In this document: positions 1-64,000 of the stretch, one piece after another
How positions within the stretch are numbered: position 1 is the stretch's first letter
Layout of the letters: each line of letters begins with the position of its first letter
DNA from: Spirochaetaceae bacterium
GTDB lineage: Bacteria; Spirochaetota; Spirochaetia; Treponematales; Treponemataceae
Direction of reading: 5' to 3'
Length of the DNA: 64,000 bases
NCBI GenBank assembly: GCA_017614995.1
Contig: JAGAAX010000036.1
Location: 1-64,000 of the forward strand
Program-made: the position numbers and the translations under genes
Notes under the pieces: generated by a model
What the model was told of the DNA's origin: nothing
What the model saw: the letters and a program-made list of their open reading frames with translations, nothing else
The model's database searches: none

Positions 1-314
1 CTTGTGCAGAGGCGTGCATAATTCCTTCTGTATGTGAAAGTGCTTCTCTTACAGTGCTTGAAGCAATGGCATGCGGCATTCCTGTGCTTTGCTCAAATGC
101 CGGCGGTTTGTCAGAAGTTGCAGGTCCTGCACCTCTTTATTTTGATTCTGACAACATCGATGAAATTGCCACAGACATTGAGAAAATTATCACTGATAAA
201 GATTTGTCTGCAAAGATTGTGGCAGAAACCACAGAATGGGTAAAACGCTTTTCTTGGGATAAAACTTCGGCAAGAACGCTTGAAGTGCTTCATAACGCCG
301 GCAAAACTGAATAA
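1..314 (+). CDS. GT4-family glycosyltransferase, C-terminal part (5' end outside window)
   Basis: This is the last roughly 100 codons of a GT-B fold glycosyltransferase; the reading frame enters at base 3 and stops at 312-314. The visible part has the GT4 donor-binding signature: a Glu in PSVCES and a second Glu seven residues later in LEAMACGIPV, followed by a GGLSEV loop. This is the E-X7-E motif that holds the nucleotide-sugar ribose and phosphates. The rest is the usual helical C-terminus ending in a WVKRFSWDK segment. It would transfer sugar from an activated donor in the cytoplasm, but acceptor and sugar cannot be told. It converges on clpX, and a shared hairpin lies between the two stops. 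The family call is firm; the substrate is unknown. Confidence 0.85.
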   Translation, partial: CAEACIIPSVCESASLTVLEAMACGIPVLCSNAGGLSEVAGPAPLYFDSDNIDEIATDIEKIITDKDLSAKIVAETTEWVKRFSWDKTSARTLEVLHNAGKTE

Positions 315-345
315 AAAAGCCTCACCGCCAGGGCGAGGCTCTTTC
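312..345. terminator. Hairpin terminator between convergent genes
   Basis: The arms AGCCTC (318-323) and GAGGCT (335-340) enclose a loop with partial extra pairing. On the minus strand the stem is followed by a run of T, so it fits as the clpX terminator. On the plus strand the trailing T-run is weaker (CTTTCATTT), so it probably also ends the upstream glycosyltransferase transcript, less efficiently. Confidence 0.75.
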
Positions 346-348
346 ATT

Positions 349-1602
349 TCAGGCTGTTTTAGCCGGAATTAATTCGATAGAAGCTTTCTGCTTCTGGTTT
401 ACGATGTCAGCAGTTATTACAACCCGCTTTTTGCCTTCGATAGAAGGTGCATCAAAAGAAAGGTCTAACAGCATCTTTTCGACAATTGCACGCAAGCCGC
501 GCGCGCCTGTTTTCTGCTGAATTGCCATATCTGCAATTGCATCAATTGCCTCGTCAGTAAATTCGATTTTTACGTCGTCGATGGCAAAAGAAGCTGTAAA
601 CTGTCTTATAATTGCGTTCTTCGGCTCTGTAAGAATGCGCTTCAAATCGTCTCTTGTAAGCTCGTTGAGTGAAACGCTTATCGGCATACGTCCAATCAAT
701 TCTGGAATAAGACCGAATTTTACAAGGTCGTCTGGAATTACCTGCTCAAGCAGTTCCATTCTCTCTGAATCTGAACGGTTGCTTACCTCTGCGCCAAAAC
801 CCATTGTGTGGGCTGCAACGCGCGCCTCGACAATCTTTTCAAGATTTACAAATGCGCCGCCGCAAATAAACAGAATGTTTGTCGTATCAATTTCAAGCAT
901 TTCCTGATTCGGGTGCTTTCTGCCGCCCTGCGGAGGAACGCTTGCTTTTGTTCCTTCAATAATTTTAAGAAGAGCCTGCTGTACGCCTTCGCCAGAAACA
1001 TCGCGTGTAATCGAAGTGTTTTCTGATTTGCGCGAAATTTTGTCGATTTCATCGATAAAGATGATGCCTCTTTCTGCGGCGGCAATATTGCCGTCTGCGG
1101 CGTTTATAAGCTTGAGCAGCACGTTTTCTACGTCTTCACCAACATAACCGGCTTCTGTAAGGGTAGTGGCATCGGCAATTGCAAACGGAACCTGAAGCTT
1201 TTCAGCAAGAGTCTTTGCAAGCAGGGTTTTGCCCGAACCTGTCGGTCCAATCAGCAGAATGTTTGACTTTTCGATTGTAACGTCGTTTTCCATGTCTGCA
1301 TAATGATGGCTCTGCATTGCCATGCGCTTATAGTGGTTATATACAGCGACAGCAAGAGTTTTTTTCGCCTGATCCTGACCGATGACATACTGGTCAAGAA
1401 ATTCTTTAAACTCTTTCGGTGTCGGGATTTCGTCTAATTCAATTGGTTTTAAATCTGCCTTATCTTCGTCAATTATTGCCTGACAGACACCAACACATTG
1501 TTCGCAGATAAAAATATCTTTAGGACCGGCAATAAGCTTTCTTTTTGGTGTTGCAGGTTTTCCGCAGAAAGAGCAGACTTGGTTTCTGTCAATTCTCACC
1601 AT
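349..1602 (-). CDS. clpX: ATP-dependent Clp protease ATP-binding subunit ClpX
   Basis: AAA+ unfoldase that recognises tagged proteins and feeds them to ClpP in the cytoplasm. From the chosen start it is 417 aa. A C4 zinc-binding domain is at the N-terminus (CSFC at residues 10-13, CEQC at 33-36). Walker A is GPTGSGKT (119-126), Walker B is IIFIDEID, the pore motif is GYVG, and an RKHPNQ segment is present. The loop that docks into ClpP reads MGFG where E. coli has IGFG, a conservative change. I start at 1602 because AGGAG-like bases (GGAG) lie 6 bases upstream; the in-frame start at 1629 has no good site. The start overlaps the end of clpP by 14 bases, so the two are translationally coupled. 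Confidence 0.97.
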
Positions 1603-2200
1603 GTTTTCTCCGTGGCATGATTTTGTCAATAATACCGTATTCTAAAGCTTCTTCCGCAGACATGAAATAATCGCGCTCCATGTCTTTTGAAAGCTGCTCT
1701 ACTGTTTTGCCTGTCTGTTCCGCAAAGTATTCGATTGTAAGCTTCTTTAAGCGGCTGAATTCTTTTGCCTGTATAGAAATATCTACAGCCTGGCCCTGAA
1801 CGCCGCCCCATGGCTGATGAATCATAACTCTTGAAGACGGAAGGGCAAAACGCTTGCCTTTTGTTCCGCCGGCAAGAAGAGTTGCGCCCATGCTTGCAGC
1901 CTGACCTAAGCAGATAGTCTGAATGTCGCAGCGTACATACTGCATTGTGTCATAGATTGAAAGCCCTGCCGTAACAGAACCGCCCGGGCTGTTGATGTAC
2001 ATGCTGATTTCTTTTTCAGGATTCTGTGATTCAAGAAATAGAAGCTGGGCAACAATAAGATCTGCAGAAAGGTCTGTAATTTCTCCGTCTACAAATATGA
2101 TACGGTCTTTGAGCAGTCTTGAGTAAATGTCATAGGAACGCTCTCCGTTTCCTGTCTGTTCAACAACATAAGGAACAAGATTATTCATTTGTTCGTTCAT
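1589..2200 (-). CDS. clpP: ATP-dependent Clp protease proteolytic subunit ClpP
   Basis: Serine protease that forms the degradation chamber used by ClpX. It is 203 aa, typical length. The catalytic triad is visible: Ser103 in GQAASMGA, His128 in [10 protein letters not shown], and Asp177 in [10 protein letters not shown]. The oxyanion/substrate strand SPGGSV is at 71-76. I choose the Met at 2200 because AGGA lies upstream at good spacing; the upstream in-frame Met at 2236 lies inside the leader. It is first in a clpP-clpX operon driven by a strong promoter at 2252-2280. The last codons overlap the clpX start. Identification is certain on motif grounds. Confidence 0.97.
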
Positions 2201-2251
2201 TGGTCTTCCTGTAAAAGAAAATTGGAGCTTCAACAAAACAGCTCTATATAA

Positions 2252-2280
2252 ATTATACTAAAAAAATAAGTAAAAAACAA
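2252..2280 (-). promoter_or_regulatory. sigma70-type promoter of clpP-clpX
   Basis: On the minus strand the -35 is TTGTTT (2280-2275), then 17 bases, then a perfect TATAAT (2257-2252). The start would lie about 45 bases before the clpP start codon. The -35 hexamer sits in the T-tract of the tig terminator, so the two genes have almost no space between end and start signals. Confidence 0.7.
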
Positions 2281-2308
2281 ATGGATGTACTTAAAAAGCA
2301 CATCCATT
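2271..2308 (-). terminator. Rho-independent terminator of tig
   Basis: The 9-bp perfect stem AATGGATGT (2280-2288) with ACATCCATT (2300-2308) is followed, reading the minus strand, by TTGTTTTTT. It lies just after the tig stop codon. Confidence 0.75.
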
Positions 2309-2320
2309 AATAGTTAATGA

Positions 2321-3673
2321 TTATTTCTTGAAAAGATCGGCAAAAGCTTTCTTTTCGCCTTTCTTAACCTTGATTTTTTCAAAAAGCTCTTTGTAAAGTT
2401 TCTGTTCTTTCAAATCGTCAACAAGATATTCTTTGCTCTGTGCATCAGCATAGTGCTTTTTGACTTCTTCAACTGAAATAGAAGCATTTTCTGCAATTTT
2501 CTCGTATTCTGCCTCAACTTCTGTGTCAGCAACAGTGATGTTCTTGTCTTTCAAAAGCTTTTCGATGATGATGCGGCCTTTGAGCGCCTTTTCAACATCA
2601 GGCTTCCATTCGCTGAGCATCTGGTCTTTTGTCTGACCTGAAGATGTAATAATCTTTTCAAGCTGTTCTGTTGTTGTCTGAAACTGACGTGCCATCATGC
2701 GCCAGCGTGAGTTAAGCTCGGCTTCGCACATAGATGCCGGCAAATCAATCGGGTTTTTCTCAACAAGCTTTTCAATAAGAGCTGTTGTCTTAATCTCGTT
2801 AAGGCGGTTTTCAAGTGCGCTGTTGAGGTTTTTCTTAATGTCAGCCTTGAGGTCGTCAAGTGTCTTGAACTTTTCGTTTACGTCCTGTGCAAGCTCATCA
2901 TCAAGTTCCGGCAGATTGCGGAGCTTCAATGCTGTAAGAGTAACTTTGATTTTCTTTGTCTGACCGGCGAGTTCTTCATTCGGATGGTCTTTCTTGTATT
3001 TCTTAGTTACTTCTTTTGTTTCGCCTTTCTTCATGCCGATAACGTCATCGTCAATTTCAAAAATGGTCTGACCGGCACCGATTGTGAATACATAATCTTC
3101 GCGTTCTGTGCCTGCAACTGTCTTGCCGTCTTTGTCAAGCTCGCAGTAATTGATTGTTGCAATATCGTCTTTTGCAGCTGCATCGTCGTCTTTTTTGTCA
3201 ACAACGAGTGCGTTGCGCTCCTGAATTGCCTTGAGTTCTTCCTTAAGCTCTGCTTCACCAACTGTTACAGACGGAACTTCAACTTCGATGCCGTCCATAT
3301 TGATGTCTGCAACTTCCGGCATGACATCGTATACAACTGTAAAGGTCAAATCTTTGTCAATGTTAAGATCTGGAGATTCTTTTAAAGATGGCTGAGAGTA
3401 TGGCAATGGCTGCTGGAAGCCTTTTTCTTCGAAAATTTCGCCCAATGCTTTTTCGATAACATCTGCGACAGCTTCGCCTTTTAATGATTCTCCGAATTTG
3501 CGTTCCAGAATATTTGTTGGAACATGTCCCTTTCTGAATCCTGGGATTTGTACTGATTTGGCGTATTTAGCCAAAAGTTGGCGGTATTCCCCGGCTACAT
3601 CAGCCTGCGGAATGGTCACAGTCAATTCAACAGCAGAGTGTTCGATTTTCTTGATGTTCTTTGTTACGTTCAC
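2321..3673 (-). CDS. tig: Trigger factor (ribosome-bound chaperone and prolyl isomerase)
   Basis: Trigger factor binds at the ribosome exit tunnel and shields nascent chains. It is 450 aa, the normal size. The N-terminal ribosome-binding domain carries the signature loop around VQIPGFRKGHVPTNILE (about 41-57). The middle FKBP-type PPIase domain spans roughly 155-245 (DDIATINYCELDKDGK, then FTIGAGQ). A long helical C-terminal domain ends in a Lys-rich tail. The start is a GTG at 3673 with AAGGA about 9 bases upstream. It lies directly downstream of a tRNA-Leu/tRNA-Gly pair and their terminator. No clear promoter fits in the 72 bases between tRNA-Gly and the start. Confidence 0.96.
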   Translation of the reverse strand: MNVTKNIKKIEHSAVELTVTIPQADVAGEYRQLLAKYAKSVQIPGFRKGHVPTNILERKFGESLKGEAVADVIEKALGEIFEEKGFQQPLPYSQPSLKESPDLNIDKDLTFTVVYDVMPEVADINMDGIEVEVPSVTVGEAELKEELKAIQERNALVVDKKDDDAAAKDDIATINYCELDKDGKTVAGTEREDYVFTIGAGQTIFEIDDDVIGMKKGETKEVTKKYKKDHPNEELAGQTKKIKVTLTALKLRNLPELDDELAQDVNEKFKTLDDLKADIKKNLNSALENRLNEIKTTALIEKLVEKNPIDLPASMCEAELNSRWRMMARQFQTTTEQLEKIITSSGQTKDQMLSEWKPDVEKALKGRIIIEKLLKDKNITVADTEVEAEYEKIAENASISVEEVKKHYADAQSKEYLVDDLKEQKLYKELFEKIKVKKGEKKAFADLFKK

Positions 3674-3702
3674 GACTAGCTATCCTTGCTTTCTAAATTT
3701 TG

Positions 3703-3737
3703 AAAAAAAAAGCGATTCAGATTACTCCGAATCGCTT
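3703..3737 (-). terminator. Terminator of the tRNA-Leu/tRNA-Gly transcript
   Basis: The arms AAGCGATTC (3710-3718 on plus) and GAATCGCTT (3729-3737) form a 9-bp stem with a 10-base loop. Reading the minus strand it is followed by nine or so T. It sits between tRNA-Gly and tig and should end the tRNA transcript, perhaps with some read-through into tig. Confidence 0.75.
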
Positions 3738-3745
3738 TCGCTTAG

Positions 3746-3817
3746 AGCGGGAAACGGGAGTCGGACCCGCGACATCCACCTTGGCAAGGTGGCGCTCTAC
3801 CACTGAGCTATTCCCGC
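3746..3817 (-). tRNA. tRNA-Gly (anticodon GCC)
   Basis: The acceptor stem GCGGGAA pairs with TTCCCGC. The D-loop segment AGCTCAGTGGTAGAGC, anticodon loop with GCC and T-arm GGGTCCGACTCCC are all present. It is 72 nt including the discriminator base. CCA is not encoded. It is second in a two-tRNA transcript after tRNA-Leu. Confidence 0.95.
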
Positions 3818-3864
3818 AAAATTGATACGAACATCAATTCGTATTTTTGTCGCATAAACCTATA

Positions 3865-3945
3865 TGCGAGAGAAGGGACTTGAACCCTTACGCCTAGGGC
3901 ACTAGATCCTAAGTCTAGCGTGTCTGCCAATTTCACCACTCTCGC
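3865..3945 (-). tRNA. tRNA-Leu (anticodon UAG)
   Basis: The acceptor stem GCGAGAG pairs with CTCTCGC. The anticodon stem CTAGA/TCTAG encloses CTTAGGA, giving UAG. A long variable arm (about TGCCCTAGGCG) marks it as class II. It is 81 nt. CCA is not encoded. It is transcribed first, from the promoter at 4021-4049. Confidence 0.95.
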
Positions 3946-4020
3946 CCGTTGCTATAAGTGTCAGCCGCTCTCAACAAATTGACCGCATAAACGGCACAAT
4001 GTTTGTTGTTTGATATTGGA

Positions 4021-4049
4021 ACTATATATATTTGAGAAAAAATAGTCAA
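4021..4049 (-). promoter_or_regulatory. sigma70-type promoter of the tRNA operon
   Basis: On the minus strand: TTGACT (4049-4044), a 17-base spacer, TATAGT (4026-4021). This would start a leader of about 70 bases before tRNA-Leu. Confidence 0.75.
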
Positions 4050-4099
4050 TACATTTTTGGAAAAAATAGCAAAATATTCCTTATATTGCGTTTTGCTTT

Positions 4100-4183
4100 G
4101 CGGAAAGTAATTACTTGCGTCCGGCGTCCTGCTCGCATGGCAAGCCATGAGGCAGTCCGCGTCCGCAATTCACTACTTTCCGC
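4100..4183. repeat. 84-base GC-rich imperfect palindrome
   Basis: The outer arms GCGGAAAGTA (4100-4109) and TACTTTCCGC (4174-4183) pair perfectly over 10 bp. After a symmetrical 5-base internal loop, TTGCG (4115-4119) pairs with CGCAA (4164-4168). Inside, CTGC/GCAG and CATGG/CCATG make a second small stem around 4129-4155, flanked by near-identical direct copies TCCGGCGTC and TCCGCGTC. It is GC-rich in an AT-rich spacer and has no T-tract, so it is not an ordinary terminator. It could be a dispersed palindromic repeat or a structured RNA. Confidence 0.6.
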
Positions 4184-4268
4184 CAGAAAAATGCAATCTA
4201 CGCAGGTTCTTGCTTGTTACAATTTCTAGATTATTTTTTCATAGTCGTGCTTATTGTAAAAAAGTTTC

Positions 4269-4297
4269 TTGAGTTATTGGAGATTTGCTGTTATACT
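4269..4297 (+). promoter_or_regulatory. Candidate promoter of the 7TM receptor gene
   Basis: TTGAGT (4269-4274), 17-base spacer, TATACT (4292-4297). The predicted start lies about 33 bases before the GTG start codon at 4337. Confidence 0.6.
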
Positions 4298-4336
4298 GTT
4301 TTTTATCAGAAATTCAGCTTTTATGGAGGTTTCGGA

Positions 4337-6010
4337 GTGCAAATAAAAGACCCTAAAAAAACATGCTTTGCACTTATCGGAGTCTTTATTGTTTTTTTTG
4401 CCTGCATCGGTATTATAAGACTTTCCAATAACATATCGTATTCCTCTAAAATGGCTTATTATGATTTAAACTGGAATATAATCATAAACGAAAGAAATTA
4501 CGGGAAGCATGGGCTTTCTTCGTTTGTTTTTCCGCCGTTAGAACGGAGTTCAATAATTACAATGACGGCTTTTGCCCCGGAATTGCAGGGCGAAGGTTAT
4601 ACAAACCTTGAATTTGAAATAAATGACTGTGCTGTTGAGGTTTTCCACAATCAGAAGTGCGTTTTTAGTAAAGGTATGAGCCGCTATTTAAAACATAAGT
4701 ACATCGGAAGCGGCCTGTTGAATATTCCGCTTGTAGGCTTAAAGCATGGCGATACAATTAAGATAAAACTCTACGTAAATGAGAGCAATGCATTCAAATA
4801 CCTCAGACCGGTGCGCTTTACATCTATGACAGACTGCTTTGCAAACTATGTAAGAGAAAATCTGTTTATTTTTGTCTGTGATATATTCCTTTTAGTTTTT
4901 GGTTTAATCGGTTCTATCTTAAGCTTTGTTTTGTGGACATATAGAAAGCAGGCTATGTCGCTGCTTGTTCTTGCCCAGCTTGTTTTCTGGTCGAGCATCT
5001 GTGTTTTTTGCAAGCACAGGTTTGTGCAGTTTTTCTCTCTGAATTTTGCGCTGAATACAATTGTATCTTATATTTCACTTGAAATTGCCCTGATATGTAT
5101 TTTCCTTTTGTATTATCTTTGTTTTGCCAACGAGGAAATTGTTAAAAAAATCTACAAGGTTATTATCAGAATTCTTACTGTATTATTTTTTGCTTTCTGG
5201 ATTCTGCATTTTACCAATGTCTGGCATCTTGCAAAACAGATTATCTTAATACGTGCATTCATAATCCTTCTTGGTGTATACGGTTTTGCTGTTTCCTGCG
5301 GAATAATTATATTCAAGCCGCTTGAAAAATGTGTTTCGGCTCTGGGATTCATGCTGCTTTGCATATTCTTTATTTATGACTATGTCTATTATTTTGTGTT
5401 TTTTGTAACAATGGGCTCGTTTGCCTTTAACAGGAACAACTGGTTCGTTTTTGGCGTTATAAGCCTTATTGTCTGCATTATAATCTACTTTGTTTTTCAG
5501 CTTGTAAGTTCAGCCGTAGAAAATGTTGGCACTCAAGTAGACGAGCAGTCTAAATCAGTTGATTTTGTCACAAATGTGCTGACACGAGATGCAATAATCG
5601 GAAAATTCAATCATTTTGAGTCTTTAGACAAGAATTATGCTGTTGTTGCAATTGATTTTCTCAATATGCCGGATGTTTCAACAAAGGCGGGCGCTGAGGC
5701 GTTTTATGAGGCAATTTCATTTTTTTCAGGCTTAATAAAGCATGTATTCGGCGTTGTCAGCGAAATAGGGCGCATTTCCAACACAGGTTTTGTTGTTCTG
5801 TCCACTGAAATTACAGAAAAACGCCTTCAGCAGATGCTTCTTGTTTTTCAGAATATTCTGAATTCTGATAATAAGCATGATAAGTCAATGACTGTTCTGA
5901 CGGGTACTGCTTTCAGCAATGAGCTTAAAGGCTCTGACTGTCATGCGCTTTATTCTCTGGCTTTGCAGCGCCGTTCTGTCTTAGGCTCTGAAAGACACTC
6001 AAAAAAATAG
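4337..6010 (+). CDS. 7TM-DISM-like membrane sensor with degenerate GGDEF domain
   Basis: From the GTG at 4337 the protein is 557 aa. I choose this start because GGAGG lies 7 bases upstream and it leaves a short cytoplasmic tail before the first membrane helix (about 10-28); the open frame continues upstream to 4214 without a site. An extracytoplasmic beta-rich domain (about 35-165) is followed by some seven hydrophobic helices (about 175-415), the layout of 7TM-DISM receptors. The C-terminal part (about 430-550) keeps GGDEF-domain landmarks (DFVTNVLTRDAII, then AVVAIDFLNM), but the catalytic GGDEF position reads SNTGF and the half-site is absent. It is therefore unlikely to make cyclic di-GMP and may bind a partner. 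It stands alone with its own promoter. Confidence 0.7.
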   Translation: MQIKDPKKTCFALIGVFIVFFACIGIIRLSNNISYSSKMAYYDLNWNIIINERNYGKHGLSSFVFPPLERSSIITMTAFAPELQGEGYTNLEFEINDCAVEVFHNQKCVFSKGMSRYLKHKYIGSGLLNIPLVGLKHGDTIKIKLYVNESNAFKYLRPVRFTSMTDCFANYVRENLFIFVCDIFLLVFGLIGSILSFVLWTYRKQAMSLLVLAQLVFWSSICVFCKHRFVQFFSLNFALNTIVSYISLEIALICIFLLYYLCFANEEIVKKIYKVIIRILTVLFFAFWILHFTNVWHLAKQIILIRAFIILLGVYGFAVSCGIIIFKPLEKCVSALGFMLLCIFFIYDYVYYFVFFVTMGSFAFNRNNWFVFGVISLIVCIIIYFVFQLVSSAVENVGTQVDEQSKSVDFVTNVLTRDAIIGKFNHFESLDKNYAVVAIDFLNMPDVSTKAGAEAFYEAISFFSGLIKHVFGVVSEIGRISNTGFVVLSTEITEKRLQQMLLVFQNILNSDNKHDKSMTVLTGTAFSNELKGSDCHALYSLALQRRSVLGSERHSKK

Positions 6011-6231
6011 GCTTTTAATTCCGCGGGTTTTGAAAAAACATTGTCGGCAGTTTGATTAAAAAAAATAACAAACTTTTTACAAATAAGCCGATTTTTAGTT
6101 TGCTTTTTTGTAAATTAGGGCTTAGAATCAAATATATTGTTTCATCAAATCAGTGTGCTTGTAAAACGCTGCTGTTTGTACTGGTGCATTAGATTTTTGA
6201 ATACTTAATATTTTATTAATTGAGGGGTTCT

Positions 6232-6852
6232 ATGGACGTTCAATTACAAGAGCTGATTGATAAAATTAAAAAAGATGGCGTTGGAGCCGCTGAAGCGTCT
6301 GCTCAAGCCATTATTGCTGATGCTGAGAAACGTGCGGAAGCAATTGTAGCTGAAGCTGAAAGAAAAGCTTTGGAAAATGAGAAAAAAGCAAAAGCTGAAG
6401 CGGAACGTCTTGAAAAAGCCAGCATTGATGCAATCAAGCAGGCTGCTCGCAATACGATTTTGTCTTTTAGAGACGGAATCAACGCCGAACTTTCTGCATT
6501 GATTCAGGCTGAAACAGCAAAATCTTATGATGACAAGCTGTTGAAAACACTTATTCCAGAAGTTGTTAAAGAATGGGTAAAGAACCCTGATGCCGCTTCT
6601 ATAAGTGTCCTGCTTTCAGAAAAAGATACGGCAGCCCTTTCAAGCAGTCTTACTGCTGCTCTCAAAAGCGAAATTGCAAAGGGTCTTGAAATCAAAGCTG
6701 ATTCATCGCTTGATGCAGGTTTTAGAATTTCTACAAAAGATGGTGCGGCATATTATGACTTCTCTGCTGAATCAGTTGCTGCTCTCTTCTCGGCATATCT
6801 TAATCCGAAGACAGCTCAGATTATGAAAGATGCTGCTGGAGGAATACAATAA
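6232..6852 (+). CDS. atpE: V-type ATPase subunit E (peripheral stalk)
   Basis: The peripheral stalk subunit joins the catalytic head to the membrane part of the ATPase. It is 206 aa. The N-terminal half (about 20-90) is an Ala/Glu/Lys-rich coiled coil (EAERKALENEKKAKAEAERL), as in the E/NtpE family; the C-terminal half is a compact mixed domain. The ATG at 6232 has GAGGGG at good spacing; the longer frame from 6220 starts with TTG inside that site. It opens the seven-gene operon. The 221-base region before it shows no confident promoter, only AT-rich DNA and a weak CAAACT/AGTTTG hairpin near 6070-6110. Confidence 0.9.
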   Translation: MDVQLQELIDKIKKDGVGAAEASAQAIIADAEKRAEAIVAEAERKALENEKKAKAEAERLEKASIDAIKQAARNTILSFRDGINAELSALIQAETAKSYDDKLLKTLIPEVVKEWVKNPDAASISVLLSEKDTAALSSSLTAALKSEIAKGLEIKADSSLDAGFRISTKDGAAYYDFSAESVAALFSAYLNPKTAQIMKDAAGGIQ

Positions 6853-7404
6853 GTGTCGAATTACTACTATCTTGTAGCACAGCTTCCTGCTGTTGTCTTT
6901 TCCAGCGATAGTAAAGCAACTCTTCCAATATCTTTTGATTATTTCAAAGATTTGTGTGCCAGATTCTTGGACGGTGACGTTCTTGAGCAGATTAACAGTC
7001 TGTCTTTAGAGCCGCCGAAAGAACCTGCTGATACAGGTTTCTGTTTCTTGAACAGATGGTACTCTTGGGAGCGTTCTCTTCGTCTTGCACTGGCGCAGCA
7101 GCGTGCAGCAAAGATGCAGAAAAACTTTGATTGCCCGGAAGCAGCTACTGTAACACAAGATATTCAACAGCTTGCAAGAACAGCATGTGCTTTTGACAGC
7201 CCGCTTGAAGCAGAGCAATTCTTAAACAAAGAACGGCTTAAAATGATTGATGATTTCTCATCGATTGACGCATTCTGCGCAGATGCCGTTCTTGCTTATG
7301 GAGTAAAACTGCTGCTTGCGTCGCGCATTCAGAAATTTGACGAGAATGCGGGTATGGAGTCTTACCGCATTATATACGACCAGATACTTGGAGAATCAAA
7401 ATGA
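6853..7404 (+). CDS. DUF2764-family V-ATPase-associated protein
   Basis: 183 aa, no signal peptide or membrane helix. The N-terminus SNYYYLVAQLPAV matches the DUF2764 family, which in spirochaetes and some other bacteria occupies this exact place between atpE and atpA. No separate subunit C gene is present in the operon, so this protein may play that role (rotor-to-membrane coupling); this is inference from position. It starts with GTG directly after the atpE stop, with GGAGG about 10 bases upstream inside atpE, and its stop overlaps the atpA start in an ATGA. Translation is therefore tightly coupled with both neighbours. Confidence 0.85.
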   Translation: MSNYYYLVAQLPAVVFSSDSKATLPISFDYFKDLCARFLDGDVLEQINSLSLEPPKEPADTGFCFLNRWYSWERSLRLALAQQRAAKMQKNFDCPEAATVTQDIQQLARTACAFDSPLEAEQFLNKERLKMIDDFSSIDAFCADAVLAYGVKLLLASRIQKFDENAGMESYRIIYDQILGESK

Positions 7405-9170
7405 CGGATACAAAAGGAAAAGTAGCTGCAGTCAATGGAAACATGATCAGCGTTGAATTTGACGGTGATGTTTCTTTGAACGAAGTAGGCTATGTAAAGG
7501 TTGGCAATAAAAGCTTAAAGAGCGAAGTTATCCGTATTCGTGGAAATCAAGCTCAATTACAAGTCTTTGAAATGACCAAAGGTATTAAGACAGGTGACGA
7601 AGTTGTTTTTACCGGAAACATGCTTTCTGTTACTTTAGGACCTGGTCTTTTAGGACAAGTTTTCGACGGACTTCAGAATCCGCTTCCTCAGCTTGCTGAA
7701 CAGGCAGGCTACTTCCTGGAGCGCGGTATTTATCTTGATGCCCTCGACAAATCAAAGAAATGGGATTTTACTCCTATTGCTAAAGTCGGCGACACCGTTA
7801 AGCGCGGTGACTATCTTGGCGAAGTTCCTGAAGGAAATTTCAAGCATAAGATAATGGTTCCATTCAATTTTTATGGAACTTACAAAGTAGATTCAATTGT
7901 TTCTGCCGGCGGCTATACAAATACAGACGTTGTAGCTGTTCTTTCTGATGAGAAAGGCAAGAAACACAACGTAACAATGACTTTCCAGTGGCCGGTTAAA
8001 CGCGCTGTTGACTGCTATGCAGAGCGCTTAAAGCCTGAAGACACAATGGTCTGTCAAATTCGCCTTGTTGATACGTTCTTCCCGGTTGCAAAGGGCGGTA
8101 CGTATTGTGTTCCTGGACCTTTCGGTGCAGGTAAGACTGTTTTGCAGCACACAACAAGCCGTAACGCAGACGTTGACATTGTAATTGTTGCTGCATGCGG
8201 CGAGCGCGCAGGTGAAGTTGTAGAAATCTTGAAAGAGTTCCCTGAGCTTATCGACCCGCGTACCGGCCGTTCTTTGATTGAACGAACCGTAATTATTTGT
8301 AATACATCATCAATGCCGGTTGCAGCCCGCGAAGCTTCGGTTTATACGGCTGTTACTCTGGCTGAATATTACAGACAGATGGGACTTCACGTTCTGCTTC
8401 TTGCAGACTCTACAAGCCGCTGGGCACAGGCTTTGCGCGAAATGTCTGGACGTTTGGAAGAGATTCCTGGTGAAGAAGCATTCCCTGCTTATCTTGAGTC
8501 TTATATTGCGGCGTTCTACGAGCGTGCAGGTATTGTACGTCTTTCTTCAGGCGAGATTGGTTCTGTTACAATCGGCGGTACTGTTTCACCGGCGGGCGGT
8601 AACTTTGAAGAGCCTGTAACGCAGGCAACGCTTAAAGTTGTAGGCGCTTTCCATGGTCTTAGCCGCGAACGTTCTGACGCGCGTAAATATCCGGCAATTG
8701 ACCCGCTTGAGTCTTGGTCAAAATACAAGAGTGTTATCCGCGAGGACTGGGTTGGTTTCGCGCGCTCAATCTTGAAAAAAGGTACAGAAGTTGCACAGAT
8801 GATGAAAGTCGTCGGTGAAGAAGGTACTTCTCTCGAGGACTTTATCCTTTATCTTAAGTCTGAATTCCTTGATGCCGTATATTTCCAGCAGAACTCATTT
8901 GATGAGGTTGACGGTGCTGTAAGTGTTGAGCGTCAGACTTATGTATTCCATTACTTACTTAAGATTTTGGGTTCAGATTTTGATTTGAGCGAAAAAGGCG
9001 ATGCCCGTACATTCTTTAACCAGTTCAGACAGAAATTTATTGACTGGAACTATTCTGTATGGCAGTCTGATTCATTCAAGACTATTGAGAAAGAACTTGA
9101 TGAAATTTACGCATCAAAATCAGGCAAAATAGAAGCAAGTGCAGCTGGTATGCTGAAGGACGGTGAATAA
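7401..9170 (+). CDS. atpA: V-type ATPase catalytic subunit A
   Basis: Hydrolyses or makes ATP in the A3B3 head. It is 589 aa, standard for the family. The P-loop GPFGAGKT is at 239-246. The A-subunit-specific non-homologous insert (about 110-195) precedes it. Further family motifs are visible: [36 protein letters not shown] and a [14 protein letters not shown] segment. The start ATG overlaps the upstream stop, and the stop TAA shares its last A with the atpB ATG. Codon use and style match the rest of the operon. Confidence 0.98.
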
Positions 9171-10462
9171 TGAACAAGGTGTACAGCAAAATTGAATCAA
9201 TCAATGGTAGCGTTATTACCGTTCGGGCAGATGACGTAAAGTACGGTGAGCTTGCAGAAATCACTACAAGCTTCGGTACTTCACTTGCTGAAGTAAACCG
9301 CATTAACGGCAATCTTGTTTCACTTCAGGTTTTTGCCGGCGGACGCGGTGTTTCAACTGGTGACCAGGTTCGATTCCTCGCTCACGAAATGCAGGTAAGC
9401 TTTTCAGAAAATCTTCTCGGACGCATTTTCAACGGTTCAGGCGAGCCGCGTGATAAAGGTCCCGGACTTAAAGACAATCTGGTTGCTATCGGCGGTCCTT
9501 CAGTAAACCCGTCTAAGCGTATCGTTGCTAAGCGCATGATCCGTACAGGTATTCCAATGATTGATATGTTCAATACATTGGTCGTAAGCCAGAAGCTTCC
9601 GATTTTCTCTATTTCAGGTGAACCTTACAACCAGCTTCTTGCGCGAATTGCTATGCAGGCTGAAGTTGATGTAATTATTCTTGGCGGCATGGGCTTGAAA
9701 TATGACGACTATCTTTATTTCAAGAACACACTTGAAGAGGGCGGCGCTTTGAGCCGTACCGTAATGTTTGTTCATACAGCCGCAGACCCGACTGTAGAAT
9801 GTCTTATGGTTCCAGATATGTCACTTGCTGTTGCAGAGCAGTTTGCACTTCAGGGAAAGGACGTGCTTGTTCTTTTGACAGATATGACAAACTTTGCTGA
9901 CTCAATGAAGGAAATCGCTATTACACAGGAACAGGTTCCTTCTAACCGCGGTTATCCTGGTGACTTGTACTCTCAGCTTGCTTCACGCTACGAAAAAGCT
10001 GTTGACTTTGATGATGCAGGTTCTGTAACAATTCTGGCTGTAACAACAATGCCTGGTGACGATGTTACACACCCGGTTCCAGACAATACAGGTTACATTA
10101 CAGAAGGTCAGTTCTATCTCAAGGGCGGAAGAATCGAGCCGTTCGGAAGCCTTTCACGTTTGAAGCAGAACGTCAACGGAAAGACCCGCAACGACCACCG
10201 CGCGCTTATGGACGCTATGATCCGTCTTTATTCATCTTATAAAGACACACTCGAAAAGAAATCGATGGGCTTTATGATGTCTAAGTGGGACGAAAAGCTT
10301 CTTAAATACGGTGAGCTTTTTGAGAAAGAGATGATGGACTTGTCTGTAAACATTCCATTGGAAGCTGCGCTTGATAAAGGCTGGAGCATTCTTTCTGAAT
10401 GTTTTGAAAGTGATGAAACAGGTATCAAGTCTGACTTGATTAAGCAATACTGGAAGAAATAG
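9170..10462 (+). CDS. atpB: V-type ATPase non-catalytic subunit B
   Basis: Regulatory nucleotide-binding subunit that alternates with A in the head. It is 430 aa. It has the expected incomplete P-loop region ([10 protein letters not shown] in place of GxxxxGKT), the [15 protein letters not shown] segment, and the [14 protein letters not shown] and [15 protein letters not shown] motifs. The glycine/arginine stretch [14 protein letters not shown] corresponds to the interface with A. It is coupled to atpA by a one-base overlap. Confidence 0.97.
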
Positions 10463-10469
10463 GAACTGT

Positions 10470-11090
10470 ATGGCAACGATAAAGCTGACAAAAAATGAGC
10501 TTAAGAGCCAGAAAGATGCGCTTAAAATGTATAAGCGTTATCTGCCGACTCTTCTGCTTAAAAAACAACAGCTGCAGACAGAAATACGTACTATTGACGC
10601 AAGGGCTAAGGAAGTAAGAGCCAAACGGCAGGCTCTGGAAGCAGAATTCGAAAAATGGATTGCTGTTTTCGGAGAACGCGAAGCCTTTACGCCTGACATG
10701 GTTACAGTTTCTGACATCAAGAAGGGAACAGGCAACATTGCAGGCGTAATTATTCCGGTTTATGAGGGCGCAAATTTCTCGCGTGGAGATTATGACCTTT
10801 ATAAAACACCGCTTTGGATAGATCTTGCAGCTGACAAAATGGAGCAGGTGCTTTCTATGGATTTGGAAGCACAGGTTCTTGACAAGCAGGTTGAGCTTTT
10901 GTCGCAGGAGCTGCGTGTAACTACACAGCGCGTAAACCTTTTTGAGAAGGTTAAGATACCTGAAACAAAGGCAAATATAAAGAAGATAACTGTTTATCTT
11001 GGCGATCAGCAGGTTGCGGCTGTTGTACGCGGCAAGATTTCTAAAAAGAGTCTTGAACAGGCGGCAGCAGCAAAGGAGAGTGCAGAATGA
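10470..11090 (+). CDS. atpD: V-type ATPase subunit D (central rotor shaft)
   Basis: Central coiled-coil shaft that turns inside the A3B3 head. It is 206 aa. The N-terminal helix is [21 protein letters not shown] (about 4-24) and a long C-terminal helix (about 120-165, with [28 protein letters not shown]) pairs with it; the LFEKVKIP segment is typical for this family. AGGA lies upstream of the ATG. The stop overlaps the atpI start (ATGA). Confidence 0.93.
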
Positions 11091-12922
11091 TTGTACCTAT
11101 GAAAAAAGTCTCTCTCATCGTGCTGAAAAAAGAGCGTAAAGATGCACTTGAAAAGCTGCGCAAAGCAGGTGTAATGCATCTTGAAACTGTTACAGGTAAC
11201 AGCAAAGAGCTGTCTTCTTTGAAAACAGACTATTCTAGTTTTGAAAGGGCTTATCTTGCTTTGGACGAAATAAAAGCTCCAAAGAAGAAGGGCGCTTCAA
11301 ATGCTGTTTCTGACAGACAGCAGGTTCAAAAGCATGTAGAAGAGATTAATCTGCTTCTTGACAACAAAAAGAAAGCTGAAGAAGTTATCATCAAGAATAA
11401 CAGAGAACTTGAGCGGTTTATAAAATGGGGCGATGTAAATCCTGACGATTTTGGCTTCTTAAAAGACAAAAATCTGGATTTGTACCTCTATGAAATTCCT
11501 GTTTCAAAATATTATGACATTTCTGATGTTCATACTATTGTTGTAAATCAGGACAAGAACATCTGCCGCTTTATCGCATATTCTGCTGATAATTCGCAGC
11601 TTAAGATGCCTGCTGAAGCAAAATTGGTAGGGCTTCCGGAAAAAGCCACAAAGACTTTAAAAGAAGAAGTTGTTTCTGCAAAAAATGATATTGCCGGAAT
11701 CAATAAAAAGCTTAACGGTTTTGTTGAACTGAAAGACAACATCAAAAAAAGCATGAAGCAGCTTGAAAAAGAAATCGAATTCGAGAATGTATATTCTGGA
11801 ATGGGCAAAGAAGAAGGCGATGAAGAAGCTTCTCTTGCATGGATTTCGGGCTTTGTTCCTGAGCCGGAGCTTGCTTCTTTGAAGAAGGTTGCAGCAGAAA
11901 ATTCTTGGGCAATCTATGCAGATGCCCCGACAGAAGAAGATAATGTACCGACCAAGCTGAAAAACAGCAAAGCTGTACAGATTCTCTATCCTGTTATGGA
12001 CTTCTTGGGAACGGTTCCGGGCTACCATGAATTTGATATCAGCGCATGGTTCTTGATTTTCCTTGTAATATTCTTTGCAATGATTTTCGGCGATGCAGGC
12101 TACGGTATGCTCATGCTTATTATTGGCCTGGTACTTGCTGCAAAATCGAAAATCACCAAGAAAGAAGTTCCGCCTGCAATGATTCTTCTTGTTGTGTGGG
12201 CATTGGCGACTGTCGCTTGGGGAACAATCAACTGTTCTTGGTTCGGAATTGAAGCTGAAAAGCTGCCGGTATTCTTGCAGAATCTGGCTCTGCCTGTGTT
12301 TGCGCCTGGAAATCCTGAACGGGATATGAACTTGCAGATTTTCTGTTTTATATTGGCTTTATTGCAAATGTCGATAGGACATATAATTGCTTTAATGCGC
12401 AATATAAAAGAGAAATCATTGAAGCTTCTGGCTGATATTGGTTCGCTTTCAATCTTATGGGGAATGTTTTATGTTGTTTTGATGCTGATTGTTTCAGCAG
12501 AAAAATTCCCGATGCATAATGCGGTTCTCTTTATGATTGGCGGCGGTTTCGCTTTAAGTTTTGTGTTTTCAAATTACGAGGGAAGTATCGGAAAGAGCAT
12601 ATTGGAAAGCTTGAAGAATATTATTTCAGTTTTGCTTGGAGTAATCAACTTCTTTTCTGATATTGTTTCGTACATCCGCCTTTGGGCTGTTGCGCTTGCC
12701 GGTTCTGCTATTGCGCAGACCGTCAATCAGATGGCCGGTCCGATGCTGGGCAATTTCCTGATTTTCTTCGGCATTTTACTGCTTGTATTTGGTCATGGAC
12801 TGAATATGGTTTTGAATGCCCTGTCAGTTATTGTTCATGGCGTACGTTTGAATACACTTGAATTTACAAGCCATGTTGGTATGGCTTGGGCAGGCTATAA
12901 ATATAAGCCTTTTGCTGAATAA
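11087..12922 (+). CDS. atpI: V-type ATPase subunit I (membrane stator, a-subunit)
   Basis: Forms the ion half-channels beside the K ring and anchors the stalks. It is 611 aa. The N-terminal cytoplasmic half (about 1-310) is rich in coiled coil. The C-terminal half holds seven to eight membrane helices. The essential arginine is visible in the conserved [16 protein letters not shown] segment near residue 530. [13 protein letters not shown] (about 330) is another family landmark. The gene is followed by a 58-base gap before atpK. Confidence 0.95.
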
Positions 12923-12980
12923 AAGTAGCATGCTGCATAATGCAGCTGCCAAAGATATAGCATAATTATAGGAGATGGAC

Positions 12981-13403
12981 ATGAATTTTGGTTTATTAGG
13001 TGCAGGTGCTGCTCTTGGTATTGCAGCTCTTGGGTCTGCAATCGGAATCGGAACTTCTGGTTCTGCAACGATTGGTGCTTGGAAGCGTTGTTACTTGAAT
13101 AACAAACCGGCTCCATTCATTTTAACTGTTTTTGCCGGTGCTCCATTGACACAGACAATTTATGGTTATCTGGTAATGATGTTTATGATGAATTCCCAGA
13201 AAGAACCATGGTATCTGTTGGGTCTCGGTATTTTTGCCGGTCTCGCAATGGCTTTCTCAGCAATTGCACAGGGCAAAGCCGGTGCTGCCGGTTCAGATGC
13301 TTTGGCAGAAACAGGCAAGGGCTTCTCTCAGTACATTACTGTTGTAGGTCTTTGTGAAACTGTTGCGTTGTTCGTAATGGTTTTCAGCTTGATTTCGGTC
13401 TGA
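12981..13403 (+). CDS. atpK: V-type ATPase subunit K (rotor ring proteolipid)
   Basis: Rotor ring subunit with two helical hairpins, 140 aa from ATG 12981, which has GGAG 6 bases upstream; the ATG at 12975 is too close to that site. The ion-carrying carboxylate is Glu126 in CETVALFVMV. The neighbours Thr57 and Gln58 in PLTQTIYG and Gln97 in IAQGKAGAAG align with the residues that bind sodium in the Enterococcus hirae K ring. A sodium-coupled enzyme is therefore likely (inference). The first hairpin lacks a carboxylate, as in V-type rings. The operon ends here at a strong terminator. Confidence 0.95.
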   Translation: MNFGLLGAGAALGIAALGSAIGIGTSGSATIGAWKRCYLNNKPAPFILTVFAGAPLTQTIYGYLVMMFMMNSQKEPWYLLGLGIFAGLAMAFSAIAQGKAGAAGSDALAETGKGFSQYITVVGLCETVALFVMVFSLISV

Positions 13404-13426
13404 TTAGACAAATCTTTTAGATTAGC

Positions 13427-13462
13427 GGCTGTTATAAATATTCTTTATAACAGCCTTTTTTT
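13427..13462 (+). terminator. Rho-independent terminator of the V-ATPase operon
   Basis: A perfect 12-bp stem, GGCTGTTATAAA (13427-13438) with TTTATAACAGCC (13444-13455), has a 5-base loop and is followed by seven T. Confidence 0.92.
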
Positions 13463-13546
13463 ATCTTTAAATGTGTAGCTATTATAAAGATAATATGTTA
13501 TATAATAAGAAATAACCTGAAAGCTACATAAGGACAAAGCTGTTTT

Positions 13547-14641
13547 ATGTTCAATAAACCTAGAAATGTAAAAATCGGCGGAAAGGGCAAAACAAGAACA
13601 ATTATCATAGGCGGAAATAACCCTGTAACAATTCAGACAATGTGGAAAGAAAGCATTGTAAATCTGATAAATGACAAAAAAGCTTTTGAAGATACTATAA
13701 AACGCATTGAAGCTTTGGAACTGCTCGGCTGCGACATACTGCGTTTTGCCGTTCCTGATATGGAAAGTGCTGAAGCACTTCTAAAACTGGCAGAAAATGT
13801 CTCGATGCCCTTAGTTGCTGACATTCATTTTGATTACAAGCTTGCCTTGCGCTGCCTTGACGGAAATATCGCCAAAATCAGAATAAATCCTGGAAATATA
13901 GGCTCTTTTGAGAGAACCAAAATGGTTGTTGATAAAGCAAGAGATACCGGCACAGCACTGAGAATCGGCATAAACACAGGCAGTCTGCCTCATGATTTGG
14001 CAGAAATGGTGCAGGGTGGAAAAATAACACGCGCCGAGGGGTTGGTTCAGACTGCAAGCCGCGAGATGGAGATATTTGATAAATTAGGCTTTGACCAGTT
14101 TGTTGTCTCAATGAAAGCATCTTCTGTTGCAGAAACTATAGAGTCAAACGAGAAATTTGCCGAAAATTATAATGCACCATTGCATATCGGCGTAACAGAA
14201 GCCGGACCGCTGATTGGCGGCGTAGTAAAAAGTACGCTTGCTTTCAGTCATTTGCTCCGCGAAGGAATCGGTTCTACAATTCGTGTAAGCTTGTCGTCTT
14301 TGCCCGAAAATGAAGTCATTACGGCAAAAGAAATTACACGCGAATTGGGCCTTCGTTCTGGTGGAGTAAAGATTGTTTCATGCCCAAGATGCGGCAGAAA
14401 CGGTTTTGATGTTCATGGTTTTATAGACCGTTGGCAGACAGAATTGCTTTCAATGAAGAAAAATATAACGGTTGCTGTTATGGGATGTGTGGTTAATGGT
14501 CCTGGAGAGGGCAAAACCGCTGATATTGGAATAACCGGCGCAGGTGATTCTGTAATTATTTTTAAACATGGAACCATTGTTAGAACCGTAACTGTAGCTG
14601 AATCTGATTCAGCTTTTCGAGAGGAGTTGGAGTCATTGTGA
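13547..14641 (+). CDS. ispG: 4-hydroxy-3-methylbut-2-en-1-yl diphosphate synthase (IspG/GcpE)
   Basis: Penultimate step of the MEP isoprenoid pathway: reductive ring opening of methylerythritol cyclodiphosphate with a 4Fe-4S cluster. It is 364 aa. The TIM-barrel half contains PVTIQTMWKESI, ADIHFDYKLAL and KIRINPGNIG. The cluster-binding half contains SCPRCGRNGFDV and VMGCVVNGPGEGKTADIG, which hold the three cysteines and the conserved Glu. A TATAAT at 13501-13506 lies upstream, but its -35 is poor. The stop overlaps the GTG of the next gene. Later in the window dxs encodes the first step of the same pathway. Confidence 0.97.
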   Translation: MFNKPRNVKIGGKGKTRTIIIGGNNPVTIQTMWKESIVNLINDKKAFEDTIKRIEALELLGCDILRFAVPDMESAEALLKLAENVSMPLVADIHFDYKLALRCLDGNIAKIRINPGNIGSFERTKMVVDKARDTGTALRIGINTGSLPHDLAEMVQGGKITRAEGLVQTASREMEIFDKLGFDQFVVSMKASSVAETIESNEKFAENYNAPLHIGVTEAGPLIGGVVKSTLAFSHLLREGIGSTIRVSLSSLPENEVITAKEITRELGLRSGGVKIVSCPRCGRNGFDVHGFIDRWQTELLSMKKNITVAVMGCVVNGPGEGKTADIGITGAGDSVIIFKHGTIVRTVTVAESDSAFREELESL

Positions 14642-15780
14642 AAAAACTGATAGCGTTATTAATTTGTGTAATGTTGTTTTGTGCTGTATTTGCTCAAGAT
14701 TTGCAGAGACCTGAACATGAAACACTTGCATGGAAAGTATTGCAGAATGCACAGTTGGCTTATGAACAGGGTGACCTCGGCGAGGCAATCCGTATCGCTG
14801 ACTCTGCAAAGCAGCGGCGCAGAAACGAAGTAGAGTGGTCGCTTGCTGTATTAAATCAGGCATTGGCACCTGCTGCAATCCAAAAGCTTGGTGATAACAT
14901 TGATATAATAATGAATGCTTTGGAAGAAAGAAATGCCGAGGATGCATTAAGTATCATGCATCATGTAATGATTAAATATCCTGCAGATTCTATAAATAAT
15001 TCCGTTTCAGAACTGATAAAAAAACTGTCTCTTTATATTGAATATCCTGAAGCAGATTTTCTTCTTGGAAAACTTTATACTTTTGAAGGTGAATATACCA
15101 TAGCTGATAAATATCTTACAAATGCCTGGCTTCATGCTGATATTCTGGATATCCCTAATCAGAAATTCGATATTCTTTATCAGATGGCCAGTCTGGCAAA
15201 GCTTCAGAAAAATGATGAAAAATATGAAAAATCTCTTCTGCTGATTATTGCAGATGATAAATATATAAAGCCTGACGGCACTGATGATATTTTTATAAAA
15301 GCTGTAAAGCAGTCTATAGCCCGCGATGATACGACTATTGATAAGTTGTTTACACTTTATAGAAGCAAGGCTTATACATCTCTTAATGCGTATTATTTGC
15401 TGGCAGAATATTATGCGGCAAAGGGTAATGCTGACAAAGCGCTTTCTATGTCTACACTGGCAAATTTAATTGCTTTTACCAGACTTTATGAGGCTGTTGT
15501 AGCAAGAAATATGGAATACAAATTTGAAAAACCGCAGAATGCGCTTAATAAGCCCAATTCTGCCTTTTTAGCTTATTTGGAAACTGTCGGTCAATATTAC
15601 GATATATCCGAATGGGGCGCAAAAAACGGTATTTGGAAAGGTTATTACAATTATGCGAAAATTCTACATAATGCCGGACGCTACGAACTTGCTGAAGAGC
15701 TGTTTTCTTGTTTGTCGCAATATTGTCCTGAAGATTTCTGGAAAAATATGGCTCTCCGCGAATTATTAAGATTGTTCTAA
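14638..15780 (+). CDS. Secreted helical-repeat (TPR-like) protein
   Basis: 380 aa. A clear signal peptide (KKLIALLICVMLFCAVFA) is followed by QD, a likely signal peptidase I site near residue 20. The rest is predicted helical, with TPR-like pairs such as NAQLAYEQGDLGEAIRIADSA (about 37-57) and YAKILHNAGRYELAEELF near the end. It probably works in the periplasm as a scaffold. It starts at a GTG overlapping the ispG stop, so it is co-translated with ispG, although no link in function is known to me. It ends in a terminator. The function is not recognised. Confidence 0.75.
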   Translation: MKKLIALLICVMLFCAVFAQDLQRPEHETLAWKVLQNAQLAYEQGDLGEAIRIADSAKQRRRNEVEWSLAVLNQALAPAAIQKLGDNIDIIMNALEERNAEDALSIMHHVMIKYPADSINNSVSELIKKLSLYIEYPEADFLLGKLYTFEGEYTIADKYLTNAWLHADILDIPNQKFDILYQMASLAKLQKNDEKYEKSLLLIIADDKYIKPDGTDDIFIKAVKQSIARDDTTIDKLFTLYRSKAYTSLNAYYLLAEYYAAKGNADKALSMSTLANLIAFTRLYEAVVARNMEYKFEKPQNALNKPNSAFLAYLETVGQYYDISEWGAKNGIWKGYYNYAKILHNAGRYELAEELFSCLSQYCPEDFWKNMALRELLRLF

Positions 15781-15783
15781 AAA

Positions 15784-15813
15784 GAGACCCGGGATTATCT
15801 CGGGTGCTTTTTT
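15784..15813 (+). terminator. Rho-independent terminator after ispG operon
   Basis: The stem is built from ACCCGGGA and TCTCGGGT (15787-15805) with one G-T pair and a three-base loop, followed by GCTTTTTTT. Confidence 0.85.
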
Positions 15814-15830
15814 TATAACGGCTGGATAAA

Positions 15831-17303
15831 ATGGTTTTTTCTTCTTCTTTATTTTTATTTATTTTTTTACCTATAGTAGTATTCTTTTATTATCTTCCAT
15901 TTATTAAGAGCAGAAGCTTTAAAAATACTATATTATTATTTTGCAGTTTGTTTTTTTATGCATGGGGTGAACCGAAATTCGTTTTTTTGATGATATTATC
16001 AATAATTTTGAATTATTGGTTTGGTAAAAAAATAAACGATTTTAATGATGATGAAAATCACACAAAATGCAAGGTGTTCCTGTTTTTTTCTATAACATGG
16101 AATATTCTGCTGCTATTCGTATTTAAATATCTGTCATTTTTCTCAAATATTTTTGTTTCATTAATTGGAAATAATGACATTCCTGTACTTGAAATAAGGC
16201 TGCCAATCGGTATCTCGTTCTTTACATTTCAGATAATGTCTTATATTTTTGACGTTTATTATAAAAAAGTGCCCGTACAGAGAAATATTTTCAGTCTTGC
16301 ACTTTATGTGTCTTTTTTTCCTCAACTTATAGCCGGGCCGATTGTAAGATATGAGACGATTGCTTCAGAAATACAAGACAGAAAAGAAACGGCTGAAAAT
16401 ATAACTAACGGAATTAAAAGATTTATATTGGGTTTATCAAAGAAGGTTTTGCTGGCAAATTATCTTGCTGTAATTGCAGACTTGATTTTTGACGGCGATT
16501 TTAATTCGCTGGTAAATTTTAACTGTCTGAATGCCTGGATTGGTGCAATTGCGTATACATTACAGATTTATTTTGATTTTTCAGGTTATTCAGATATGGC
16601 AATTGGACTTGGGTTAATTTTCGGCTTCCATTTTGAAGAAAATTTCAATCACCCGTATATTGCTTCTTCAATAAAAGACTTCTGGAGAAGGTGGCACATA
16701 AGTTTATCAAGCTGGTTCCGTGATTATGTTTACATTCCATTAGGCGGAAACCGCTGCAAAAAATCAAGAGCTTTCTTCAATATGTTTGTTGTCTGGCTGC
16801 TGACAGGTATTTGGCATGGTGCAGCTTTTACTTTCTGGTTGTGGGGCATTTATTATTTTGTCCTGCTTGTAATTGAAAAGACGTTCAACGTTGATGAATG
16901 CAAAAATATTTTTGTACGGATATTTATGCACATCAGTACAATGGTTTTTGTTATTATAGGCTGGGTGCTTTTTAGGTCAGATAACATTACTAATGCCTTT
17001 GCTTTCATAAAAAAGATGTTCTCATTCAATGAGCTCTCAAATGTTTCGCTATTTGATAATTATTACATAAAAAATGGCGGAATTATTCTGCTGCTTGGAA
17101 TTGTTTTTGTTTTTCCAATTATCAGCCATCTGAAAAAGCTTAACTGTTTTGTTTCTTCCAAATTAAGCGGAAGTTCTTTAGCCAAACCTTATAGTATTAT
17201 CATTGATGTGATTATATCCTTTACAATTTTAGCGGCTTTTACCGCTTCAATATTGATTTGTATTAAATCAACATATAATCCTTTTATTTATTTTAATTTC
17301 TGA
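15831..17303 (+). CDS. MBOAT O-acyltransferase (AlgI/DltB-like)
   Basis: Integral membrane O-acyltransferase of the MBOAT family, 490 aa with about eleven hydrophobic segments. Family motifs are FFYAWGEPKF (about 43-52), FRRWHISLSSWFRDYVYIP and TGIWHGAAFTFWLWG; the His of IWHGA is the conserved catalytic position. AlgI-type proteins pass acetyl groups across the membrane to a partner that acetylates an extracellular polysaccharide. The partner is the next gene, 12 bases downstream. A GGA lies just before the ATG. Only 18 bases separate it from the preceding terminator, so its promoter is not evident. Confidence 0.9.
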   Translation: MVFSSSLFLFIFLPIVVFFYYLPFIKSRSFKNTILLFCSLFFYAWGEPKFVFLMILSIILNYWFGKKINDFNDDENHTKCKVFLFFSITWNILLLFVFKYLSFFSNIFVSLIGNNDIPVLEIRLPIGISFFTFQIMSYIFDVYYKKVPVQRNIFSLALYVSFFPQLIAGPIVRYETIASEIQDRKETAENITNGIKRFILGLSKKVLLANYLAVIADLIFDGDFNSLVNFNCLNAWIGAIAYTLQIYFDFSGYSDMAIGLGLIFGFHFEENFNHPYIASSIKDFWRRWHISLSSWFRDYVYIPLGGNRCKKSRAFFNMFVVWLLTGIWHGAAFTFWLWGIYYFVLLVIEKTFNVDECKNIFVRIFMHISTMVFVIIGWVLFRSDNITNAFAFIKKMFSFNELSNVSLFDNYYIKNGGIILLLGIVFVFPIISHLKKLNCFVSSKLSGSSLAKPYSIIIDVIISFTILAAFTASILICIKSTYNPFIYFNF

Positions 17304-17315
17304 TAAGGAAATGCG

Positions 17316-18722
17316 ATGAAGAATCCTGTTTATTATACAACGCGTTTATGTCTGATTATTTTATTTGCTTTTTTGCTTACATATTGTCTCCGCATTTCTG
17401 CCCGCGTTTATACAAAACTGACAAAGAAAACAAACAAGATTGTGCAGCTCATTTTGTTCGACAGAGATGATTTGTCGAACAATAATAAGAAAATAGGGGA
17501 ATCATTTGAATGGTCTACATTTTACCCATTTGGTGAGCAATATCTGACAGATGAACCTATTAAGCTTGCACCTAGAAAATATTCAAATAAACAGAAGTCT
17601 GACAATTCAAAAACTCATCAAAAAAAAATACAAGTATTAAAAAATGGTCATTTGTTTGATAAAATAATTGATTCTGAAAAAAAATTGGAGAAATGGATTC
17701 CAGAAAATTGCATAAAGCGGTATTTTTTCCTTGAAAAAGCAAATTATATAGAAACGCTTGTAAAATGGAATTTGACCAATGACAATTATAATGCAACCGA
17801 AAATATAGGCAATGGTCATTTCTCAGGTTTTTGTGAAGAGATTAATGTAGATGAACTTTCCAAAAGTATCATAAGGTTTTCTCGATTCTTGAAAAATGAA
17901 AATATTCCTTTTCTGTATGTTCAGGCTCCATACAAGATTTGCAAATATGATGAGAAACTTTCCGGTGTTTTTGATTTCTCAAATCAAAATGCCGATGCTG
18001 TTTTAGAGAATTTAAAACTGAATAACGTTGATATATTAGATTTACGTGATGTTATTCACGCTCAAAACAAAAATCATTATGATCTATTTTTCCGAACAGA
18101 TCATCACTGGGAGCCGGAAACAGGATTTTGGGCAACTAATGAGATTATAAAGAAAATTAATTCAGATTATAATCAAAAGCTTAATTTACTCAAAGAAGAA
18201 GATTTTTCTTTTAAATGTTTTAATAAAACGTTGCTTGGCTCTTATGGTAAGAAAATCACAAAAGCTAAAACTGAACCAGATGATTTTACGTTGATTATAC
18301 CCAAAAAAGAATATCAAATACATTTTGAAGTATACGATAATCAAAATAAAATTGCAGATAACTATGGAAGTTATGATGCAATGATAGATTATGATAGTAT
18401 TGACTCAAAAGATTTATACGGAAAAGATCCTTATCATGGATATGGATATGGTTCGTCAAACAATTTTGTAGAAAATTTTTCGGTTGATAATGACTATAAA
18501 ATTCTGCTTATAGGTGATTCGTTTACAAATGTCATTATTCCGTTTTTGGCATTGGAAACAAAAAAAATTGACAGGCTTGATTTAAGGTATTTCGACGGCA
18601 GCCTGGAAAGCTTTATAAAGGCAAATAAGCCATACGACGTGTGCATAGTATTATATAATCCGGATCAGTATAATCAGATGCCGGGTTTTGTATCACATGA
18701 AGAGCTTTTTGATTTCAGATAA
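17316..18722 (+). CDS. DHHW/AlgJ-like SGNH acyltransferase partner
   Basis: 468 aa with one N-terminal membrane anchor (about 8-25) and a large periplasmic domain. The DHHW signature is seen in RTDHHWEPETGFWA and the Ser nucleophile in LLIGDSFTNV, the arrangement of AlgJ/AlgX-type O-acetyltransferases. It would place acetyl groups supplied by the MBOAT protein upstream onto the exported polysaccharide. AAGGA precedes the ATG. An A9 tract at about 17620-17628 lies inside the coding region. The gene ends 9 bases from the stop of a convergent gene with no visible terminator. Confidence 0.85.
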   Translation: MKNPVYYTTRLCLIILFAFLLTYCLRISARVYTKLTKKTNKIVQLILFDRDDLSNNNKKIGESFEWSTFYPFGEQYLTDEPIKLAPRKYSNKQKSDNSKTHQKKIQVLKNGHLFDKIIDSEKKLEKWIPENCIKRYFFLEKANYIETLVKWNLTNDNYNATENIGNGHFSGFCEEINVDELSKSIIRFSRFLKNENIPFLYVQAPYKICKYDEKLSGVFDFSNQNADAVLENLKLNNVDILDLRDVIHAQNKNHYDLFFRTDHHWEPETGFWATNEIIKKINSDYNQKLNLLKEEDFSFKCFNKTLLGSYGKKITKAKTEPDDFTLIIPKKEYQIHFEVYDNQNKIADNYGSYDAMIDYDSIDSKDLYGKDPYHGYGYGSSNNFVENFSVDNDYKILLIGDSFTNVIIPFLALETKKIDRLDLRYFDGSLESFIKANKPYDVCIVLYNPDQYNQMPGFVSHEELFDFR

Positions 18723-18731
18723 TTTGCTATA

Positions 18732-20387
18732 TCAATAGAAAGCGCCAAGACCGAAAGTCAATTCCCACTTGCGGTTATTTTCACGCCAACCCTTGTTTAC
18801 AAGGCGTCCAGGAAGAATAGTTCTTGCAAGGTCTATACCTAAACTTAAGCGTCCGATAACACTTTTCATGTGATATGGATGGACAAGAACTTCAAAACCA
18901 CCTGCGTAGTAACCGTCTGCTATAAGAAAATTGGTGCCTGTTTTTGGATTAAAGCCTAAAGCAACATCTAAGAATGGTGCAAAATGAACTTCCATATCGA
19001 TTTTTTTCAGTTTAGAGCCAAACGGAAAATCCCAAGCCTCAAAATCTGTGGAAAGCAGTTTTATCGGTAAATCAAAATTCATTACAAGCATATTATATGA
19101 AATTAGATTATCATTATCTTTGATACCACGCATTCTTTCAGCAAAAGTTGTTGTATTGCCTTCAAAACTAAAATACCAATAATTACGGTTATAAAGTGCG
19201 ATTCGTTTTCCAGGAAGACGGAGATCTGAATTAAGTGTAAAATAGGGTTGTGGTACATTCTTTTTATAGAAATTGTATATCCAATATTGACCGAATGATA
19301 CAGAAAAGCCTTTTTTGTATTTTCCGACCCATTCGATACGTCCGGCTCCTATTGAATGTCCGAATGTAAAAGTAGGTCCTTTCAAATCTGGATGATCAAT
19401 CATGTCACTTCTTGTACTTGACAGTCTGTTCTGCGATAAAGCTTTTATATCCCAGTTCTTTGAAAAAGTTCCAGATGGTGTCCATGTAACGGTTGCAAAA
19501 TTAGGTATAGTGCCAACTTTAACAGGAAAAGATATTCCGAAAGAATTATTAAAATAATGAATATCATTTGCATAATCTGGATTTCTGTAAAAACTATGAC
19601 TTTCCGTTAAACCTAAAGACAGATTTTCAGTTAAAGCTCTCGAATAAGAAATTGTCGTTCCAACGCTTGCATATTGGGTTTTATTCGTTTCATGTGTGTA
19701 AGAACCATTTAAAGAAAAATTCATATTTGATTTTTTATCGATAGGAACCCCGACACTTACACTTGAAGATAATGCAACATACGGTTTATAGCCTTTTTTT
19801 ATAGTTTGGCTGGTGTCAATTGAATTGTTCCAATAAATATTGTAGTCACCGACTCTGAAAGGAATCATAAAACCAGTATAAAGACCGACAATATGTTTCT
19901 TTGGAGTTTCAGCTGTATAATAATTGTATGTAAAGTCAAGGTCAAACATCTGCATTGAACCTAAAAAGTTATAATCACGTAATTTGACCTTTATCTGTGC
20001 ACCTGTATTTGAGTTTATCTTTGGATATGGAACTACAATCTTATTATGAGTTTCTGTTGTAGAAACAAGAAGTTCGACTGGTGTAATTCCAGTAGCAGCA
20101 TCTCTGTTACCATAAAAAACTTGAATACTTGTATCTTTAAAAATTCGGTTGTTGTCGAGCTCACCTCTCAACCATGACATATATTCATCAAATTCTTCCT
20201 GATCTTTAAAAATCTTATTCTTATCTATAGCAAGAGCATCATCAAGAACGCTTTCTCTTGTTATACCCTTGATGTCATATTTTACAGATGTAATTTGATA
20301 TTTTTTTGCAGAAGTTTGCGCAAACAAAAATGAAGAAGCGAATATTAGGAGAGATGTGTATATGATTAATTTGCAAACTTTACGCAT
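18732..20387 (-). CDS. Omp85-like outer-membrane protein with one POTRA-like domain
   Basis: 551 aa from the Met at 20387, which begins a normal signal peptide (KLIIYTSLLIFASSFLFAQ); the frame extends 12 codons further upstream. Residues about 27-110 look like a single POTRA domain (alternating strands around ITRESVLDDALAIDK and DNNRIFKDTSIQVFYG). A long beta-barrel region rich in aromatic, alternating strands follows, and the chain ends in FGLGAFY, the aromatic terminal signature of outer-membrane barrels. LRDYNFLGSMQ resembles the first barrel strand of BamA/TamA proteins. Usual BamA has five POTRAs, so this is a different, shorter member. It is last in the minus-strand polysaccharide locus and may help export or assembly of surface material. 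Confidence 0.7.
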   Translation of the reverse strand: MRKVCKLIIYTSLLIFASSFLFAQTSAKKYQITSVKYDIKGITRESVLDDALAIDKNKIFKDQEEFDEYMSWLRGELDNNRIFKDTSIQVFYGNRDAATGITPVELLVSTTETHNKIVVPYPKINSNTGAQIKVKLRDYNFLGSMQMFDLDFTYNYYTAETPKKHIVGLYTGFMIPFRVGDYNIYWNNSIDTSQTIKKGYKPYVALSSSVSVGVPIDKKSNMNFSLNGSYTHETNKTQYASVGTTISYSRALTENLSLGLTESHSFYRNPDYANDIHYFNNSFGISFPVKVGTIPNFATVTWTPSGTFSKNWDIKALSQNRLSSTRSDMIDHPDLKGPTFTFGHSIGAGRIEWVGKYKKGFSVSFGQYWIYNFYKKNVPQPYFTLNSDLRLPGKRIALYNRNYWYFSFEGNTTTFAERMRGIKDNDNLISYNMLVMNFDLPIKLLSTDFEAWDFPFGSKLKKIDMEVHFAPFLDVALGFNPKTGTNFLIADGYYAGGFEVLVHPYHMKSVIGRLSLGIDLARTILPGRLVNKGWRENNRKWELTFGLGAFY

Positions 20388-20480
20388 TTTAAATATTTTA
20401 ATCCAAATTTTGTATAAAATCAATAAAAAATTATGAAAAGATAATATAAATCATTTTATTATAATTAAATATAAAAACAA

Positions 20481-21875
20481 TCAATAAGCGTTCTTATTAA
20501 TAAAGCCTTTAAAAATCGTTAAAAAGATAATTTTCAAATCAAACATAAAAGACCAATTTTCAATATAATAAATGTCATGTTCGATACGCTTTTCTATTGA
20601 AGTGTCCCCGCGCCATCCGTTTACCTGTGCCCAGCCTGTCAAGCCCGGTCTTACCTGATGTTTCAGCATATAGCGGGGTATTGTTTCCTTAAATTGTGAA
20701 ACGAAAAAAGGCCGTTCTGGTCTTGGACCTACAACAGACATCGAACCGGTAAGAATATTAAAAAACTGTGGAAGTTCATCAATGCTTGTTTTTCGCATAA
20801 ATTCGCCCCACTTGGTTTTTCTAGGATCATCTTTTGTTGTCCATGTTGTCTGGCTTGATTTTTCGCTTTGAACTTTCATTGAGCGGAATTTATACATATT
20901 AAAAGTTTTCTGGTTCAATCCCATGCGTTCCTGTTTATAGAGAATAGGGCCTGGCGATGTAAGCTTTGTTAAAACAGCGGCAATAAGCATAACTGGTGAT
21001 GTCAAAATTATTGCGAACAATGAAAATACAATGTCAAAAGCGCGTTTTGCCATTTGTGAAATAGGGTAATCAAGAGGTATGTATCTTGTATCAATAAGCG
21101 GAAGTCCGTCTAAGTCTTCAAAAAAAGGTTTTGCCGGAATATATTCGCTGTAATACGGAATAATCAGAATCCTTGTTCCGCTTTTTTCGCATATAGGAAT
21201 TATGTTGTTTATTGAAATATAGTTTTCTGGCGCTAATGCAATAACTACAAAGTCAAAGTATCTGTTTGCAAGCACATCTGAAAGCTTTGAAAGATTTGAT
21301 AAAATTGATATACCCCAGAAATTGCTTTTCTTGTAAGTGTTTTCAGCTATAATACCTGTTATTTCATAACCCCATTCAGGATGTTTGCGTGTTTTCTCAA
21401 TAAATCTTCTGCTGAGCTCGTTTGTACCGATTACGAGGCAAAACCGCTTGTTGTAGCCTTTTTTGCGGTAAGTTGAAAGCACAAGCCTTATCGAAAGTCT
21501 TGTTGTAATTGTTATAGCTGTATTGAATATAGTAAAAAAGACTACTACATAACGTGAGAAGTGCATGATTTTGCCGACATAAAGTATTAAAGAAAATACA
21601 ATGGCGGCGAATATATTTGAATATATTATAGCTGCTATATCTGTTCCTAACGGCTTTGTTCTACGTGAGCTGTACAGACCGAAAGCACTGTATGACAGAA
21701 AAAAGACGGGCATCAACAGGAAAACCAAAAGAACTGATGTGTCAAATTCCATGTTGTTAGTACCGTTAAAAATATCAAATCTGAAAAAGTAAGCCAACAG
21801 AAATGATACTGGTACGCTCATCAAGTCAAGAAATATTTGTAATCTATTTAAAGTTTTCTGGTTTTCGCTAATCAT
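20481..21875 (-). CDS. Undecaprenyl-phosphate sugar-1-phosphate transferase (WbaP/WcaJ type)
   Basis: Starts polysaccharide synthesis by moving a sugar-1-phosphate (often glucose or galactose) onto undecaprenyl phosphate. It is 464 aa. Four N-terminal membrane helices (to about 135) and a nucleotide-binding-like middle (about 140-260) precede the catalytic domain. That domain begins at KRAFDIVFSL and contains YKQERMGLNQKTF, YKFRSM, SIDELPQFFNIL, GPRPERP and RPGLTGWAQVNG, the hallmarks of the family. It is coupled by an ATGA overlap to the GT4 gene upstream. It is the only initiating transferase in the window, so it likely starts the glycan assembled by this locus. Confidence 0.93.
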   Translation of the reverse strand: MISENQKTLNRLQIFLDLMSVPVSFLLAYFFRFDIFNGTNNMEFDTSVLLVFLLMPVFFLSYSAFGLYSSRRTKPLGTDIAAIIYSNIFAAIVFSLILYVGKIMHFSRYVVVFFTIFNTAITITTRLSIRLVLSTYRKKGYNKRFCLVIGTNELSRRFIEKTRKHPEWGYEITGIIAENTYKKSNFWGISILSNLSKLSDVLANRYFDFVVIALAPENYISINNIIPICEKSGTRILIIPYYSEYIPAKPFFEDLDGLPLIDTRYIPLDYPISQMAKRAFDIVFSLFAIILTSPVMLIAAVLTKLTSPGPILYKQERMGLNQKTFNMYKFRSMKVQSEKSSQTTWTTKDDPRKTKWGEFMRKTSIDELPQFFNILTGSMSVVGPRPERPFFVSQFKETIPRYMLKHQVRPGLTGWAQVNGWRGDTSIEKRIEHDIYYIENWSFMFDLKIIFLTIFKGFINKNAY

Positions 21876-23011
21876 TTATTATTCCAAAACTTTAATCTTG
21901 AATCTGCTTCTGAATAAGCATTCAAAACCTGTTTCTGAACAGTTTCAATTAAAAAATTGTTCATTGTTGTTTTTGCATTTTCAACAAAGGTCTGCCTTAA
22001 GGCTTTGTCTGTTTCAAGAGTTTCCAGTTTATTGGCAAAATCAGACGGTTCGTTCAAATTGAACAGAAAACCGTTTTTGCCGCTAATAATCAAGTCAGAA
22101 TGCCCTTTTACATCAGAAGCCAGTACTGGCACACCCAAAGTCATCGCATCCATTATATTGAATGGAAGCCCTTCGCTTTTGCTTGTTGAAACAACAACAT
22201 CTGACGCTAATAACAGCTCATAAATATTGCTGATAAACCCCGGTAACAGGATTTTATTTTCAATATTTAGTGCTTTTATTTTGTCTGCAAGCTCTTCTTT
22301 TAAAATTCCGTCGCCTGCAAGAATAAGACGCCAGTTTTGGTGCTTGCAAAGCAGGGAATAAAGCAAATCAACTAACTGTGTTTGATTTTTCCTTGCAGAC
22401 AATTCAGCTGCATATACAATAGTATAAACATTTTCACCGGTTATAAAGTTACGGCATAATTCCATTTGTTTTGAGTTTTGTTCTGTTTTTTTAAGATTTT
22501 CAAATTTGGGCACATAGCCGATGCCGGGGATATTTATTATCTTTTTTGCGAATTTGTATTTTTGGGCATAAGCAAAATCTTCCTGATTCATGGTCAAAAC
22601 AAGACTTGTAACCGGTGAAAAGATTTTTTCAATGCAAATAAGGGCAAACTTTTTTAAAGCAGAACTCGATTTTGAGAACAAATAGCCATGGCAGCTGTGA
22701 ATAACTTTGGGCTTTTTTAAAAGCATGAAAACTGCCGCACGTGTCATTATGCCGGCAAGTGTGGCGTTAGAAATGACAATATCGATAGATTCAGTTTTTA
22801 TAAATTTGCGCAATTCTAAAATGCTTTTGAAATTCTTGATTAGATTCTGTTTTTCAAAGACGATGTTTTTATGCACTACATTCGGAATTTCAAACTGACC
22901 TTGTGCGGCTGTATATACTTGAACTCCATGCTGCAGATAATAATCGATATATGGTTGATGAAACTGCATTATATGAGATGCCCTTGATGCAGTAAACAGC
23001 AATTTAATCAT
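21872..23011 (-). CDS. GT4-family glycosyltransferase
   Basis: 379 aa, GT-B fold. The N-terminal half has SHIMQFHQPYIDYYLQHG and a KPKVIHSCHG segment. The C-terminal half shows IVYAAELSARKNQTQLV and the donor-site E-X7-E motif in SKSEGLPFNIMDAMTLGVPVLAS. This layout resembles glycosyltransferases acting early on undecaprenyl-linked sugars. It probably adds the second sugar after the WbaP-type enzyme encoded next, with which it overlaps by four bases. The sugar is unknown. Confidence 0.9.
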   Translation of the reverse strand: MIKLLFTASRASHIMQFHQPYIDYYLQHGVQVYTAAQGQFEIPNVVHKNIVFEKQNLIKNFKSILELRKFIKTESIDIVISNATLAGIMTRAAVFMLLKKPKVIHSCHGYLFSKSSSALKKFALICIEKIFSPVTSLVLTMNQEDFAYAQKYKFAKKIINIPGIGYVPKFENLKKTEQNSKQMELCRNFITGENVYTIVYAAELSARKNQTQLVDLLYSLLCKHQNWRLILAGDGILKEELADKIKALNIENKILLPGFISNIYELLLASDVVVSTSKSEGLPFNIMDAMTLGVPVLASDVKGHSDLIISGKNGFLFNLNEPSDFANKLETLETDKALRQTFVENAKTTMNNFLIETVQKQVLNAYSEADSRLKFWNNK

Positions 23012-23026
23012 GTTTTGCCCTAAACT

Positions 23027-23818
23027 TTAATTATGCTTGTATATGGTCATCAGTATACATTTTCGGGCGTACTTTATACAAGACATTGAAAAGCCAAAAA
23101 TAAACTGAAATATGTTTAAATAATGGATCTTGTAAAGCTTTATAAAGCCGCGGAGTTCGTCTCTGCTTAAGGCGTGATAATCTTTTGAAAGCCCTGTCTG
23201 CCCGAAAGTCCGCTTGTCTGCAAAGAACACAAGTTTTTCGTCTATAAAGTAGAGACTGCCTTTTTTGCCGATTTTGAGCCATAAATTATAGTCTTCAGCT
23301 CTTTTTAAGGTTTCATCAAATAAAAGTGGCTGCAAAATGGAGGTTTTAGACATTGCAGAAGAAGTAATCACATGATTTCTTATAAGCAGATGCCAATAGG
23401 CGATTAATTTTGTCTTGCCGCTAAATTTATTTTTGACAGTGCTTGAAGTTGATACAAGCACAGCGTCTTTATTTGCTTCAAAGACTTGCATCTGCTTTTC
23501 GATTTTTTCTTTGTGCCATGAATCGTCGCTGTCTAAAAAAGCTATATATTCGGTTTTAGCCGCTTTTATGCCTACATTTCTTGCGTGCGAAACGCCAGAA
23601 TTTTCTATGGAAATAACTTTAATCTCAGGTGAATCTTCTAATGAAATTGCCTTTTCTTTGAGATTTTCTGCAATTTTAAGCGTATTGTCTTTTGAGCCGT
23701 CGTTCACAATGATGATTGATTCAACTTTAACTGTCTGATCAAGCACGCTTTGAACGGCTTTTTCAAGAGTAGCTTCAGCATTATAAGCCGGTATAACTAC
23801 GGTAACAGACTTTTTCAT
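23027..23818 (-). CDS. GT2-family glycosyltransferase
   Basis: 263 aa GT-A enzyme. The N-terminal VTVVIPAYNAEATLEKAVQSVL, the IIVNDGSKDNT motif and the metal-binding AFLDSDDSW segment are all present. About one third of the protein follows the catalytic core. It is inverting in this family. The start overlaps the stop of the GT11 gene upstream (ATGA). The donor cannot be predicted. Confidence 0.9.
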   Translation of the reverse strand: MKKSVTVVIPAYNAEATLEKAVQSVLDQTVKVESIIIVNDGSKDNTLKIAENLKEKAISLEDSPEIKVISIENSGVSHARNVGIKAAKTEYIAFLDSDDSWHKEKIEKQMQVFEANKDAVLVSTSSTVKNKFSGKTKLIAYWHLLIRNHVITSSAMSKTSILQPLLFDETLKRAEDYNLWLKIGKKGSLYFIDEKLVFFADKRTFGQTGLSKDYHALSRDELRGFIKLYKIHYLNIFQFIFGFSMSCIKYARKCILMTIYKHN

Positions 23819-24678
23819 AGCGGCAGGGAAGTCCAGTCAGACGGAATAATGCGGAGGTTCCTTTTTTCGTTCCGTTTCCATTGTTCGGGTGCGATAACCA
23901 TTTTGTTCCAGCTTTGATTGAGATAAGCGCCCCACCAGCTAAACGAGCTGTTGGCAATGATGTTGTGCCTGCACTTACTCATAAGGTACATATCCTGCCA
24001 TGCATCTTCTTTTGTGTTCCAGTCTGCAAAGATAAGCTCAATGTTTTTGTAAGATAAATTCTTCTTGCACCATGGAATATCGTCTGAAAATACTATGAGC
24101 TTGTTTATTGATTGATAGCTCTGAAGCAGATTGACTGCTGTATTGTAATAATTCAATGTGCAAACGTTAAGGCTTCTGTTTTTGCCAAGCAGATAGTCGC
24201 CGCGGCGCACATGTATTGAAGCTGTCAAATCGTCAATTTGGTCAATCATCTGCTGTGTCGAATGGTTTATAGGCCGCTTGAATCTGAAAATTTCGTGTAT
24301 GCTGTTTTTTATCGGCTCAAAGTATTTTTCAGACTGCCAGTAGCCTTCAAAATAACAGCTGCTCTGAATGTCAAAGACATTCGCATTAAAAACTGATTCG
24401 TCTTCGATGTAATGTGTCGGCTTTGTAAAAAACTTGCGCTGAACCCGCTTTATGAGCGTATTTGGAATTGTGCTTAAAAGCTCGACTGTTTCTTTAGGGG
24501 CTTCCTGCAAATCTATGTCAAAAAGCCTTGAAAGTTCGTAACCATTATGAAGCTTTTCAAAATTATATTGAGATAAATCTAAAGTAACAGATTCGCCGGT
24601 CAGTTTTTCAAGAGTTTTGGCAAACGCGTATTGAAACATCTGGTTTCCAAGTCCGCTTTTTATCTTTACAATTTTCAC
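23815..24678 (-). CDS. GT11-family fucosyltransferase (alpha-1,2-type)
   Basis: 287 aa from GTG 24678, which has GGGG six bases upstream and gives the family's usual start KIVKIKSGLGNQMFQYAFA. The donor-binding motif HVRRGDYLLGK (about 170) and the C-terminal NSSFSWWGAYLNQ segment are diagnostic for GT11. These enzymes transfer fucose from GDP-fucose, commonly to galactose in alpha-1,2 linkage. GDP-fucose synthesis genes are not in this window. A second GT11 gene is at 30334-31140 and a GT10 gene at 43270-44277. Confidence 0.88.
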   Translation of the reverse strand: MKIVKIKSGLGNQMFQYAFAKTLEKLTGESVTLDLSQYNFEKLHNGYELSRLFDIDLQEAPKETVELLSTIPNTLIKRVQRKFFTKPTHYIEDESVFNANVFDIQSSCYFEGYWQSEKYFEPIKNSIHEIFRFKRPINHSTQQMIDQIDDLTASIHVRRGDYLLGKNRSLNVCTLNYYNTAVNLLQSYQSINKLIVFSDDIPWCKKNLSYKNIELIFADWNTKEDAWQDMYLMSKCRHNIIANSSFSWWGAYLNQSWNKMVIAPEQWKRNEKRNLRIIPSDWTSLPL

Positions 24679-24699
24679 AAGATTCCCCAAAAATGACAG

Positions 24700-25611
24700 C
24701 TAATTTATAGCAGTCTTTTCTTCTTTTAAGTAATTTAAAAGGCTTTCATGCCAGTCTGGAATTGACCATGGCAGAATTTTTGCAATTTTTTCTTTTGATA
24801 AAACTGAATAAGACGGTCTTGGTGCAGGAGTAGGATATTCTTCTGTAGAGCATGGCGTAAGTATTGCTTTTTGCGCTATAAGCCCCTGTTCAAAAGCCGC
24901 TTCATTTATTGCACATGCAAAATCGTACCAGCTTATATTGCCAATGTCTGTAAAGTGATAGATGCCCTGCTTAGGTTTTTCCGACGAGGAAGAGCTGCTC
25001 TCAAAGCTGTGTGCAAAAAAAGCGAGCGCGCGTGCAAGGTCATTTGCATAAGTTGGTGTGCCGAACTGGTCATTTATAACTTTTGCAGCACCTTTTTCTT
25101 TAAAGATTCTCAGCATTGTCTTTACAAAGTTCCGCCCGTAAATTCCATAAAGCCATGCCGTTCTGATTATAAAATAATTATCAGTCTGTTTTTGAATGGC
25201 TTTTTCGCCTAGAGCTTTTGTTGTGCCGTAAACACCGGTAGGATTTATTTCCATGTCTTCTGTATATGGAACTGAAGCCTTGCCGTCAAAAACATAGTCA
25301 GTTGAAATATGAATGAGCGGAATATTATTTTTTGCCGCAATTTTTGCAAGATTCTCTGGACCAGTTACATTTATCTTGTAGCAGAGGTCTTTGTCACTTT
25401 CAGCCTTGTCTACGTTAGTATAAGCCGCGCAGTTTATGATGCACGAAAAATTGACGTTTTTTCCCTTTTGAGCCGTTATAAAATCATTAAGTATATTGTA
25501 ATCTGTAATGTCTACTTCAATTTCTGTGCCTATAAATTCAAGCTTCTCGTTTTTAAGCACATTGCAAAGCTCTGTTCCGAGCATTCCCTTGTATCCAACT
25601 AACCAAATCAT
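24700..25611 (-). CDS. rfbD: dTDP-4-dehydrorhamnose reductase
   Basis: Last step of dTDP-L-rhamnose synthesis, an NAD(P)H-dependent extended SDR of 303 aa. The N-terminal nucleotide site reads WLVGYKGMLG, the catalytic Tyr and Lys are in VYGTTKALGEKAI, and HISTDYVFDG and RTAWLYGIYG are family landmarks. AGGA lies about 9 bases before the ATG. It sits in order rfbA, rfbC, rfbD on the minus strand. No rfbB is adjacent. Confidence 0.94.
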   Translation of the reverse strand: MIWLVGYKGMLGTELCNVLKNEKLEFIGTEIEVDITDYNILNDFITAQKGKNVNFSCIINCAAYTNVDKAESDKDLCYKINVTGPENLAKIAAKNNIPLIHISTDYVFDGKASVPYTEDMEINPTGVYGTTKALGEKAIQKQTDNYFIIRTAWLYGIYGRNFVKTMLRIFKEKGAAKVINDQFGTPTYANDLARALAFFAHSFESSSSSSEKPKQGIYHFTDIGNISWYDFACAINEAAFEQGLIAQKAILTPCSTEEYPTPAPRPSYSVLSKEKIAKILPWSIPDWHESLLNYLKEEKTAIN

Positions 25612-25620
25612 AATGCAATC

Positions 25621-26172
25621 CTAAAAATATTTGTGGTTCGGGTCAAAAAAAGGTGACCGCGTATCTTTTGCAGAAAGCAGCGGTTCTGACCCAAAATCTG
25701 GCCATTTTACCGAAATAGTCGGGTCATTCCAGCGGATTCCGCCTTCATCTTCCGGATGATAGACATCTGTGCATTTATAGCAGAATGTTGCAGCGTCTGA
25801 TACAACAGCAAAGCCATGCGCAAAACCTTCTGAAACATAAAACATATTGTGCTTTTCACCAGAAAGATAAACGCCATGGTATTTTCCGAATGTCGGCGAG
25901 TTGTTCCGCAAGTCTACGGCAACATCAAATACTTCACCTTGAATAACAGAAACAAGTTTGCCCTGCGGAAATGTCTTTTGAAAATGAAGCCCGCGGAGCA
26001 CGCCGCGCTTAGAATGAGACATATTATCCTGTACAAATTCCATTGTAAGACCGGCTTTGAAAAACTCTTCTTTCTTATAAGTTTCAACAAAAAAGCCGCG
26101 CTGATCGCCATGCACTTCAGGCTGAATCTCGTAAAGCCCTTCAATCGGGCATTTTATAAAACTAAATGACAT
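25621..26172 (-). CDS. rfbC: dTDP-4-dehydrorhamnose 3,5-epimerase
   Basis: Cupin enzyme that epimerises dTDP-4-keto-6-deoxyglucose at C3 and C5. It is 183 aa from the ATG at 26172 (GGAA upstream, two bases from the rfbA stop); the longer frame from 26235 lies inside rfbA. The catalytic His is in LRGLHFQKTFPQGKLV, followed by GEVFDVAVDLR and a YKCTDVYHPEDEGG segment with the active-site Tyr region. Its length and motifs are canonical. Confidence 0.95.
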   Translation of the reverse strand: MSFSFIKCPIEGLYEIQPEVHGDQRGFFVETYKKEEFFKAGLTMEFVQDNMSHSKRGVLRGLHFQKTFPQGKLVSVIQGEVFDVAVDLRNNSPTFGKYHGVYLSGEKHNMFYVSEGFAHGFAVVSDAATFCYKCTDVYHPEDEGGIRWNDPTISVKWPDFGSEPLLSAKDTRSPFFDPNHKYF

Positions 26173-26173
26173 A

Positions 26174-27049
26174 TCAGTTTCCTTCTGCGATAAAGCGGAG
26201 ATATTCTCCATATTCTGTTTTGTATCCGCCGGCAAGTTTTATTAACTCGTCAGATGAAATCCAATTGTTTCTAAATGCAATTTCTTCTATGCATGAAACA
26301 TAATACCCCTGCCGTTTCTGGATTGTTGCGACAAAATTTGAAGCTTCATGCAGTCCGTCGTAAGTGCCGGTGTCGAGCCAAGCCATGCCGCGTCCCAAAA
26401 GCTCTACGGACAAAGCCTTTTTTTCAAGATAGGCATTATTTACAGATGTTATTTCGATTTCACCGCGGGCAGAAGGCTTTACATTTTTGGCAATTTCTAC
26501 AACTGAATTGTCATAAAAGTATAAGCCAGGCACAGCATAATGCGATTTTGGCTTTTGCGGCTTTTCTTCGATGCCTGTTACTTTTCCGTCTTTTGAAAAT
26601 TCAACTACACCATATTGAGTAGGGTCTTTTACATAATAACCGAAAATAACTGCGCCTTTATTTTTTTCAACTGAATTGTACGCTTTTTTCAATGTTTGAG
26701 AAAAACTCTGACCATAAAAGATGTTGTCGCCGAGAACAAGCGCACATGAATCTTTTCCGATGAATCTTTCGCCCAAAATAAAAGCATCTGCAAGACCGCG
26801 GGGCGCAGTCTGTACGCAATAATCAAAATTCATACCGAGCTGTTCACCAGAACCGAAAAGCTCTTGAAATACAGGCAGATCTCTTGGTGTTGAAATTATC
26901 AGTATTTCCCTTATTCCAGAGAGCATCAGCACAGACAGCGGATAATAAATCATCGGCTTGTCGTAAACAGGCAGAATCTGTTTTGAAACAGCCTTTGTAA
27001 TCGGGTAAAGTCTTGTTCCCGAACCGCCTGCAAGAATAATGCCTTTCAT
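26174..27049 (-). CDS. rfbA: Glucose-1-phosphate thymidylyltransferase
   Basis: Makes dTDP-glucose from glucose-1-phosphate and dTTP. It is 291 aa from ATG 27049, which has a perfect AAGGAG site; the frame continues upstream into the preceding gene. The nucleotide-binding signature is [12 protein letters not shown] (5-16), then [29 protein letters not shown] and the EEKPQKPKS segment. The start overlaps the stop of the membrane protein upstream. Its product also feeds the amino-deoxyhexose branch in this locus. Confidence 0.96.
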
Positions 27050-28473
27050 CTGTTTGCTCCTTTTATGTGCGTAAATATCGTGTCGAACAGTGCCACAAAC
27101 AGAGTAAGACACATCGGAATCCACCAGTTGTTAAGCTTGAATATTGCGCGTGTAATGGCGCTTATATCGTAATAGATAAACAGGAAAATCCACAGAAGCA
27201 ACAAAATTGAGATGTAGTCTGCCTTGTTTTTCTGCTTTTCATTTAAAAGTGAAATCAGCGGAATCAAGAGGAATGATGCCGTATAAGGCCACGAAAGGCT
27301 TGGAATCATAATCGTTGCAAGCGAAAGCGCAAGCAGAATGTGCCATTCCTTTTTTGAAAAAAGAACGAGATAAACAAAAACCGCAACAAGCAGAACCATA
27401 AAAATCGGGTAGAGAATATTAAGCGCATCTGGAATGTTCAATGCAAGCGTCAGCAGCGTGACAATCCGTTTAAGCGAAAGCTGCGCGGCTTCAAGCCCAA
27501 AATCGAGATTTGCCATATAACCGCTCAAAGCTTCAATATAAAGCTTGAAGCTTGCTATAAAGCCTGTTCTGTGGCAGAAAGCCGGAAAAAAGAACATAAA
27601 AAGTGCATAAACGGCACAGCGTACTGCGCTCTTAATGTCTTTCTCTTTTAGAAGCAGGACACCAAAAACGGCTGTGTAAATCTTTAATGCAAAAGCACAT
27701 GCAAGCCCAATCAGTGCAATTTCATGTATAAGCGGATCTTTTGACTTGTAGCAGAGCAAGAAAAGCATTACAAAAGCGAGCGCAGACATAATCGAATTTC
27801 CGCGTTCAAAGCCGATCATAATCGGTCTTGAAAGCAGAATTGCCAATGCAAACAATGCTTTTTGAATTTTCGTTCCTGAAATTGCAAAATAGCTTAGAAT
27901 TACAAGCGGTGCAACTGAAAACAAAAAATAAAGCTGAATATAATAGCCTGCTTTTAGGCTTGTTGTCATTGTCTGATAATCGCCAAGACCGTCCTGTCCG
28001 ATTCCAGGAAAAGTATTCCGCATAATCTGATAAATGAGCATACTTGAAGGCGGACAAATGTCTTCGCCCATGTTGATGCTTGCAGCAGAGGCCTTGAACA
28101 TGTCGCCGAAGTCATAGACACCGTCTGCAAGACCTGTCTGCCAGCGGTCAAACATAAACAGAGGCTGAACAAGCGCAAAGCTTAAAAAAACTGCCAGTGC
28201 AAAGACTGTGCTGCTTTTCAGCTCAAGTTTTTGAACTTTTGAAATAACCAGCAGAAAAAGCCCTGAAAGAACTGTAAAAGTAAAACTGAAATTGAGCATA
28301 ATTTCGCGCCAATATTCAAACTGACCGTTTACATGCCCGATTTTTACTAAAACAATATCGTAGGCAAGCTTCTGCACAAAAAGCGTCATCAGCAGAACTG
28401 AACAGGCAAAAACAAAGGCTCCGGCAATTAATAGAATGTTCTTCTTTTTAGGGTTTATTTCAATTTGCAGCAT
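27046..28473 (-). CDS. Polytopic membrane protein, GT87/DUF2029-like (putative GT-C glycosyltransferase)
   Basis: 475 aa with about ten to eleven hydrophobic helices. A short loop carrying [17 protein letters not shown] after the third helix and the [17 protein letters not shown] and [17 protein letters not shown] segments resemble GT87/DUF2029 proteins, which use polyprenyl-phosphate sugars outside the membrane. The identification is by pattern only. AAGGGA precedes the ATG. Its stop overlaps rfbA. It may add a side-chain sugar on the periplasmic side. Confidence 0.6.
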
Positions 28474-28496
28474 TTTTATTCCCTTTTGAGCTAAAT

Positions 28497-29375
28497 CTAT
28501 ATTACATCGACAAATGTGCGCTCATTTCTGTTGAACAGAATAAGCCCGATAAACAAAAACAAGAGCGTCATGCCAAGACTTAGCAACGTCATAAGAGGCG
28601 GTACATAACCGGCACCGTAAAACCATATTCGGAATAACTCGATTGGAGCACTTACCGGATTCAGGTAAAAAAGCCACGAAAATTTCGCAGGTGCTTCAGA
28701 AAGCGGGTAAACGACAGGGGTTATATACATTGCAAGGTTCAGGCCGAAGCCTAAAAGATGGTTCAAGTCCCTGTATTTTGTCGTTAAAGATGAAATAATC
28801 ATGCCCATGCCTGTACCGAGAAGCCCAATCCACAAAATCAAAAACGGAAAGAGCAGGGCGAGTGGCGACGGAAAAACCTTCTGCCCGATTATCAGATAAT
28901 AAATCCAGAAAACAACAAGACATGCAAACTGAATCAATAATTTCAGTATTGTACTTGCAAGATTCGAAATAACTACAGCGAGCCGCGGAAAATATACTTT
29001 GCTGAAAATTGCCTGATTGTTGCTGAAAGTTCCTGCAGAAGCATTCAGAGAATTTGTAAAAAAAGTCCAGAGCATTGTTCCTGCAAAATAAAACAAAAGA
29101 TACGGCACACCGTCTGTACCGATTTTTGCAAGGTTTCCAAAAATAAAAGTGTTGATTACTGTTGTAACAAGCGGCTGTACAATATACCAGATTGGACCAA
29201 GAATTGTCTGTTTATATTGGGTTGCAAAATCTCTCTTAATAAAAAGCCAGATTAAATCCCGGTATTGAATCAATTCTTTTAAATTGAAATCAAGTAATTT
29301 GTGTTTAGCGCTTAATTCCAAATCCCATGCAGGTTCTGCTTTTTTTTCAGCCAGCAGAGTATTAGTTTTTGACAT
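28497..29375 (-). CDS. wzm: ABC-2 type polysaccharide exporter, permease (Wzm-like)
   Basis: Membrane half of an ABC exporter for undecaprenyl-linked polysaccharide, 292 aa from ATG 29375 (GAGGG upstream). It has the family's cytoplasmic start (LIQYRDLIWLFIKRDFATQYKQTILGPIWYIVQPL) followed by six hydrophobic helices and the NPVSAPIELFRIWF segment near the end. The matching ATPase is at 49303-50556, some 20 kb away and in a different transcript, an unusual separation for such a pair. No Wzx flippase or Wzy polymerase was recognised. Confidence 0.9.
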   Translation of the reverse strand: MSKTNTLLAEKKAEPAWDLELSAKHKLLDFNLKELIQYRDLIWLFIKRDFATQYKQTILGPIWYIVQPLVTTVINTFIFGNLAKIGTDGVPYLLFYFAGTMLWTFFTNSLNASAGTFSNNQAIFSKVYFPRLAVVISNLASTILKLLIQFACLVVFWIYYLIIGQKVFPSPLALLFPFLILWIGLLGTGMGMIISSLTTKYRDLNHLLGFGLNLAMYITPVVYPLSEAPAKFSWLFYLNPVSAPIELFRIWFYGAGYVPPLMTLLSLGMTLLFLFIGLILFNRNERTFVDVI

Positions 29376-29443
29376 TTTTTCCCTCAAGTCGGTTTATTCT
29401 AACATTATGAACTTGTTTTTTCAAGTTTGCTTCTAATTGAAGG

Positions 29444-30334
29444 TTAATCTTTGAAAATGAACCGCCAGTTTGTATCTATAAAAAGCTTGTTAAAACCTTT
29501 CGCGCTCATTTTATAATGAAAGGGTACATGCTCGCAGATTATCGGCTTTGTATAGAAAGTGTTCGGCACAGGCTCTTTTGAGCAATGCGTCGATTGATCT
29601 GCACTGGCTTTTGATTTATCGATTTTTTCATGCTCAATAAGAAAAGCATTGTCACAGTGACAGTTATAAATGCTTGAAATATAAGCTTCTGTTTTATAAA
29701 TTGCAGCACCGCCGAATGCAGATAAAACCGGAATGATTAAACCGCGCGGATAACGCTTTTGAATCTGGTGAACTGTTGTTTCCCACCAGTATTCATTGAG
29801 AAATTCCGGTCCATATGGAAACTCATTTGACCTGAAAGCATATGCATCTCTATATCTCAGCCATTTTGTCATTCCGCAGCCCGAAACGCAGTCAAAATCT
29901 TTCTCTTTAAAGCGCAAAAATGTTTTGACAATCTGCTTTGTGTTTTGCAGCAGAATGTCCAAATCTATGTTGAGAATATAATCGTAGTTATTTGCGGTTG
30001 GTTTTATTAAGTCCAAAAGTCTGTTGCGGGCATAAGTTATAAGCTCAATTCTGCAAGGTTTTCCGTCTGTGGTCTGCGTAGTAAAAATTTCTGCGCGTTT
30101 TTTCTCGTCAATTTTTTCAGAATAAAATGAAAATCCCTCATGCTTAGCGGACAAAGCTTTTAAAAATTCTGTAGTTCCGTCCGTTGAGTCATTTTCATAA
30201 ATATAGAAATCGCATTTTTTAAAGTTTTTACGCAGTTTCAGAAGACTGTGCAGATTTTTTTTTAATAAAAAGCCGCCGTTTCTCGTAATGCCGATTACAA
30301 GCAGCCTTATTTCATTTGTCGATTGATAAGACAT
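29444..30334 (-). CDS. GT-A glycosyltransferase, GT69/CAP59-like
   Basis: 296 aa from ATG 30334, whose A is shared with the TAA of the GT11 gene upstream; a GTG five codons earlier is an alternative. The pattern VIGITRNGGFLLKKNL, YENDSTDGTTEFL, LITYARNRLLDL and the DxD-like NIDLDI resembles the CAP59/GT69 group. A C-terminal HVPFHYKMSAKGF segment follows. Cytoplasmic, no membrane helix. Family assignment is by pattern; the substrate is unknown. Confidence 0.65.
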   Translation of the reverse strand: MSYQSTNEIRLLVIGITRNGGFLLKKNLHSLLKLRKNFKKCDFYIYENDSTDGTTEFLKALSAKHEGFSFYSEKIDEKKRAEIFTTQTTDGKPCRIELITYARNRLLDLIKPTANNYDYILNIDLDILLQNTKQIVKTFLRFKEKDFDCVSGCGMTKWLRYRDAYAFRSNEFPYGPEFLNEYWWETTVHQIQKRYPRGLIIPVLSAFGGAAIYKTEAYISSIYNCHCDNAFLIEHEKIDKSKASADQSTHCSKEPVPNTFYTKPIICEHVPFHYKMSAKGFNKLFIDTNWRFIFKD

Positions 30335-31140
30335 TATAATTTTCTCCACCCTGAAATAGCAGGAACAAGTTTTTCTATTGCTTCCGGGCGTTTATTGTGC
30401 CATTTTGACGGAGAAATAACAAGCTTGTCCGGCGTTTCGTTAAAAAATGCGCCCCACCAGCTGAAAGTTGAATTGGCAATAATGTTGGCTTTACATAATG
30501 TCTGAAGGTACATGGAAAATGCCGGATCTTTTTTTAGATATGAATTTTCGGGTTCAATCAGCTGATCTGCAAAAACATAGTCTTGAAGCTCAACTTTTTT
30601 TAACATAGCGGCGGCATAGTCTGAATCATTTGTGAAAATCACAAAAACAGGTTTTGCTATTGCTGCTTTTATCTCTGCTATTGTTTTGTTGTAATAGTTT
30701 TCGTCACAGATATTTCCGTAGTCACTGAAAACATCTGGTCGGTTATAGTCTCCGCCGCGAATATGAATGCTTACGGCATTTTTATTGCTGATAAAAGCCG
30801 CTGCCGCAGAAGCTTTGTATTCAGCTTTTTTTGAAAATTCTATATTTTTTACAAATTGAGCAAATGCATAATCTTGAAAAAAGCCTGTGTGCCAGCTTCT
30901 GCAGATATATTTTGCATAAATCTTTAATGTCAGAAGCTCAATTTTGTTTTTTGGCTTCAATATTAATTGAGGATCAACATTAAATAGTTCCGGCAAGTCA
31001 TAAAAGCTTTCTGAAGTGAAATCACGGTTTAAAATAAAACGGACTTTCTCTCCAGCCGAAATTTGCGAAAGCCCATGCGCATATTGAAAAAGCTGATTTC
31101 CTATTCCACCATATAATTTGTAATAATGAATCTTTGACAT
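30334..31140 (-). CDS. GT11-family fucosyltransferase (second copy)
   Basis: 268 aa. It starts with YKLYGGIGNQLFQYAHGLSQ, has the donor-binding HIRGGDYNRPD motif (about 125) and the ANSTFSWWGAFFNETPDK block. It is clearly a paralogue of 23815-24678 but divergent in sequence, so a different acceptor is likely. It would be the gene transcribed just after the acetyltransferase remnant at 31154-31267. Confidence 0.87.
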   Translation of the reverse strand: MSKIHYYKLYGGIGNQLFQYAHGLSQISAGEKVRFILNRDFTSESFYDLPELFNVDPQLILKPKNKIELLTLKIYAKYICRSWHTGFFQDYAFAQFVKNIEFSKKAEYKASAAAAFISNKNAVSIHIRGGDYNRPDVFSDYGNICDENYYNKTIAEIKAAIAKPVFVIFTNDSDYAAAMLKKVELQDYVFADQLIEPENSYLKKDPAFSMYLQTLCKANIIANSTFSWWGAFFNETPDKLVISPSKWHNKRPEAIEKLVPAISGWRKL

Positions 31141-31153
31141 TTATACTTGAGCC

Positions 31154-31267
31154 TTAGGATATTTTTCTAACAAAGCGGGCTGGATTACCGACCCATAATT
31201 CACCGGCAGGAACATCTTTTGTTACTACGCTTCCGGCTCCAATCATTGCATTTCCACCGATTGTTAT
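31154..31267 (-). pseudogene. Sugar N-acetyltransferase, C-terminal fragment (left-handed beta-helix)
   Basis: In one frame the minus strand encodes about 37 residues, [20 protein letters not shown] followed by an [13 protein letters not shown] tail and a TAA. This is the unmistakable end of a hexapeptide-repeat acetyltransferase of the FdtC/QdtC/WxcM-N type. No start codon or earlier domain is joined to it. The N-terminal part of what seems to be the same protein lies at 33954-34184 on the same strand, with about 40 residues missing between the two pieces. The flanking cassette separates them. Confidence 0.85.
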
Positions 31268-31310
31268 ATATTTTCTCTGTTAATTTTTCATGTACTATCT
31301 TTTCATCCAT
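31268..31310 (-). pseudogene. Relic of a second GNAT gene, 5' end only
   Basis: On the minus strand from 31310 the codons read [13 protein letters not shown], against MGGKIVPEKLTGK at the start of the intact GNAT gene (31904). The DNA similarity includes the AAGGATTAAAAA leader before the ATG. The match stops where the acetyltransferase C-terminal fragment begins; the frame then runs out-of-frame through that fragment to a TGA at 31200-31202. This records a deletion that fused a GNAT paralogue to the acetyltransferase remnant. Confidence 0.75.
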
Positions 31311-31373
31311 TTTTTAATCCTTGTTTATCGAAGCAAAAGATTAAGATAATAATTGACTTGTTATTCATAAAAA

Positions 31374-31904
31374 CTACAATGCAGTTTTTATAATATTTAT
31401 CTTATTTAAATACTCATCCCGGGTTATTTCCCATAACAAATCTTGTTCTGTTTCATCTATAATTCTTGCTCCCATCATTTTGTGATAGGCAATTACTTTT
31501 TTATTTCCTTTGCATACATTAAAATGGATTTTTTTGAAACCCAATACATCAAATCCATACATACGTAAAAGATAATCACTTTCAAAACTCTCTGCGGGAG
31601 TTACTCCATCCACTAAAATCCAGCTTCCAATGCAGAAACTATCGCCCTGTACATCGTAAATACGATATGTACCTATTTGCTCTGTTTTTTTATTTAAGAT
31701 GATAAAATACCATTCATCAGAAATTTCGTAATACCTATTTATGTATTCAATCTGTTTTTCTATGTTATAGTCAGTCTTATGCAAAAAACGGGATTTCTTT
31801 TCATCACAACGAAGTGAAAGAATAAACTCCGCATCGTCAATTGTTACCTCTCGAAGTGTTACATATTTTCCAGTCAATTTTTCAGGTACTATCTTTCCAC
31901 CCAT
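31374..31904 (-). CDS. GNAT-family acyltransferase
   Basis: 176 aa, RimJ/RimL-like GNAT fold: VTLREVTIDDAEFILSLR at the start, a central strand region WYFIILNKKTEQIGTYRIYDV, and a C-terminal NKKVIAYHKMMGARIIDE segment that matches the usual acyl-CoA-binding helix and cap. In this setting it would transfer an acyl group, perhaps from the adjacent ACP, to an amino sugar. It is last in the four-gene cassette, 9 bases after the SDR gene stop. Acyl donor and acceptor are inferred from context only. Confidence 0.8.
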   Translation of the reverse strand: MGGKIVPEKLTGKYVTLREVTIDDAEFILSLRCDEKKSRFLHKTDYNIEKQIEYINRYYEISDEWYFIILNKKTEQIGTYRIYDVQGDSFCIGSWILVDGVTPAESFESDYLLRMYGFDVLGFKKIHFNVCKGNKKVIAYHKMMGARIIDETEQDLLWEITRDEYLNKINIIKTAL

Positions 31905-31913
31905 TTTTAATCC

Positions 31914-32660
31914 TTAAAAACTTGCACAATCAATAATATAATCGTGACCTGTTAACCATTTTGCTTTATTGCTCAAAAGAAATACTACAATTTCTGCAAC
32001 ATCATTCGGTTCTCCAAATCCAAAAGGATAAGTTTTTTCTCGTCCTTGTCGAAGATTTAGCATATCATCATTCATTGTCATAGGAGTCTTAATATCACTA
32101 GGGCTTACTGTATTTACCCGCATTCCTTTAGAGGCAACTTCTTTTGCAATGGTTGCAAGACTTACTTGTAATGCAGCTTTAGTTCCCGAGTATATACAAA
32201 GACCTTTCTCCCTAAGAAAAGCTGTTGCAGAAGCGACTGCCACAGCGGATGCCCCTTTACCTATACAAATACGCTTGTCCATGAAGCTTTTAATCATCAT
32301 TACAGGAGCAAAATAGTTTATATTAAAAAGATTGAGGCTTTCTTCATATTCTGTAGTTAATGCAGGTTTTAACATGATATAACCTGCACAATATGCCAAC
32401 CCTGAAAACTTACCATATTTTGATTTGAGAAAGTTTAAATATGATGGCATATCTACTAAATGCTCCGTTAAATCAGTTGTTTCAATGAACAGATTTTTAG
32501 GTTTTGAGCATTCTCTTTCCAAAAGCTGTAAGCGTTCAGAATTCCTTGCAATGGCAAGAACTTTCGCATTTTCTTCAATCAGCTTTTTTGCAACGGCTTT
32601 GCCAATTCCAGAACTTGCTCCAGTTACGATAAAAATATTTTCTTCGTTAAATAATGCCAT
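31914..32660 (-). CDS. SDR-family oxidoreductase, FabG-like
   Basis: 248 aa classical short-chain dehydrogenase. The cofactor site TGASSGIG is at 13-20, the NAG-type motif reads CAGY, and the catalytic residues are Ser144, Tyr157 and Lys161 (YSGTK). The C-terminal PFGFGEPNDVAEIVVFLLS is typical of FabG-like enzymes. With the adjacent ketoacyl synthase and ACP it would reduce acetoacetyl-ACP to 3-hydroxybutyryl-ACP (inference). Five bases separate it from the ACP gene. Confidence 0.88.
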   Translation of the reverse strand: MALFNEENIFIVTGASSGIGKAVAKKLIEENAKVLAIARNSERLQLLERECSKPKNLFIETTDLTEHLVDMPSYLNFLKSKYGKFSGLAYCAGYIMLKPALTTEYEESLNLFNINYFAPVMMIKSFMDKRICIGKGASAVAVASATAFLREKGLCIYSGTKAALQVSLATIAKEVASKGMRVNTVSPSDIKTPMTMNDDMLNLRQGREKTYPFGFGEPNDVAEIVVFLLSNKAKWLTGHDYIIDCASF

Positions 32661-32665
32661 AAATC

Positions 32666-32884
32666 TTAAATAATACCAAATTTTTCAGCTATTTCGCTAA
32701 CTGTTTTGTAAGTTGATATTTCTTTAACAGTAATATTAATTTTGTTTTCCAAAAGCCAACTTACAGTTGTCATAGTAGTTAGAGAATCCCAATCTTCCAA
32801 ATCTGCAAGATTTGTATCAAGTGTTATAGTATCTTCTGTCTTTAAAATGTCTGTAAATTTTGAAAGAAAATCTTCTTTTGTCAT
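32666..32884 (-). CDS. Acyl carrier protein
   Basis: 72 aa, acidic, helical. The phosphopantetheine attachment serine is Ser34 in DWDSLTTM. It is clearly a dedicated carrier, not the housekeeping AcpP: its sequence around the DSL is atypical and it lies between a FabH-like synthase and an SDR gene. It starts at an ATG with AGGAGATATAA upstream, 10 bases after the synthase stop. Confidence 0.9.
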   Translation of the reverse strand: MTKEDFLSKFTDILKTEDTITLDTNLADLEDWDSLTTMTTVSWLLENKINITVKEISTYKTVSEIAEKFGII

Positions 32885-32894
32885 TTTATATCTC

Positions 32895-33938
32895 CTAATA
32901 TTCGATCAAATCTGAACAGTAGATTTGATTTATATCCAGAATGCAGTTAGCCCAAGTCAAACCGACACCAAAGCCGCTCAAAAGCACTTTATTCGACTTG
33001 CTCTGTAATGCATCCCGAATCATATAGCTGAATGTACACGGAATTGAAGCACCGCACTGATTACCATATTCTGTCATAGTACCAATTGGCATTTTTTCTG
33101 ACGGAACATCAAGTGCAAGAGCTATATTCTGTAGAATCATTTTGTTTGCCTGATGCATTACAAAATAATCCATATCAGAAGCCTGTTTTCCTGAATATTC
33201 CAAAATTTTCGAAACAGAATCTTGCACACGCTTCATTGCAAAATCAAAGACTCGGGCTCCATCCATTTCTGCAAGATACATAGGCTTTCCATCTTCATAA
33301 AACATATCTTTTGAAAATGGATTCCTAAAGCCACCGTTTTTACAGATAAGAGCATCATACCCAGCACTGTCTGTATTTATCGAAAAATACCACGGCTCAG
33401 TGTTTTCATCTCTTGTTACAAGGGTCGCTGTTCCTGCATCTCCAAATACTGGAGCAGTATGATTTCGGAACATATCAGAAAACTTGCTGAATGTATCACC
33501 AACACAAAGAAGAACACTATTGCATCCACTATTCACAAGCATTGATGCCTGATGTAGTGCAAACTCATATCCGCTACAAGCTTGTGGAATATCCATACAG
33601 ATACATTCTTCACTAAGACCCAATCTTTTGTGAAGAATGTAGCTTGTAGCAGGCATTAAGTAATCACCAGTATAGCTTACAAATATCAGAGCGTCTATAT
33701 CACAAGGTTTTATATTAGTATTTGAAAACAAATCTAATGCAGCCTTATAGCATAAATCACTTGTAGTTACATCAGAATCAGCTACACGTCTATTTAAAAA
33801 TCCGCTTGATTCAACTACTCTTTGGATTTTTTTCTGATTTCCATCGTAAAGTTCAGGCTCGTTGTATATACAGAGTGATTTTTTTGGAATTACGCAGGAA
33901 ACACCAATTATTCTCGAATTAAAGAGAATTGCTTTCAT
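32895..33938 (-). CDS. 3-oxoacyl-ACP synthase III-like (FabH family)
   Basis: 347 aa thiolase-fold condensing enzyme. The FabH-type catalytic triad is intact: Cys121 in DIPQACSGYEFAL, His262 in FVMHQANKM and Asn293 in EYGNQCGASIP. Such enzymes condense acetyl-CoA with malonyl-ACP to acetoacetyl-ACP. AAGGTGG precedes the ATG by 7 bases. It opens the cassette synthase-ACP-SDR-GNAT, directly after the truncated acetyltransferase fragment. Comparable FabH/FabG sets supply the 3-hydroxybutyryl group in modified viosamine synthesis in Pseudomonas syringae (from memory). Confidence 0.9.
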   Translation of the reverse strand: MKAILFNSRIIGVSCVIPKKSLCIYNEPELYDGNQKKIQRVVESSGFLNRRVADSDVTTSDLCYKAALDLFSNTNIKPCDIDALIFVSYTGDYLMPATSYILHKRLGLSEECICMDIPQACSGYEFALHQASMLVNSGCNSVLLCVGDTFSKFSDMFRNHTAPVFGDAGTATLVTRDENTEPWYFSINTDSAGYDALICKNGGFRNPFSKDMFYEDGKPMYLAEMDGARVFDFAMKRVQDSVSKILEYSGKQASDMDYFVMHQANKMILQNIALALDVPSEKMPIGTMTEYGNQCGASIPCTFSYMIRDALQSKSNKVLLSGFGVGLTWANCILDINQIYCSDLIEY

Positions 33939-33953
33939 GTAATATCCACCTTT

Positions 33954-34184
33954 TCATAAATTAATATTTTTTGCATTGTCTTCAAGCGTAACACCGTTCC
34001 AAAGCTGAACGCCACATTTTATAGTTACATTATTACCGACAATGACATCATTTTCAATGAACACGTTTGCACAGATATTGCAGTTTTCGCCGATTTTTGC
34101 TTGAGGAAGCACAACACAAAACTGCCATATATTAGTGTCTTTTCCTATATTTTTGCTTTGTACATCTGCCAGTTTATGAATCAT
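33954..34184 (-). pseudogene. Sugar N-acetyltransferase, N-terminal fragment (left-handed beta-helix)
   Basis: 76 codons from an intact ATG. The sequence is that of a hexapeptide-repeat N-acetyltransferase: [18 protein letters not shown], then [20 protein letters not shown] and LWNGVTLED. Normal family members continue with coils leading to a [11 protein letters not shown] region. Here the family likeness ends at LEDNA, after which KNINL and a stop follow. The missing end of the protein is found at 31154-31267. The fragment lacks the active-site His region and the CoA-binding coils and should be inactive. Confidence 0.85.
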
Positions 34185-34193
34185 TTCAGAACC

Positions 34194-35147
34194 TTATTTC
34201 TTGAGTATACGTCTTATTATGAACCATTTTAGCAAAGATGCCAACATGTCAAATGGATAGGGCAGCCTGCCGTCATCTTTGCAGCGGTTCTTCATTTCAA
34301 GTTCATCACGCTGTGCATCTGCCAGAACATATTTAGGATGAACTAACGGAAATTCCAATTCCTGCGTTTTCATTTCAGCATAAATGCTTTTGCCACTTGT
34401 ATGTGTTGCGTCTTCTCCGAAACCGATATTTGTAATCAAATTTGTCTTTGGTGCAATGCTAAGACCAGATTCTTTCCAGACAGAATAAACCCATGGACCT
34501 GCCCACGAATTTACTCGGTTTTCGTACAAAATGCCAAAATAATGGCACCAGTAGAAATTGTAGCGCTTATGCTTAAAAAGCTGTTCAAGCGACTTTTTGC
34601 GGTTAATTTCAGGCCAGTCTTTCATGGCGGTGTCGTTTTTTTGCCAGGCACGCGCCCATGTTGCCCAGCCCCAGATATGCACATGCTTAGTAAAGTAATA
34701 GCTTGTTTCAGCAGGTGTTTTCGCGCCAGACTGCTCGTCGCCAGAAACCATCATTATGCGCTCGTCGTCTTTATAGCGTTCAAGCATTTCGTCGCAAAAT
34801 CTGAAAAATGTTGCGGCAGGCTTACAGTCATCTTCTAAAATAATAGCGCGGTCTACAAGGCTGAAAACCCAGTCTAAACCGCTTGAAATGCGCTTTTTGC
34901 AGCCAAGATTCTCGTCAGAAAAGCAGGTTAAAACTTCGCAGTTCCAGTCTACTTTTTGGGCGATTTCTCTTGTCTTTAAGACTTTTTCAAGTTCACCTGG
35001 CTTGTTTTGTCTTGCGCCGTCGCCGATTAGCAGAAGCTTTGGCGGCTGCGCCTTGCGGACAATCTCAAAAACAGCATTTGCCGTATCAGCTCTATTGAAG
35101 ATAATCATTACAACCGGTGTCTTGCATTTATAAGTGCTGTCTGCCAT
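34194..35147 (-). CDS. GT-A glycosyltransferase (paralogue of 52130-53143)
   Basis: 317 aa. The start VVMIIFNRADTANAVFEIV, the acidic AIILEDDCKPAATFFRFCDE motif (metal/nucleotide site) and the WGWATWARAW block define a family of GT-A fold enzymes often annotated as hemolytic protein HlpA-like. The C-terminal half ends in LITNIGFGEDATHT and a basic tail. It shares all these blocks with the gene at 52130. AAGGA precedes the ATG. Acceptor and donor are unknown. Confidence 0.75.
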   Translation of the reverse strand: MADSTYKCKTPVVMIIFNRADTANAVFEIVRKAQPPKLLLIGDGARQNKPGELEKVLKTREIAQKVDWNCEVLTCFSDENLGCKKRISSGLDWVFSLVDRAIILEDDCKPAATFFRFCDEMLERYKDDERIMMVSGDEQSGAKTPAETSYYFTKHVHIWGWATWARAWQKNDTAMKDWPEINRKKSLEQLFKHKRYNFYWCHYFGILYENRVNSWAGPWVYSVWKESGLSIAPKTNLITNIGFGEDATHTSGKSIYAEMKTQELEFPLVHPKYVLADAQRDELEMKNRCKDDGRLPYPFDMLASLLKWFIIRRILKK

Positions 35148-35149
35148 TT

Positions 35150-36106
35150 TTATTCCTTTGCAAAAGTATCTGAACGGTAAAGATTAAGATTTTTCGAATG
35201 TATGTGAAGGTTGAAAACCGGAAAAACTTCGTTCTTATAAATTATAAAAGGTTTTTGAAAACCGTCAATTGTTTTCCACTCAACCTGAAAATCCTGAACA
35301 TTATAAGCCGAATCTGGATTTATAAAGCCGATTGTAGTTTTTTTATCGTCAGTATTGCGCTGATCTATTCCGCCGACAAACTGACCGAATGCCGCCGCAT
35401 CAAAAATTGTACCAAGACTTTCAATTCCGTTTGCAAGACGCTCAAGCTTGGTGTGTACAATTCCTTTTTGAGATGTAAGCTCAGACTTGCCTGTAACATA
35501 GCTTTGGGGCACAACAGGCAGCGTACTGCACAGTTCCGGCTTTGAATTTATATAATCAGAAAAAGCAAGCATGTCGTTTTTCACTCTGATTGTAAAATGA
35601 GCGTTGTAGTAATTGCAGAATTTCGTAAGGCTTTCCGCAGAGGGAATAAACATGATACCGGCAATGCATCTTGTATCGCCGTCTGCCGGAAGCAGAATTT
35701 TGGCATTTTCCGAAAGAGCCTTAAATTTTTCAGCATAAGAGTTTATGTCTGCATAAATCAGATTGTCATATTCAAAGTGGAGCAGATTGTTTTCGCCAGA
35801 CTGCAGCATAAATTCTTGAATAAGAAAAAATCTTTCGACGACATAACGCCAGAAACCGCCGCGCCATCTGTTATGCGCACTTCTGTTTACAATAAGATAA
35901 AATCGGTGGGCAAATGTCGGTTTTAGCGACTTACGAAGCACAATCTTTAGATTCGGATGCTTTTGTGTAAGTCCGTCAAGCTCTGGAAAATAATCATCCA
36001 CAATAAAATATAAGATTGAGTTCTTGTTGAATATAAAAAACTGCTCTATGCAGTCTGAAATATATGGCAGATAAGTATTTCCGCCATGTACAATTATTGC
36101 ATTCAT
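35150..36106 (-). CDS. Putative glycosyltransferase, family not recognised
   Basis: 318 aa, soluble. It starts with IIVHGGNTYLPYISDCIEQFF and has a WRYVVERFFLIQEFM helix before LLHFEYDNLIYADI, a DxD-like acidic segment at about 120. This is reminiscent of GT32-like enzymes, but the match is weak. Its position among glycosyltransferases, two bases from the next gene, supports a role in glycan synthesis. No firmer function can be given. Confidence 0.55.
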   Translation of the reverse strand: MNAIIVHGGNTYLPYISDCIEQFFIFNKNSILYFIVDDYFPELDGLTQKHPNLKIVLRKSLKPTFAHRFYLIVNRSAHNRWRGGFWRYVVERFFLIQEFMLQSGENNLLHFEYDNLIYADINSYAEKFKALSENAKILLPADGDTRCIAGIMFIPSAESLTKFCNYYNAHFTIRVKNDMLAFSDYINSKPELCSTLPVVPQSYVTGKSELTSQKGIVHTKLERLANGIESLGTIFDAAAFGQFVGGIDQRNTDDKKTTIGFINPDSAYNVQDFQVEWKTIDGFQKPFIIYKNEVFPVFNLHIHSKNLNLYRSDTFAKE

Positions 36107-36109
36107 AAA

Positions 36110-36970
36110 TTACCTATAATTTTTGTTAAGCGGATAAGACAAAAATGCTGCTGTCTTAAAAAGCGGAACAAACCATTTTTTGGGAATATCCCATTTTTCA
36201 AATGAAGCTGTATCAAAAAATCTGCCTAATAACGCTATGTCATATTTGTTTGGATTTCTGCCGGCACCTCTTGCGGCATTTCTATAACTTTTAAGATTCT
36301 GAATTTGATAAAAATCTGCATATTTGTAATGGACATAAGTGCCGTAAGTTTCAAATTCGCTGAAACCAAATTCATTTGATGATTTATCAGCGGTAAAGAT
36401 TATTTTTTCTATTGCAGAATCTCCATCAACATTTGCATTTGAAATTTCATTCAATAATTCCTGCATAATTTTTTTAGAAAAGGTCATTTTTTCAGAAATA
36501 AATGAATAATCAACTTCTTTCTTCATATTCAAAAGCTTTTCTATTGTTTCAAAATATGCGGTGTGATTTTCAGTTTTTGTATGCATATAAGGCTTGCCGT
36601 CTTTTGAAAACAATTCTATAGGTTTCAGCGGAAAAGTATCGGCATCCCAAACTGTATAAAAATCTGCGCAAAGAGGATAGTAGCACCAGAACATTTTTAA
36701 AAGCTGCTGAAAATACCAGCCTGTTCTTTTAGCCGGAATCGAAGTTTTTTCAATTATTCCGTCTATTGTATTAAAAGTTACGTCCTTGATTATTTCGTTT
36801 TCATCTAAAACTGTAAGCTGATTTTTTAAGTCTTCAAAATCGCTGAAATTTTCCTTTGCCGTCAATATATAGACATTAGAAGGATTTAAGAATTTCCGTA
36901 TATAAATGATATTCTTTTTAAGTATTTCTATGTTTTTCTTTGCAACAGGAATTACAATCTGTGGATTCAT
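36110..36970 (-). CDS. DUF6492-like putative glycosyltransferase
   Basis: 286 aa, soluble. IVIPVAKKNIEILKKNI at the start, RTGWYFQQLLKMFW in the middle and the WDADTFPLKPIELF motif (about 117) with its DxD triad point to a GT-A fold nucleotide-sugar enzyme of the DUF6492 kind. The C-terminus is less conserved. It is packed between two other glycan genes on the same strand. Substrate unknown. Confidence 0.6.
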   Translation of the reverse strand: MNPQIVIPVAKKNIEILKKNIIYIRKFLNPSNVYILTAKENFSDFEDLKNQLTVLDENEIIKDVTFNTIDGIIEKTSIPAKRTGWYFQQLLKMFWCYYPLCADFYTVWDADTFPLKPIELFSKDGKPYMHTKTENHTAYFETIEKLLNMKKEVDYSFISEKMTFSKKIMQELLNEISNANVDGDSAIEKIIFTADKSSNEFGFSEFETYGTYVHYKYADFYQIQNLKSYRNAARGAGRNPNKYDIALLGRFFDTASFEKWDIPKKWFVPLFKTAAFLSYPLNKNYR

Positions 36971-36979
36971 AATATGTCC

Positions 36980-37900
36980 TTAAATCTGTTTCTGCCAAAA
37001 GTCAAGCCACAAAGCTGAAGTGTCTGCTTTTCCCATTGTGGTTTTGTAAAGAGCTTCAAGCCCGTCTGCCGTTATTGAGGCGAACTCGTTCCAGTCTTTT
37101 ACGCATATCATCGGGAGCCCCAAACCGTCAAAAGCGCGGTTCATTGCATTGTCTTTTACAAGCGGAATTGAGCCTAAGTACATGGCTTCCCAAGTTCTGT
37201 GGCAGTCCAAGCCGTTGCCTGATGGTGATGCTATAAACATGCATTCTGCTGCAATTTTGCGGTAATTCTCTGAACTTGTAAATGACATCATTTCAAGCGT
37301 TACCGGCTTTTTCCAGAATGCCCTGTAACAGGCAAAACGCTCGTCGGGGTTTGTCGCAATGTTGAGCGCGACAAGCACTTTCGCACGCTTTTGGATTTTT
37401 CCTTTTTTAATGAGCAAAGCAAGCTTCTTAAAAGACTTTATGTTTCCGGCATTGTGAAACCGCTGGTTTTCAAGCCCGATTGGAAGCGGAACAAGCTTTG
37501 CGTTACTAGAAAGCTTTTCAAAATTATAATTTTGGACAAACCACTTTTTTAAAAGCGGCGAGCCTGCAATTTTTGAAAATTCATCGCCAATGTTTTTATC
37601 TGAATTATGGCTTACAAGCGTAAAAGGCTTGGCCAAAAGCGGCAGTATTTCATCTTGGAAACGCTCCAAATAACTGCTGCATACGAATATTGCCGGTTCT
37701 GCATCAAGCTTAGCCGCGTTCTGTTTTAAGCTTTCAAAGCTATTGTCATTGTCTACCGCAAAATTACAGAGCTTTTTGAATGTGTCACCGCTTAAAAAAG
37801 GTGAGCTTGAAGGGTGGCGGTTCAGTTTTGAGTTTATTCTGAAGCATACAGAGCGTTCAATTTCAAAAGGCAGTGAGCTTAATAATTCTTTTAGATTCAC
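36980..37900 (-). CDS. Exostosin/GT-B-like putative glycosyltransferase
   Basis: 306 aa, soluble. The block [20 protein letters not shown] followed by IPLVK is typical of a group often annotated as exostosin-like, where the Glu would contact the nucleotide-sugar donor. [16 protein letters not shown] and [19 protein letters not shown] lie earlier. It is coupled by ATGA overlap to the UDP-xylose synthase gene upstream. Its substrate could be xylose given this link, but that is only a suggestion. Confidence 0.6.
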
Positions 37901-38838
37901 ATCACAGCCTTTTTAAAATACTCAATTGTTTCTTTAAGACCGTCGTCGAGCGGAACTTGCGGCTGCCAGTCGAGAACCTGCTTTGCTTTTGCAATGTCAG
38001 GCTTGCGCTGTTTCGGGTCGTCCTGTGGCAGCGGCTTAAACACAAGCTTAGATTTTGAACCTGTAAAACGCAAAACTTTTTCGGCAAGCTCAAGCATTGT
38101 AAATTCGCCCGGATTTCCGAGGTTTACAGGTCCTGTAACATCGTCCGCCGTTGCCATCATTCTGACGAAACCTTCGATTAAGTCGTCTACATAGCAAAAC
38201 GAGCGTGTCTGTTCGCCGGAACCGTAAATCGTTATGTCTTCGCCTTTTAAAGCCTGAACAATAAAATTGCTGACAACTCTTCCGTCGTCCGGATTCATAT
38301 TCGGACCGTATGTGTTGAAGATGCGCACAATTTTTATGCGTGTGTTATACTGCCGGTGATAATCCATAAACAGCGTTTCTGCTCCGCGTTTGCCTTCATC
38401 ATAGCATGAGCGTATGCCGATTGTATTGACGTGTCCCCAGTATGTTTCTGGCTGAGGATGGACAAGCGGGTCGCCGTACACTTCAGAAGTTGAAGACTGA
38501 AAAACTTTCGCGTTCCATTTATTGGCAAGCTCAAGCGCATTCAATGCACCGAAAATGCTTGTCTTAAAAGTGCCGAGCGGATTTTTCTGATAATGCGGCG
38601 GTGAGGCAGGGCATGCAAGATTGTAGATTTCATCTGCAAAAAATGAATAAGGAAGCTCAACATCGTGCGTAACAACTGAAAAAAGGCTGTTCTTGCGCAG
38701 TTCAGAAATATTGCATTCTCTGCCAGTAAAAAAGTTGTCAAGGCAGATTACCCTGTAATTTTCATTCAATAATCTTCTGCATAAATGAGAGCCGATAAAA
38801 CCGGCACCGCCTGTAATTAAAACCGTTTTTTCATTCAT
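37897..38838 (-). CDS. uxs: UDP-glucuronate decarboxylase (UDP-xylose synthase)
   Basis: Extended SDR of 313 aa that converts UDP-glucuronate to UDP-xylose using bound NAD. The cofactor site is [10 protein letters not shown] (10-19). The UXS signature [14 protein letters not shown] and the catalytic Tyr146 and Lys150 in SCYDEGKR are present, as is the [13 protein letters not shown] block. These features separate it from dTDP-glucose 4,6-dehydratase. It lies downstream of ugd in the same transcript, so the two form a UDP-glucose to UDP-xylose route. Confidence 0.93.
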
Positions 38839-38853
38839 TTTAGTTTATCCTTG

Positions 38854-39960
38854 CTATTCCCAAAGAAGATAAACGTCTTCAAGATTTTCTGTTATGTAAT
38901 AGTCTGTCAAACCTTTTTTCAGAAGAACAGGAAGCAGCGACGCATAAAAATAATCAAAATTGTAGTTTACATTAATGTTTACAGCTGTTCCTGTAAGAAC
39001 GCAGAGCGGCTTCATTGCCTTTTTGAAGAATTTTGCACATGAAGCGAGCGGAGCAGGTTTGTGACGCTTTCCAAGCCCGATATGCACAAAAGAGCTTGTC
39101 TTGCATGTGTCTATAAGCTCAAGTGCCTTAAAGCAGTCGTCAAATTTACAGTGAGCAAATTCCATTGAAACAGGCTTTCTGGCGCTGGCAAGATTATTCT
39201 GCCTTACATAGTTCAAAATCGGTCTGTCGTGCTTTGTGAGTGCGTATTCGCGCGGCGTTACAAGCACCGGCGAGTTGGCATTTGCATAATATTCTCTTAA
39301 TGTGTCGTATCTTGCAGTATCTGGTCTTAAAGAACCTTTTTCTGCCTGCGGATGCCATCTGTGATACATTTTGTATTCTTCTGGCAGCCAGCAAACCTCA
39401 TTGCCGGTGCGCTTTAGACGCTGTGTCAAGTCAAGGTCTTCCATTCCCCAGTATTTTATTTGCGGGTCGTAAGTGCCAATAGCACTGAATGTGCTGCTTC
39501 TTATACATTGAAAGCCGCCGCATGCGCTTTTGCCCGCGCTTTTTGCCTGCGCCTTATTTCCGTTTTGGGGCAGCCAATAAGATGTTACTGCAAAAACATT
39601 ATGTTCTCTTATATGCTGAAAAATCCATTCATAAGGGTTAGAGTCAAAAAGCATATCGACATCAGTTGTTGTAATATATGCTGTTTTTGTGCGTGAGATT
39701 CCGAAATTCAAAGCCTGACCGCGGCTCCACGGGCGGCCTTCTGTTTCGGTTTTTACATAGATTAAGCCCAACTCTTTGCAGACATTTTCGTATTCTGTGG
39801 AAAAATTTGTATACGAACCGAAATCTGCAATTAAAATTGGAGATGTAATTCCATTGTCTTTGCATGATGCTGCCAATGTCCTGATTCTGTCAGAATCGCG
39901 GTTTCTGATAGTGGCAACAATGGTGTTATCATTCATTAAATCTTGAACTGAAGTAATCAT
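38854..39960 (-). CDS. GT-A glycosyltransferase with GT27-like C-terminal motif
   Basis: 368 aa from ATG 39960, which overlaps the ugd stop (ATGA); the frame continues seven codons upstream. NTIVATIRNRDSDRI at the start, SRGQALNFGISRTKTAYI, a DVDMLF DxD motif, and YWGMEDLDLTQRLKRTG with the WLPEEYKMYHRWH block resemble the galactosyltransferase/GalNAc-transferase-like C-terminal region (GT27-type). About 150 further residues of unknown fold follow. Likely cytoplasmic. Confidence 0.75.
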   Translation of the reverse strand: MITSVQDLMNDNTIVATIRNRDSDRIRTLAASCKDNGITSPILIADFGSYTNFSTEYENVCKELGLIYVKTETEGRPWSRGQALNFGISRTKTAYITTTDVDMLFDSNPYEWIFQHIREHNVFAVTSYWLPQNGNKAQAKSAGKSACGGFQCIRSSTFSAIGTYDPQIKYWGMEDLDLTQRLKRTGNEVCWLPEEYKMYHRWHPQAEKGSLRPDTARYDTLREYYANANSPVLVTPREYALTKHDRPILNYVRQNNLASARKPVSMEFAHCKFDDCFKALELIDTCKTSSFVHIGLGKRHKPAPLASCAKFFKKAMKPLCVLTGTAVNINVNYNFDYFYASLLPVLLKKGLTDYYITENLEDVYLLWE

Positions 39961-41291
39961 GAAACGGTTCGTCCAATACAATAATATGCAAAGCCAAGCT
40001 CTTTCATAGCTGTCGGCTCGTAAATGTTTCTTCCGTCAAAAATAACCGGAGAACTTAATTTTGATTTTATAAGCGAGAAGTCTGGTGCTCTAAACTGCTT
40101 CCATTCAGTAATAAGCACAAGAGCGTCCGCATTGTCCAATACATCATTCATATTGGGAATGTACTCAATTGCGCTCTGCGGCAAATCTGACAGATAATGC
40201 TTTGTCTGCTCAAAAGCCTCTGGGTCATAGGCGCGGATTTTTGCACCGGCAGCCACCAAGTCTCTTATCAAAGTCAAAGACGGTGCTTCTCTCATGTCGT
40301 CTGTCTGCGGCTTAAAAGAAAGACCCCACAAAGCAAAAGTCTTGCCCTTTATATCTTTGCCAAAATGTTTCTTGATTAAGCTGAAAAGCACATGCTTCTG
40401 GCGTTCGTTTACCTCGTTTACAGCCGAGGCGACCTTCATTTCAAGACCGTTGCGCTTTCCGACAGAGATAAGCTCTTTTACGTCTTTAGGAAAGCACGAG
40501 CCGCCGTAGCCGCAGCCTGCATACAAGAAGCTCATACCGATTCTGGCGTCTGTGCCGATACCCTGCCGTACAGCTTTTACGTCGCCGCCGACAATAGAGC
40601 AGAGCTGTGCAATCTCGTTCATGAAGCTGATGCGTGTTGCAAGCATTGCGTTTGCGGCGTATTTTGTTATTTCAGCAGATTTTATGTCCATGCACAAAAG
40701 AGGGTGTCCGTTGCCTACAAAAGGTGCGTAAAGGTTTTTCATAATCGTAGCAGATGTGTCGTTGTCTGCACCGATAACAACCCTGTCAGGACGCATAAAA
40801 TCTTCTATTGCAACGCCTTCTTTTAAGAATTCCGGGTTAGAGACTACATCAAAATCGACTTTTGCGCCGCGTTTATCAAGCACCTTTTGTATCTGCGCTT
40901 TTACAAGCTCAGAAGTTCCAACTGGCACAGTAGATTTATCAACGACAACCGTATAGTGCATTATATGCTCTGCAATGCATTCTGCGGCTTTTAAGACATA
41001 CGAAATATCAGCCGAGCCGTCTTCTCCGGGCGGTGTGCCTACGGCAATAAAACAGACTTGCGAATTCGGGATTGCTTCTGCGTAATCGCTTGTAAATTTT
41101 AGTCTGCCTTCTCTTGCATTGCGCCTGACCATTTCTTCAAGACCAGGCTCAAAGATTGGAATATCGTTGTTTTTCAGTCTGTCAATTTTTGTTTTGTCTA
41201 TATCTATGCACCAGACAGTATTGCCCATTTCAGCAAAACATGTTCCGCTGACAAGACCAACATAGCCGGTACCAATAATAGAAAGTGTCAT
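39957..41291 (-). CDS. ugd: UDP-glucose 6-dehydrogenase
   Basis: Oxidises UDP-glucose to UDP-glucuronate in two NAD-dependent steps. It is 444 aa. The Rossmann site IIGTGYVGLVSG is at 5-16, the catalytic Cys266 in GYGGSCFPKDV, and the Lys of SAEITKYAANA and the ALWGLSFKPQTDDMR motif are in place. It heads a long minus-strand transcript, with a good promoter at 41333-41361. Its product is the substrate of the xylose synthase two genes downstream. Confidence 0.96.
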   Translation of the reverse strand: MTLSIIGTGYVGLVSGTCFAEMGNTVWCIDIDKTKIDRLKNNDIPIFEPGLEEMVRRNAREGRLKFTSDYAEAIPNSQVCFIAVGTPPGEDGSADISYVLKAAECIAEHIMHYTVVVDKSTVPVGTSELVKAQIQKVLDKRGAKVDFDVVSNPEFLKEGVAIEDFMRPDRVVIGADNDTSATIMKNLYAPFVGNGHPLLCMDIKSAEITKYAANAMLATRISFMNEIAQLCSIVGGDVKAVRQGIGTDARIGMSFLYAGCGYGGSCFPKDVKELISVGKRNGLEMKVASAVNEVNERQKHVLFSLIKKHFGKDIKGKTFALWGLSFKPQTDDMREAPSLTLIRDLVAAGAKIRAYDPEAFEQTKHYLSDLPQSAIEYIPNMNDVLDNADALVLITEWKQFRAPDFSLIKSKLSSPVIFDGRNIYEPTAMKELGFAYYCIGRTVS

Positions 41292-41332
41292 ATTTTCCTC
41301 TTAAAGAATTTTGATGCTTTTCAATTACTATC

Positions 41333-41361
41333 AGTTTACTAAAAAACACTTTTGTTGACAA
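41333..41361 (-). promoter_or_regulatory. Promoter of the ugd-led transcript
   Basis: On the minus strand: TTGTCA (41361-41356), a 17-base spacer, TAAACT (41338-41333). It lies in the only divergent gap inside the locus. The -35 overlaps a TTGACA on the opposite strand (41355-41360), which could serve the acyltransferase gene, although no good -10 is visible there. Confidence 0.6.
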
Positions 41362-41405
41362 GCTCGGCTGTTGATATGAAATGAAATATCTGCTATTTAT
41401 TTTCT

Positions 41406-42533
41406 ATGGAAACTTTAGACAAACCTTTGGAATCAAAAACTTATTATCCGCGGATAGATTTATATAGATTCGTTTTTACGGTTTTTGTTGTTATTCTGCA
41501 CTTCGAGTGCTTTTATCCGACAAAACCAAAAGACAATATATTTGCGCTGTACAGAAGTGTAGACTTTTTCTTTTTACTTAGCGGTTTTCTGCTTTTTAAA
41601 TCGCTGAAAAATCAAAAATATCAGAATGCCCTTGATTTTACTTTAAGTAAGGCAAAGAAGCTTATGCCTGTCAACCTTGTGGTTATAGCAGCGGCATGTA
41701 TTTGTACAAGCTTCCCAAAAGTATTTGCCGTAAAAAGCCTGCTAGGTTCATGCAAGACTCTTTTTATTAATCTTATTTGTTCTATTCCAAATATCTTCTT
41801 TGTACAATTATTTATACCAATTTTAGAAAAATTCATACCTTCAAGATATGAAGCATTCCCAATGTGGTATATTTCCGCAATGATTGTCAGCTGTTTTATC
41901 TGGTTCTGGATATTATCTGCATTAAAAAATAAGAACGGAACTGATTCAAAGTATTATTCTTGGGGATTAGTAGCCGCAGTTCTTGTGTATTCATCTATTT
42001 TTAATCTATATGGAAAAACTGATGTTGCTTTTGACGAGATTGTTCCGTTTTTTAATCTGCCTGCCGGTTTTTTCAGAGGTTTTGCAGATATTGGGCTTGG
42101 CATATTTCTTGCCAATTATGAATTTAAAATTGAAAACCAAAAATTACGAAGCTTTTTAAAACTTTTCTTTCCATTACTGCTGTTTGTCAGTATTTTTTAT
42201 GCAAAATACAGTGTTTTTGATTATATTTACATCTTTTTTTGCGCCGTCACATTAGTTTTTGAATTTTCATTGCAAGAAACGCCTAAATTTGAGAAATATT
42301 GTTCATTTATTGGGAAAATATCTTTGTATGTTTATTTTACTCACGCATTTGTTATTTTTTATGAGTATACGCCGCTTATCCAGAAATTTCCTGAACTGAA
42401 TGATTATTTTTATCTCAATATTTTTGTGCGGATTCTTTTACTTGCTGCAACAACGATTGCTGCATATTGGCTTTCTAAGCCGGCCGGAATATTGCTCAAT
42501 AAATTGTATGCTGCTATAAAGCTTAAGGATTAA
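41406..42533 (+). CDS. Acyltransferase 3 family membrane protein (OafA-like)
   Basis: 375 aa with about ten hydrophobic helices. The family start YYPRIDLYRFVFTVFVVILHF with its conserved Arg and His, and VDFFFLLSGFLLFKSLK, identify the acyltransferase 3 (OafA/WecH) group, which acylate surface glycans. It is the only plus-strand gene inside the minus-strand locus (20481-57763). It ends 9 bases from the convergent GT2 stop, without a clear terminator. Confidence 0.85.
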   Translation: METLDKPLESKTYYPRIDLYRFVFTVFVVILHFECFYPTKPKDNIFALYRSVDFFFLLSGFLLFKSLKNQKYQNALDFTLSKAKKLMPVNLVVIAAACICTSFPKVFAVKSLLGSCKTLFINLICSIPNIFFVQLFIPILEKFIPSRYEAFPMWYISAMIVSCFIWFWILSALKNKNGTDSKYYSWGLVAAVLVYSSIFNLYGKTDVAFDEIVPFFNLPAGFFRGFADIGLGIFLANYEFKIENQKLRSFLKLFFPLLLFVSIFYAKYSVFDYIYIFFCAVTLVFEFSLQETPKFEKYCSFIGKISLYVYFTHAFVIFYEYTPLIQKFPELNDYFYLNIFVRILLLAATTIAAYWLSKPAGILLNKLYAAIKLKD

Positions 42534-42542
42534 TGGCGGAAA

Positions 42543-43268
42543 CTACCGCAATAATTTCTTGACAAGCTTTTTCAGCTTTTCTTTTTTGCATGGTTCTTTA
42601 AAGACGCCATGCATTTTTTTTATTGTTTCAACTTCTTTTTCAGTCTGTTCAGTCTTATTTTGTGAAACGCCTTCAAGGTTAAAGCCGCAGACGATTGTGT
42701 CTGTAAAGACGAAAGAAACACCAGCCTTATAAAAGCGTAAGAAGCACTCGTAGTCGGCGGCAATCTTAAATGTCTCATTGTATATGCCGTATTTTTCGTA
42801 AAAACATTTTGGTACAAAGCAGGCTGGGTGAGGTATCATCTTTTCGGGCAGAGACTTAGAGTTAAAGCCCCAAATTGAATCGAATTCTCCGTTTTTAACG
42901 GCTTTAAGTGCGCCGTAAAGAATTGACTCCGGGTGCGATTGGTGCAGTTCTTTTAAGCCGAGCAAAGCATTTTCAAGATAAAAATCGCCGGCATGTATAA
43001 GCCCGATTAGTGAACCATGCGCAAGCTTAATGCCTTTGTTTATCGCATTATAAATGCCGCTGTCTTTCTCTGAAACGAGAATGTCTATAATGTCTTTGTT
43101 CTGATTCAAAATTTCCGGGGTTGAGTCTGTAGAAGCACCGTCTACAACAATGTATTCTACATCTTCTGTCTTAATTTTTCTAATTGAATCAAAAGTTGTT
43201 TTTAAGCCTTCTGCGTTATTGTAGCATATTGTAATAACAGAAAGAAAAGGTGAGTCTGGTTTTGCCAT
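42543..43268 (-). CDS. GT2-family glycosyltransferase
   Basis: 241 aa from ATG 43268 (AAGGA eight bases upstream); the longer frame begins inside the GT10 gene. FLSVITICYNNAEGLKTTFDSI, VDGASTDST and the LIGLIHAGDFY segment are the usual GT2 blocks of WcaA/WbbD-like enzymes. HPACFVPKCFYEKYGIYNE and AADYECFLRF follow. It ends the transcript that starts near 57763. Confidence 0.9.
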   Translation of the reverse strand: MAKPDSPFLSVITICYNNAEGLKTTFDSIRKIKTEDVEYIVVDGASTDSTPEILNQNKDIIDILVSEKDSGIYNAINKGIKLAHGSLIGLIHAGDFYLENALLGLKELHQSHPESILYGALKAVKNGEFDSIWGFNSKSLPEKMIPHPACFVPKCFYEKYGIYNETFKIAADYECFLRFYKAGVSFVFTDTIVCGFNLEGVSQNKTEQTEKEVETIKKMHGVFKEPCKKEKLKKLVKKLLR

Positions 43269-43269
43269 A

Positions 43270-44277
43270 TCAAAGTCCTTTTGAATTTGCAATTTCTAAG
43301 CACAATTCTTTTGTCTTTTTGTTCAAGTCATAAATAAAATCTACGGCGCTGTCTTTTAAAGGCTTTTGTCTTGCAATTTCTTCTAATTTTTTTGGGTTAT
43401 TCTGAATAGCCTGCAATTCTTGTGACAATTTTTCTGGGCTGTTTTTGTCGTAGAAAAGCACTGCTTCCGGGTTTACAACCTGCGGTTCTGGAGCATTATT
43501 GCTTCCACAATAAATTGGAATGCAGCCTGACAAGAAAGACTGAAAAAGCTTTTCTGTTACATAGCCTTCATAATCGTAGTTTTCGGGGCAGATTGCAAAC
43601 TTAAACTGCTCAAGATATTTCTGCTTGTCGTTCGCAAATTCATTCCAAAGACTGTCGTCATTATGGTTCCAAGTACCGGCTGCATAAATCTTTAGCCCGG
43701 CTTTTTCAGCGCAATTACAGATAGAAGAGCGAATTCTGTTTTTGTCATGCCGCGCAATTATAGAACAGTCCTTGTTTTTCAGGCTACTCAAAGCAAGTCT
43801 TGTAAAATTTCCGTTTATAAAGTCAATGCGCTCTTTTATCTTGTCTTTTGAAAATTCAGGCTGATCAAAAAGATAAAGCACCCAAAGCGGATATCTGATA
43901 TATTTTTTGTTGTCTATATAGTCAAATCCCAGTGACAAATCGACTATATTCAGAAAATGATCCTCAAATTCGTTGAATTCCTTAAAAACTTCTGAATGAA
44001 CACATTCGCCGGTAAAAAAAACTTTGATTTTAGCCTTTGATTTTTCAGCCTTGCGCCGTACACTGTTCCAGACTGAAAAAAACTCGATTGCCGGAGAAAT
44101 GCTTGAAACTTGCGGTTTCTGCTTAAAATCGAAAAAGCTTGTAAAGTAATAGTCTTGAAAATATTCTTTTGTTTCGGGGTAATAGCCTGTAAAGCGCACT
44201 CTGGTGCAGTTTGGTGCGGCTAAAAACTTGAAAGTGTCTTTTGTTATTGTCGTAAGACGTTTTAGTTTTGCATTCAT
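43270..44277 (-). CDS. GT10-family fucosyltransferase (alpha-1,3/1,4-type)
   Basis: 335 aa. The GT10 hallmark is in the C-terminal half: FKFAICPENYDYEGYVTEK followed by LFQSFLSGCIPIYCGS. VFFTGECVHSE lies earlier. The family transfers fucose from GDP-fucose to GlcNAc or glucose, making Lewis-type structures in some host-associated bacteria. Together with the two GT11 genes in this window it makes fucosylation likely. GDP-fucose genes are not here. The stop is one base from the next start. Confidence 0.88.
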   Translation of the reverse strand: MNAKLKRLTTITKDTFKFLAAPNCTRVRFTGYYPETKEYFQDYYFTSFFDFKQKPQVSSISPAIEFFSVWNSVRRKAEKSKAKIKVFFTGECVHSEVFKEFNEFEDHFLNIVDLSLGFDYIDNKKYIRYPLWVLYLFDQPEFSKDKIKERIDFINGNFTRLALSSLKNKDCSIIARHDKNRIRSSICNCAEKAGLKIYAAGTWNHNDDSLWNEFANDKQKYLEQFKFAICPENYDYEGYVTEKLFQSFLSGCIPIYCGSNNAPEPQVVNPEAVLFYDKNSPEKLSQELQAIQNNPKKLEEIARQKPLKDSAVDFIYDLNKKTKELCLEIANSKGL

Positions 44278-44282
44278 AATAT

Positions 44283-45164
44283 TCAGTTTTTCTTAAAAAT
44301 CTTCTTGATTTTTCTTTTAATGCGTAAAATCAAGCGCTCTAGTTTTGTATAGCGGTCTAAATGCTTTGCACCGCCCATTTTAAGCCATTTTCTGTAGTAA
44401 TTTTCCCACTGCTCATTGTAGAGACCGTTCCAAAATTTTGGCTGACCGACTGCATGAATAATCGAAGTTATTCCGGCATTTTTTTCTATGTCTTTAGGTA
44501 AAGTGCTGTATTTGTTATAGTCTAACTTTTCATATTGCACTTTTTTCTGTTGAAAAATCACAGAAATAACAGCTTCTTCCGGTAGATATAAAGCCGGTGC
44601 ATACCGCTCAGTAAGTTTTATACACTCCGCATAAATTTCCTTATAATTTTTAAATGTATCAAACAACACAAAAAAACAACACGAAATTGCAGAACCTAAC
44701 AAATCAAAAGAGTGGATATCTTCAAGACAATTCGGTTCAAAATACATTTTATTATTGAATTTTGCACCGAGCATTACGTCTGAAATGAATTTAGCATCAA
44801 ATTTATTTTTAATTCTTATATCAGAAATATCTTTAGTTATTACAAAATCATAATCTGACCATATTACAGTCTGATATTCCTCAAGCAGGCGGAAACATTC
44901 ATACTTGCAGAACACAAATGGACTGAAATAGTGCAGTATTTCATCACTGAAATTGTCTGTATGTTGAAAAGGTGACTCATATTTGATAAATCTTGTAGGA
45001 AAAATGCTGTTTATAAGCTTCTGCTGTGAAAGAGGAATGTCGTCATAAAAAATAACCAGTTCATCTGCAATGTCAGGGCATTTATCTGCAATATTTAAAG
45101 CCAAAACAGCCATTGCAGGATATTGCTTTGAAGTGCCGCCTGTCACTATGGCTGTTTTTTTCAT
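44283..45164 (-). CDS. Putative GT8-like glycosyltransferase
   Basis: 293 aa, soluble. AIVTGGTSKQYPAMAVLALNI at the start, the acidic IWSDYDFVITKDI segment (about 97-109) with its DxD, and SIIHAVGQPKFWNGLYNEQW near the end match the layout of GT8 lipopolysaccharide-type glycosyltransferases (a His before a KxW-like motif). The basic C-terminal tail suggests membrane association. It is coupled to the GT2 gene upstream by ATGA overlap. Family assignment is moderate. Confidence 0.65.
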   Translation of the reverse strand: MKKTAIVTGGTSKQYPAMAVLALNIADKCPDIADELVIFYDDIPLSQQKLINSIFPTRFIKYESPFQHTDNFSDEILHYFSPFVFCKYECFRLLEEYQTVIWSDYDFVITKDISDIRIKNKFDAKFISDVMLGAKFNNKMYFEPNCLEDIHSFDLLGSAISCCFFVLFDTFKNYKEIYAECIKLTERYAPALYLPEEAVISVIFQQKKVQYEKLDYNKYSTLPKDIEKNAGITSIIHAVGQPKFWNGLYNEQWENYYRKWLKMGGAKHLDRYTKLERLILRIKRKIKKIFKKN

Positions 45165-46264
45165 TTATTGATTCCTTTCTTTACGAGCTGTGCTACTTTT
45201 CTGATTGGGGCTGTTATTTTCCAGCTTAAACTGTTTTCATAAGTTTCTCTTTGAACTTCAAGAAAATCATCAAGAAGCTGCACATTGTTAAAAAGCGCTG
45301 AAAAATCTTTGTACTGAAAACCATATAATTTATAGAGAAGTTCCTGATGATTGTCAGCACTGAGAAAAGCTATTAATGTTCTAAAGCCCCAGACAGGAAG
45401 CAGCCTGTTGTCTTTTGAATCAAGCGCCAGACGCGCCAAAAAATATGGAATTGTCTCTGCTGTAGGTTCGCCGTATTTTGTCAGCATTTCACCAAAAATG
45501 TCTTTCAATTTTTCCGGAGTTTTGATGCCCTTCAAAAAAAAGTCGAGTGCAAACGGTGTTTCAATTTCAATTCGCTTATAAGCTTTTACGTTATTGCTGC
45601 TCATGTGTCCGTTGCTGTCGGTCGGTACCCTGTAATAAGTTTTTGCTTCTGGCAGAAATGCACAGTTGCCCTGAAGTAAAAGCTGAATATGCATTATGAA
45701 GTCTTGATGCTGGTGTATGCCGCAGTCAAGTGGAAATATTTTTTTGGCAGCTTTTCTATTTATGATCATTCCTGGAGAAGAAAGTCCGTTGCCATGCAGA
45801 AAAAGATTTTTCAAAATTTCGTTATTGGTAGGAAAAGGCTCTTTTAGCTGGCGGATTGATTCATTCAAAATTTTACCGTCATCATCAACTGGTATAATCT
45901 GCGGATAAAAGACCGTAAAATTTTCGCCGTTCAAATTGATGAATTTTACAAATTCTTCAAGAAAATGGACATCAAAAAAATCATCAGAACCGAGAAACGT
46001 AATAAAATCGCCGCGGGCATGACTGAAAGCTTCGTTAAGTGTTGAATTTAAGCCCTTGTTGAATTTGTTCTGAAAAAAGAAAAGCCTTTTGTCTTTTATA
46101 CTCTGAATCTTTTCAGCAGTTTTGTCAGTCGAGCAGTCATCAACGATAATAAGCTCAAAATTCGTGTAAGTTTGAGACAGTATGCTGTTTATGCCTTCCT
46201 CTATAAAATTCTGATGATTATATGAAGCGATTAAAATGCTGATTAACGGTTTTTTCTCTTTCAT
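45161..46264 (-). CDS. GT2-family glycosyltransferase
   Basis: 367 aa. LISILIASYNHQNFIEEGINSIL, IIVDDCSTDKT and ITFLGSDDFF are the nucleotide-sugar and metal-site blocks of GT2 enzymes. A C-terminal extension of about 150 residues ends in WKITAPIRKVAQL, a short amphipathic motif common in surface-glycan GT2 proteins. AGGGC precedes the ATG. Donor unknown. Confidence 0.88.
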   Translation of the reverse strand: MKEKKPLISILIASYNHQNFIEEGINSILSQTYTNFELIIVDDCSTDKTAEKIQSIKDKRLFFFQNKFNKGLNSTLNEAFSHARGDFITFLGSDDFFDVHFLEEFVKFINLNGENFTVFYPQIIPVDDDGKILNESIRQLKEPFPTNNEILKNLFLHGNGLSSPGMIINRKAAKKIFPLDCGIHQHQDFIMHIQLLLQGNCAFLPEAKTYYRVPTDSNGHMSSNNVKAYKRIEIETPFALDFFLKGIKTPEKLKDIFGEMLTKYGEPTAETIPYFLARLALDSKDNRLLPVWGFRTLIAFLSADNHQELLYKLYGFQYKDFSALFNNVQLLDDFLEVQRETYENSLSWKITAPIRKVAQLVKKGINK

Positions 46265-46279
46265 TTTGCCCTAAAATGC

Positions 46280-47383
46280 TTAAAACTTATTTACAACATC
46301 GATGATATAGTCGATTTCTTCCTGCTTTAAAGCCTGATTCAACGGCAGGCTTAATTCTTCTCTGTGAATCTTTTCAGTGATAGGATAGCTCTTGCCATAC
46401 CATTCTACATCAGAATAACATGTTTGCTGATGGGGCGCAATCGGATAATGAATCATTGTATGGATTCCGTTGTCCGCTAGATATTTCTGAAATTTATTGC
46501 GTTGGGCGCAAAGAACAGGATAAATATGAAAAATGTTGTCTGTGCTGTCAATCAACGGAAGTTTTATCTTTGGATTAACGATTTTTTCATTGTATTGGCG
46601 CGCTATTGCCTTGCGGCAGTCATTTTCTCTGTCAAGGTATTTTAATTTTACAGAAAGAACGGCAGCATTTGTCTCGTCAAGACGGCTGTTTCTTCCGCGG
46701 AATTTGAACACGTATTTCTTTGACTGACCGTAATTTGCCAGAGAGCGGACACATTCTGCTATGTCCGGGTTGTCTGTTGTAACACAGCCTGCATCGCCGA
46801 ATGCACCTAGATTTTTGCCGGGATAAAAGCTGTGTCCGGCTGCATTGCCCAAAGAGCCGGTTCTTTTAGCACCGAAAGTGCAGCCCTGAGCCTGAGCGTT
46901 ATCCTCGATAATCAATAGATTATGCTTTTTTGCAATCTCAGCGATTTTTTCTGTATAAGAGCATCTGCCGTAAAGGTGAACCAACAAAATTGCGCGTGTC
47001 TTTTCTGTTATTGCCTCTTCAATTTTAGAATCATCAATCTGAAAAGTGTCAAGCCGCGGTTCAACTGGAACTGCTTTCAGATTATTCTCTGTCACAGAAA
47101 GAATCGAAGCAATATAAGTGTTTGCAGGTACAATCACCTCATCGCCGTCATGCAGCAGCCCAAGCTCTTTATAAGCGCGGAAAATCAAGATAAGCGCATC
47201 AAGACCGTTTGCACAGCCTATGCAATATTTTGTTCCGATGTATGTGCTGTATTCTTTCTCAAACAGCTCGTTCGCTTTGCCCTGAAGATACCAGCCTGAA
47301 TCGATAACATTAGTTACAGCCTGTGTAAGCTCATCTTTGTGAAGTTCAGTTATTGCTTTTAGCGAAAGATACGGAATCGTCAT
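46280..47383 (-). CDS. DegT/DnrJ-family sugar aminotransferase (FdtB/QdtB-like)
   Basis: PLP-dependent aminotransferase of 367 aa that would convert a dTDP-3-keto-6-deoxyhexose to the 3-amino sugar. The PLP-binding Lys190 is in FYPGKNLGAFGD, Asp161 in IIEDNAQAQG contacts the ring nitrogen, and PANTYIASILSV is the substrate-side block. FdtB/QdtB assignment rests on the adjacent FdtA/QdtA-like genes, which supply exactly this substrate, and on overall sequence style. AAGGA precedes the ATG. Confidence 0.88.
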   Translation of the reverse strand: MTIPYLSLKAITELHKDELTQAVTNVIDSGWYLQGKANELFEKEYSTYIGTKYCIGCANGLDALILIFRAYKELGLLHDGDEVIVPANTYIASILSVTENNLKAVPVEPRLDTFQIDDSKIEEAITEKTRAILLVHLYGRCSYTEKIAEIAKKHNLLIIEDNAQAQGCTFGAKRTGSLGNAAGHSFYPGKNLGAFGDAGCVTTDNPDIAECVRSLANYGQSKKYVFKFRGRNSRLDETNAAVLSVKLKYLDRENDCRKAIARQYNEKIVNPKIKLPLIDSTDNIFHIYPVLCAQRNKFQKYLADNGIHTMIHYPIAPHQQTCYSDVEWYGKSYPITEKIHREELSLPLNQALKQEEIDYIIDVVNKF

Positions 47384-47405
47384 CGTTTTTCCTTTAGAAG
47401 TTGCA

Positions 47406-47834
47406 TCAGTTTTTGCGGTACTCTATAAAGTCATTATAGCTTCTAATATAGTCTTTTTCATCATAAATTTCAGATGCAAATACAAGACAGACAGAACCGG
47501 AAGAGAAATTCTGCTCGGCTGCCCAAATTCCAGGCGGAATGTGAAGCCCGTAAAAAGGGCGGTTAAGCTGCACAGTGCGGCGCACAGAGCCGTCGTCCAT
47601 AAAAACTTCAAAAGCACCTGAAGCTGCAATCAAAAACTGGTGGCATTCCCTGTGGGCGTGCGCGCCGCGCGATTCACCGCCCGGAATGTCGTAGAGATAA
47701 AAGACACGCTTAATGTCAAAAGGCAGATGAATCTGGTTCTGAATTACTGTTAAATTCCCCTGTTCATGGTGATGCTTCGGCAGTTCGATGATGTTGCAGT
47801 CGTAGACAGTCGGCTTATTGTTTGAATATGTCAT
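47406..47834 (-). CDS. FdtA/QdtA-like sugar 3,4-ketoisomerase, copy with HAH motif
   Basis: 142 aa cupin from ATG 47834, whose ATGA overlaps the stop of the paralogue upstream; the open frame runs 10 codons further. It should move the keto group of dTDP-4-keto-6-deoxyglucose from C4 to C3. Both active-site histidines of the family are kept (His59 and His61 in RGAHAHREC). FDIKRVFYLYDIPGGE and YGLHIPPGIWAAEQNF are the other conserved blocks. It directly precedes the aminotransferase gene. Confidence 0.88.
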   Translation of the reverse strand: MTYSNNKPTVYDCNIIELPKHHHEQGNLTVIQNQIHLPFDIKRVFYLYDIPGGESRGAHAHRECHQFLIAASGAFEVFMDDGSVRRTVQLNRPFYGLHIPPGIWAAEQNFSSGSVCLVFASEIYDEKDYIRSYNDFIEYRKN

Positions 47835-48247
47835 TTTGTGTCCTTTTGCGTTGCAAGGCTGCAAAATTCGCTGTAATCTCGCAAATAGTCGTTTTCATTA
47901 TATTCTGTGGAAGCAACAACCAAAGCCAGCGCATTTGTAGAAAAATTGAGCATCTGCCGCCAATAAAGCCGCGGAATATAAAGCCCGTAATAAGAGCGGT
48001 TAAGCGAAAATGTTTCTTTTCCGCCGTTTCCGTCATCAAGCACAACATCAAAGCTGCCTGAAAGGGCAACAACAAATTCGCAGTTCTCTTTGTAGGCATG
48101 ACCGCCGCGTGTTTCTCCGCCCGGCACGTCATAAATCCAATAAGACCGCTTTATTTCAAATGGAACATGCTTTGATGTTTCAAAAAAAGAGAGATTGCCT
48201 CTTACGTCGGTAATTTTTGGCAGATTTATTATTTCAGGCTTATTCAT
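47831..48247 (-). CDS. FdtA/QdtA-like protein, copy with HAY motif
   Basis: 138 aa cupin, paralogue of the downstream gene with the same blocks: DVRGNLSFFE, FEIKRSYWIYDVPGGE and YYGLYIPRLYWRQM. In the active site it reads RGGHAYKEN, keeping His50 but with Tyr52 where the paralogue has the second His. It may give a different stereochemical outcome, act as a partner subunit, or have changed function. Its start overlaps the acyltransferase stop by eight bases. Confidence 0.85.
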   Translation of the reverse strand: MNKPEIINLPKITDVRGNLSFFETSKHVPFEIKRSYWIYDVPGGETRGGHAYKENCEFVVALSGSFDVVLDDGNGGKETFSLNRSYYGLYIPRLYWRQMLNFSTNALALVVASTEYNENDYLRDYSEFCSLATQKDTK

Positions 48248-49310
48248 GCGCGGCCTTCTTTTGGGTTAGGCAAGTTGTTATCCGCCTTACAAGCAGAAAA
48301 TCCATTACATAAGCTGCACATGTCGTAAAAAGCAGATAGAACGCAAAGAACAGGAACGGTTTCTCGGAATAAAACTGTGCCGGCACTATATAGCAGGCAA
48401 GATTCTGACAGAAAAGGTGTATCATATAAAATGAAAAGCTGACGCTTCCGAGCGAGACAAGCAGCTTAGAACCTGCAATTCTTGAGATTATTCCCTTGTT
48501 ATCGCCTAATGCAAAAACCAAGATTATTAACGCACATGCCGGAGCATAAAGAAAGACATACTGATATTTTATTGGAATGTGCTTTCTTATAAGCCACGAA
48601 AAAATAAGAACTGCAATTGAAATAATTTCAGCTGCTGTCAGCTGATACGTCTTAAAATCATAAGTTTTCAGCTTTTGATAAAGCAGAAATAACCACGCAC
48701 CTATAAAAAAGTGCAGTAATCGTGTAGGCGGAAAAACATTGAACACGAAATCGTCATAAGCTTTTTGAAAATGTGCAAAAAGCACAAGCGCAATACTTAA
48801 AAGAGCAGACAATACAGCAAGAAGCAGCATCGGATGGCGGCTTTTGAAAATCTTCTTGAAGAAAAACGCAAAGAAAACATAAAGCGAGAACAACGTGCTT
48901 AAATACCACGAAACTCTGTTGAATGCAAAATAGCAGTTTACGTCAGGCACATAAGAATGTAGCAGAAAAATATGCAGAATCAGATTTCTTACAGTCTCTT
49001 TATTCCAGACATAGTTTTTTGCAAAAAGCAGAAGAATTATAATTAGACAAAAAATGTGCATAGGGTAAAGCTTAAAAAAGCGCTTTTTTAGAAACGGCAC
49101 CGGCTTAAAATCGTCATTTTTCATTTTTTCAGCAAAACCGCATGAAAGCGAAAAGCCGCTCAAAATGAAAAAGAACGTAACCGCCGCCGTCGTGTCAAAA
49201 AACAAAGCTTTGCCAGCCATTTCACCTGCATAAGGCGTGGTAAAAATATAATGTCCGCAGCAAATCAAAACAGCAAAAACAAAACGCAATCCGTTAAGGC
49301 TTTTAATCAT
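48240..49310 (-). CDS. Acyltransferase 3 family membrane protein
   Basis: 356 aa, about ten hydrophobic helices. SLNGLRFVFAVLICCGHY with the conserved Arg and His, AVTFFFILSGFSLSCGF and FLKKRFFKLYPMHIFCL are the defining blocks of acyltransferase 3 proteins. It would acylate a surface sugar. It overlaps the ABC ATPase stop upstream and the ketoisomerase start downstream, so it is embedded in one transcript. Confidence 0.87.
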   Translation of the reverse strand: MIKSLNGLRFVFAVLICCGHYIFTTPYAGEMAGKALFFDTTAAVTFFFILSGFSLSCGFAEKMKNDDFKPVPFLKKRFFKLYPMHIFCLIIILLLFAKNYVWNKETVRNLILHIFLLHSYVPDVNCYFAFNRVSWYLSTLFSLYVFFAFFFKKIFKSRHPMLLLAVLSALLSIALVLFAHFQKAYDDFVFNVFPPTRLLHFFIGAWLFLLYQKLKTYDFKTYQLTAAEIISIAVLIFSWLIRKHIPIKYQYVFLYAPACALIILVFALGDNKGIISRIAGSKLLVSLGSVSFSFYMIHLFCQNLACYIVPAQFYSEKPFLFFAFYLLFTTCAAYVMDFLLVRRITTCLTQKKAAHE

Positions 49311-50556
49311 GTGTCACCTTCCAATGAAGTGAAGTATATATGTCACCCTGACGGGAAGAACTTTCACCTAAAATCTTAAATGGCAGCATTACAGTCTGAA
49401 ACGGAACAATCTCTTTCTCGTTGAAAATTCCTACATGCAGGTCTATATAATAATCACCGCTTTTCAGCAGATACAAAGGAAGTTCAACAGAAAAGCGGTT
49501 AAAGCCTGTCTGAATATCGAGCTCATCATCCATTTCTTTGAGCCATGTGATAAAAACTGTTGAATTATCAGCACGCTTTACTGCAACACAAAAATTGAGC
49601 ATAGAATGTACGTCTTTTATTTCTGCTTCAATATTGCAAGAAACAGAATTGTCTGTATGAAGAAATTCTGTTGTTTTTTTGCCGTTGTTCAAAAAATAGA
49701 TGCGTTTAGGCGTAAAGTTTTTGTCTTTTATGCTTCCGTCAGATTTCCATTCGTCGTTAGTATCTGCCGCTGTTTCAGGGCGCAGATATTGAGAAACTAC
49801 TTTTTCAATGTTGTCATTATGATAAATCAACCGGCCTTTTTCAAGAATTATGCCCGAAGTGCAGAGCCTTTGTACGGCTTCCATCTGGTGACTTACAAAA
49901 AGAATAGTGCGGCCTTCAGAAACGCTCAGTTCATTCATTTTGCCGATTGCTTTTTTCTGAAAAGACGCATCTCCGACAGCAAGAACTTCATCTGCAATGA
50001 GAATTTCTGAATTAAGGTGTGCAGCGACCGCAAAAGCAAGACGCACATACATTCCGCTTGAATATCTTTTTACAGGTGTGTCTATGTGGTGTTCTATTTC
50101 GCTGAATGCAATTATTTCATCTAATTTTGCGTCAATTTCTTTGCGGCTCATGCCGAGAATCGCGCCGTTAAGGTAGATGTTCTCTCTGCCGGTCAGCTCG
50201 CCATGAAAGCCGGTGCCGACTTCAAGAAGGCTTGCAATTCTGCCTTTGATTTTTATGCTGCCTTCTGTCGGTGCTGTTATGCGGCTTAAAATCTTTAAAA
50301 GAGTAGACTTTCCTGCGCCATTTTTGCCGATTATGCCTACGCGGTCGCCCTGATGAATGTCTAATGAAATGTCTTTTAAAGCCCAGAAGCCGTCCGGTGT
50401 GGCTTCATAATCTTTGGCTGTAAGCATAGAATGTGGGTCGTCTTTTCCGCGTTTTAACGCAAACCAAGTCTGAATATCGCGGTAAAGAGAGCCGTTATTG
50501 ATTACACCAAGATTATAATATTTTGAAAGATGCTCTATTTGAATAACTTTATTCAT
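49303..50556 (-). CDS. wzt: ABC-type polysaccharide exporter, ATPase with C-terminal domain (Wzt-like)
   Basis: 417 aa. The nucleotide-binding domain has Walker A GKNGAGKST (77-85), the signature RYSSGMYVRLAFAVA and Walker B LIADEVLAVGD. A C-terminal beta domain (about 265-417) is of the Wzt type that binds the O-antigen or its end group before export. ATPase and carbohydrate-binding domain on one chain fit ABC-dependent polysaccharide export. Its permease is at 28497-29375. Confidence 0.92.
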   Translation of the reverse strand: MNKVIQIEHLSKYYNLGVINNGSLYRDIQTWFALKRGKDDPHSMLTAKDYEATPDGFWALKDISLDIHQGDRVGIIGKNGAGKSTLLKILSRITAPTEGSIKIKGRIASLLEVGTGFHGELTGRENIYLNGAILGMSRKEIDAKLDEIIAFSEIEHHIDTPVKRYSSGMYVRLAFAVAAHLNSEILIADEVLAVGDASFQKKAIGKMNELSVSEGRTILFVSHQMEAVQRLCTSGIILEKGRLIYHNDNIEKVVSQYLRPETAADTNDEWKSDGSIKDKNFTPKRIYFLNNGKKTTEFLHTDNSVSCNIEAEIKDVHSMLNFCVAVKRADNSTVFITWLKEMDDELDIQTGFNRFSVELPLYLLKSGDYYIDLHVGIFNEKEIVPFQTVMLPFKILGESSSRQGDIYTSLHWKVTHD

Positions 50557-52094
50557 AATGTCAAATTTACGCTCATAAATACAAGATAAAACTGAAGAAA
50601 AATTTCTGTTACGAATACTGCTTTTTCTACATTTCTGGTTGTGACAAATATTCTATTACGAAAAAGAAATAGTATCAATGGAAAAATCGGCAAAAAATAT
50701 CTGCCCTGAACACCGTCGATGCTGGTCGCATTAAGCGGAGTCCATATTACAAGCTCTCCGAACATAGCCAATGCAACTACAAATAGAATAACCAATGCAA
50801 CGCCGAATTTCTGAAATTTTGTCAAAACTTCGCGTTCAGAATTTGCCGTATAGCACACAAGTGCAGAAATAACAAGCACATACAAATGAGCCTGTCTGCA
50901 CCAAACCGGTACTTCCTGCGGCAAACCCATAATAATAGAACCGAATGCCTGCGAAATCCAGTCAGCCCAAGTGTAACGCAAAGTCCAGAGTGCCATATTG
51001 ATGATTCTGCCAGGATTATGAAGCATATCTGTGAGAGACCAGCCTATTTCGCCATTGTACAAAATCTTAGCGTTTGATTCGCCAGACTGTACTGCAATCG
51101 ATGGCAGACTGAACGCAATAATGGCAAGAATTCCAGAAAAGGCAACTGCAAAAGCTGAAAAGAACCATTCTTTTTTTGACGCAAACCGCTTTTGCGGAAT
51201 AAAAAAAGCCAGAAGCGCCAAAGGCCAATAAATCAGCTTGCTCGGCGAAATTAAGACAGAGAATACGCATAAAAGTATAATCTCTTTTAGTTTTGCAGGC
51301 TCTTCGTCAGCCATTGAGTTTATAAGATATGCAAAAAACAAAAAGCTTATTGCAAGAATATAAGCATCAAGCGACAAAGATGCTGCCTGCTGAAGCGTAA
51401 GCGGCAAAAGCCCGCAGGCAAAAATCACAAGCTTGCCGAACGGTACGGTTTTGATTGCAAGCCAGATGCAGAAAATGTAAAACAGCAGATTAAACAGCCT
51501 GCCCAACAAAAAGAGCGGCATAAAATTGAAATGCAGAAGCCTTCCTATTGCAAGACCCAAAGCCTGCGGAATGTACTGCACTGGATTCGGCGTGGAAGGA
51601 ATACGCTGTCTGTCAACTTTTTCAGTTTCTTTAAGAAAAAAAGGATCTTTATATCTAAGAAAAGCAGACTTATTATTGTTTTGAATTTCAAGATTTGAAT
51701 AATCTGCATGGTTTTTGTCCATCAGATGCGGAGACTTGAATTTAAACAGCAGAAAATCAGAATATCTGTACGAGATTTCGTAGTGACCGTATTCGTCCCA
51801 GACTGAAAACGGCGTAATTATAAACATTCTTATAAGCCCGAAACCGAGTGCCATTATAAGCCACGCTTTAGGCAGAGAAAAGTCCTTTTTCCTTGAAACA
51901 AAAAGCAGAAAAAATGAAAAAACAGCCGCAACAAAAAGGGTAGAATAACCAATTATTTTAAAATATGCCTCATTAGAATTCTTTGAACTTTTCGAGATAT
52001 ATAGAGCAATCAGAAAAAGTGCCGTAAAAGCAAAAGAAAGTTCACGTTTATGTGTCTTACACCAATTCCAAAGACTGTCAAATATTCTGATCAT
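50553..52094 (-). CDS. DUF2142-like polytopic membrane protein
   Basis: 513 aa with about twelve hydrophobic helices. The ITPFSVWDEYGHYEISYRY motif early in the chain (an acidic DE followed by a His) and [19 protein letters not shown] near the end are typical of DUF2142 proteins, which look like GT-C enzymes or polysaccharide membrane components. It is paralogous to 54698-56707. Its stop overlaps the ABC ATPase start (ATGA). Confidence 0.75.
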   Translation of the reverse strand: MIRIFDSLWNWCKTHKRELSFAFTALFLIALYISKSSKNSNEAYFKIIGYSTLFVAAVFSFFLLFVSRKKDFSLPKAWLIMALGFGLIRMFIITPFSVWDEYGHYEISYRYSDFLLFKFKSPHLMDKNHADYSNLEIQNNNKSAFLRYKDPFFLKETEKVDRQRIPSTPNPVQYIPQALGLAIGRLLHFNFMPLFLLGRLFNLLFYIFCIWLAIKTVPFGKLVIFACGLLPLTLQQAASLSLDAYILAISFLFFAYLINSMADEEPAKLKEIILLCVFSVLISPSKLIYWPLALLAFFIPQKRFASKKEWFFSAFAVAFSGILAIIAFSLPSIAVQSGESNAKILYNGEIGWSLTDMLHNPGRIINMALWTLRYTWADWISQAFGSIIMGLPQEVPVWCRQAHLYVLVISALVCYTANSEREVLTKFQKFGVALVILFVVALAMFGELVIWTPLNATSIDGVQGRYFLPIFPLILFLFRNRIFVTTRNVEKAVFVTEIFLQFYLVFMSVNLTL

Positions 52095-52129
52095 AAAAAC
52101 CTCATAAAAAAATTTTTTCTACTAAAAGA

Positions 52130-53143
52130 TTATGAAATTTTCCATTTAAGATTATCTTTTTTATAAAATAGTTTTATAATTTTCTTAACAAATTTCTTTG
52201 CCGGATGAAGAAGAACATCGCGGTAAAAACGGTGCAGATAGTATTTTCCTAAATTGTGAATAGGAATATTGAAGAATTCTTCTGAGATTCTGTCAGCAAA
52301 TTCTTTGTTCAGTATTATTTTTTCCGGGTGGTTTATTTCACCAATCTCATATCGCAGGGCATTATTGCTTTTTGATGTAAGATCTGTTGTATGGAGTGCG
52401 TCTTTTGTAAAACCTATATTTGAAATAAGATTTCTGCATGGATTTATGCAGAATCCCATATTCTTTGCGATTGCAAATTCCCACTGATAGTCCCATGCAT
52501 CTATTTCATGGTTTATCATTTCTCTAAAAACACGTTTCCAATAACGGCGTTCTTCAATATGAGGGAAAACCTGCTTAAATTTTCTTGAATGTACAAACTT
52601 TTTATATTCATCAACAGTAATATCAAAAGAGAAATACTTCCATGCTCTCCGCCAGCTTGCCCAGCCCCAGCACTGAGGAATTTTTGCAAAATAATAAGTA
52701 TCTGTTCCGTTAAGCGAAATATCCAGAGGATTATTGCCGGAAAGCTGCATTATGCTTGTTTCGTTTTTGTACTTTAAAAGCAGTTCTTTTGCATATCTAA
52801 AGAAGCTGTCAGAGGGCAGACAGTCATCTTCAAGGATAATGCCGTATTCAACCTGATCAAAGAACCATGTAACAGCATCAGACACAGCTCTTCCGCTGCC
52901 TAAATTTTCCGGGCGGAACAATGTGTGAACTTCGCAGCGCCAGTCAATTGAATCAAGAAGAAATTTCCGCACAGAATGAATAACATCTGATTCGCCCGGT
53001 TTGTAAAATCTAGGCCCGTCAGATTCAAGAAAAAGCTGTGTAGGTTTCTGCTTTCTTATCTGTTCAAAGACTTTTCTTGCTGTTTCAAGTCGGTTGAACG
53101 TCAGAAAGAGAACTGGTACATCAAGTTGCTGATTTTGATTCAT
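52130..53143 (-). CDS. GT-A glycosyltransferase (paralogue of 34194-35147)
   Basis: 337 aa. [52 protein letters not shown] and [14 protein letters not shown] match block by block the gene at 34194. The two differ clearly elsewhere, so probably have distinct substrates. AAAAGGA lies 7 bases before the ATG. It overlaps the preceding FAD oxidoreductase gene by 23 bases. Confidence 0.75.
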
Positions 53144-54683
53144 GATATTCCTTTTCAGTGTTTACGTTCCATATTGAACTTTTGTCTTCAGAACCTGAAG
53201 AAATGACTTTTACGGCCTCCATTGCTGTCACCATAGAATGATCCATATTATTATAGCGGTGCTGACCGTTTCTGCCTACACAATAAAGGTTTGAAATTCT
53301 GTTCAGGAAATTTTGAACTTCGCTGAACTGTGCGTAAGAGCCGAAATATGCAGGGTAGGCTTTCTTAACTTTTATTCTTACAGCGTCTTTTACGTCAGCT
53401 TTATTGATTACATCAATTTTTGCAAGCTCATCAATTGCAAAGTCAATAAAATCTTTGTCGCTCATCTGCCAGAATTCATCGTCTTCTTTGCAGAAATATT
53501 CAAGACCAATCCAGACTGTGTTTTCAAAGTCTTTGACCATATAAGGCGACCAGTTGTTGAAAATCTGGAGACGCCCGATTTTTACGTCCCGTTCCTGCAT
53601 ATAAATCCAGCAGTCAGGAACTATGTTGTTTACTGTCGCATATTTAGTAAGATTTTTCAAAAGCAGCTTATCAAGCAGCAGCCCGACAGTCATAAAGTCT
53701 CTGTACGGAAGTTCATGCGCAATATTGCGGACATTTTCTGGAACTGTGCCGTTTAATCTGTCTACCAAATCTTTGACAGGCATACTTGAAATAAAATAAT
53801 CCGCTGTTACAACTGAATCTGTTCCATTTTGAGAAACTGTAACACTTTTTATGGCATTATTTTCAAATTCAAGCTTTGTTACCGGCGAATTTTTGAATAT
53901 TTTTCCGCCTTTTTTCTCGATTTCTTCTGCTATTGTCTCCCAGAACTGGCCTGGACCGAACTTAGGATAAAAGAATTCTTCAATAAGCGAAGTTTCAACC
54001 TTGCCTTTTTTTGCATTGAAGGGCTTTGTCAGCGCTGTCCAGAGCAGTTTCGCAACAGAAAGCCCCTTTACACGCTGTGCACCCCAGTCAGGCGCAATCT
54101 TGGAAGGATGAACACCCCAGAGTTTTTCTGTATAATGCTCGAAAAACATCTGATATAAAGGTTTGCCGAAGCGGTTGATGTAAAAATCTTCAAGAGAATT
54201 TTCTTTTCTCTTATGGACTGTTGCAGCAATATAGCCGAATCCGGCTTTAATTGTGCGCCATAAGCCCATATTGATAAAAGTCTGTGGTTTCAAAGAAATC
54301 GGATAATCGAAGAATTTCCTCAAAAAGAAAATCCGCGACACACGCCGTCTTTTAAGCATAACATTGTCGGCCTTTTCCGGGTCTGCTGTTCCGGCTTCTG
54401 TGTTATAGTTTTTCTTTATTCCGAGCAGTATTTCATCTTTTGAAGGTGCTGTCTGTTCGGGCATCAAGCTGAACCAGAAGTTTGTTGCATTTTCATCTTT
54501 TGAGAAAAATCTGTGTCCGCCGATGTCTATACGGTTTCCGTTATAACGCACTGTTTTTGAGATTCCGCCAATTTCGTCAGTTTCTTCGTATATTTCAGGT
54601 ATAATATCTGTTGTTGTAAGCAATTGATAAGCGGCGGTAAGTCCGGCTGGACCAGCACCGATAATTACAGTTTTTTTTGACAT
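53121..54683 (-). CDS. FAD-dependent amine-oxidase-like oxidoreductase
   Basis: 520 aa. The N-terminal FAD site reads [17 protein letters not shown], followed by [20 protein letters not shown] and GGHRFFSKD. The C-terminal [18 protein letters not shown] block is the second flavin contact. It resembles a group of protoporphyrinogen-oxidase/UDP-galactopyranose-mutase-like proteins found in surface-glycan loci. True UDP-galactopyranose mutases are shorter, about 370-400 aa. Possible substrates are a sugar nucleotide or lipid-linked sugar; not established. Confidence 0.75.
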
Positions 54684-54697
54684 ATCATCCTCCCAAA

Positions 54698-56707
54698 TTA
54701 ATATATTCCAATAATTCGATAAGCTAAATCAATGGCAATCATAATTAAAATAAAAAACTGAATACAGAAAACATTTTTTGAAACTAATGTTACAGGTTCT
54801 GTTGTATTTTTTCTGCATAAATAGAGAAGCGGCAGAATAGGCAGAAAATAACGTCCCTGAACAGAAGTTATAACAGGATTAGCAAAATCCGGCGGAGCTA
54901 CCAGATTAAGACTTGTAAAAATAGCACCGGAAATAAAAATAAATATAAATATTGCCACAAAGCGCTGTCCTACCGGGCGTTCCTGCATTGCGTAACCTGA
55001 TTCACTTTTTGTGCGGAACAGTTGAAAAAGGAAAAGCCCGATAATAACGGCAATAAGCAGCTTGTTCATCGGAATTGCTTCCCAGCCTAAGTAACCGCCT
55101 GCTGCCGTAACAAGATAGTAATTTCCGCGCTCAGCCAATGTGTTCAAAAGCATATATGCATATTCAAAAGGATTTTTCAAAACCCATTTTGGAGAGCACA
55201 TTTCTATAACGGTATTGACCGGTGCAAGCGAAACACTGCTTGCTTTCGGGGTTTCATTGATTGCAGCGGCAACCTGCATAACATTCACCATTTGTGTGTT
55301 CCATTTCTGATAAAAGGACTCGAAAACAAAGCTTGCGGCAAGACAGATAAAAGCAGAAAACAAGAAAAATCTTTTTGACTTTAACGATGAGAAGTTTTCC
55401 TTTTTAAGAAAAAGCACCAGAAAAACAAGAGGAAAATAAACAACTTTACTTGAAGCAAATAAGAAAATTGCAAGACAAAGACAAATACATTCTTTTTTTG
55501 AAACAGTCCGCTTTTCTGTAATAATTGCCGAAACAGCAAGAACAAAATAAAAGGTCAGTGACAGCAAAATAGAATCATAAGAGTAAGATGCAATCTGGTG
55601 AATAAACATCGGAGCCAGTGCAAATGTCGCAAAGAATGTTTTTCCATAAGAATACTTTTTTAAAGCATAATAACCTATTAAAATAAAAATCAAAAGATTG
55701 AAAAAACGCCCCAATAAAAATGTCAGCAGAAAATTCATTTTAAAGAGTCTGCCTATCGTAATGCCTAGAGCTGAAGGCAGATACATAAAGAAATATGCGC
55801 CAAGTTTTGAAGCATAAGGATATACGCTTATAAGTGAATAATCCTGCGGCTTTTTAAGCTGACTGAAAACGTGAGGCCAGATTTCTTCATAATAATTGAA
55901 AAGTGTCCAGTTCTGGTTCAGCATAAAGTCAGGTGGAACCAAAGACAAGTCTGCGGTACGTTTCATCATCTGGTTCGGCACAGTGCTCTTTATGCCGAGA
56001 AACTTGTTCGACAAATCATAAGCCGTATCAAAATGGCGGCATTCATCGCCGACTGTAAGCGGCGGCATAATAAGCATGAAAAACAGCCCGAATATGACCG
56101 CAGCCACAAGAAAAAGCTGCTCAGGTTTCAGCTGCTTTATATAAACAATATAAATGACAATAAAACCTGCAAAGATTAATCCAATACAAAGCATTGCTAT
56201 AAAAGGAATTAAATACTTCTTAAGCAGGTTGCCGTAAAGCTTGTATGCAGGTTCTTCTGTTTCAGCAGTCAGCTTTAGATTTATGTTAGTTCCATAGACG
56301 GTCACTTTATAAGTTCCGTTTTTTGCGTTTATTGCATTTGCAAAATTGAATCTGAAGTAGCCGTTTGCGTTATCCAAGTCTTTTGCTGCCGGCGAATATG
56401 CAAAAACGACTTTGCCGCCTTCATTCTGAATCTGCATAGAAACTGATAAAGGCTGGGCTTCATCAATTTTATCGAAGAATACTGTAATTCCGCTCCAATG
56501 TGAATTCTTTGCAACTAAATCAAATGAACAGCTTTCATTTTCTAAAAGAGGCATATCAGACAGGGCTTTTTCAACCGTAGACTTATATTTCGAGTTCAAT
56601 AGAAAATGGCTTATCTTTGAGACAAAATAAAAGGAAAATATCAAATAAACAAGGATTATTAAAGCAAGCCCTTTATGGCTCTTAAAAAAAAGATTGATTT
56701 TACTCAT
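54698..56707 (-). CDS. DUF2142-like polytopic membrane protein (long form)
   Basis: 669 aa from ATG 56707 (AAGGA upstream), overlapping the DUF2304 stop by eight bases. One N-terminal helix, an extracytoplasmic beta domain (about 40-160, with [10 protein letters not shown]) and about eleven more helices. [22 protein letters not shown] carries the acidic/His motif of DUF2142, and [17 protein letters not shown] closes the chain. The added soluble domain makes it longer than its paralogue at 50553. Likely a GT-C type enzyme. Confidence 0.75.
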
Positions 56708-57071
56708 TCGGTTCATCCTTTTTCTGTTTTTCAGCTTTATTTTCTTCTGCTTCTTTTAGGGCAATATGTCTTACAAGGTCTTCAAGTTTCTGCTGAATTT
56801 GAGAAAGGTGCATTGTCAGCGTAAAAACCTTATAGATGAGAAGAAAAATAATTGACACTAAAATAAAGTTTATCGGGGCATAGAAGCCTGCAAGAGACGA
56901 TGCAAACATTGCTATTTTAGGGAATACGCTCAACACGACAAGCATCAGACCGAAGATAATCCAGAATATAAGAGATTCAAGCTTTACTTTTGACTTTCTG
57001 ATATTCACGATAATATACGCAAACGTCATTACAGAGATTATTATCAATAAAATTTGTAAAACTGATGTCAT
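56700..57071 (-). CDS. DUF2304 membrane protein
   Basis: 123 aa with three hydrophobic helices (about 3-22, 33-52, 64-84) and a charged coiled-coil tail. DUF2304 proteins regularly sit beside a dolichol-phosphate-mannose-synthase-like GT2, as here (two bases away), and are thought to help present or flip the polyprenyl-phosphate sugar. The family call rests on size, topology and this neighbour. Confidence 0.8.
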   Translation of the reverse strand: MTSVLQILLIIISVMTFAYIIVNIRKSKVKLESLIFWIIFGLMLVVLSVFPKIAMFASSLAGFYAPINFILVSIIFLLIYKVFTLTMHLSQIQQKLEDLVRHIALKEAEENKAEKQKKDEPNE

Positions 57072-57073
57072 TT

Positions 57074-57763
57074 TCAGCCTCTCTTTCTAAACCATTGAAC
57101 AAAAAGAATTGAAAGACAAATGCGCAGCATATAATGCAGCGACGACATAAAGCTTAAATAAGACGTTCCCGCAATTCTTTCGTCCATAACGACCTGCACC
57201 TCTCTTACAGTACAATTTCGGTTTATAAGATAGGCAATAGTGTCTGGTTCCGGACCGTAATTCGGTTTGTCTGCAAATTCTTTAAGAACTTTACGGCCGT
57301 AAAGACGCATACCAGAAGTAGGGTCTTTTATATGCCTGCCCGTCGTAAGCAGTATCAGAAGCGAAATTAAGCGGCTGCCTGCCATGCGCGGAGAAAACGG
57401 CTTTTTTTCAGTTACAAAGCGCGAGCCGATTACAATATCTGCGCCGGAAGCAACCATCTCTGATTCCATTTTTTCAATATATTCTGGTCTGTGCTGACCG
57501 TCGCCGTCAAACTGAATTGCAGCATCATAATCATTTAGAAGTGCATATTTCATGCCGGTCTGAAAAGCGCCTGCAAGACCTAGATTTACAGGCAAATCTA
57601 TAAGATTAAAGCCGCATTTACGGCAGATTTCAGCTGTATTGTCTTTAGAGCCGTCATTTATGATTACGTAATCAAACTGCGGATAATTGTCGCGGAGATT
57701 ATTTACAACACGCTCGATATTACCGCTTTCGTTATATGCCGGAATAATTATCAGTGTTCTCAT
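57074..57763 (-). CDS. GT2 glycosyltransferase, dolichol-phosphate-mannose-synthase-like
   Basis: 229 aa. RTLIIIPAYNESGNIERVV, DYVIINDGSKDNT, AIQFDGDGQHRPEYIEKM and VIGSRFV with DPTSGMRLYGRKVL make a textbook DPM-like enzyme that loads a sugar onto polyprenyl phosphate. Its start has no close Shine-Dalgarno: GGAG is about 25 bases away, with a small hairpin (GTCTA/TAGAC, 57774-57789) between. It heads the minus-strand transcript ending near 42543. Confidence 0.9.
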   Translation of the reverse strand: MRTLIIIPAYNESGNIERVVNNLRDNYPQFDYVIINDGSKDNTAEICRKCGFNLIDLPVNLGLAGAFQTGMKYALLNDYDAAIQFDGDGQHRPEYIEKMESEMVASGADIVIGSRFVTEKKPFSPRMAGSRLISLLILLTTGRHIKDPTSGMRLYGRKVLKEFADKPNYGPEPDTIAYLINRNCTVREVQVVMDERIAGTSYLSFMSSLHYMLRICLSILFVQWFRKRG

Positions 57764-57893
57764 TTTATAAATGGTCTAAATAAATAGACTCCTTTTTGAT
57801 AATATTTCATATCTTACAGCCTTTTTGTTTTTTTTTCTATAGTAATTATGCATGTTTATTGACATTAATAAGCAGAGCGATTTATTCTCAAGT

Positions 57894-59120
57894 ATGTTTA
57901 AATTATTCAGACGTATTCTTTGCCTTGTAGCTTTATGTTTTTTGATTTTCTGTCTTTTTTCATGCAAAAAATCTCAGACAGCAGAACTTTTTAACAGAGA
58001 ACAGCGTTTTAAGCTTGAATACGGCAGCTTTGAGAACGAGCTTAACTTATTTGATATTTCGACAAACGGCGATGTGCAGACATTTGTTGTTATGCAGGAC
58101 GGCTTTATCTATATATCAAACGGAAAAGCAAAAAAGGTGATGCAGTTTACTTCTTACGGCGACCTTCTGCGGATATTCTATAACCCGGACACAAATCCTG
58201 TGCCGTCATTCATGCTTTCAGAAAATATCTACGGTACAAAGCAGTCAACGCAAAGTGCCGTCTCGTATAAGTTCAATATGCCGGGTGCAGTTGCAGTCGA
58301 TTCAGAAAAAAATCTCTATGTAATAGACAGACTTCCGCTAGACAGGCAGGAACAGGATTTAGAGAATAATCTTCTGCTCCGAGATGTAGTGCTGCGTTTT
58401 AACAGCGACGGCACTTTTATAGACTATCTCGGTCAGCATGGTCCGGGCGGAATTCCATTTTCTTATATAGAAAATATTTACACAACACTGAACAACGAGC
58501 TTGTAGTTTCGTGCCTTACAAATACAGGCTATGCCGTCTACTGGTTCAACAAAGAAGGCTTTCTGCTTTATAATGCCCAGCTTTCGGCTGATTCAATTCC
58601 TCTTGTTGAAGACAAAAACGAATGTTTTGTATCGCTTGACAAAGTTGTACCAGATTACAAGGAGCATACGCTTTATATAAAGGCAGATTACTTTTTAAGC
58701 GACATCGATGTTCAGTCAGGCGTTCAGACCGGCGTGTCTTACGAAGGCTCATATCTTTATACACTGAATCTTGACACTGAAAAATATGAAGAGCCGCTTT
58801 CGATTCCGGGATATGAAGCCGCAAGCAGCGAATCTGCTGAAAAGACTGTTTACACGCGCTCGCTGGACTTTTTGGGCGTTACCGACTCCGGCTGGTTTTT
58901 CTTTATGACGCCAGTTGAGGGCGGCTACGTTGTCGAGATAATTCAGAAGAACGGACAGAAGCTTATAAAGAAAATCTTAAGCGTTTCTGATGACGAGCTT
59001 GTGTTCAACAATTTTTCGCTTTCAAAAGACGGAATAATAACAGCAATTCTGGCAAACGAAATAGAGGCTTCTGTTGTCTGGTGGCGCACAGACGCGGTAA
59101 TAGACGCGCTTATAAAATAA
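57894..59120 (+). CDS. Putative lipoprotein with beta-propeller-like repeats
   Basis: 408 aa from the Met at 57894, giving a lipoprotein signal (RRILCLVALCFLIFCLFSC, lipid Cys at 24); an in-frame ATG 14 codons upstream would leave an unusually long leader. Repeated segments such as MQDGFIYISNGKAKKVMQF and GAVAVDSEKNLYVIDRL suggest an NHL-type six-bladed propeller. It is probably anchored in a membrane facing the periplasm. It diverges from the polysaccharide locus. Function not known. No strong ribosome site is seen at either start; a TTGACA at 57860-57865 could be part of a promoter. Confidence 0.7.
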   Translation: MFKLFRRILCLVALCFLIFCLFSCKKSQTAELFNREQRFKLEYGSFENELNLFDISTNGDVQTFVVMQDGFIYISNGKAKKVMQFTSYGDLLRIFYNPDTNPVPSFMLSENIYGTKQSTQSAVSYKFNMPGAVAVDSEKNLYVIDRLPLDRQEQDLENNLLLRDVVLRFNSDGTFIDYLGQHGPGGIPFSYIENIYTTLNNELVVSCLTNTGYAVYWFNKEGFLLYNAQLSADSIPLVEDKNECFVSLDKVVPDYKEHTLYIKADYFLSDIDVQSGVQTGVSYEGSYLYTLNLDTEKYEEPLSIPGYEAASSESAEKTVYTRSLDFLGVTDSGWFFFMTPVEGGYVVEIIQKNGQKLIKKILSVSDDELVFNNFSLSKDGIITAILANEIEASVVWWRTDAVIDALIK

Positions 59121-59131
59121 GGACTTAATCT

Positions 59132-59662
59132 ATGGACGAGGATGCAAGAAAAAAACTTGAAGAGCAGGGCGTTGTTTTTTATTACAACAGAGAAGAACGG
59201 CTTAAGCGCATGCCTGAAAGTGCAAAGCTCTATAACGGAGAACTGCAAAGAAAAAGAGGTCTGTTCCGTGCACTTTTATATGCGCCGGGCGGCAAATATA
59301 TACTTTCTGCAATAGGAATCTTAGTAGCTGTTATTGCTTTGCTTGCAATTTTACATAAGCCCAATGAGAACACAGTAGGCGGCATTACAGCTTCCGCAAA
59401 AGCATTTGCCTACGAAGATAAAATCTACGTAAATCTGAAATTTGACAAAGACGAGAACGCGAAGAACGCTGCTGTTTTAGCTGAAGTAACCGCAGTCAAT
59501 AACGAAGATACAGCCGTTGATTCTAAAACACTTACAGGCGAATACACAGGTGAAGAGCTTGCACTCCGCACAACATTTTCAGATTTTGAGATACAAAAAG
59601 TCACTGTAAAGATTACTGTAAACGGAGAAGAAAAGACTTTGTCTGCCGCCGTTGAAAGATAA
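59132..59662 (+). CDS. Single-pass membrane protein, function unknown
   Basis: 176 aa. A charged cytoplasmic region of about 55 residues (DEDARKKLEEQG at the start), one membrane helix (about 58-75, YILSAIGILVAVIALLAIL) and an extracytoplasmic beta-rich domain (VNLKFDKDEN onward). AAGGA precedes the ATG by eight bases. It follows the lipoprotein gene by 11 bases and is probably co-transcribed. No family was recognised. Confidence 0.7.
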   Translation: MDEDARKKLEEQGVVFYYNREERLKRMPESAKLYNGELQRKRGLFRALLYAPGGKYILSAIGILVAVIALLAILHKPNENTVGGITASAKAFAYEDKIYVNLKFDKDENAKNAAVLAEVTAVNNEDTAVDSKTLTGEYTGEELALRTTFSDFEIQKVTVKITVNGEEKTLSAAVER

Positions 59663-59680
59663 TTTGTACTACCTTTTTTT

Positions 59681-59710
59681 TGCATGATGGAGTACTATAA
59701 AAGTATAGAC
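59681..59710 (+). promoter_or_regulatory. Candidate promoter before 59736
   Basis: TTGCAT (59681-59686), 18-base spacer, TATAGA (59705-59710). It is the only hexamer pair in the gap and is weak. Confidence 0.4.
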
Positions 59711-59735
59711 ACGAATAAAGGAGTTTTGCTTTTTT

Positions 59736-60152
59736 ATGGTTCAATTTTATTTTTTGTCTGTTCTATGTAATTGCATAGCAGGCTATATGTTTGCGTTCGG
59801 TTCTAATCAAGAAATTTCTGCTGACAATATAAAGCCAAATGAAAAATTCGGTTTCTTCAATAAAAACTTTCTGCTGATTCTCGGCATAGTCACTTTTATT
59901 ACCGGCGTTTTCAAATTGATTACACCGTTTCACAGCAAAGTGCCGTTTTTCGGCGATTTAATTCCGGCTGTGGCAGGTATTGTTTCAGGCTTTTGTCTGC
60001 TTTTAGATTATTACAATGATGTGACAACTGTTCCTATTGCGCTGCCAGAAAAGCTTGATTCAATTCTGATAAAAAGCCGCAGATATGTCGGAATTATTGT
60101 TATGGCTTCGGCTGTAATTCACTTTTTGATTCCAGCGGTACCGCTTTTTTAG
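59736..60152 (+). CDS. Small polytopic membrane protein, function unknown
   Basis: 138 aa with about four hydrophobic helices (about 3-20, 44-62, 70-90, 115-134) and short loops. AAGGAG lies 10 bases before the ATG. It precedes a Nudix hydrolase gene by 11 bases. No motif points to a function. Confidence 0.75.
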   Translation: MVQFYFLSVLCNCIAGYMFAFGSNQEISADNIKPNEKFGFFNKNFLLILGIVTFITGVFKLITPFHSKVPFFGDLIPAVAGIVSGFCLLLDYYNDVTTVPIALPEKLDSILIKSRRYVGIIVMASAVIHFLIPAVPLF

Positions 60153-60163
60153 CCGGAGTTTAT

Positions 60164-60562
60164 ATGAAACATTCTGTTGCCGGCATCGTCCGCAAGAACG
60201 GGCTCTTTTTTGTTGCGCGCCGTATTCCTTCCGGCGAAATGGGCTGTCACTGGGAATTTCCCGGCGGAAAAGTTGAGAATGACGAAAATTTTCAGGAAAC
60301 GCTTATACGCGAATACAAAGAAGAGTTCGGCATTACAGTAAAAGTCGGAAGTCTTATAGGAGAGGCGACTTTTGCACACAGAGGCATAGAAGTTAGGCTT
60401 CATGCTTATGAGGTGATTTTTCCGGAAGGTGAGCTTAAGTTTGTTTTGTCAGAGCATACAGAAGTAAAATGGGTCACGCTAAAAGAAATAGAAACTCTGC
60501 TTTTTGTTGATTCAGATTTGCTTCTGCTGCCTTATGTTTCAGAATGGAATAAAAACAACTAA
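60164..60562 (+). CDS. Nudix hydrolase, MutT-like
   Basis: 132 aa. The complete Nudix box GX5EX7REUXEEXGU is at 35-57 (Gly35, Glu41, Arg49-Glu50, Glu53-Glu54, Gly56). It begins HSVAGIVRKNGLFFVARRIPSGEMGCHWEFPG in the manner of MutT, which removes oxidised dGTP, but other nucleoside-diphosphate substrates are possible. GGAG precedes the ATG. Confidence 0.92.
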   Translation: MKHSVAGIVRKNGLFFVARRIPSGEMGCHWEFPGGKVENDENFQETLIREYKEEFGITVKVGSLIGEATFAHRGIEVRLHAYEVIFPEGELKFVLSEHTEVKWVTLKEIETLLFVDSDLLLLPYVSEWNKNN

Positions 60563-60572
60563 AAAGGAATAT

Positions 60573-60929
60573 ATGAAAAAAGTATTGATTGTCACTTTAA
60601 CAGCACTTTTTGTATCACTTGCTTTTCAAAGCTGTAAGCAGAAAAAAGAAATAGAAATAGTTCTTCCTGCTTTATTAAAAAGCCCTGCACAGGAAGACTG
60701 GGCTGTTATTCAAGAGCCTTATACAGCTTTTTACGACGAGCCTGATATAAATTCAGGTATTGCTGCACATGCAAGGCGCGGTGACGTGCTTCAGGTAAAA
60801 GGACGCAAAATTGATGATGACAGACAGATTTGGATTAAATTTGATCAAGGCTGGACACCAAGTTCTGTTGTAATTATATATTCAAATGAATTGAAAGCAC
60901 GGAAAGCTGCTTCAAATATAGAAAACTAG
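60573..60929 (+). CDS. Small lipoprotein with SH3-like domain
   Basis: 118 aa from ATG 60573 with AAGGA four bases upstream; the longer frame starts inside the Nudix gene. Signal KKVLIVTLTALFVSLAFQSC, lipid Cys at about 21. The mature part, with WAVIQEPYTAFYDEPDINS and GDVLQVKGRKIDDDRQIWIKF, resembles a bacterial SH3 domain that binds cell-wall peptide. The domain call is by pattern. Confidence 0.7.
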   Translation: MKKVLIVTLTALFVSLAFQSCKQKKEIEIVLPALLKSPAQEDWAVIQEPYTAFYDEPDINSGIAAHARRGDVLQVKGRKIDDDRQIWIKFDQGWTPSSVVIIYSNELKARKAASNIEN

Positions 60930-60958
60930 ACTTAAAAAGCAGGTCTGTGAGGTTATTA

Positions 60959-62443
60959 ATGACAAAAAAGTTTGATTGCGAAAAGATTTTCTTTTTGTGT
61001 GTTATAGCAGTTTCGGTACTTTTTTTGCTGCCGATGCTTTTGCTTTCGTTTTATAATCATCCGTCTGTAGACGATTTTTCTTATTCGCTTACAACGCATG
61101 AAGTCTGGCAAAGTTCACACTCTGTTTTTGCACTTATTGCTGAAGCTGTAAAAACTTCAATTAGATATTGGCATACGTGGCAGGGCTTGTATTCTTCAGC
61201 TTTTCTCTTATCGCTTCAGCCGTCTATTTTTGGTGAGGCATTTTATGCGCTGGCCGCTATCTTTATTATTCTCTCACTTTATGGTTCGGCTGTGCTTTTC
61301 TGTTATTACGTTTTTCACAAAAAGCTTGAATTTGGGAAGCTTGAGTCTGTGTCTTTCGGTTTTTTGCTTGCGCTGCTGTGCCTTCAATGGATGCCGTCTG
61401 CCTTGCAGGGCATTTACTGGTTTAACGGCGCTGGCAACTACACATTCTTTTTTGCTGTTCTTTTAGTGCTTGCAGTAGCAAATATAAGCATTTCAAGTGA
61501 AAATTTTGAAAAGCTTAACGCGAAAATCTGTCTTAAAATTGCAGCTGCCTCGATTATTGCCTTTATTCTTTCAGGCGGAAACCACGTAACAGCTTTTATC
61601 GGCTTTATGATGATTCTGGGCTTTGTAGTCTACGGGCTTTGGAACAGAAAAAAATCTTACTTTATCGGAAACATTCTGCCGCTTTTATGCTCTGCAATTG
61701 GGTTAATTCTTAATTTTACCGCACCTGGCACAAAAGCCAGGCAGGCTGCTTTTCAAAAAAGCGGTTTTGCAAAAACCATAGTTTTGGCAACATTCAGAGG
61801 CTTTGAAAATACAAATACATGGCTTAATATTGCAATTATTCTGTCTATAGCGCTTGTAATTCCGTTTTTGCTCCGCGGTGCTAAACGCCTTGTTGAAAAA
61901 GACTATAAATTTGACAAGCCGCTTCTGGTGCTTATTCTTGGAGCAGCGTGGTCTTGTCTTATGTTCTGCCCGCCGCTTTACGCGATGGGGCACGAGGGCG
62001 ACGGCAGACTATTGAACACAGTCTATTTTTCAATTGTGTTTATTCTTTTTATTGAAGCATTTTATATTTGCGGCTGGTTTGTCTCAAAAACAAATGTTGA
62101 TTTAGAAAAGCTAAAAGAGAACTTAAAGCCCAAATCTAGACTTTTTGCAGTTATCGGCATTGCATTTCTGGCAATGACATTGTTCTGTGCATGCGTAAGA
62201 ACCTCTTATGGTTATCAGGCTGCACTGATGATTGCAAATGGAAGGGCAGCCCAATACGACAGAGAAGCGAATGCCCGCGCCAAACTTGCGGAAAATTCAG
62301 CAGGACAGGACATTAAGTTCAAATCTTTTACGGTAAAGCCGTCCTTGCTTTTCTTTGCAGATTTGTCGGCAAACCCAGATGAATGGCCGTGTACAGATTA
62401 TGCAAAATTCTATAATCTAAAAAGCGCGTGTCTTGAAGAATAA
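60959..62443 (+). CDS. DUF6056-like polytopic membrane protein
   Basis: 494 aa from ATG 60959 (GAGG six bases upstream). About eleven hydrophobic helices. The first periplasmic loop carries YNHPSVDDFSYSLTTHEVW, the acidic DD motif of GT-C-like membrane proteins, and GIYWFNGAGNYTFFF is typical for the DUF6056 group found near surface-glycan genes. It may use a polyprenyl-linked sugar. It is outside the main locus, just before coaX. Confidence 0.7.
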   Translation: MTKKFDCEKIFFLCVIAVSVLFLLPMLLLSFYNHPSVDDFSYSLTTHEVWQSSHSVFALIAEAVKTSIRYWHTWQGLYSSAFLLSLQPSIFGEAFYALAAIFIILSLYGSAVLFCYYVFHKKLEFGKLESVSFGFLLALLCLQWMPSALQGIYWFNGAGNYTFFFAVLLVLAVANISISSENFEKLNAKICLKIAAASIIAFILSGGNHVTAFIGFMMILGFVVYGLWNRKKSYFIGNILPLLCSAIGLILNFTAPGTKARQAAFQKSGFAKTIVLATFRGFENTNTWLNIAIILSIALVIPFLLRGAKRLVEKDYKFDKPLLVLILGAAWSCLMFCPPLYAMGHEGDGRLLNTVYFSIVFILFIEAFYICGWFVSKTNVDLEKLKENLKPKSRLFAVIGIAFLAMTLFCACVRTSYGYQAALMIANGRAAQYDREANARAKLAENSAGQDIKFKSFTVKPSLLFFADLSANPDEWPCTDYAKFYNLKSACLEE

Positions 62444-62456
62444 AAGGAAGGTATCT

Positions 62457-63254
62457 ATGCTTTTAGCAATTGATGTCGGCAACACAAATGTTGTAATCGC
62501 CTTGTTTCATGAAGCAGAGCTTGTACATGAATGGCGCATTAACAGCGATCCGAAACGCACCGCCGATGAATATATCTCTATTTTGTTGTCATTATTCCGC
62601 GATGCAGGCTTGTCGCTTTCAGCCATAGATTCATCTGTAATGAGCACCGTTGTTCCTCAGCTTTTAGGCCCGTTTATCAGAGTAGTGGAACGGCTTAGCG
62701 GCAAAAAGCCTTTAGTTGTAAATGCTTCAATTTATGACAAACTGCCTGTAAAAGTGCCGGAAACAGCCCTGCACGAAATTGGAACAGACTTAGTCTGCAA
62801 TGCTGTAGAAGCCTATTTTCTCTGCAAAGAGTCTTGTATTGTTGTAGATTTTGGTACAGCACTTACTTTTACGGCACTTGCCGCTGACGGTCAAATCGAA
62901 GGCGTCGCCATAACGCCCGGTCTCGGCACAGCTGTTACAGCCTTGTTCTCAAATACAGCCCAGCTGCCGTCTGTTCCTCTTGAAGCGCCGCCGTCAAGTC
63001 TCGGCACAAACACAATTCATTCGATTCAAGCCGGAATTGTGCTCGGCTACAAAGGTCTTGTAGAATCTTTGATAGCTGACATGAAACGCGACATGCACAA
63101 CAAAAACGGCACACCCGAATCTGAAATTCATGTCGTTGCAACCGGCGGACTTAACAGCGTACTTAAGCCCATTACATCTGTTTTTCAGCATGTAGACAAA
63201 CAGCTTACACTCAAAGGCTTAAGACGCATAGCCGAAATCTGTGGCGAATGCTGA
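62457..63254 (+). CDS. coaX: Type III pantothenate kinase
   Basis: First step of coenzyme A synthesis. It is 265 aa from ATG 62457, with AAGGAAGG upstream; the longer frame begins within the previous gene. The phosphate-1 motif AIDVGNTNVVIALF (4-17), GTDLVCNAVEAY with the catalytic Asp, and VVDFGTALTFTAL identify the CoaX type, which takes no feedback from CoA. The C-terminal VATGGLNSVLKPI is also conserved. Confidence 0.95.
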   Translation: MLLAIDVGNTNVVIALFHEAELVHEWRINSDPKRTADEYISILLSLFRDAGLSLSAIDSSVMSTVVPQLLGPFIRVVERLSGKKPLVVNASIYDKLPVKVPETALHEIGTDLVCNAVEAYFLCKESCIVVDFGTALTFTALAADGQIEGVAITPGLGTAVTALFSNTAQLPSVPLEAPPSSLGTNTIHSIQAGIVLGYKGLVESLIADMKRDMHNKNGTPESEIHVVATGGLNSVLKPITSVFQHVDKQLTLKGLRRIAEICGEC

Positions 63255-63291
63255 GGAATCATCAATTCTTCAAAAAAGCGTTTGTTTGCTC

Positions 63292-63320
63292 TTGACTTAA
63301 ACGAGCTTATTTGTAATAAT
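63292..63320 (+). promoter_or_regulatory. Promoter before the mS38-like gene
   Basis: TTGACT (63292-63297), 16-17 base spacer, TAATAAT (63314-63320). The start would lie about 25 bases before the GTG at 63352. Confidence 0.6.
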
Positions 63321-63351
63321 AATCAACAAGTTTTCAATAAGGAGTGCCGTT

Positions 63352-63441
63352 GTGCCCTGCGGAAGAAAAAGAAAGAAGCAAAAGATTGCTACCCATAAGC
63401 GAAAGAAGAAGCTTAGACGGAACCGGCATAAGAGCAAGTAA
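63352..63441 (+). CDS. AURKAIP1/COX24-like (mS38-type) basic ribosomal small protein
   Basis: Only 29 residues: MPCGRKRKKQKIATHKRKKK and a RNRHKSK end. The composition and the KIATHKRKKKLRRNR-type core match the COX24/AURKAIP1 domain (mitochondrial ribosomal protein mS38 family), known as tiny proteins in several bacterial groups. It starts at GTG with AAGGAG seven bases upstream, has its own promoter and is followed by a strong terminator, so it is a well-set single gene despite its size. A role on the small ribosomal subunit is inferred from the family. Confidence 0.85.
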   Translation: MPCGRKRKKQKIATHKRKKKLRRNRHKSK

Positions 63442-63492
63442 GGTCCGTTCCTGAGTTTTCGGGCTAACGACCTTTATAATTGTGCCAATTGA

Positions 63493-63534
63493 GACCGCCG
63501 CTTTGGTTTTATAACCGGGTGCGGTCTTTTTTTT
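63493..63534 (+). terminator. Rho-independent terminator after the mS38-like gene
   Basis: The outer stem GACCGC (63493-63498) with GCGGTC (63521-63526) encloses a further GGTT/AACC stem, and eight T follow. It lies only about 30 bases upstream of the likely dxs start. Confidence 0.88.
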
Positions 63535-63562
63535 AGTCAAATAGTTTGCAGAGGAACCAAAA

Positions 63563-64000
63563 ACGTTACTTTCCCAAATAAAATCACCTGAAGACATAAA
63601 GAATTTGTCCATAAAAGAGCTGAAACAACTTGCAGGCGAAATGAGAAATACTATCATTTCTGTTGTAGGCAAAAACGGCGGTCATTTAGCAAGTAACCTT
63701 GGTGTTGTAGAATTAACTATTGCATTGCACCGCGTTTTTAACAGCCCGAAAGACGCATTTATCTGGGACGTCGGACATCAGTGTTATCCTCATAAACTTT
63801 TGACCGGAAGATACGAAAAATTTGATACATTGCGCAAAGCAGGCGGAATTTCAGGCTTTACAAAAATTGCTGAAAGCGAGCATGATTTTTTTGATTCAGG
63901 ACATTCCTCAACGTCTATTTCTTCAGCATTAGGGCTGCTTGTCGGCAGAGATTTGCAGAACAGAGACGGCAAGGTTATCGCTGTTATTGGTGACGGCGCG
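63563..64000 (+). CDS. dxs: 1-deoxy-D-xylulose-5-phosphate synthase, N-terminal part (3' end outside window)
   Basis: First step of the MEP pathway: condenses pyruvate and glyceraldehyde-3-phosphate with thiamine diphosphate. Visible blocks are [48 protein letters not shown] and the cofactor motif start VIGDGA. The reading frame is closed by a TAG at 63542-63544, and no ATG, GTG or TTG occurs before residue 14 of the homologous region. The position where the family normally starts ([14 protein letters not shown]) is preceded by ACG at 63563 with GAGG eight bases upstream. Either ACG is used as start, a TTG at 63605 gives a shorter protein, or there is a base error. ispG of the same pathway is at 13547. 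Confidence 0.85.

Follow-up and report, generated by a model that had tools for sequence, protein, structure and literature searches.

A one-POTRA Omp85-type protein with a predicted enlarged barrel, linked to surface-glycan genes in spirochaetes

The window analyzed here, a stretch of 64,000 nucleotides from a Spirochaetaceae bacterium, carries a minus-strand run of glycan genes whose last member encodes an Omp85-type protein (Table 1). The reading frame begins with an ATG at position 20387 and continues uninterrupted to a stop codon at 18734-18732, 93 bases past an undecaprenyl-phosphate sugar transferase on the same strand, in agreement with a sequence-only reading of this DNA that had placed the gene at the end of a polysaccharide locus. 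Upstream, glycan genes run on to about 57.8 kb and include further transferases, a UDP-glucose dehydrogenase, an aminotransferase and acyltransferases, together with an ABC-2 permease that we read as a Wzm-like glycan exporter and an ABC ATPase that we read as Wzt-like. On the other side lie MBOAT and AlgX-like genes, a pair that is likely to O-acylate the glycan; an AlgX-like gene also adjoins the Omp85-type gene at three other loci (L031, L032 and L036). Past this pair come a TPR gene, IspG and a V-ATPase operon. Scanning the surroundings of the gene for promoters and terminators gave no more hits than shuffled sequence did, and the operon that we propose is therefore drawn from gene spacing only.

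Several other features of the window deserve mention in their own right. A 598-aa ORF with no Pfam match adjoins the V-ATPase operon (4214-6010). The glycan cluster contains three fucosyltransferase-type genes, two GT11 and one GT10 (23815-24690, 30334-31140 and 43270-44277), matches to glycosyltransferase families with eukaryotic names at 29444-30349 and 36980-37900 (CAP59_mtransfer, E 1.2e-11; RXYLT1_C, E 1.1e-7), and a group formed by a GNAT acetyltransferase, a short-chain dehydrogenase and a KAS III-like enzyme (31374-33938).

Table 1. Coordinates of the Omp85-type gene, its predicted parts and its neighbors in the window.
Feature	Position	Strand	Details
Omp85-type protein, putatively outer-membrane, predicted one POTRA and enlarged barrel	18732..20387	-	551 aa
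Putative signal peptide	20319..20387	-	residues ~1-23; read from sequence; helix 2-23 in AlphaFold2 model
Predicted single POTRA domain	20052..20303	-	residues 29-112; strand-helix-helix-strand-strand in model
Predicted beta-barrel, 20 strands	18735..20042	-	residues 116-551; best solved matches are Omp85 barrels
Extra hairpin, window's genus only	19629..19739	-	residues 217-253; 6/76 members; two strands in model
Hairpin in whole family	19452..19559	-	residues 277-312; 76/76 members; strands in both models
Invariant Arg-Gly of loop-6 motif (RGI/RGV/RGM replacing VRGF/Y)	19125..19130	-	76-member alignment
Last strand with C-terminal aromatic (ELTFGLGAFY)	18735..18767	-	sequence, model, alignment
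Undecaprenyl-phosphate sugar transferase	20481..21875	-	PF02397 with CoA_binding_3; directly upstream
Glycosyltransferases GT4, GT2, GT11 and dTDP-rhamnose genes	21872..27124	-	upstream, same run
ABC-2 permease	28497..29387	-	PF01061
ABC ATPase with C-terminal extension	49303..50556	-	PF00005 over residues 60-191 of 417
MBOAT O-acyltransferase	15831..17303	+	PF03062
AlgX-like acetyltransferase	17316..18722	+	PF16822; convergent with Omp85-type gene

The frame is kept over its full length, free of stops, in 44 of 59 related genomes (its own included), and is thus not a chance ORF. Its own genome holds one copy; the BamA of that genome, 807 aa long, is encoded separately on a different contig (C51). 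The N-terminus, with lysines followed by a hydrophobic run and the motif LFAQ near residue 23, reads as a signal peptide, and the model described below places a helix there, so the protein looks secreted. At the other end the final residue is aromatic in all 76 aligned members (Tyr in 70, Phe in 6). Both the signal peptide and the aromatic barrel ending proposed earlier are therefore retained. The loop-6 motif of the Omp85 superfamily is VRG(F/Y); in the present family the Arg-Gly pair is found in 76/76 members, followed by Ile (52), Val (19) or Met (5), i.e. by no aromatic residue, and the loop that carries it remains an outer loop by strand parity in the models. The 76-member alignment, which also served as input to AlphaFold2, leaves out five of the proteins from the 80 loci introduced below (L079, L089, L093, L101 and L109), most of which have odd ends.

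At a threshold of E 1e-10, relatives of the protein turned up in 92 of the 294 genomes sampled across the phylum, in some cases as weak or partial matches. Eighty named loci with a family member (the best 80 of 181 confirmed stretches, the set to which all counts out of 80 refer) carry titles that all read as spirochaetes, and the family was found here only in that group, in the order of Treponema and a few others. Distant relatives with partial profile matches are present in genomes G024, G028 and G054 (L116:3081-4700, L118 and L117:4951-6273); those in G024 and G028 sit outside the main locus.

Sequence profiles agree weakly with an Omp85 placement, and do so in the right places. The NCBIfam model Omp85_fam matches 10 of the 76 members over the loop-6 region (best E 6e-6). 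Ten members scored singly stay at or below 26 bits, where the cut-off is 200, and in one relative positions 322-464 of a BamA profile align to residues 19-173 (E 0.011). A Pfam scan of the 551-aa protein gave no match, and hence neither a patatin domain nor Poly_export (PF02563); PF01103 is absent from the Pfam families matched by any of the 76 members, and PDB sequence searches, single and by profile, returned no match. Comparison of the family profile with the BamA of the same genome gave nothing significant, the sole short stretch falling in the last POTRA region. Our searches of one open-access library turned up no description of this family, nor of any Omp85 protein with 18 strands.

The predicted structure supports an Omp85-type fold with one POTRA domain. 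In the AlphaFold2 model of the window protein (mean pLDDT 90.4, pTM 0.78), a strand at residues 29-40, helices at 45-52 and 63-78, and strands at 83-92 and 101-112 follow one another in POTRA order, and structural alignments that take in this domain begin at residues 26-30 and pair with BamA from residue 343 onward. The strand-rich domain that follows spans residues 116-547. A second model, of the Brucepastera parasyntrophica member (L054:7992-9476; mean pLDDT 94.1), which lacks the hairpin confined to the window's genus, likewise has one POTRA, at residues 25-107. Foldseek searches with the window model listed 50 matches, all Omp85-family proteins, and a second aligner placed BamA, Sam50 and TamA at Z 16-17, with non-Omp85 barrels lower at Z 13-14; over both models, the top matches are BamA, TamA, FhaC and Sam50 at Z 17-19. 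AlgE is an 18-stranded glycan exporter, and exporters of that kind are not among the 50 matches listed per model, an absence to which we give no weight.

The sequence-only reading had assigned the protein to the Omp85 family, with one POTRA and a barrel, had taken 16 as the strand number to be expected, and had suggested structure prediction as a check on both counts. The family assignment and the single POTRA stand; the strand number does not, the models having 20 strands in the window protein and 18 in the typical relative. The barrel is accordingly predicted to have 18 strands in a typical member and 20 in the window's genus. Sixteen strands are given as common to the Omp85 superfamily in PMC13067283 and PMC11116518, and because the models depart from that number we speak of an Omp85 variant and not of a canonical member. 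We tentatively read residues 277-312, predicted as strands in both models, as the pair beyond the 16-stranded Omp85 barrel, although the structural aligner often omits the first strands instead. Inward-outward residue alternation was tried as proof of membrane strands and set aside as not discriminating against shuffles.

We considered how closely the gene follows the glycan pathway outside the window. Among 59 relatives, the Omp85-type gene and the PF02397 transferase occur together in 41 genomes, the former only in 3, the latter only in 3 and neither in 12, and the resulting concordance (53/59) was reached by none of 20,000 within-family permutations. Because incomplete genomes can lose adjacent genes together, we also give the counts for the 44 genomes that are at least 90% complete: both in 33, the Omp85-type gene only in 3, the transferase only in 1 and neither in 7. 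Matches in genome G054 are weak and partial, and scoring it as lacking the gene changes the counts for the 59 genomes to 40, 3, 4 and 12. A wider sample of the order, 92 genomes overlapping the 59, gives 69 with both, 11 with the Omp85-type gene only, 5 with the transferase only and 7 with neither.

Physical distance follows the same pattern. In 21 of the 41 genomes with both genes the transferase is no more than 1 kb away; a further 6 have it within 20 kb, 3 have it at a greater distance and 11 have it on a different contig. It stands within two ORFs of the gene at 27 of the best 80 loci and directly upstream on the same strand at 17 of the 80, with a median gap of 7 bp; eight of these 17 have no further labelled glycan cluster within six ORFs. 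In another clade a UDP-glucose dehydrogenase follows directly downstream instead (14/80 loci; median gap 18.5 bp). An immediate same-strand neighbor with a glycan label is found at 40/80 loci, as compared with 39 of 262 control ORFs from the same loci, and 28/80 are without a labelled same-strand glycan gene within two ORFs. For these counts ORFs were called mechanically; the labels of clusters 1, 3, 4 and 13 derive from Pfam on one representative each, and those of clusters 14, 28, 32, 33, 40 and 51 were read from the sequences. The tie to a glycan locus suggested from the window thus extends, through co-occurrence, distance and operon-like neighbors, to several families beyond it. The link is general, with exceptions, and we consider it probable that the gene is coupled to a surface-glycan system.

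Eleven genomes of the order carry the gene without PF02397, and five carry the transferase without the gene. Neighborhoods were inspected in ten genomes, namely nine of the eleven and one with a distant PF02397. A WecA-type PF00953 enzyme is nearby instead in two of the ten (L125 and L128), and by eye a NeuB-like gene is nearby in one (L124). Also by eye, the gene sits beside purine and methylthioribose-kinase-like genes in five genomes of one genus, each assembled into one or two contigs and four lacking PF02397, and amid unrelated genes in two genomes of another genus. These two genera, with the gene, without the transferase and with non-glycan neighbors, count against a strict glycan role. 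Across the best 80 loci, the upstream neighbor is 3-dehydroquinate synthase, a housekeeping enzyme, in 27.

Two other outer-membrane routes, Wza and LptD, were searched for in these genomes. The Wza family (PF02563) exceeds the cut-off in 1 of the 59 genomes and reaches E 0.001 in 4, with none in the window's own genome, a scarcity that rests on a Pfam model which matched 4 of 14 control genomes. LptD, searched with a 987-aa treponeme LptD-like query, is present in 58/59 genomes, including those where the Omp85-type gene is absent, and in 43/43 of those with completeness of 90% or more and contamination of no more than 5%; being nearly universal, it does not explain the pattern of the gene. 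The notion that LptD is missing was dropped: PF04453 found it in only 2/59 at E 0.001, with 1 over the cut-off, and proved insensitive beside the 987-aa query.

Two small protein families are candidate partners of the Omp85-type protein. DUF6675 (PF20380) occurs in 55 of the 59 genomes and in none of the 14 controls. By eye, all 15 genomes without the Omp85-type gene have one copy or none, and 32 of the 44 with the gene have at least two. A copy lies within 100 bp of the Omp85-type gene in five genomes (G037, G038, G044, G047 and G049), and six genomes (G020, G042, G045, G048, G053 and G056) have one no farther than 300 bp from the transferase. DUF6675 is near the Omp85-type gene at 9/80 loci; its recurrence beside one or the other was also seen at L065, L074, L076, L089, L099, L106, L110 and L035. 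We found no paper on DUF6675 in the open-access literature. The other candidate, cluster 16, is a secreted-looking family of 220-250 aa (no Pfam match for one representative) present at 11 of the best 80 loci (L042, L043, L045, L050, L051, L053, L054, L056, L058, L060 and L103), at eight of which it is directly upstream of the gene; these eight are distinct from the 17 with the transferase upstream. No second conserved barrel or lipoprotein was seen to recur beside the gene, DUF6675 and the 220-aa protein both being small.

We tentatively propose that this one-POTRA, enlarged-barrel Omp85 variant acts in a surface-glycan pathway, at its outer-membrane step, with exit of a glycan or glycolipid as the mechanism, a reading to which we give somewhat less than an even chance. 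We favor glycan exit on two grounds: the wide barrel is the sole outer-membrane component that we saw conserved next to the transferase, and Wza is missing. The pathway would start with the adjacent polyprenyl-phosphate sugar transferase. The glycan would be assembled on undecaprenyl phosphate and reach the periplasm by way of the Wzm/Wzt-like ABC transporter, and the MBOAT/AlgX-like pair would probably O-acylate it. The single POTRA would then hand it to the 18-20-stranded barrel, which could pass the glycan, or a lipid-bound form of it, to the surface through its lumen or a lateral gate. The protein would work beside the essential BamA without replacing it. The most specific version of this proposal, in which an Omp85-type protein has gained barrel strands, from 16 to 18-20, has been reduced to one POTRA and is now the exit or insertion device for undecaprenyl-linked surface glycan in spirochaetes that lack Wza, we regard as possible and doubtful.

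Published Omp85 biology bears on this proposal from both sides. Characterized members are described, in PMC11116518 and PMC4104836, mainly as protein insertases and translocases, which counts against glycan exit; TAM is presented in the title of PMC11014939 as a potential conduit for phospholipid transfer, which leaves room for cargo other than protein. A protein client is nearly as likely as glycan exit. In its dedicated form, the Omp85-type protein would insert or display one particular carrier or anchor of the glycan (an outer-membrane protein, a lipoprotein or a glycoprotein), the glycan itself being left untouched. We rate this as rather unlikely: the invariance of the loop-6 Arg-Gly fits it, as does the protein-assembly role reported for most of the superfamily, and the glycan linkage fits it equally well, but no second barrel or lipoprotein was seen to recur as a client, a place that DUF6675 or the 220-aa family could fill. 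A general accessory factor in outer-membrane assembly, with a TamA-like role, would make the glycan link a matter of hitchhiking at a shared site by the V-ATPase operon. At 15 of the best 80 loci the TPR gene of the TPR/IspG/V-ATPase block is directly downstream on the opposite strand, an adjacency also seen without nearby glycan genes (L033 and L034), and the persistence of the gene in the two exceptional genera points the same way. In other families, however, the gene-transferase pair is found again at different places on the chromosome, and presence of the gene tracks the transferase within family f3 (4 with both, 4 with neither; n=8) and f4 (4 with both, 1 with the transferase only, 3 with neither; n=8). 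We judge this explanation unlikely. A relative with a 1.14-Mb single-contig genome does without the gene. In T. pallidum, TamB is reported with a BamA/TamA-hybrid machine (PMC8407342); should that relative be T. pallidum, TamB would not require the gene, which also speaks against a TamA-like role.

The enlarged barrel itself has a competitor, which we hold to be quite unlikely, in which the protein has the usual Omp85 barrel of 16 strands and the additional ones are in truth extracellular or lumenal hairpins that the predicted model led us to count as barrel strands. Strand counts are indeed taken from predicted models and not from inspected coordinates, and the residue alternation of the extra strands was reached by 238 to 883 of 2000 shuffles, many core strands doing no better. 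Against this, the counts of 18 and 20 in the two models are both even and differ by two, as the presence or absence of a single hairpin would have it, and the extra strands have lengths of 13-18 residues. The 16-stranded barrels of BamA, TamA and FhaC align to the 18-strand model (L054) at Z 17.5-19.4, but solved barrels often begin there only at residue ~137, with two strands left out, and on the 20-strand model often only at residue ~180. BtuB, a larger barrel of 22 strands, aligns to the 20-strand model over 335-339 residues at 4.4-5.0 A.

The enlarged barrel and its proposed glycan role have implications that reach beyond this locus. If the strand counts are right, a family of 18 strands, with 20 in one genus, would indicate that the Omp85 fold can widen beyond 16. 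Many treponemes have large glycan clusters and no recognized Wza, and for the route by which that glycan reaches the surface a one-POTRA Omp85 that tracks the initiating transferase across families is a named candidate, with DUF6675 and the 220-aa family as possible partners. Should glycan exit prove correct, a protein-insertion fold would provide the outer membrane with a further route for glycan, in addition to Wza and LptD.

Wza/OPX and LptD resemble the proposed system in that they carry out outer-membrane steps, Wza/OPX for capsule and LptD for LPS-type glycolipid. Their folds differ from the Omp85-type fold, and the Wza family, whose PF02563 domain the present protein lacks, is nearly absent from these genomes, whereas LptD is present as a separate gene. 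Borrelia BBJ25, described in PMC13078400 as a 346-aa protein with no POTRA, is likewise a short Omp85-type barrel from a spirochaete, distinct from BamA and reported to lie close to an export system; we considered it as a homologue and rejected it for want of sequence support (0.5 bits, hhalign probability 2%). Treponema homologues appear in that paper without their gene surroundings. The patatin-Omp85 protein PlpD, as presented in PMC11116518, combines one POTRA with an Omp85 barrel, but the window protein has no patatin domain. TamA shares the barrel fold (Z 16.2-17.0 with the window model, 17.7-18.6 with the typical member) and has three POTRA domains as opposed to one. BamA shares the barrel fold, the POTRA5-like character of the single domain, the loop-6 Arg-Gly and the C-terminal aromatic; it differs in having five POTRA domains, in giving no profile match within the same genome and in being a separate gene. 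Of the classes described so far, the BamA-like subfamily of Heinz and Lithgow (2014) comes closest; its members have, according to PMC4104836, one to three POTRA domains and always occur beside a BamA; the terms spirochaet, spirochet and Treponema are absent from the main text of that paper. The present family resembles this class in its one POTRA, its Omp85-type barrel and the BamA encoded in the same genome, and differs from it in its predicted 18-20 strands and in its link to glycan genes.
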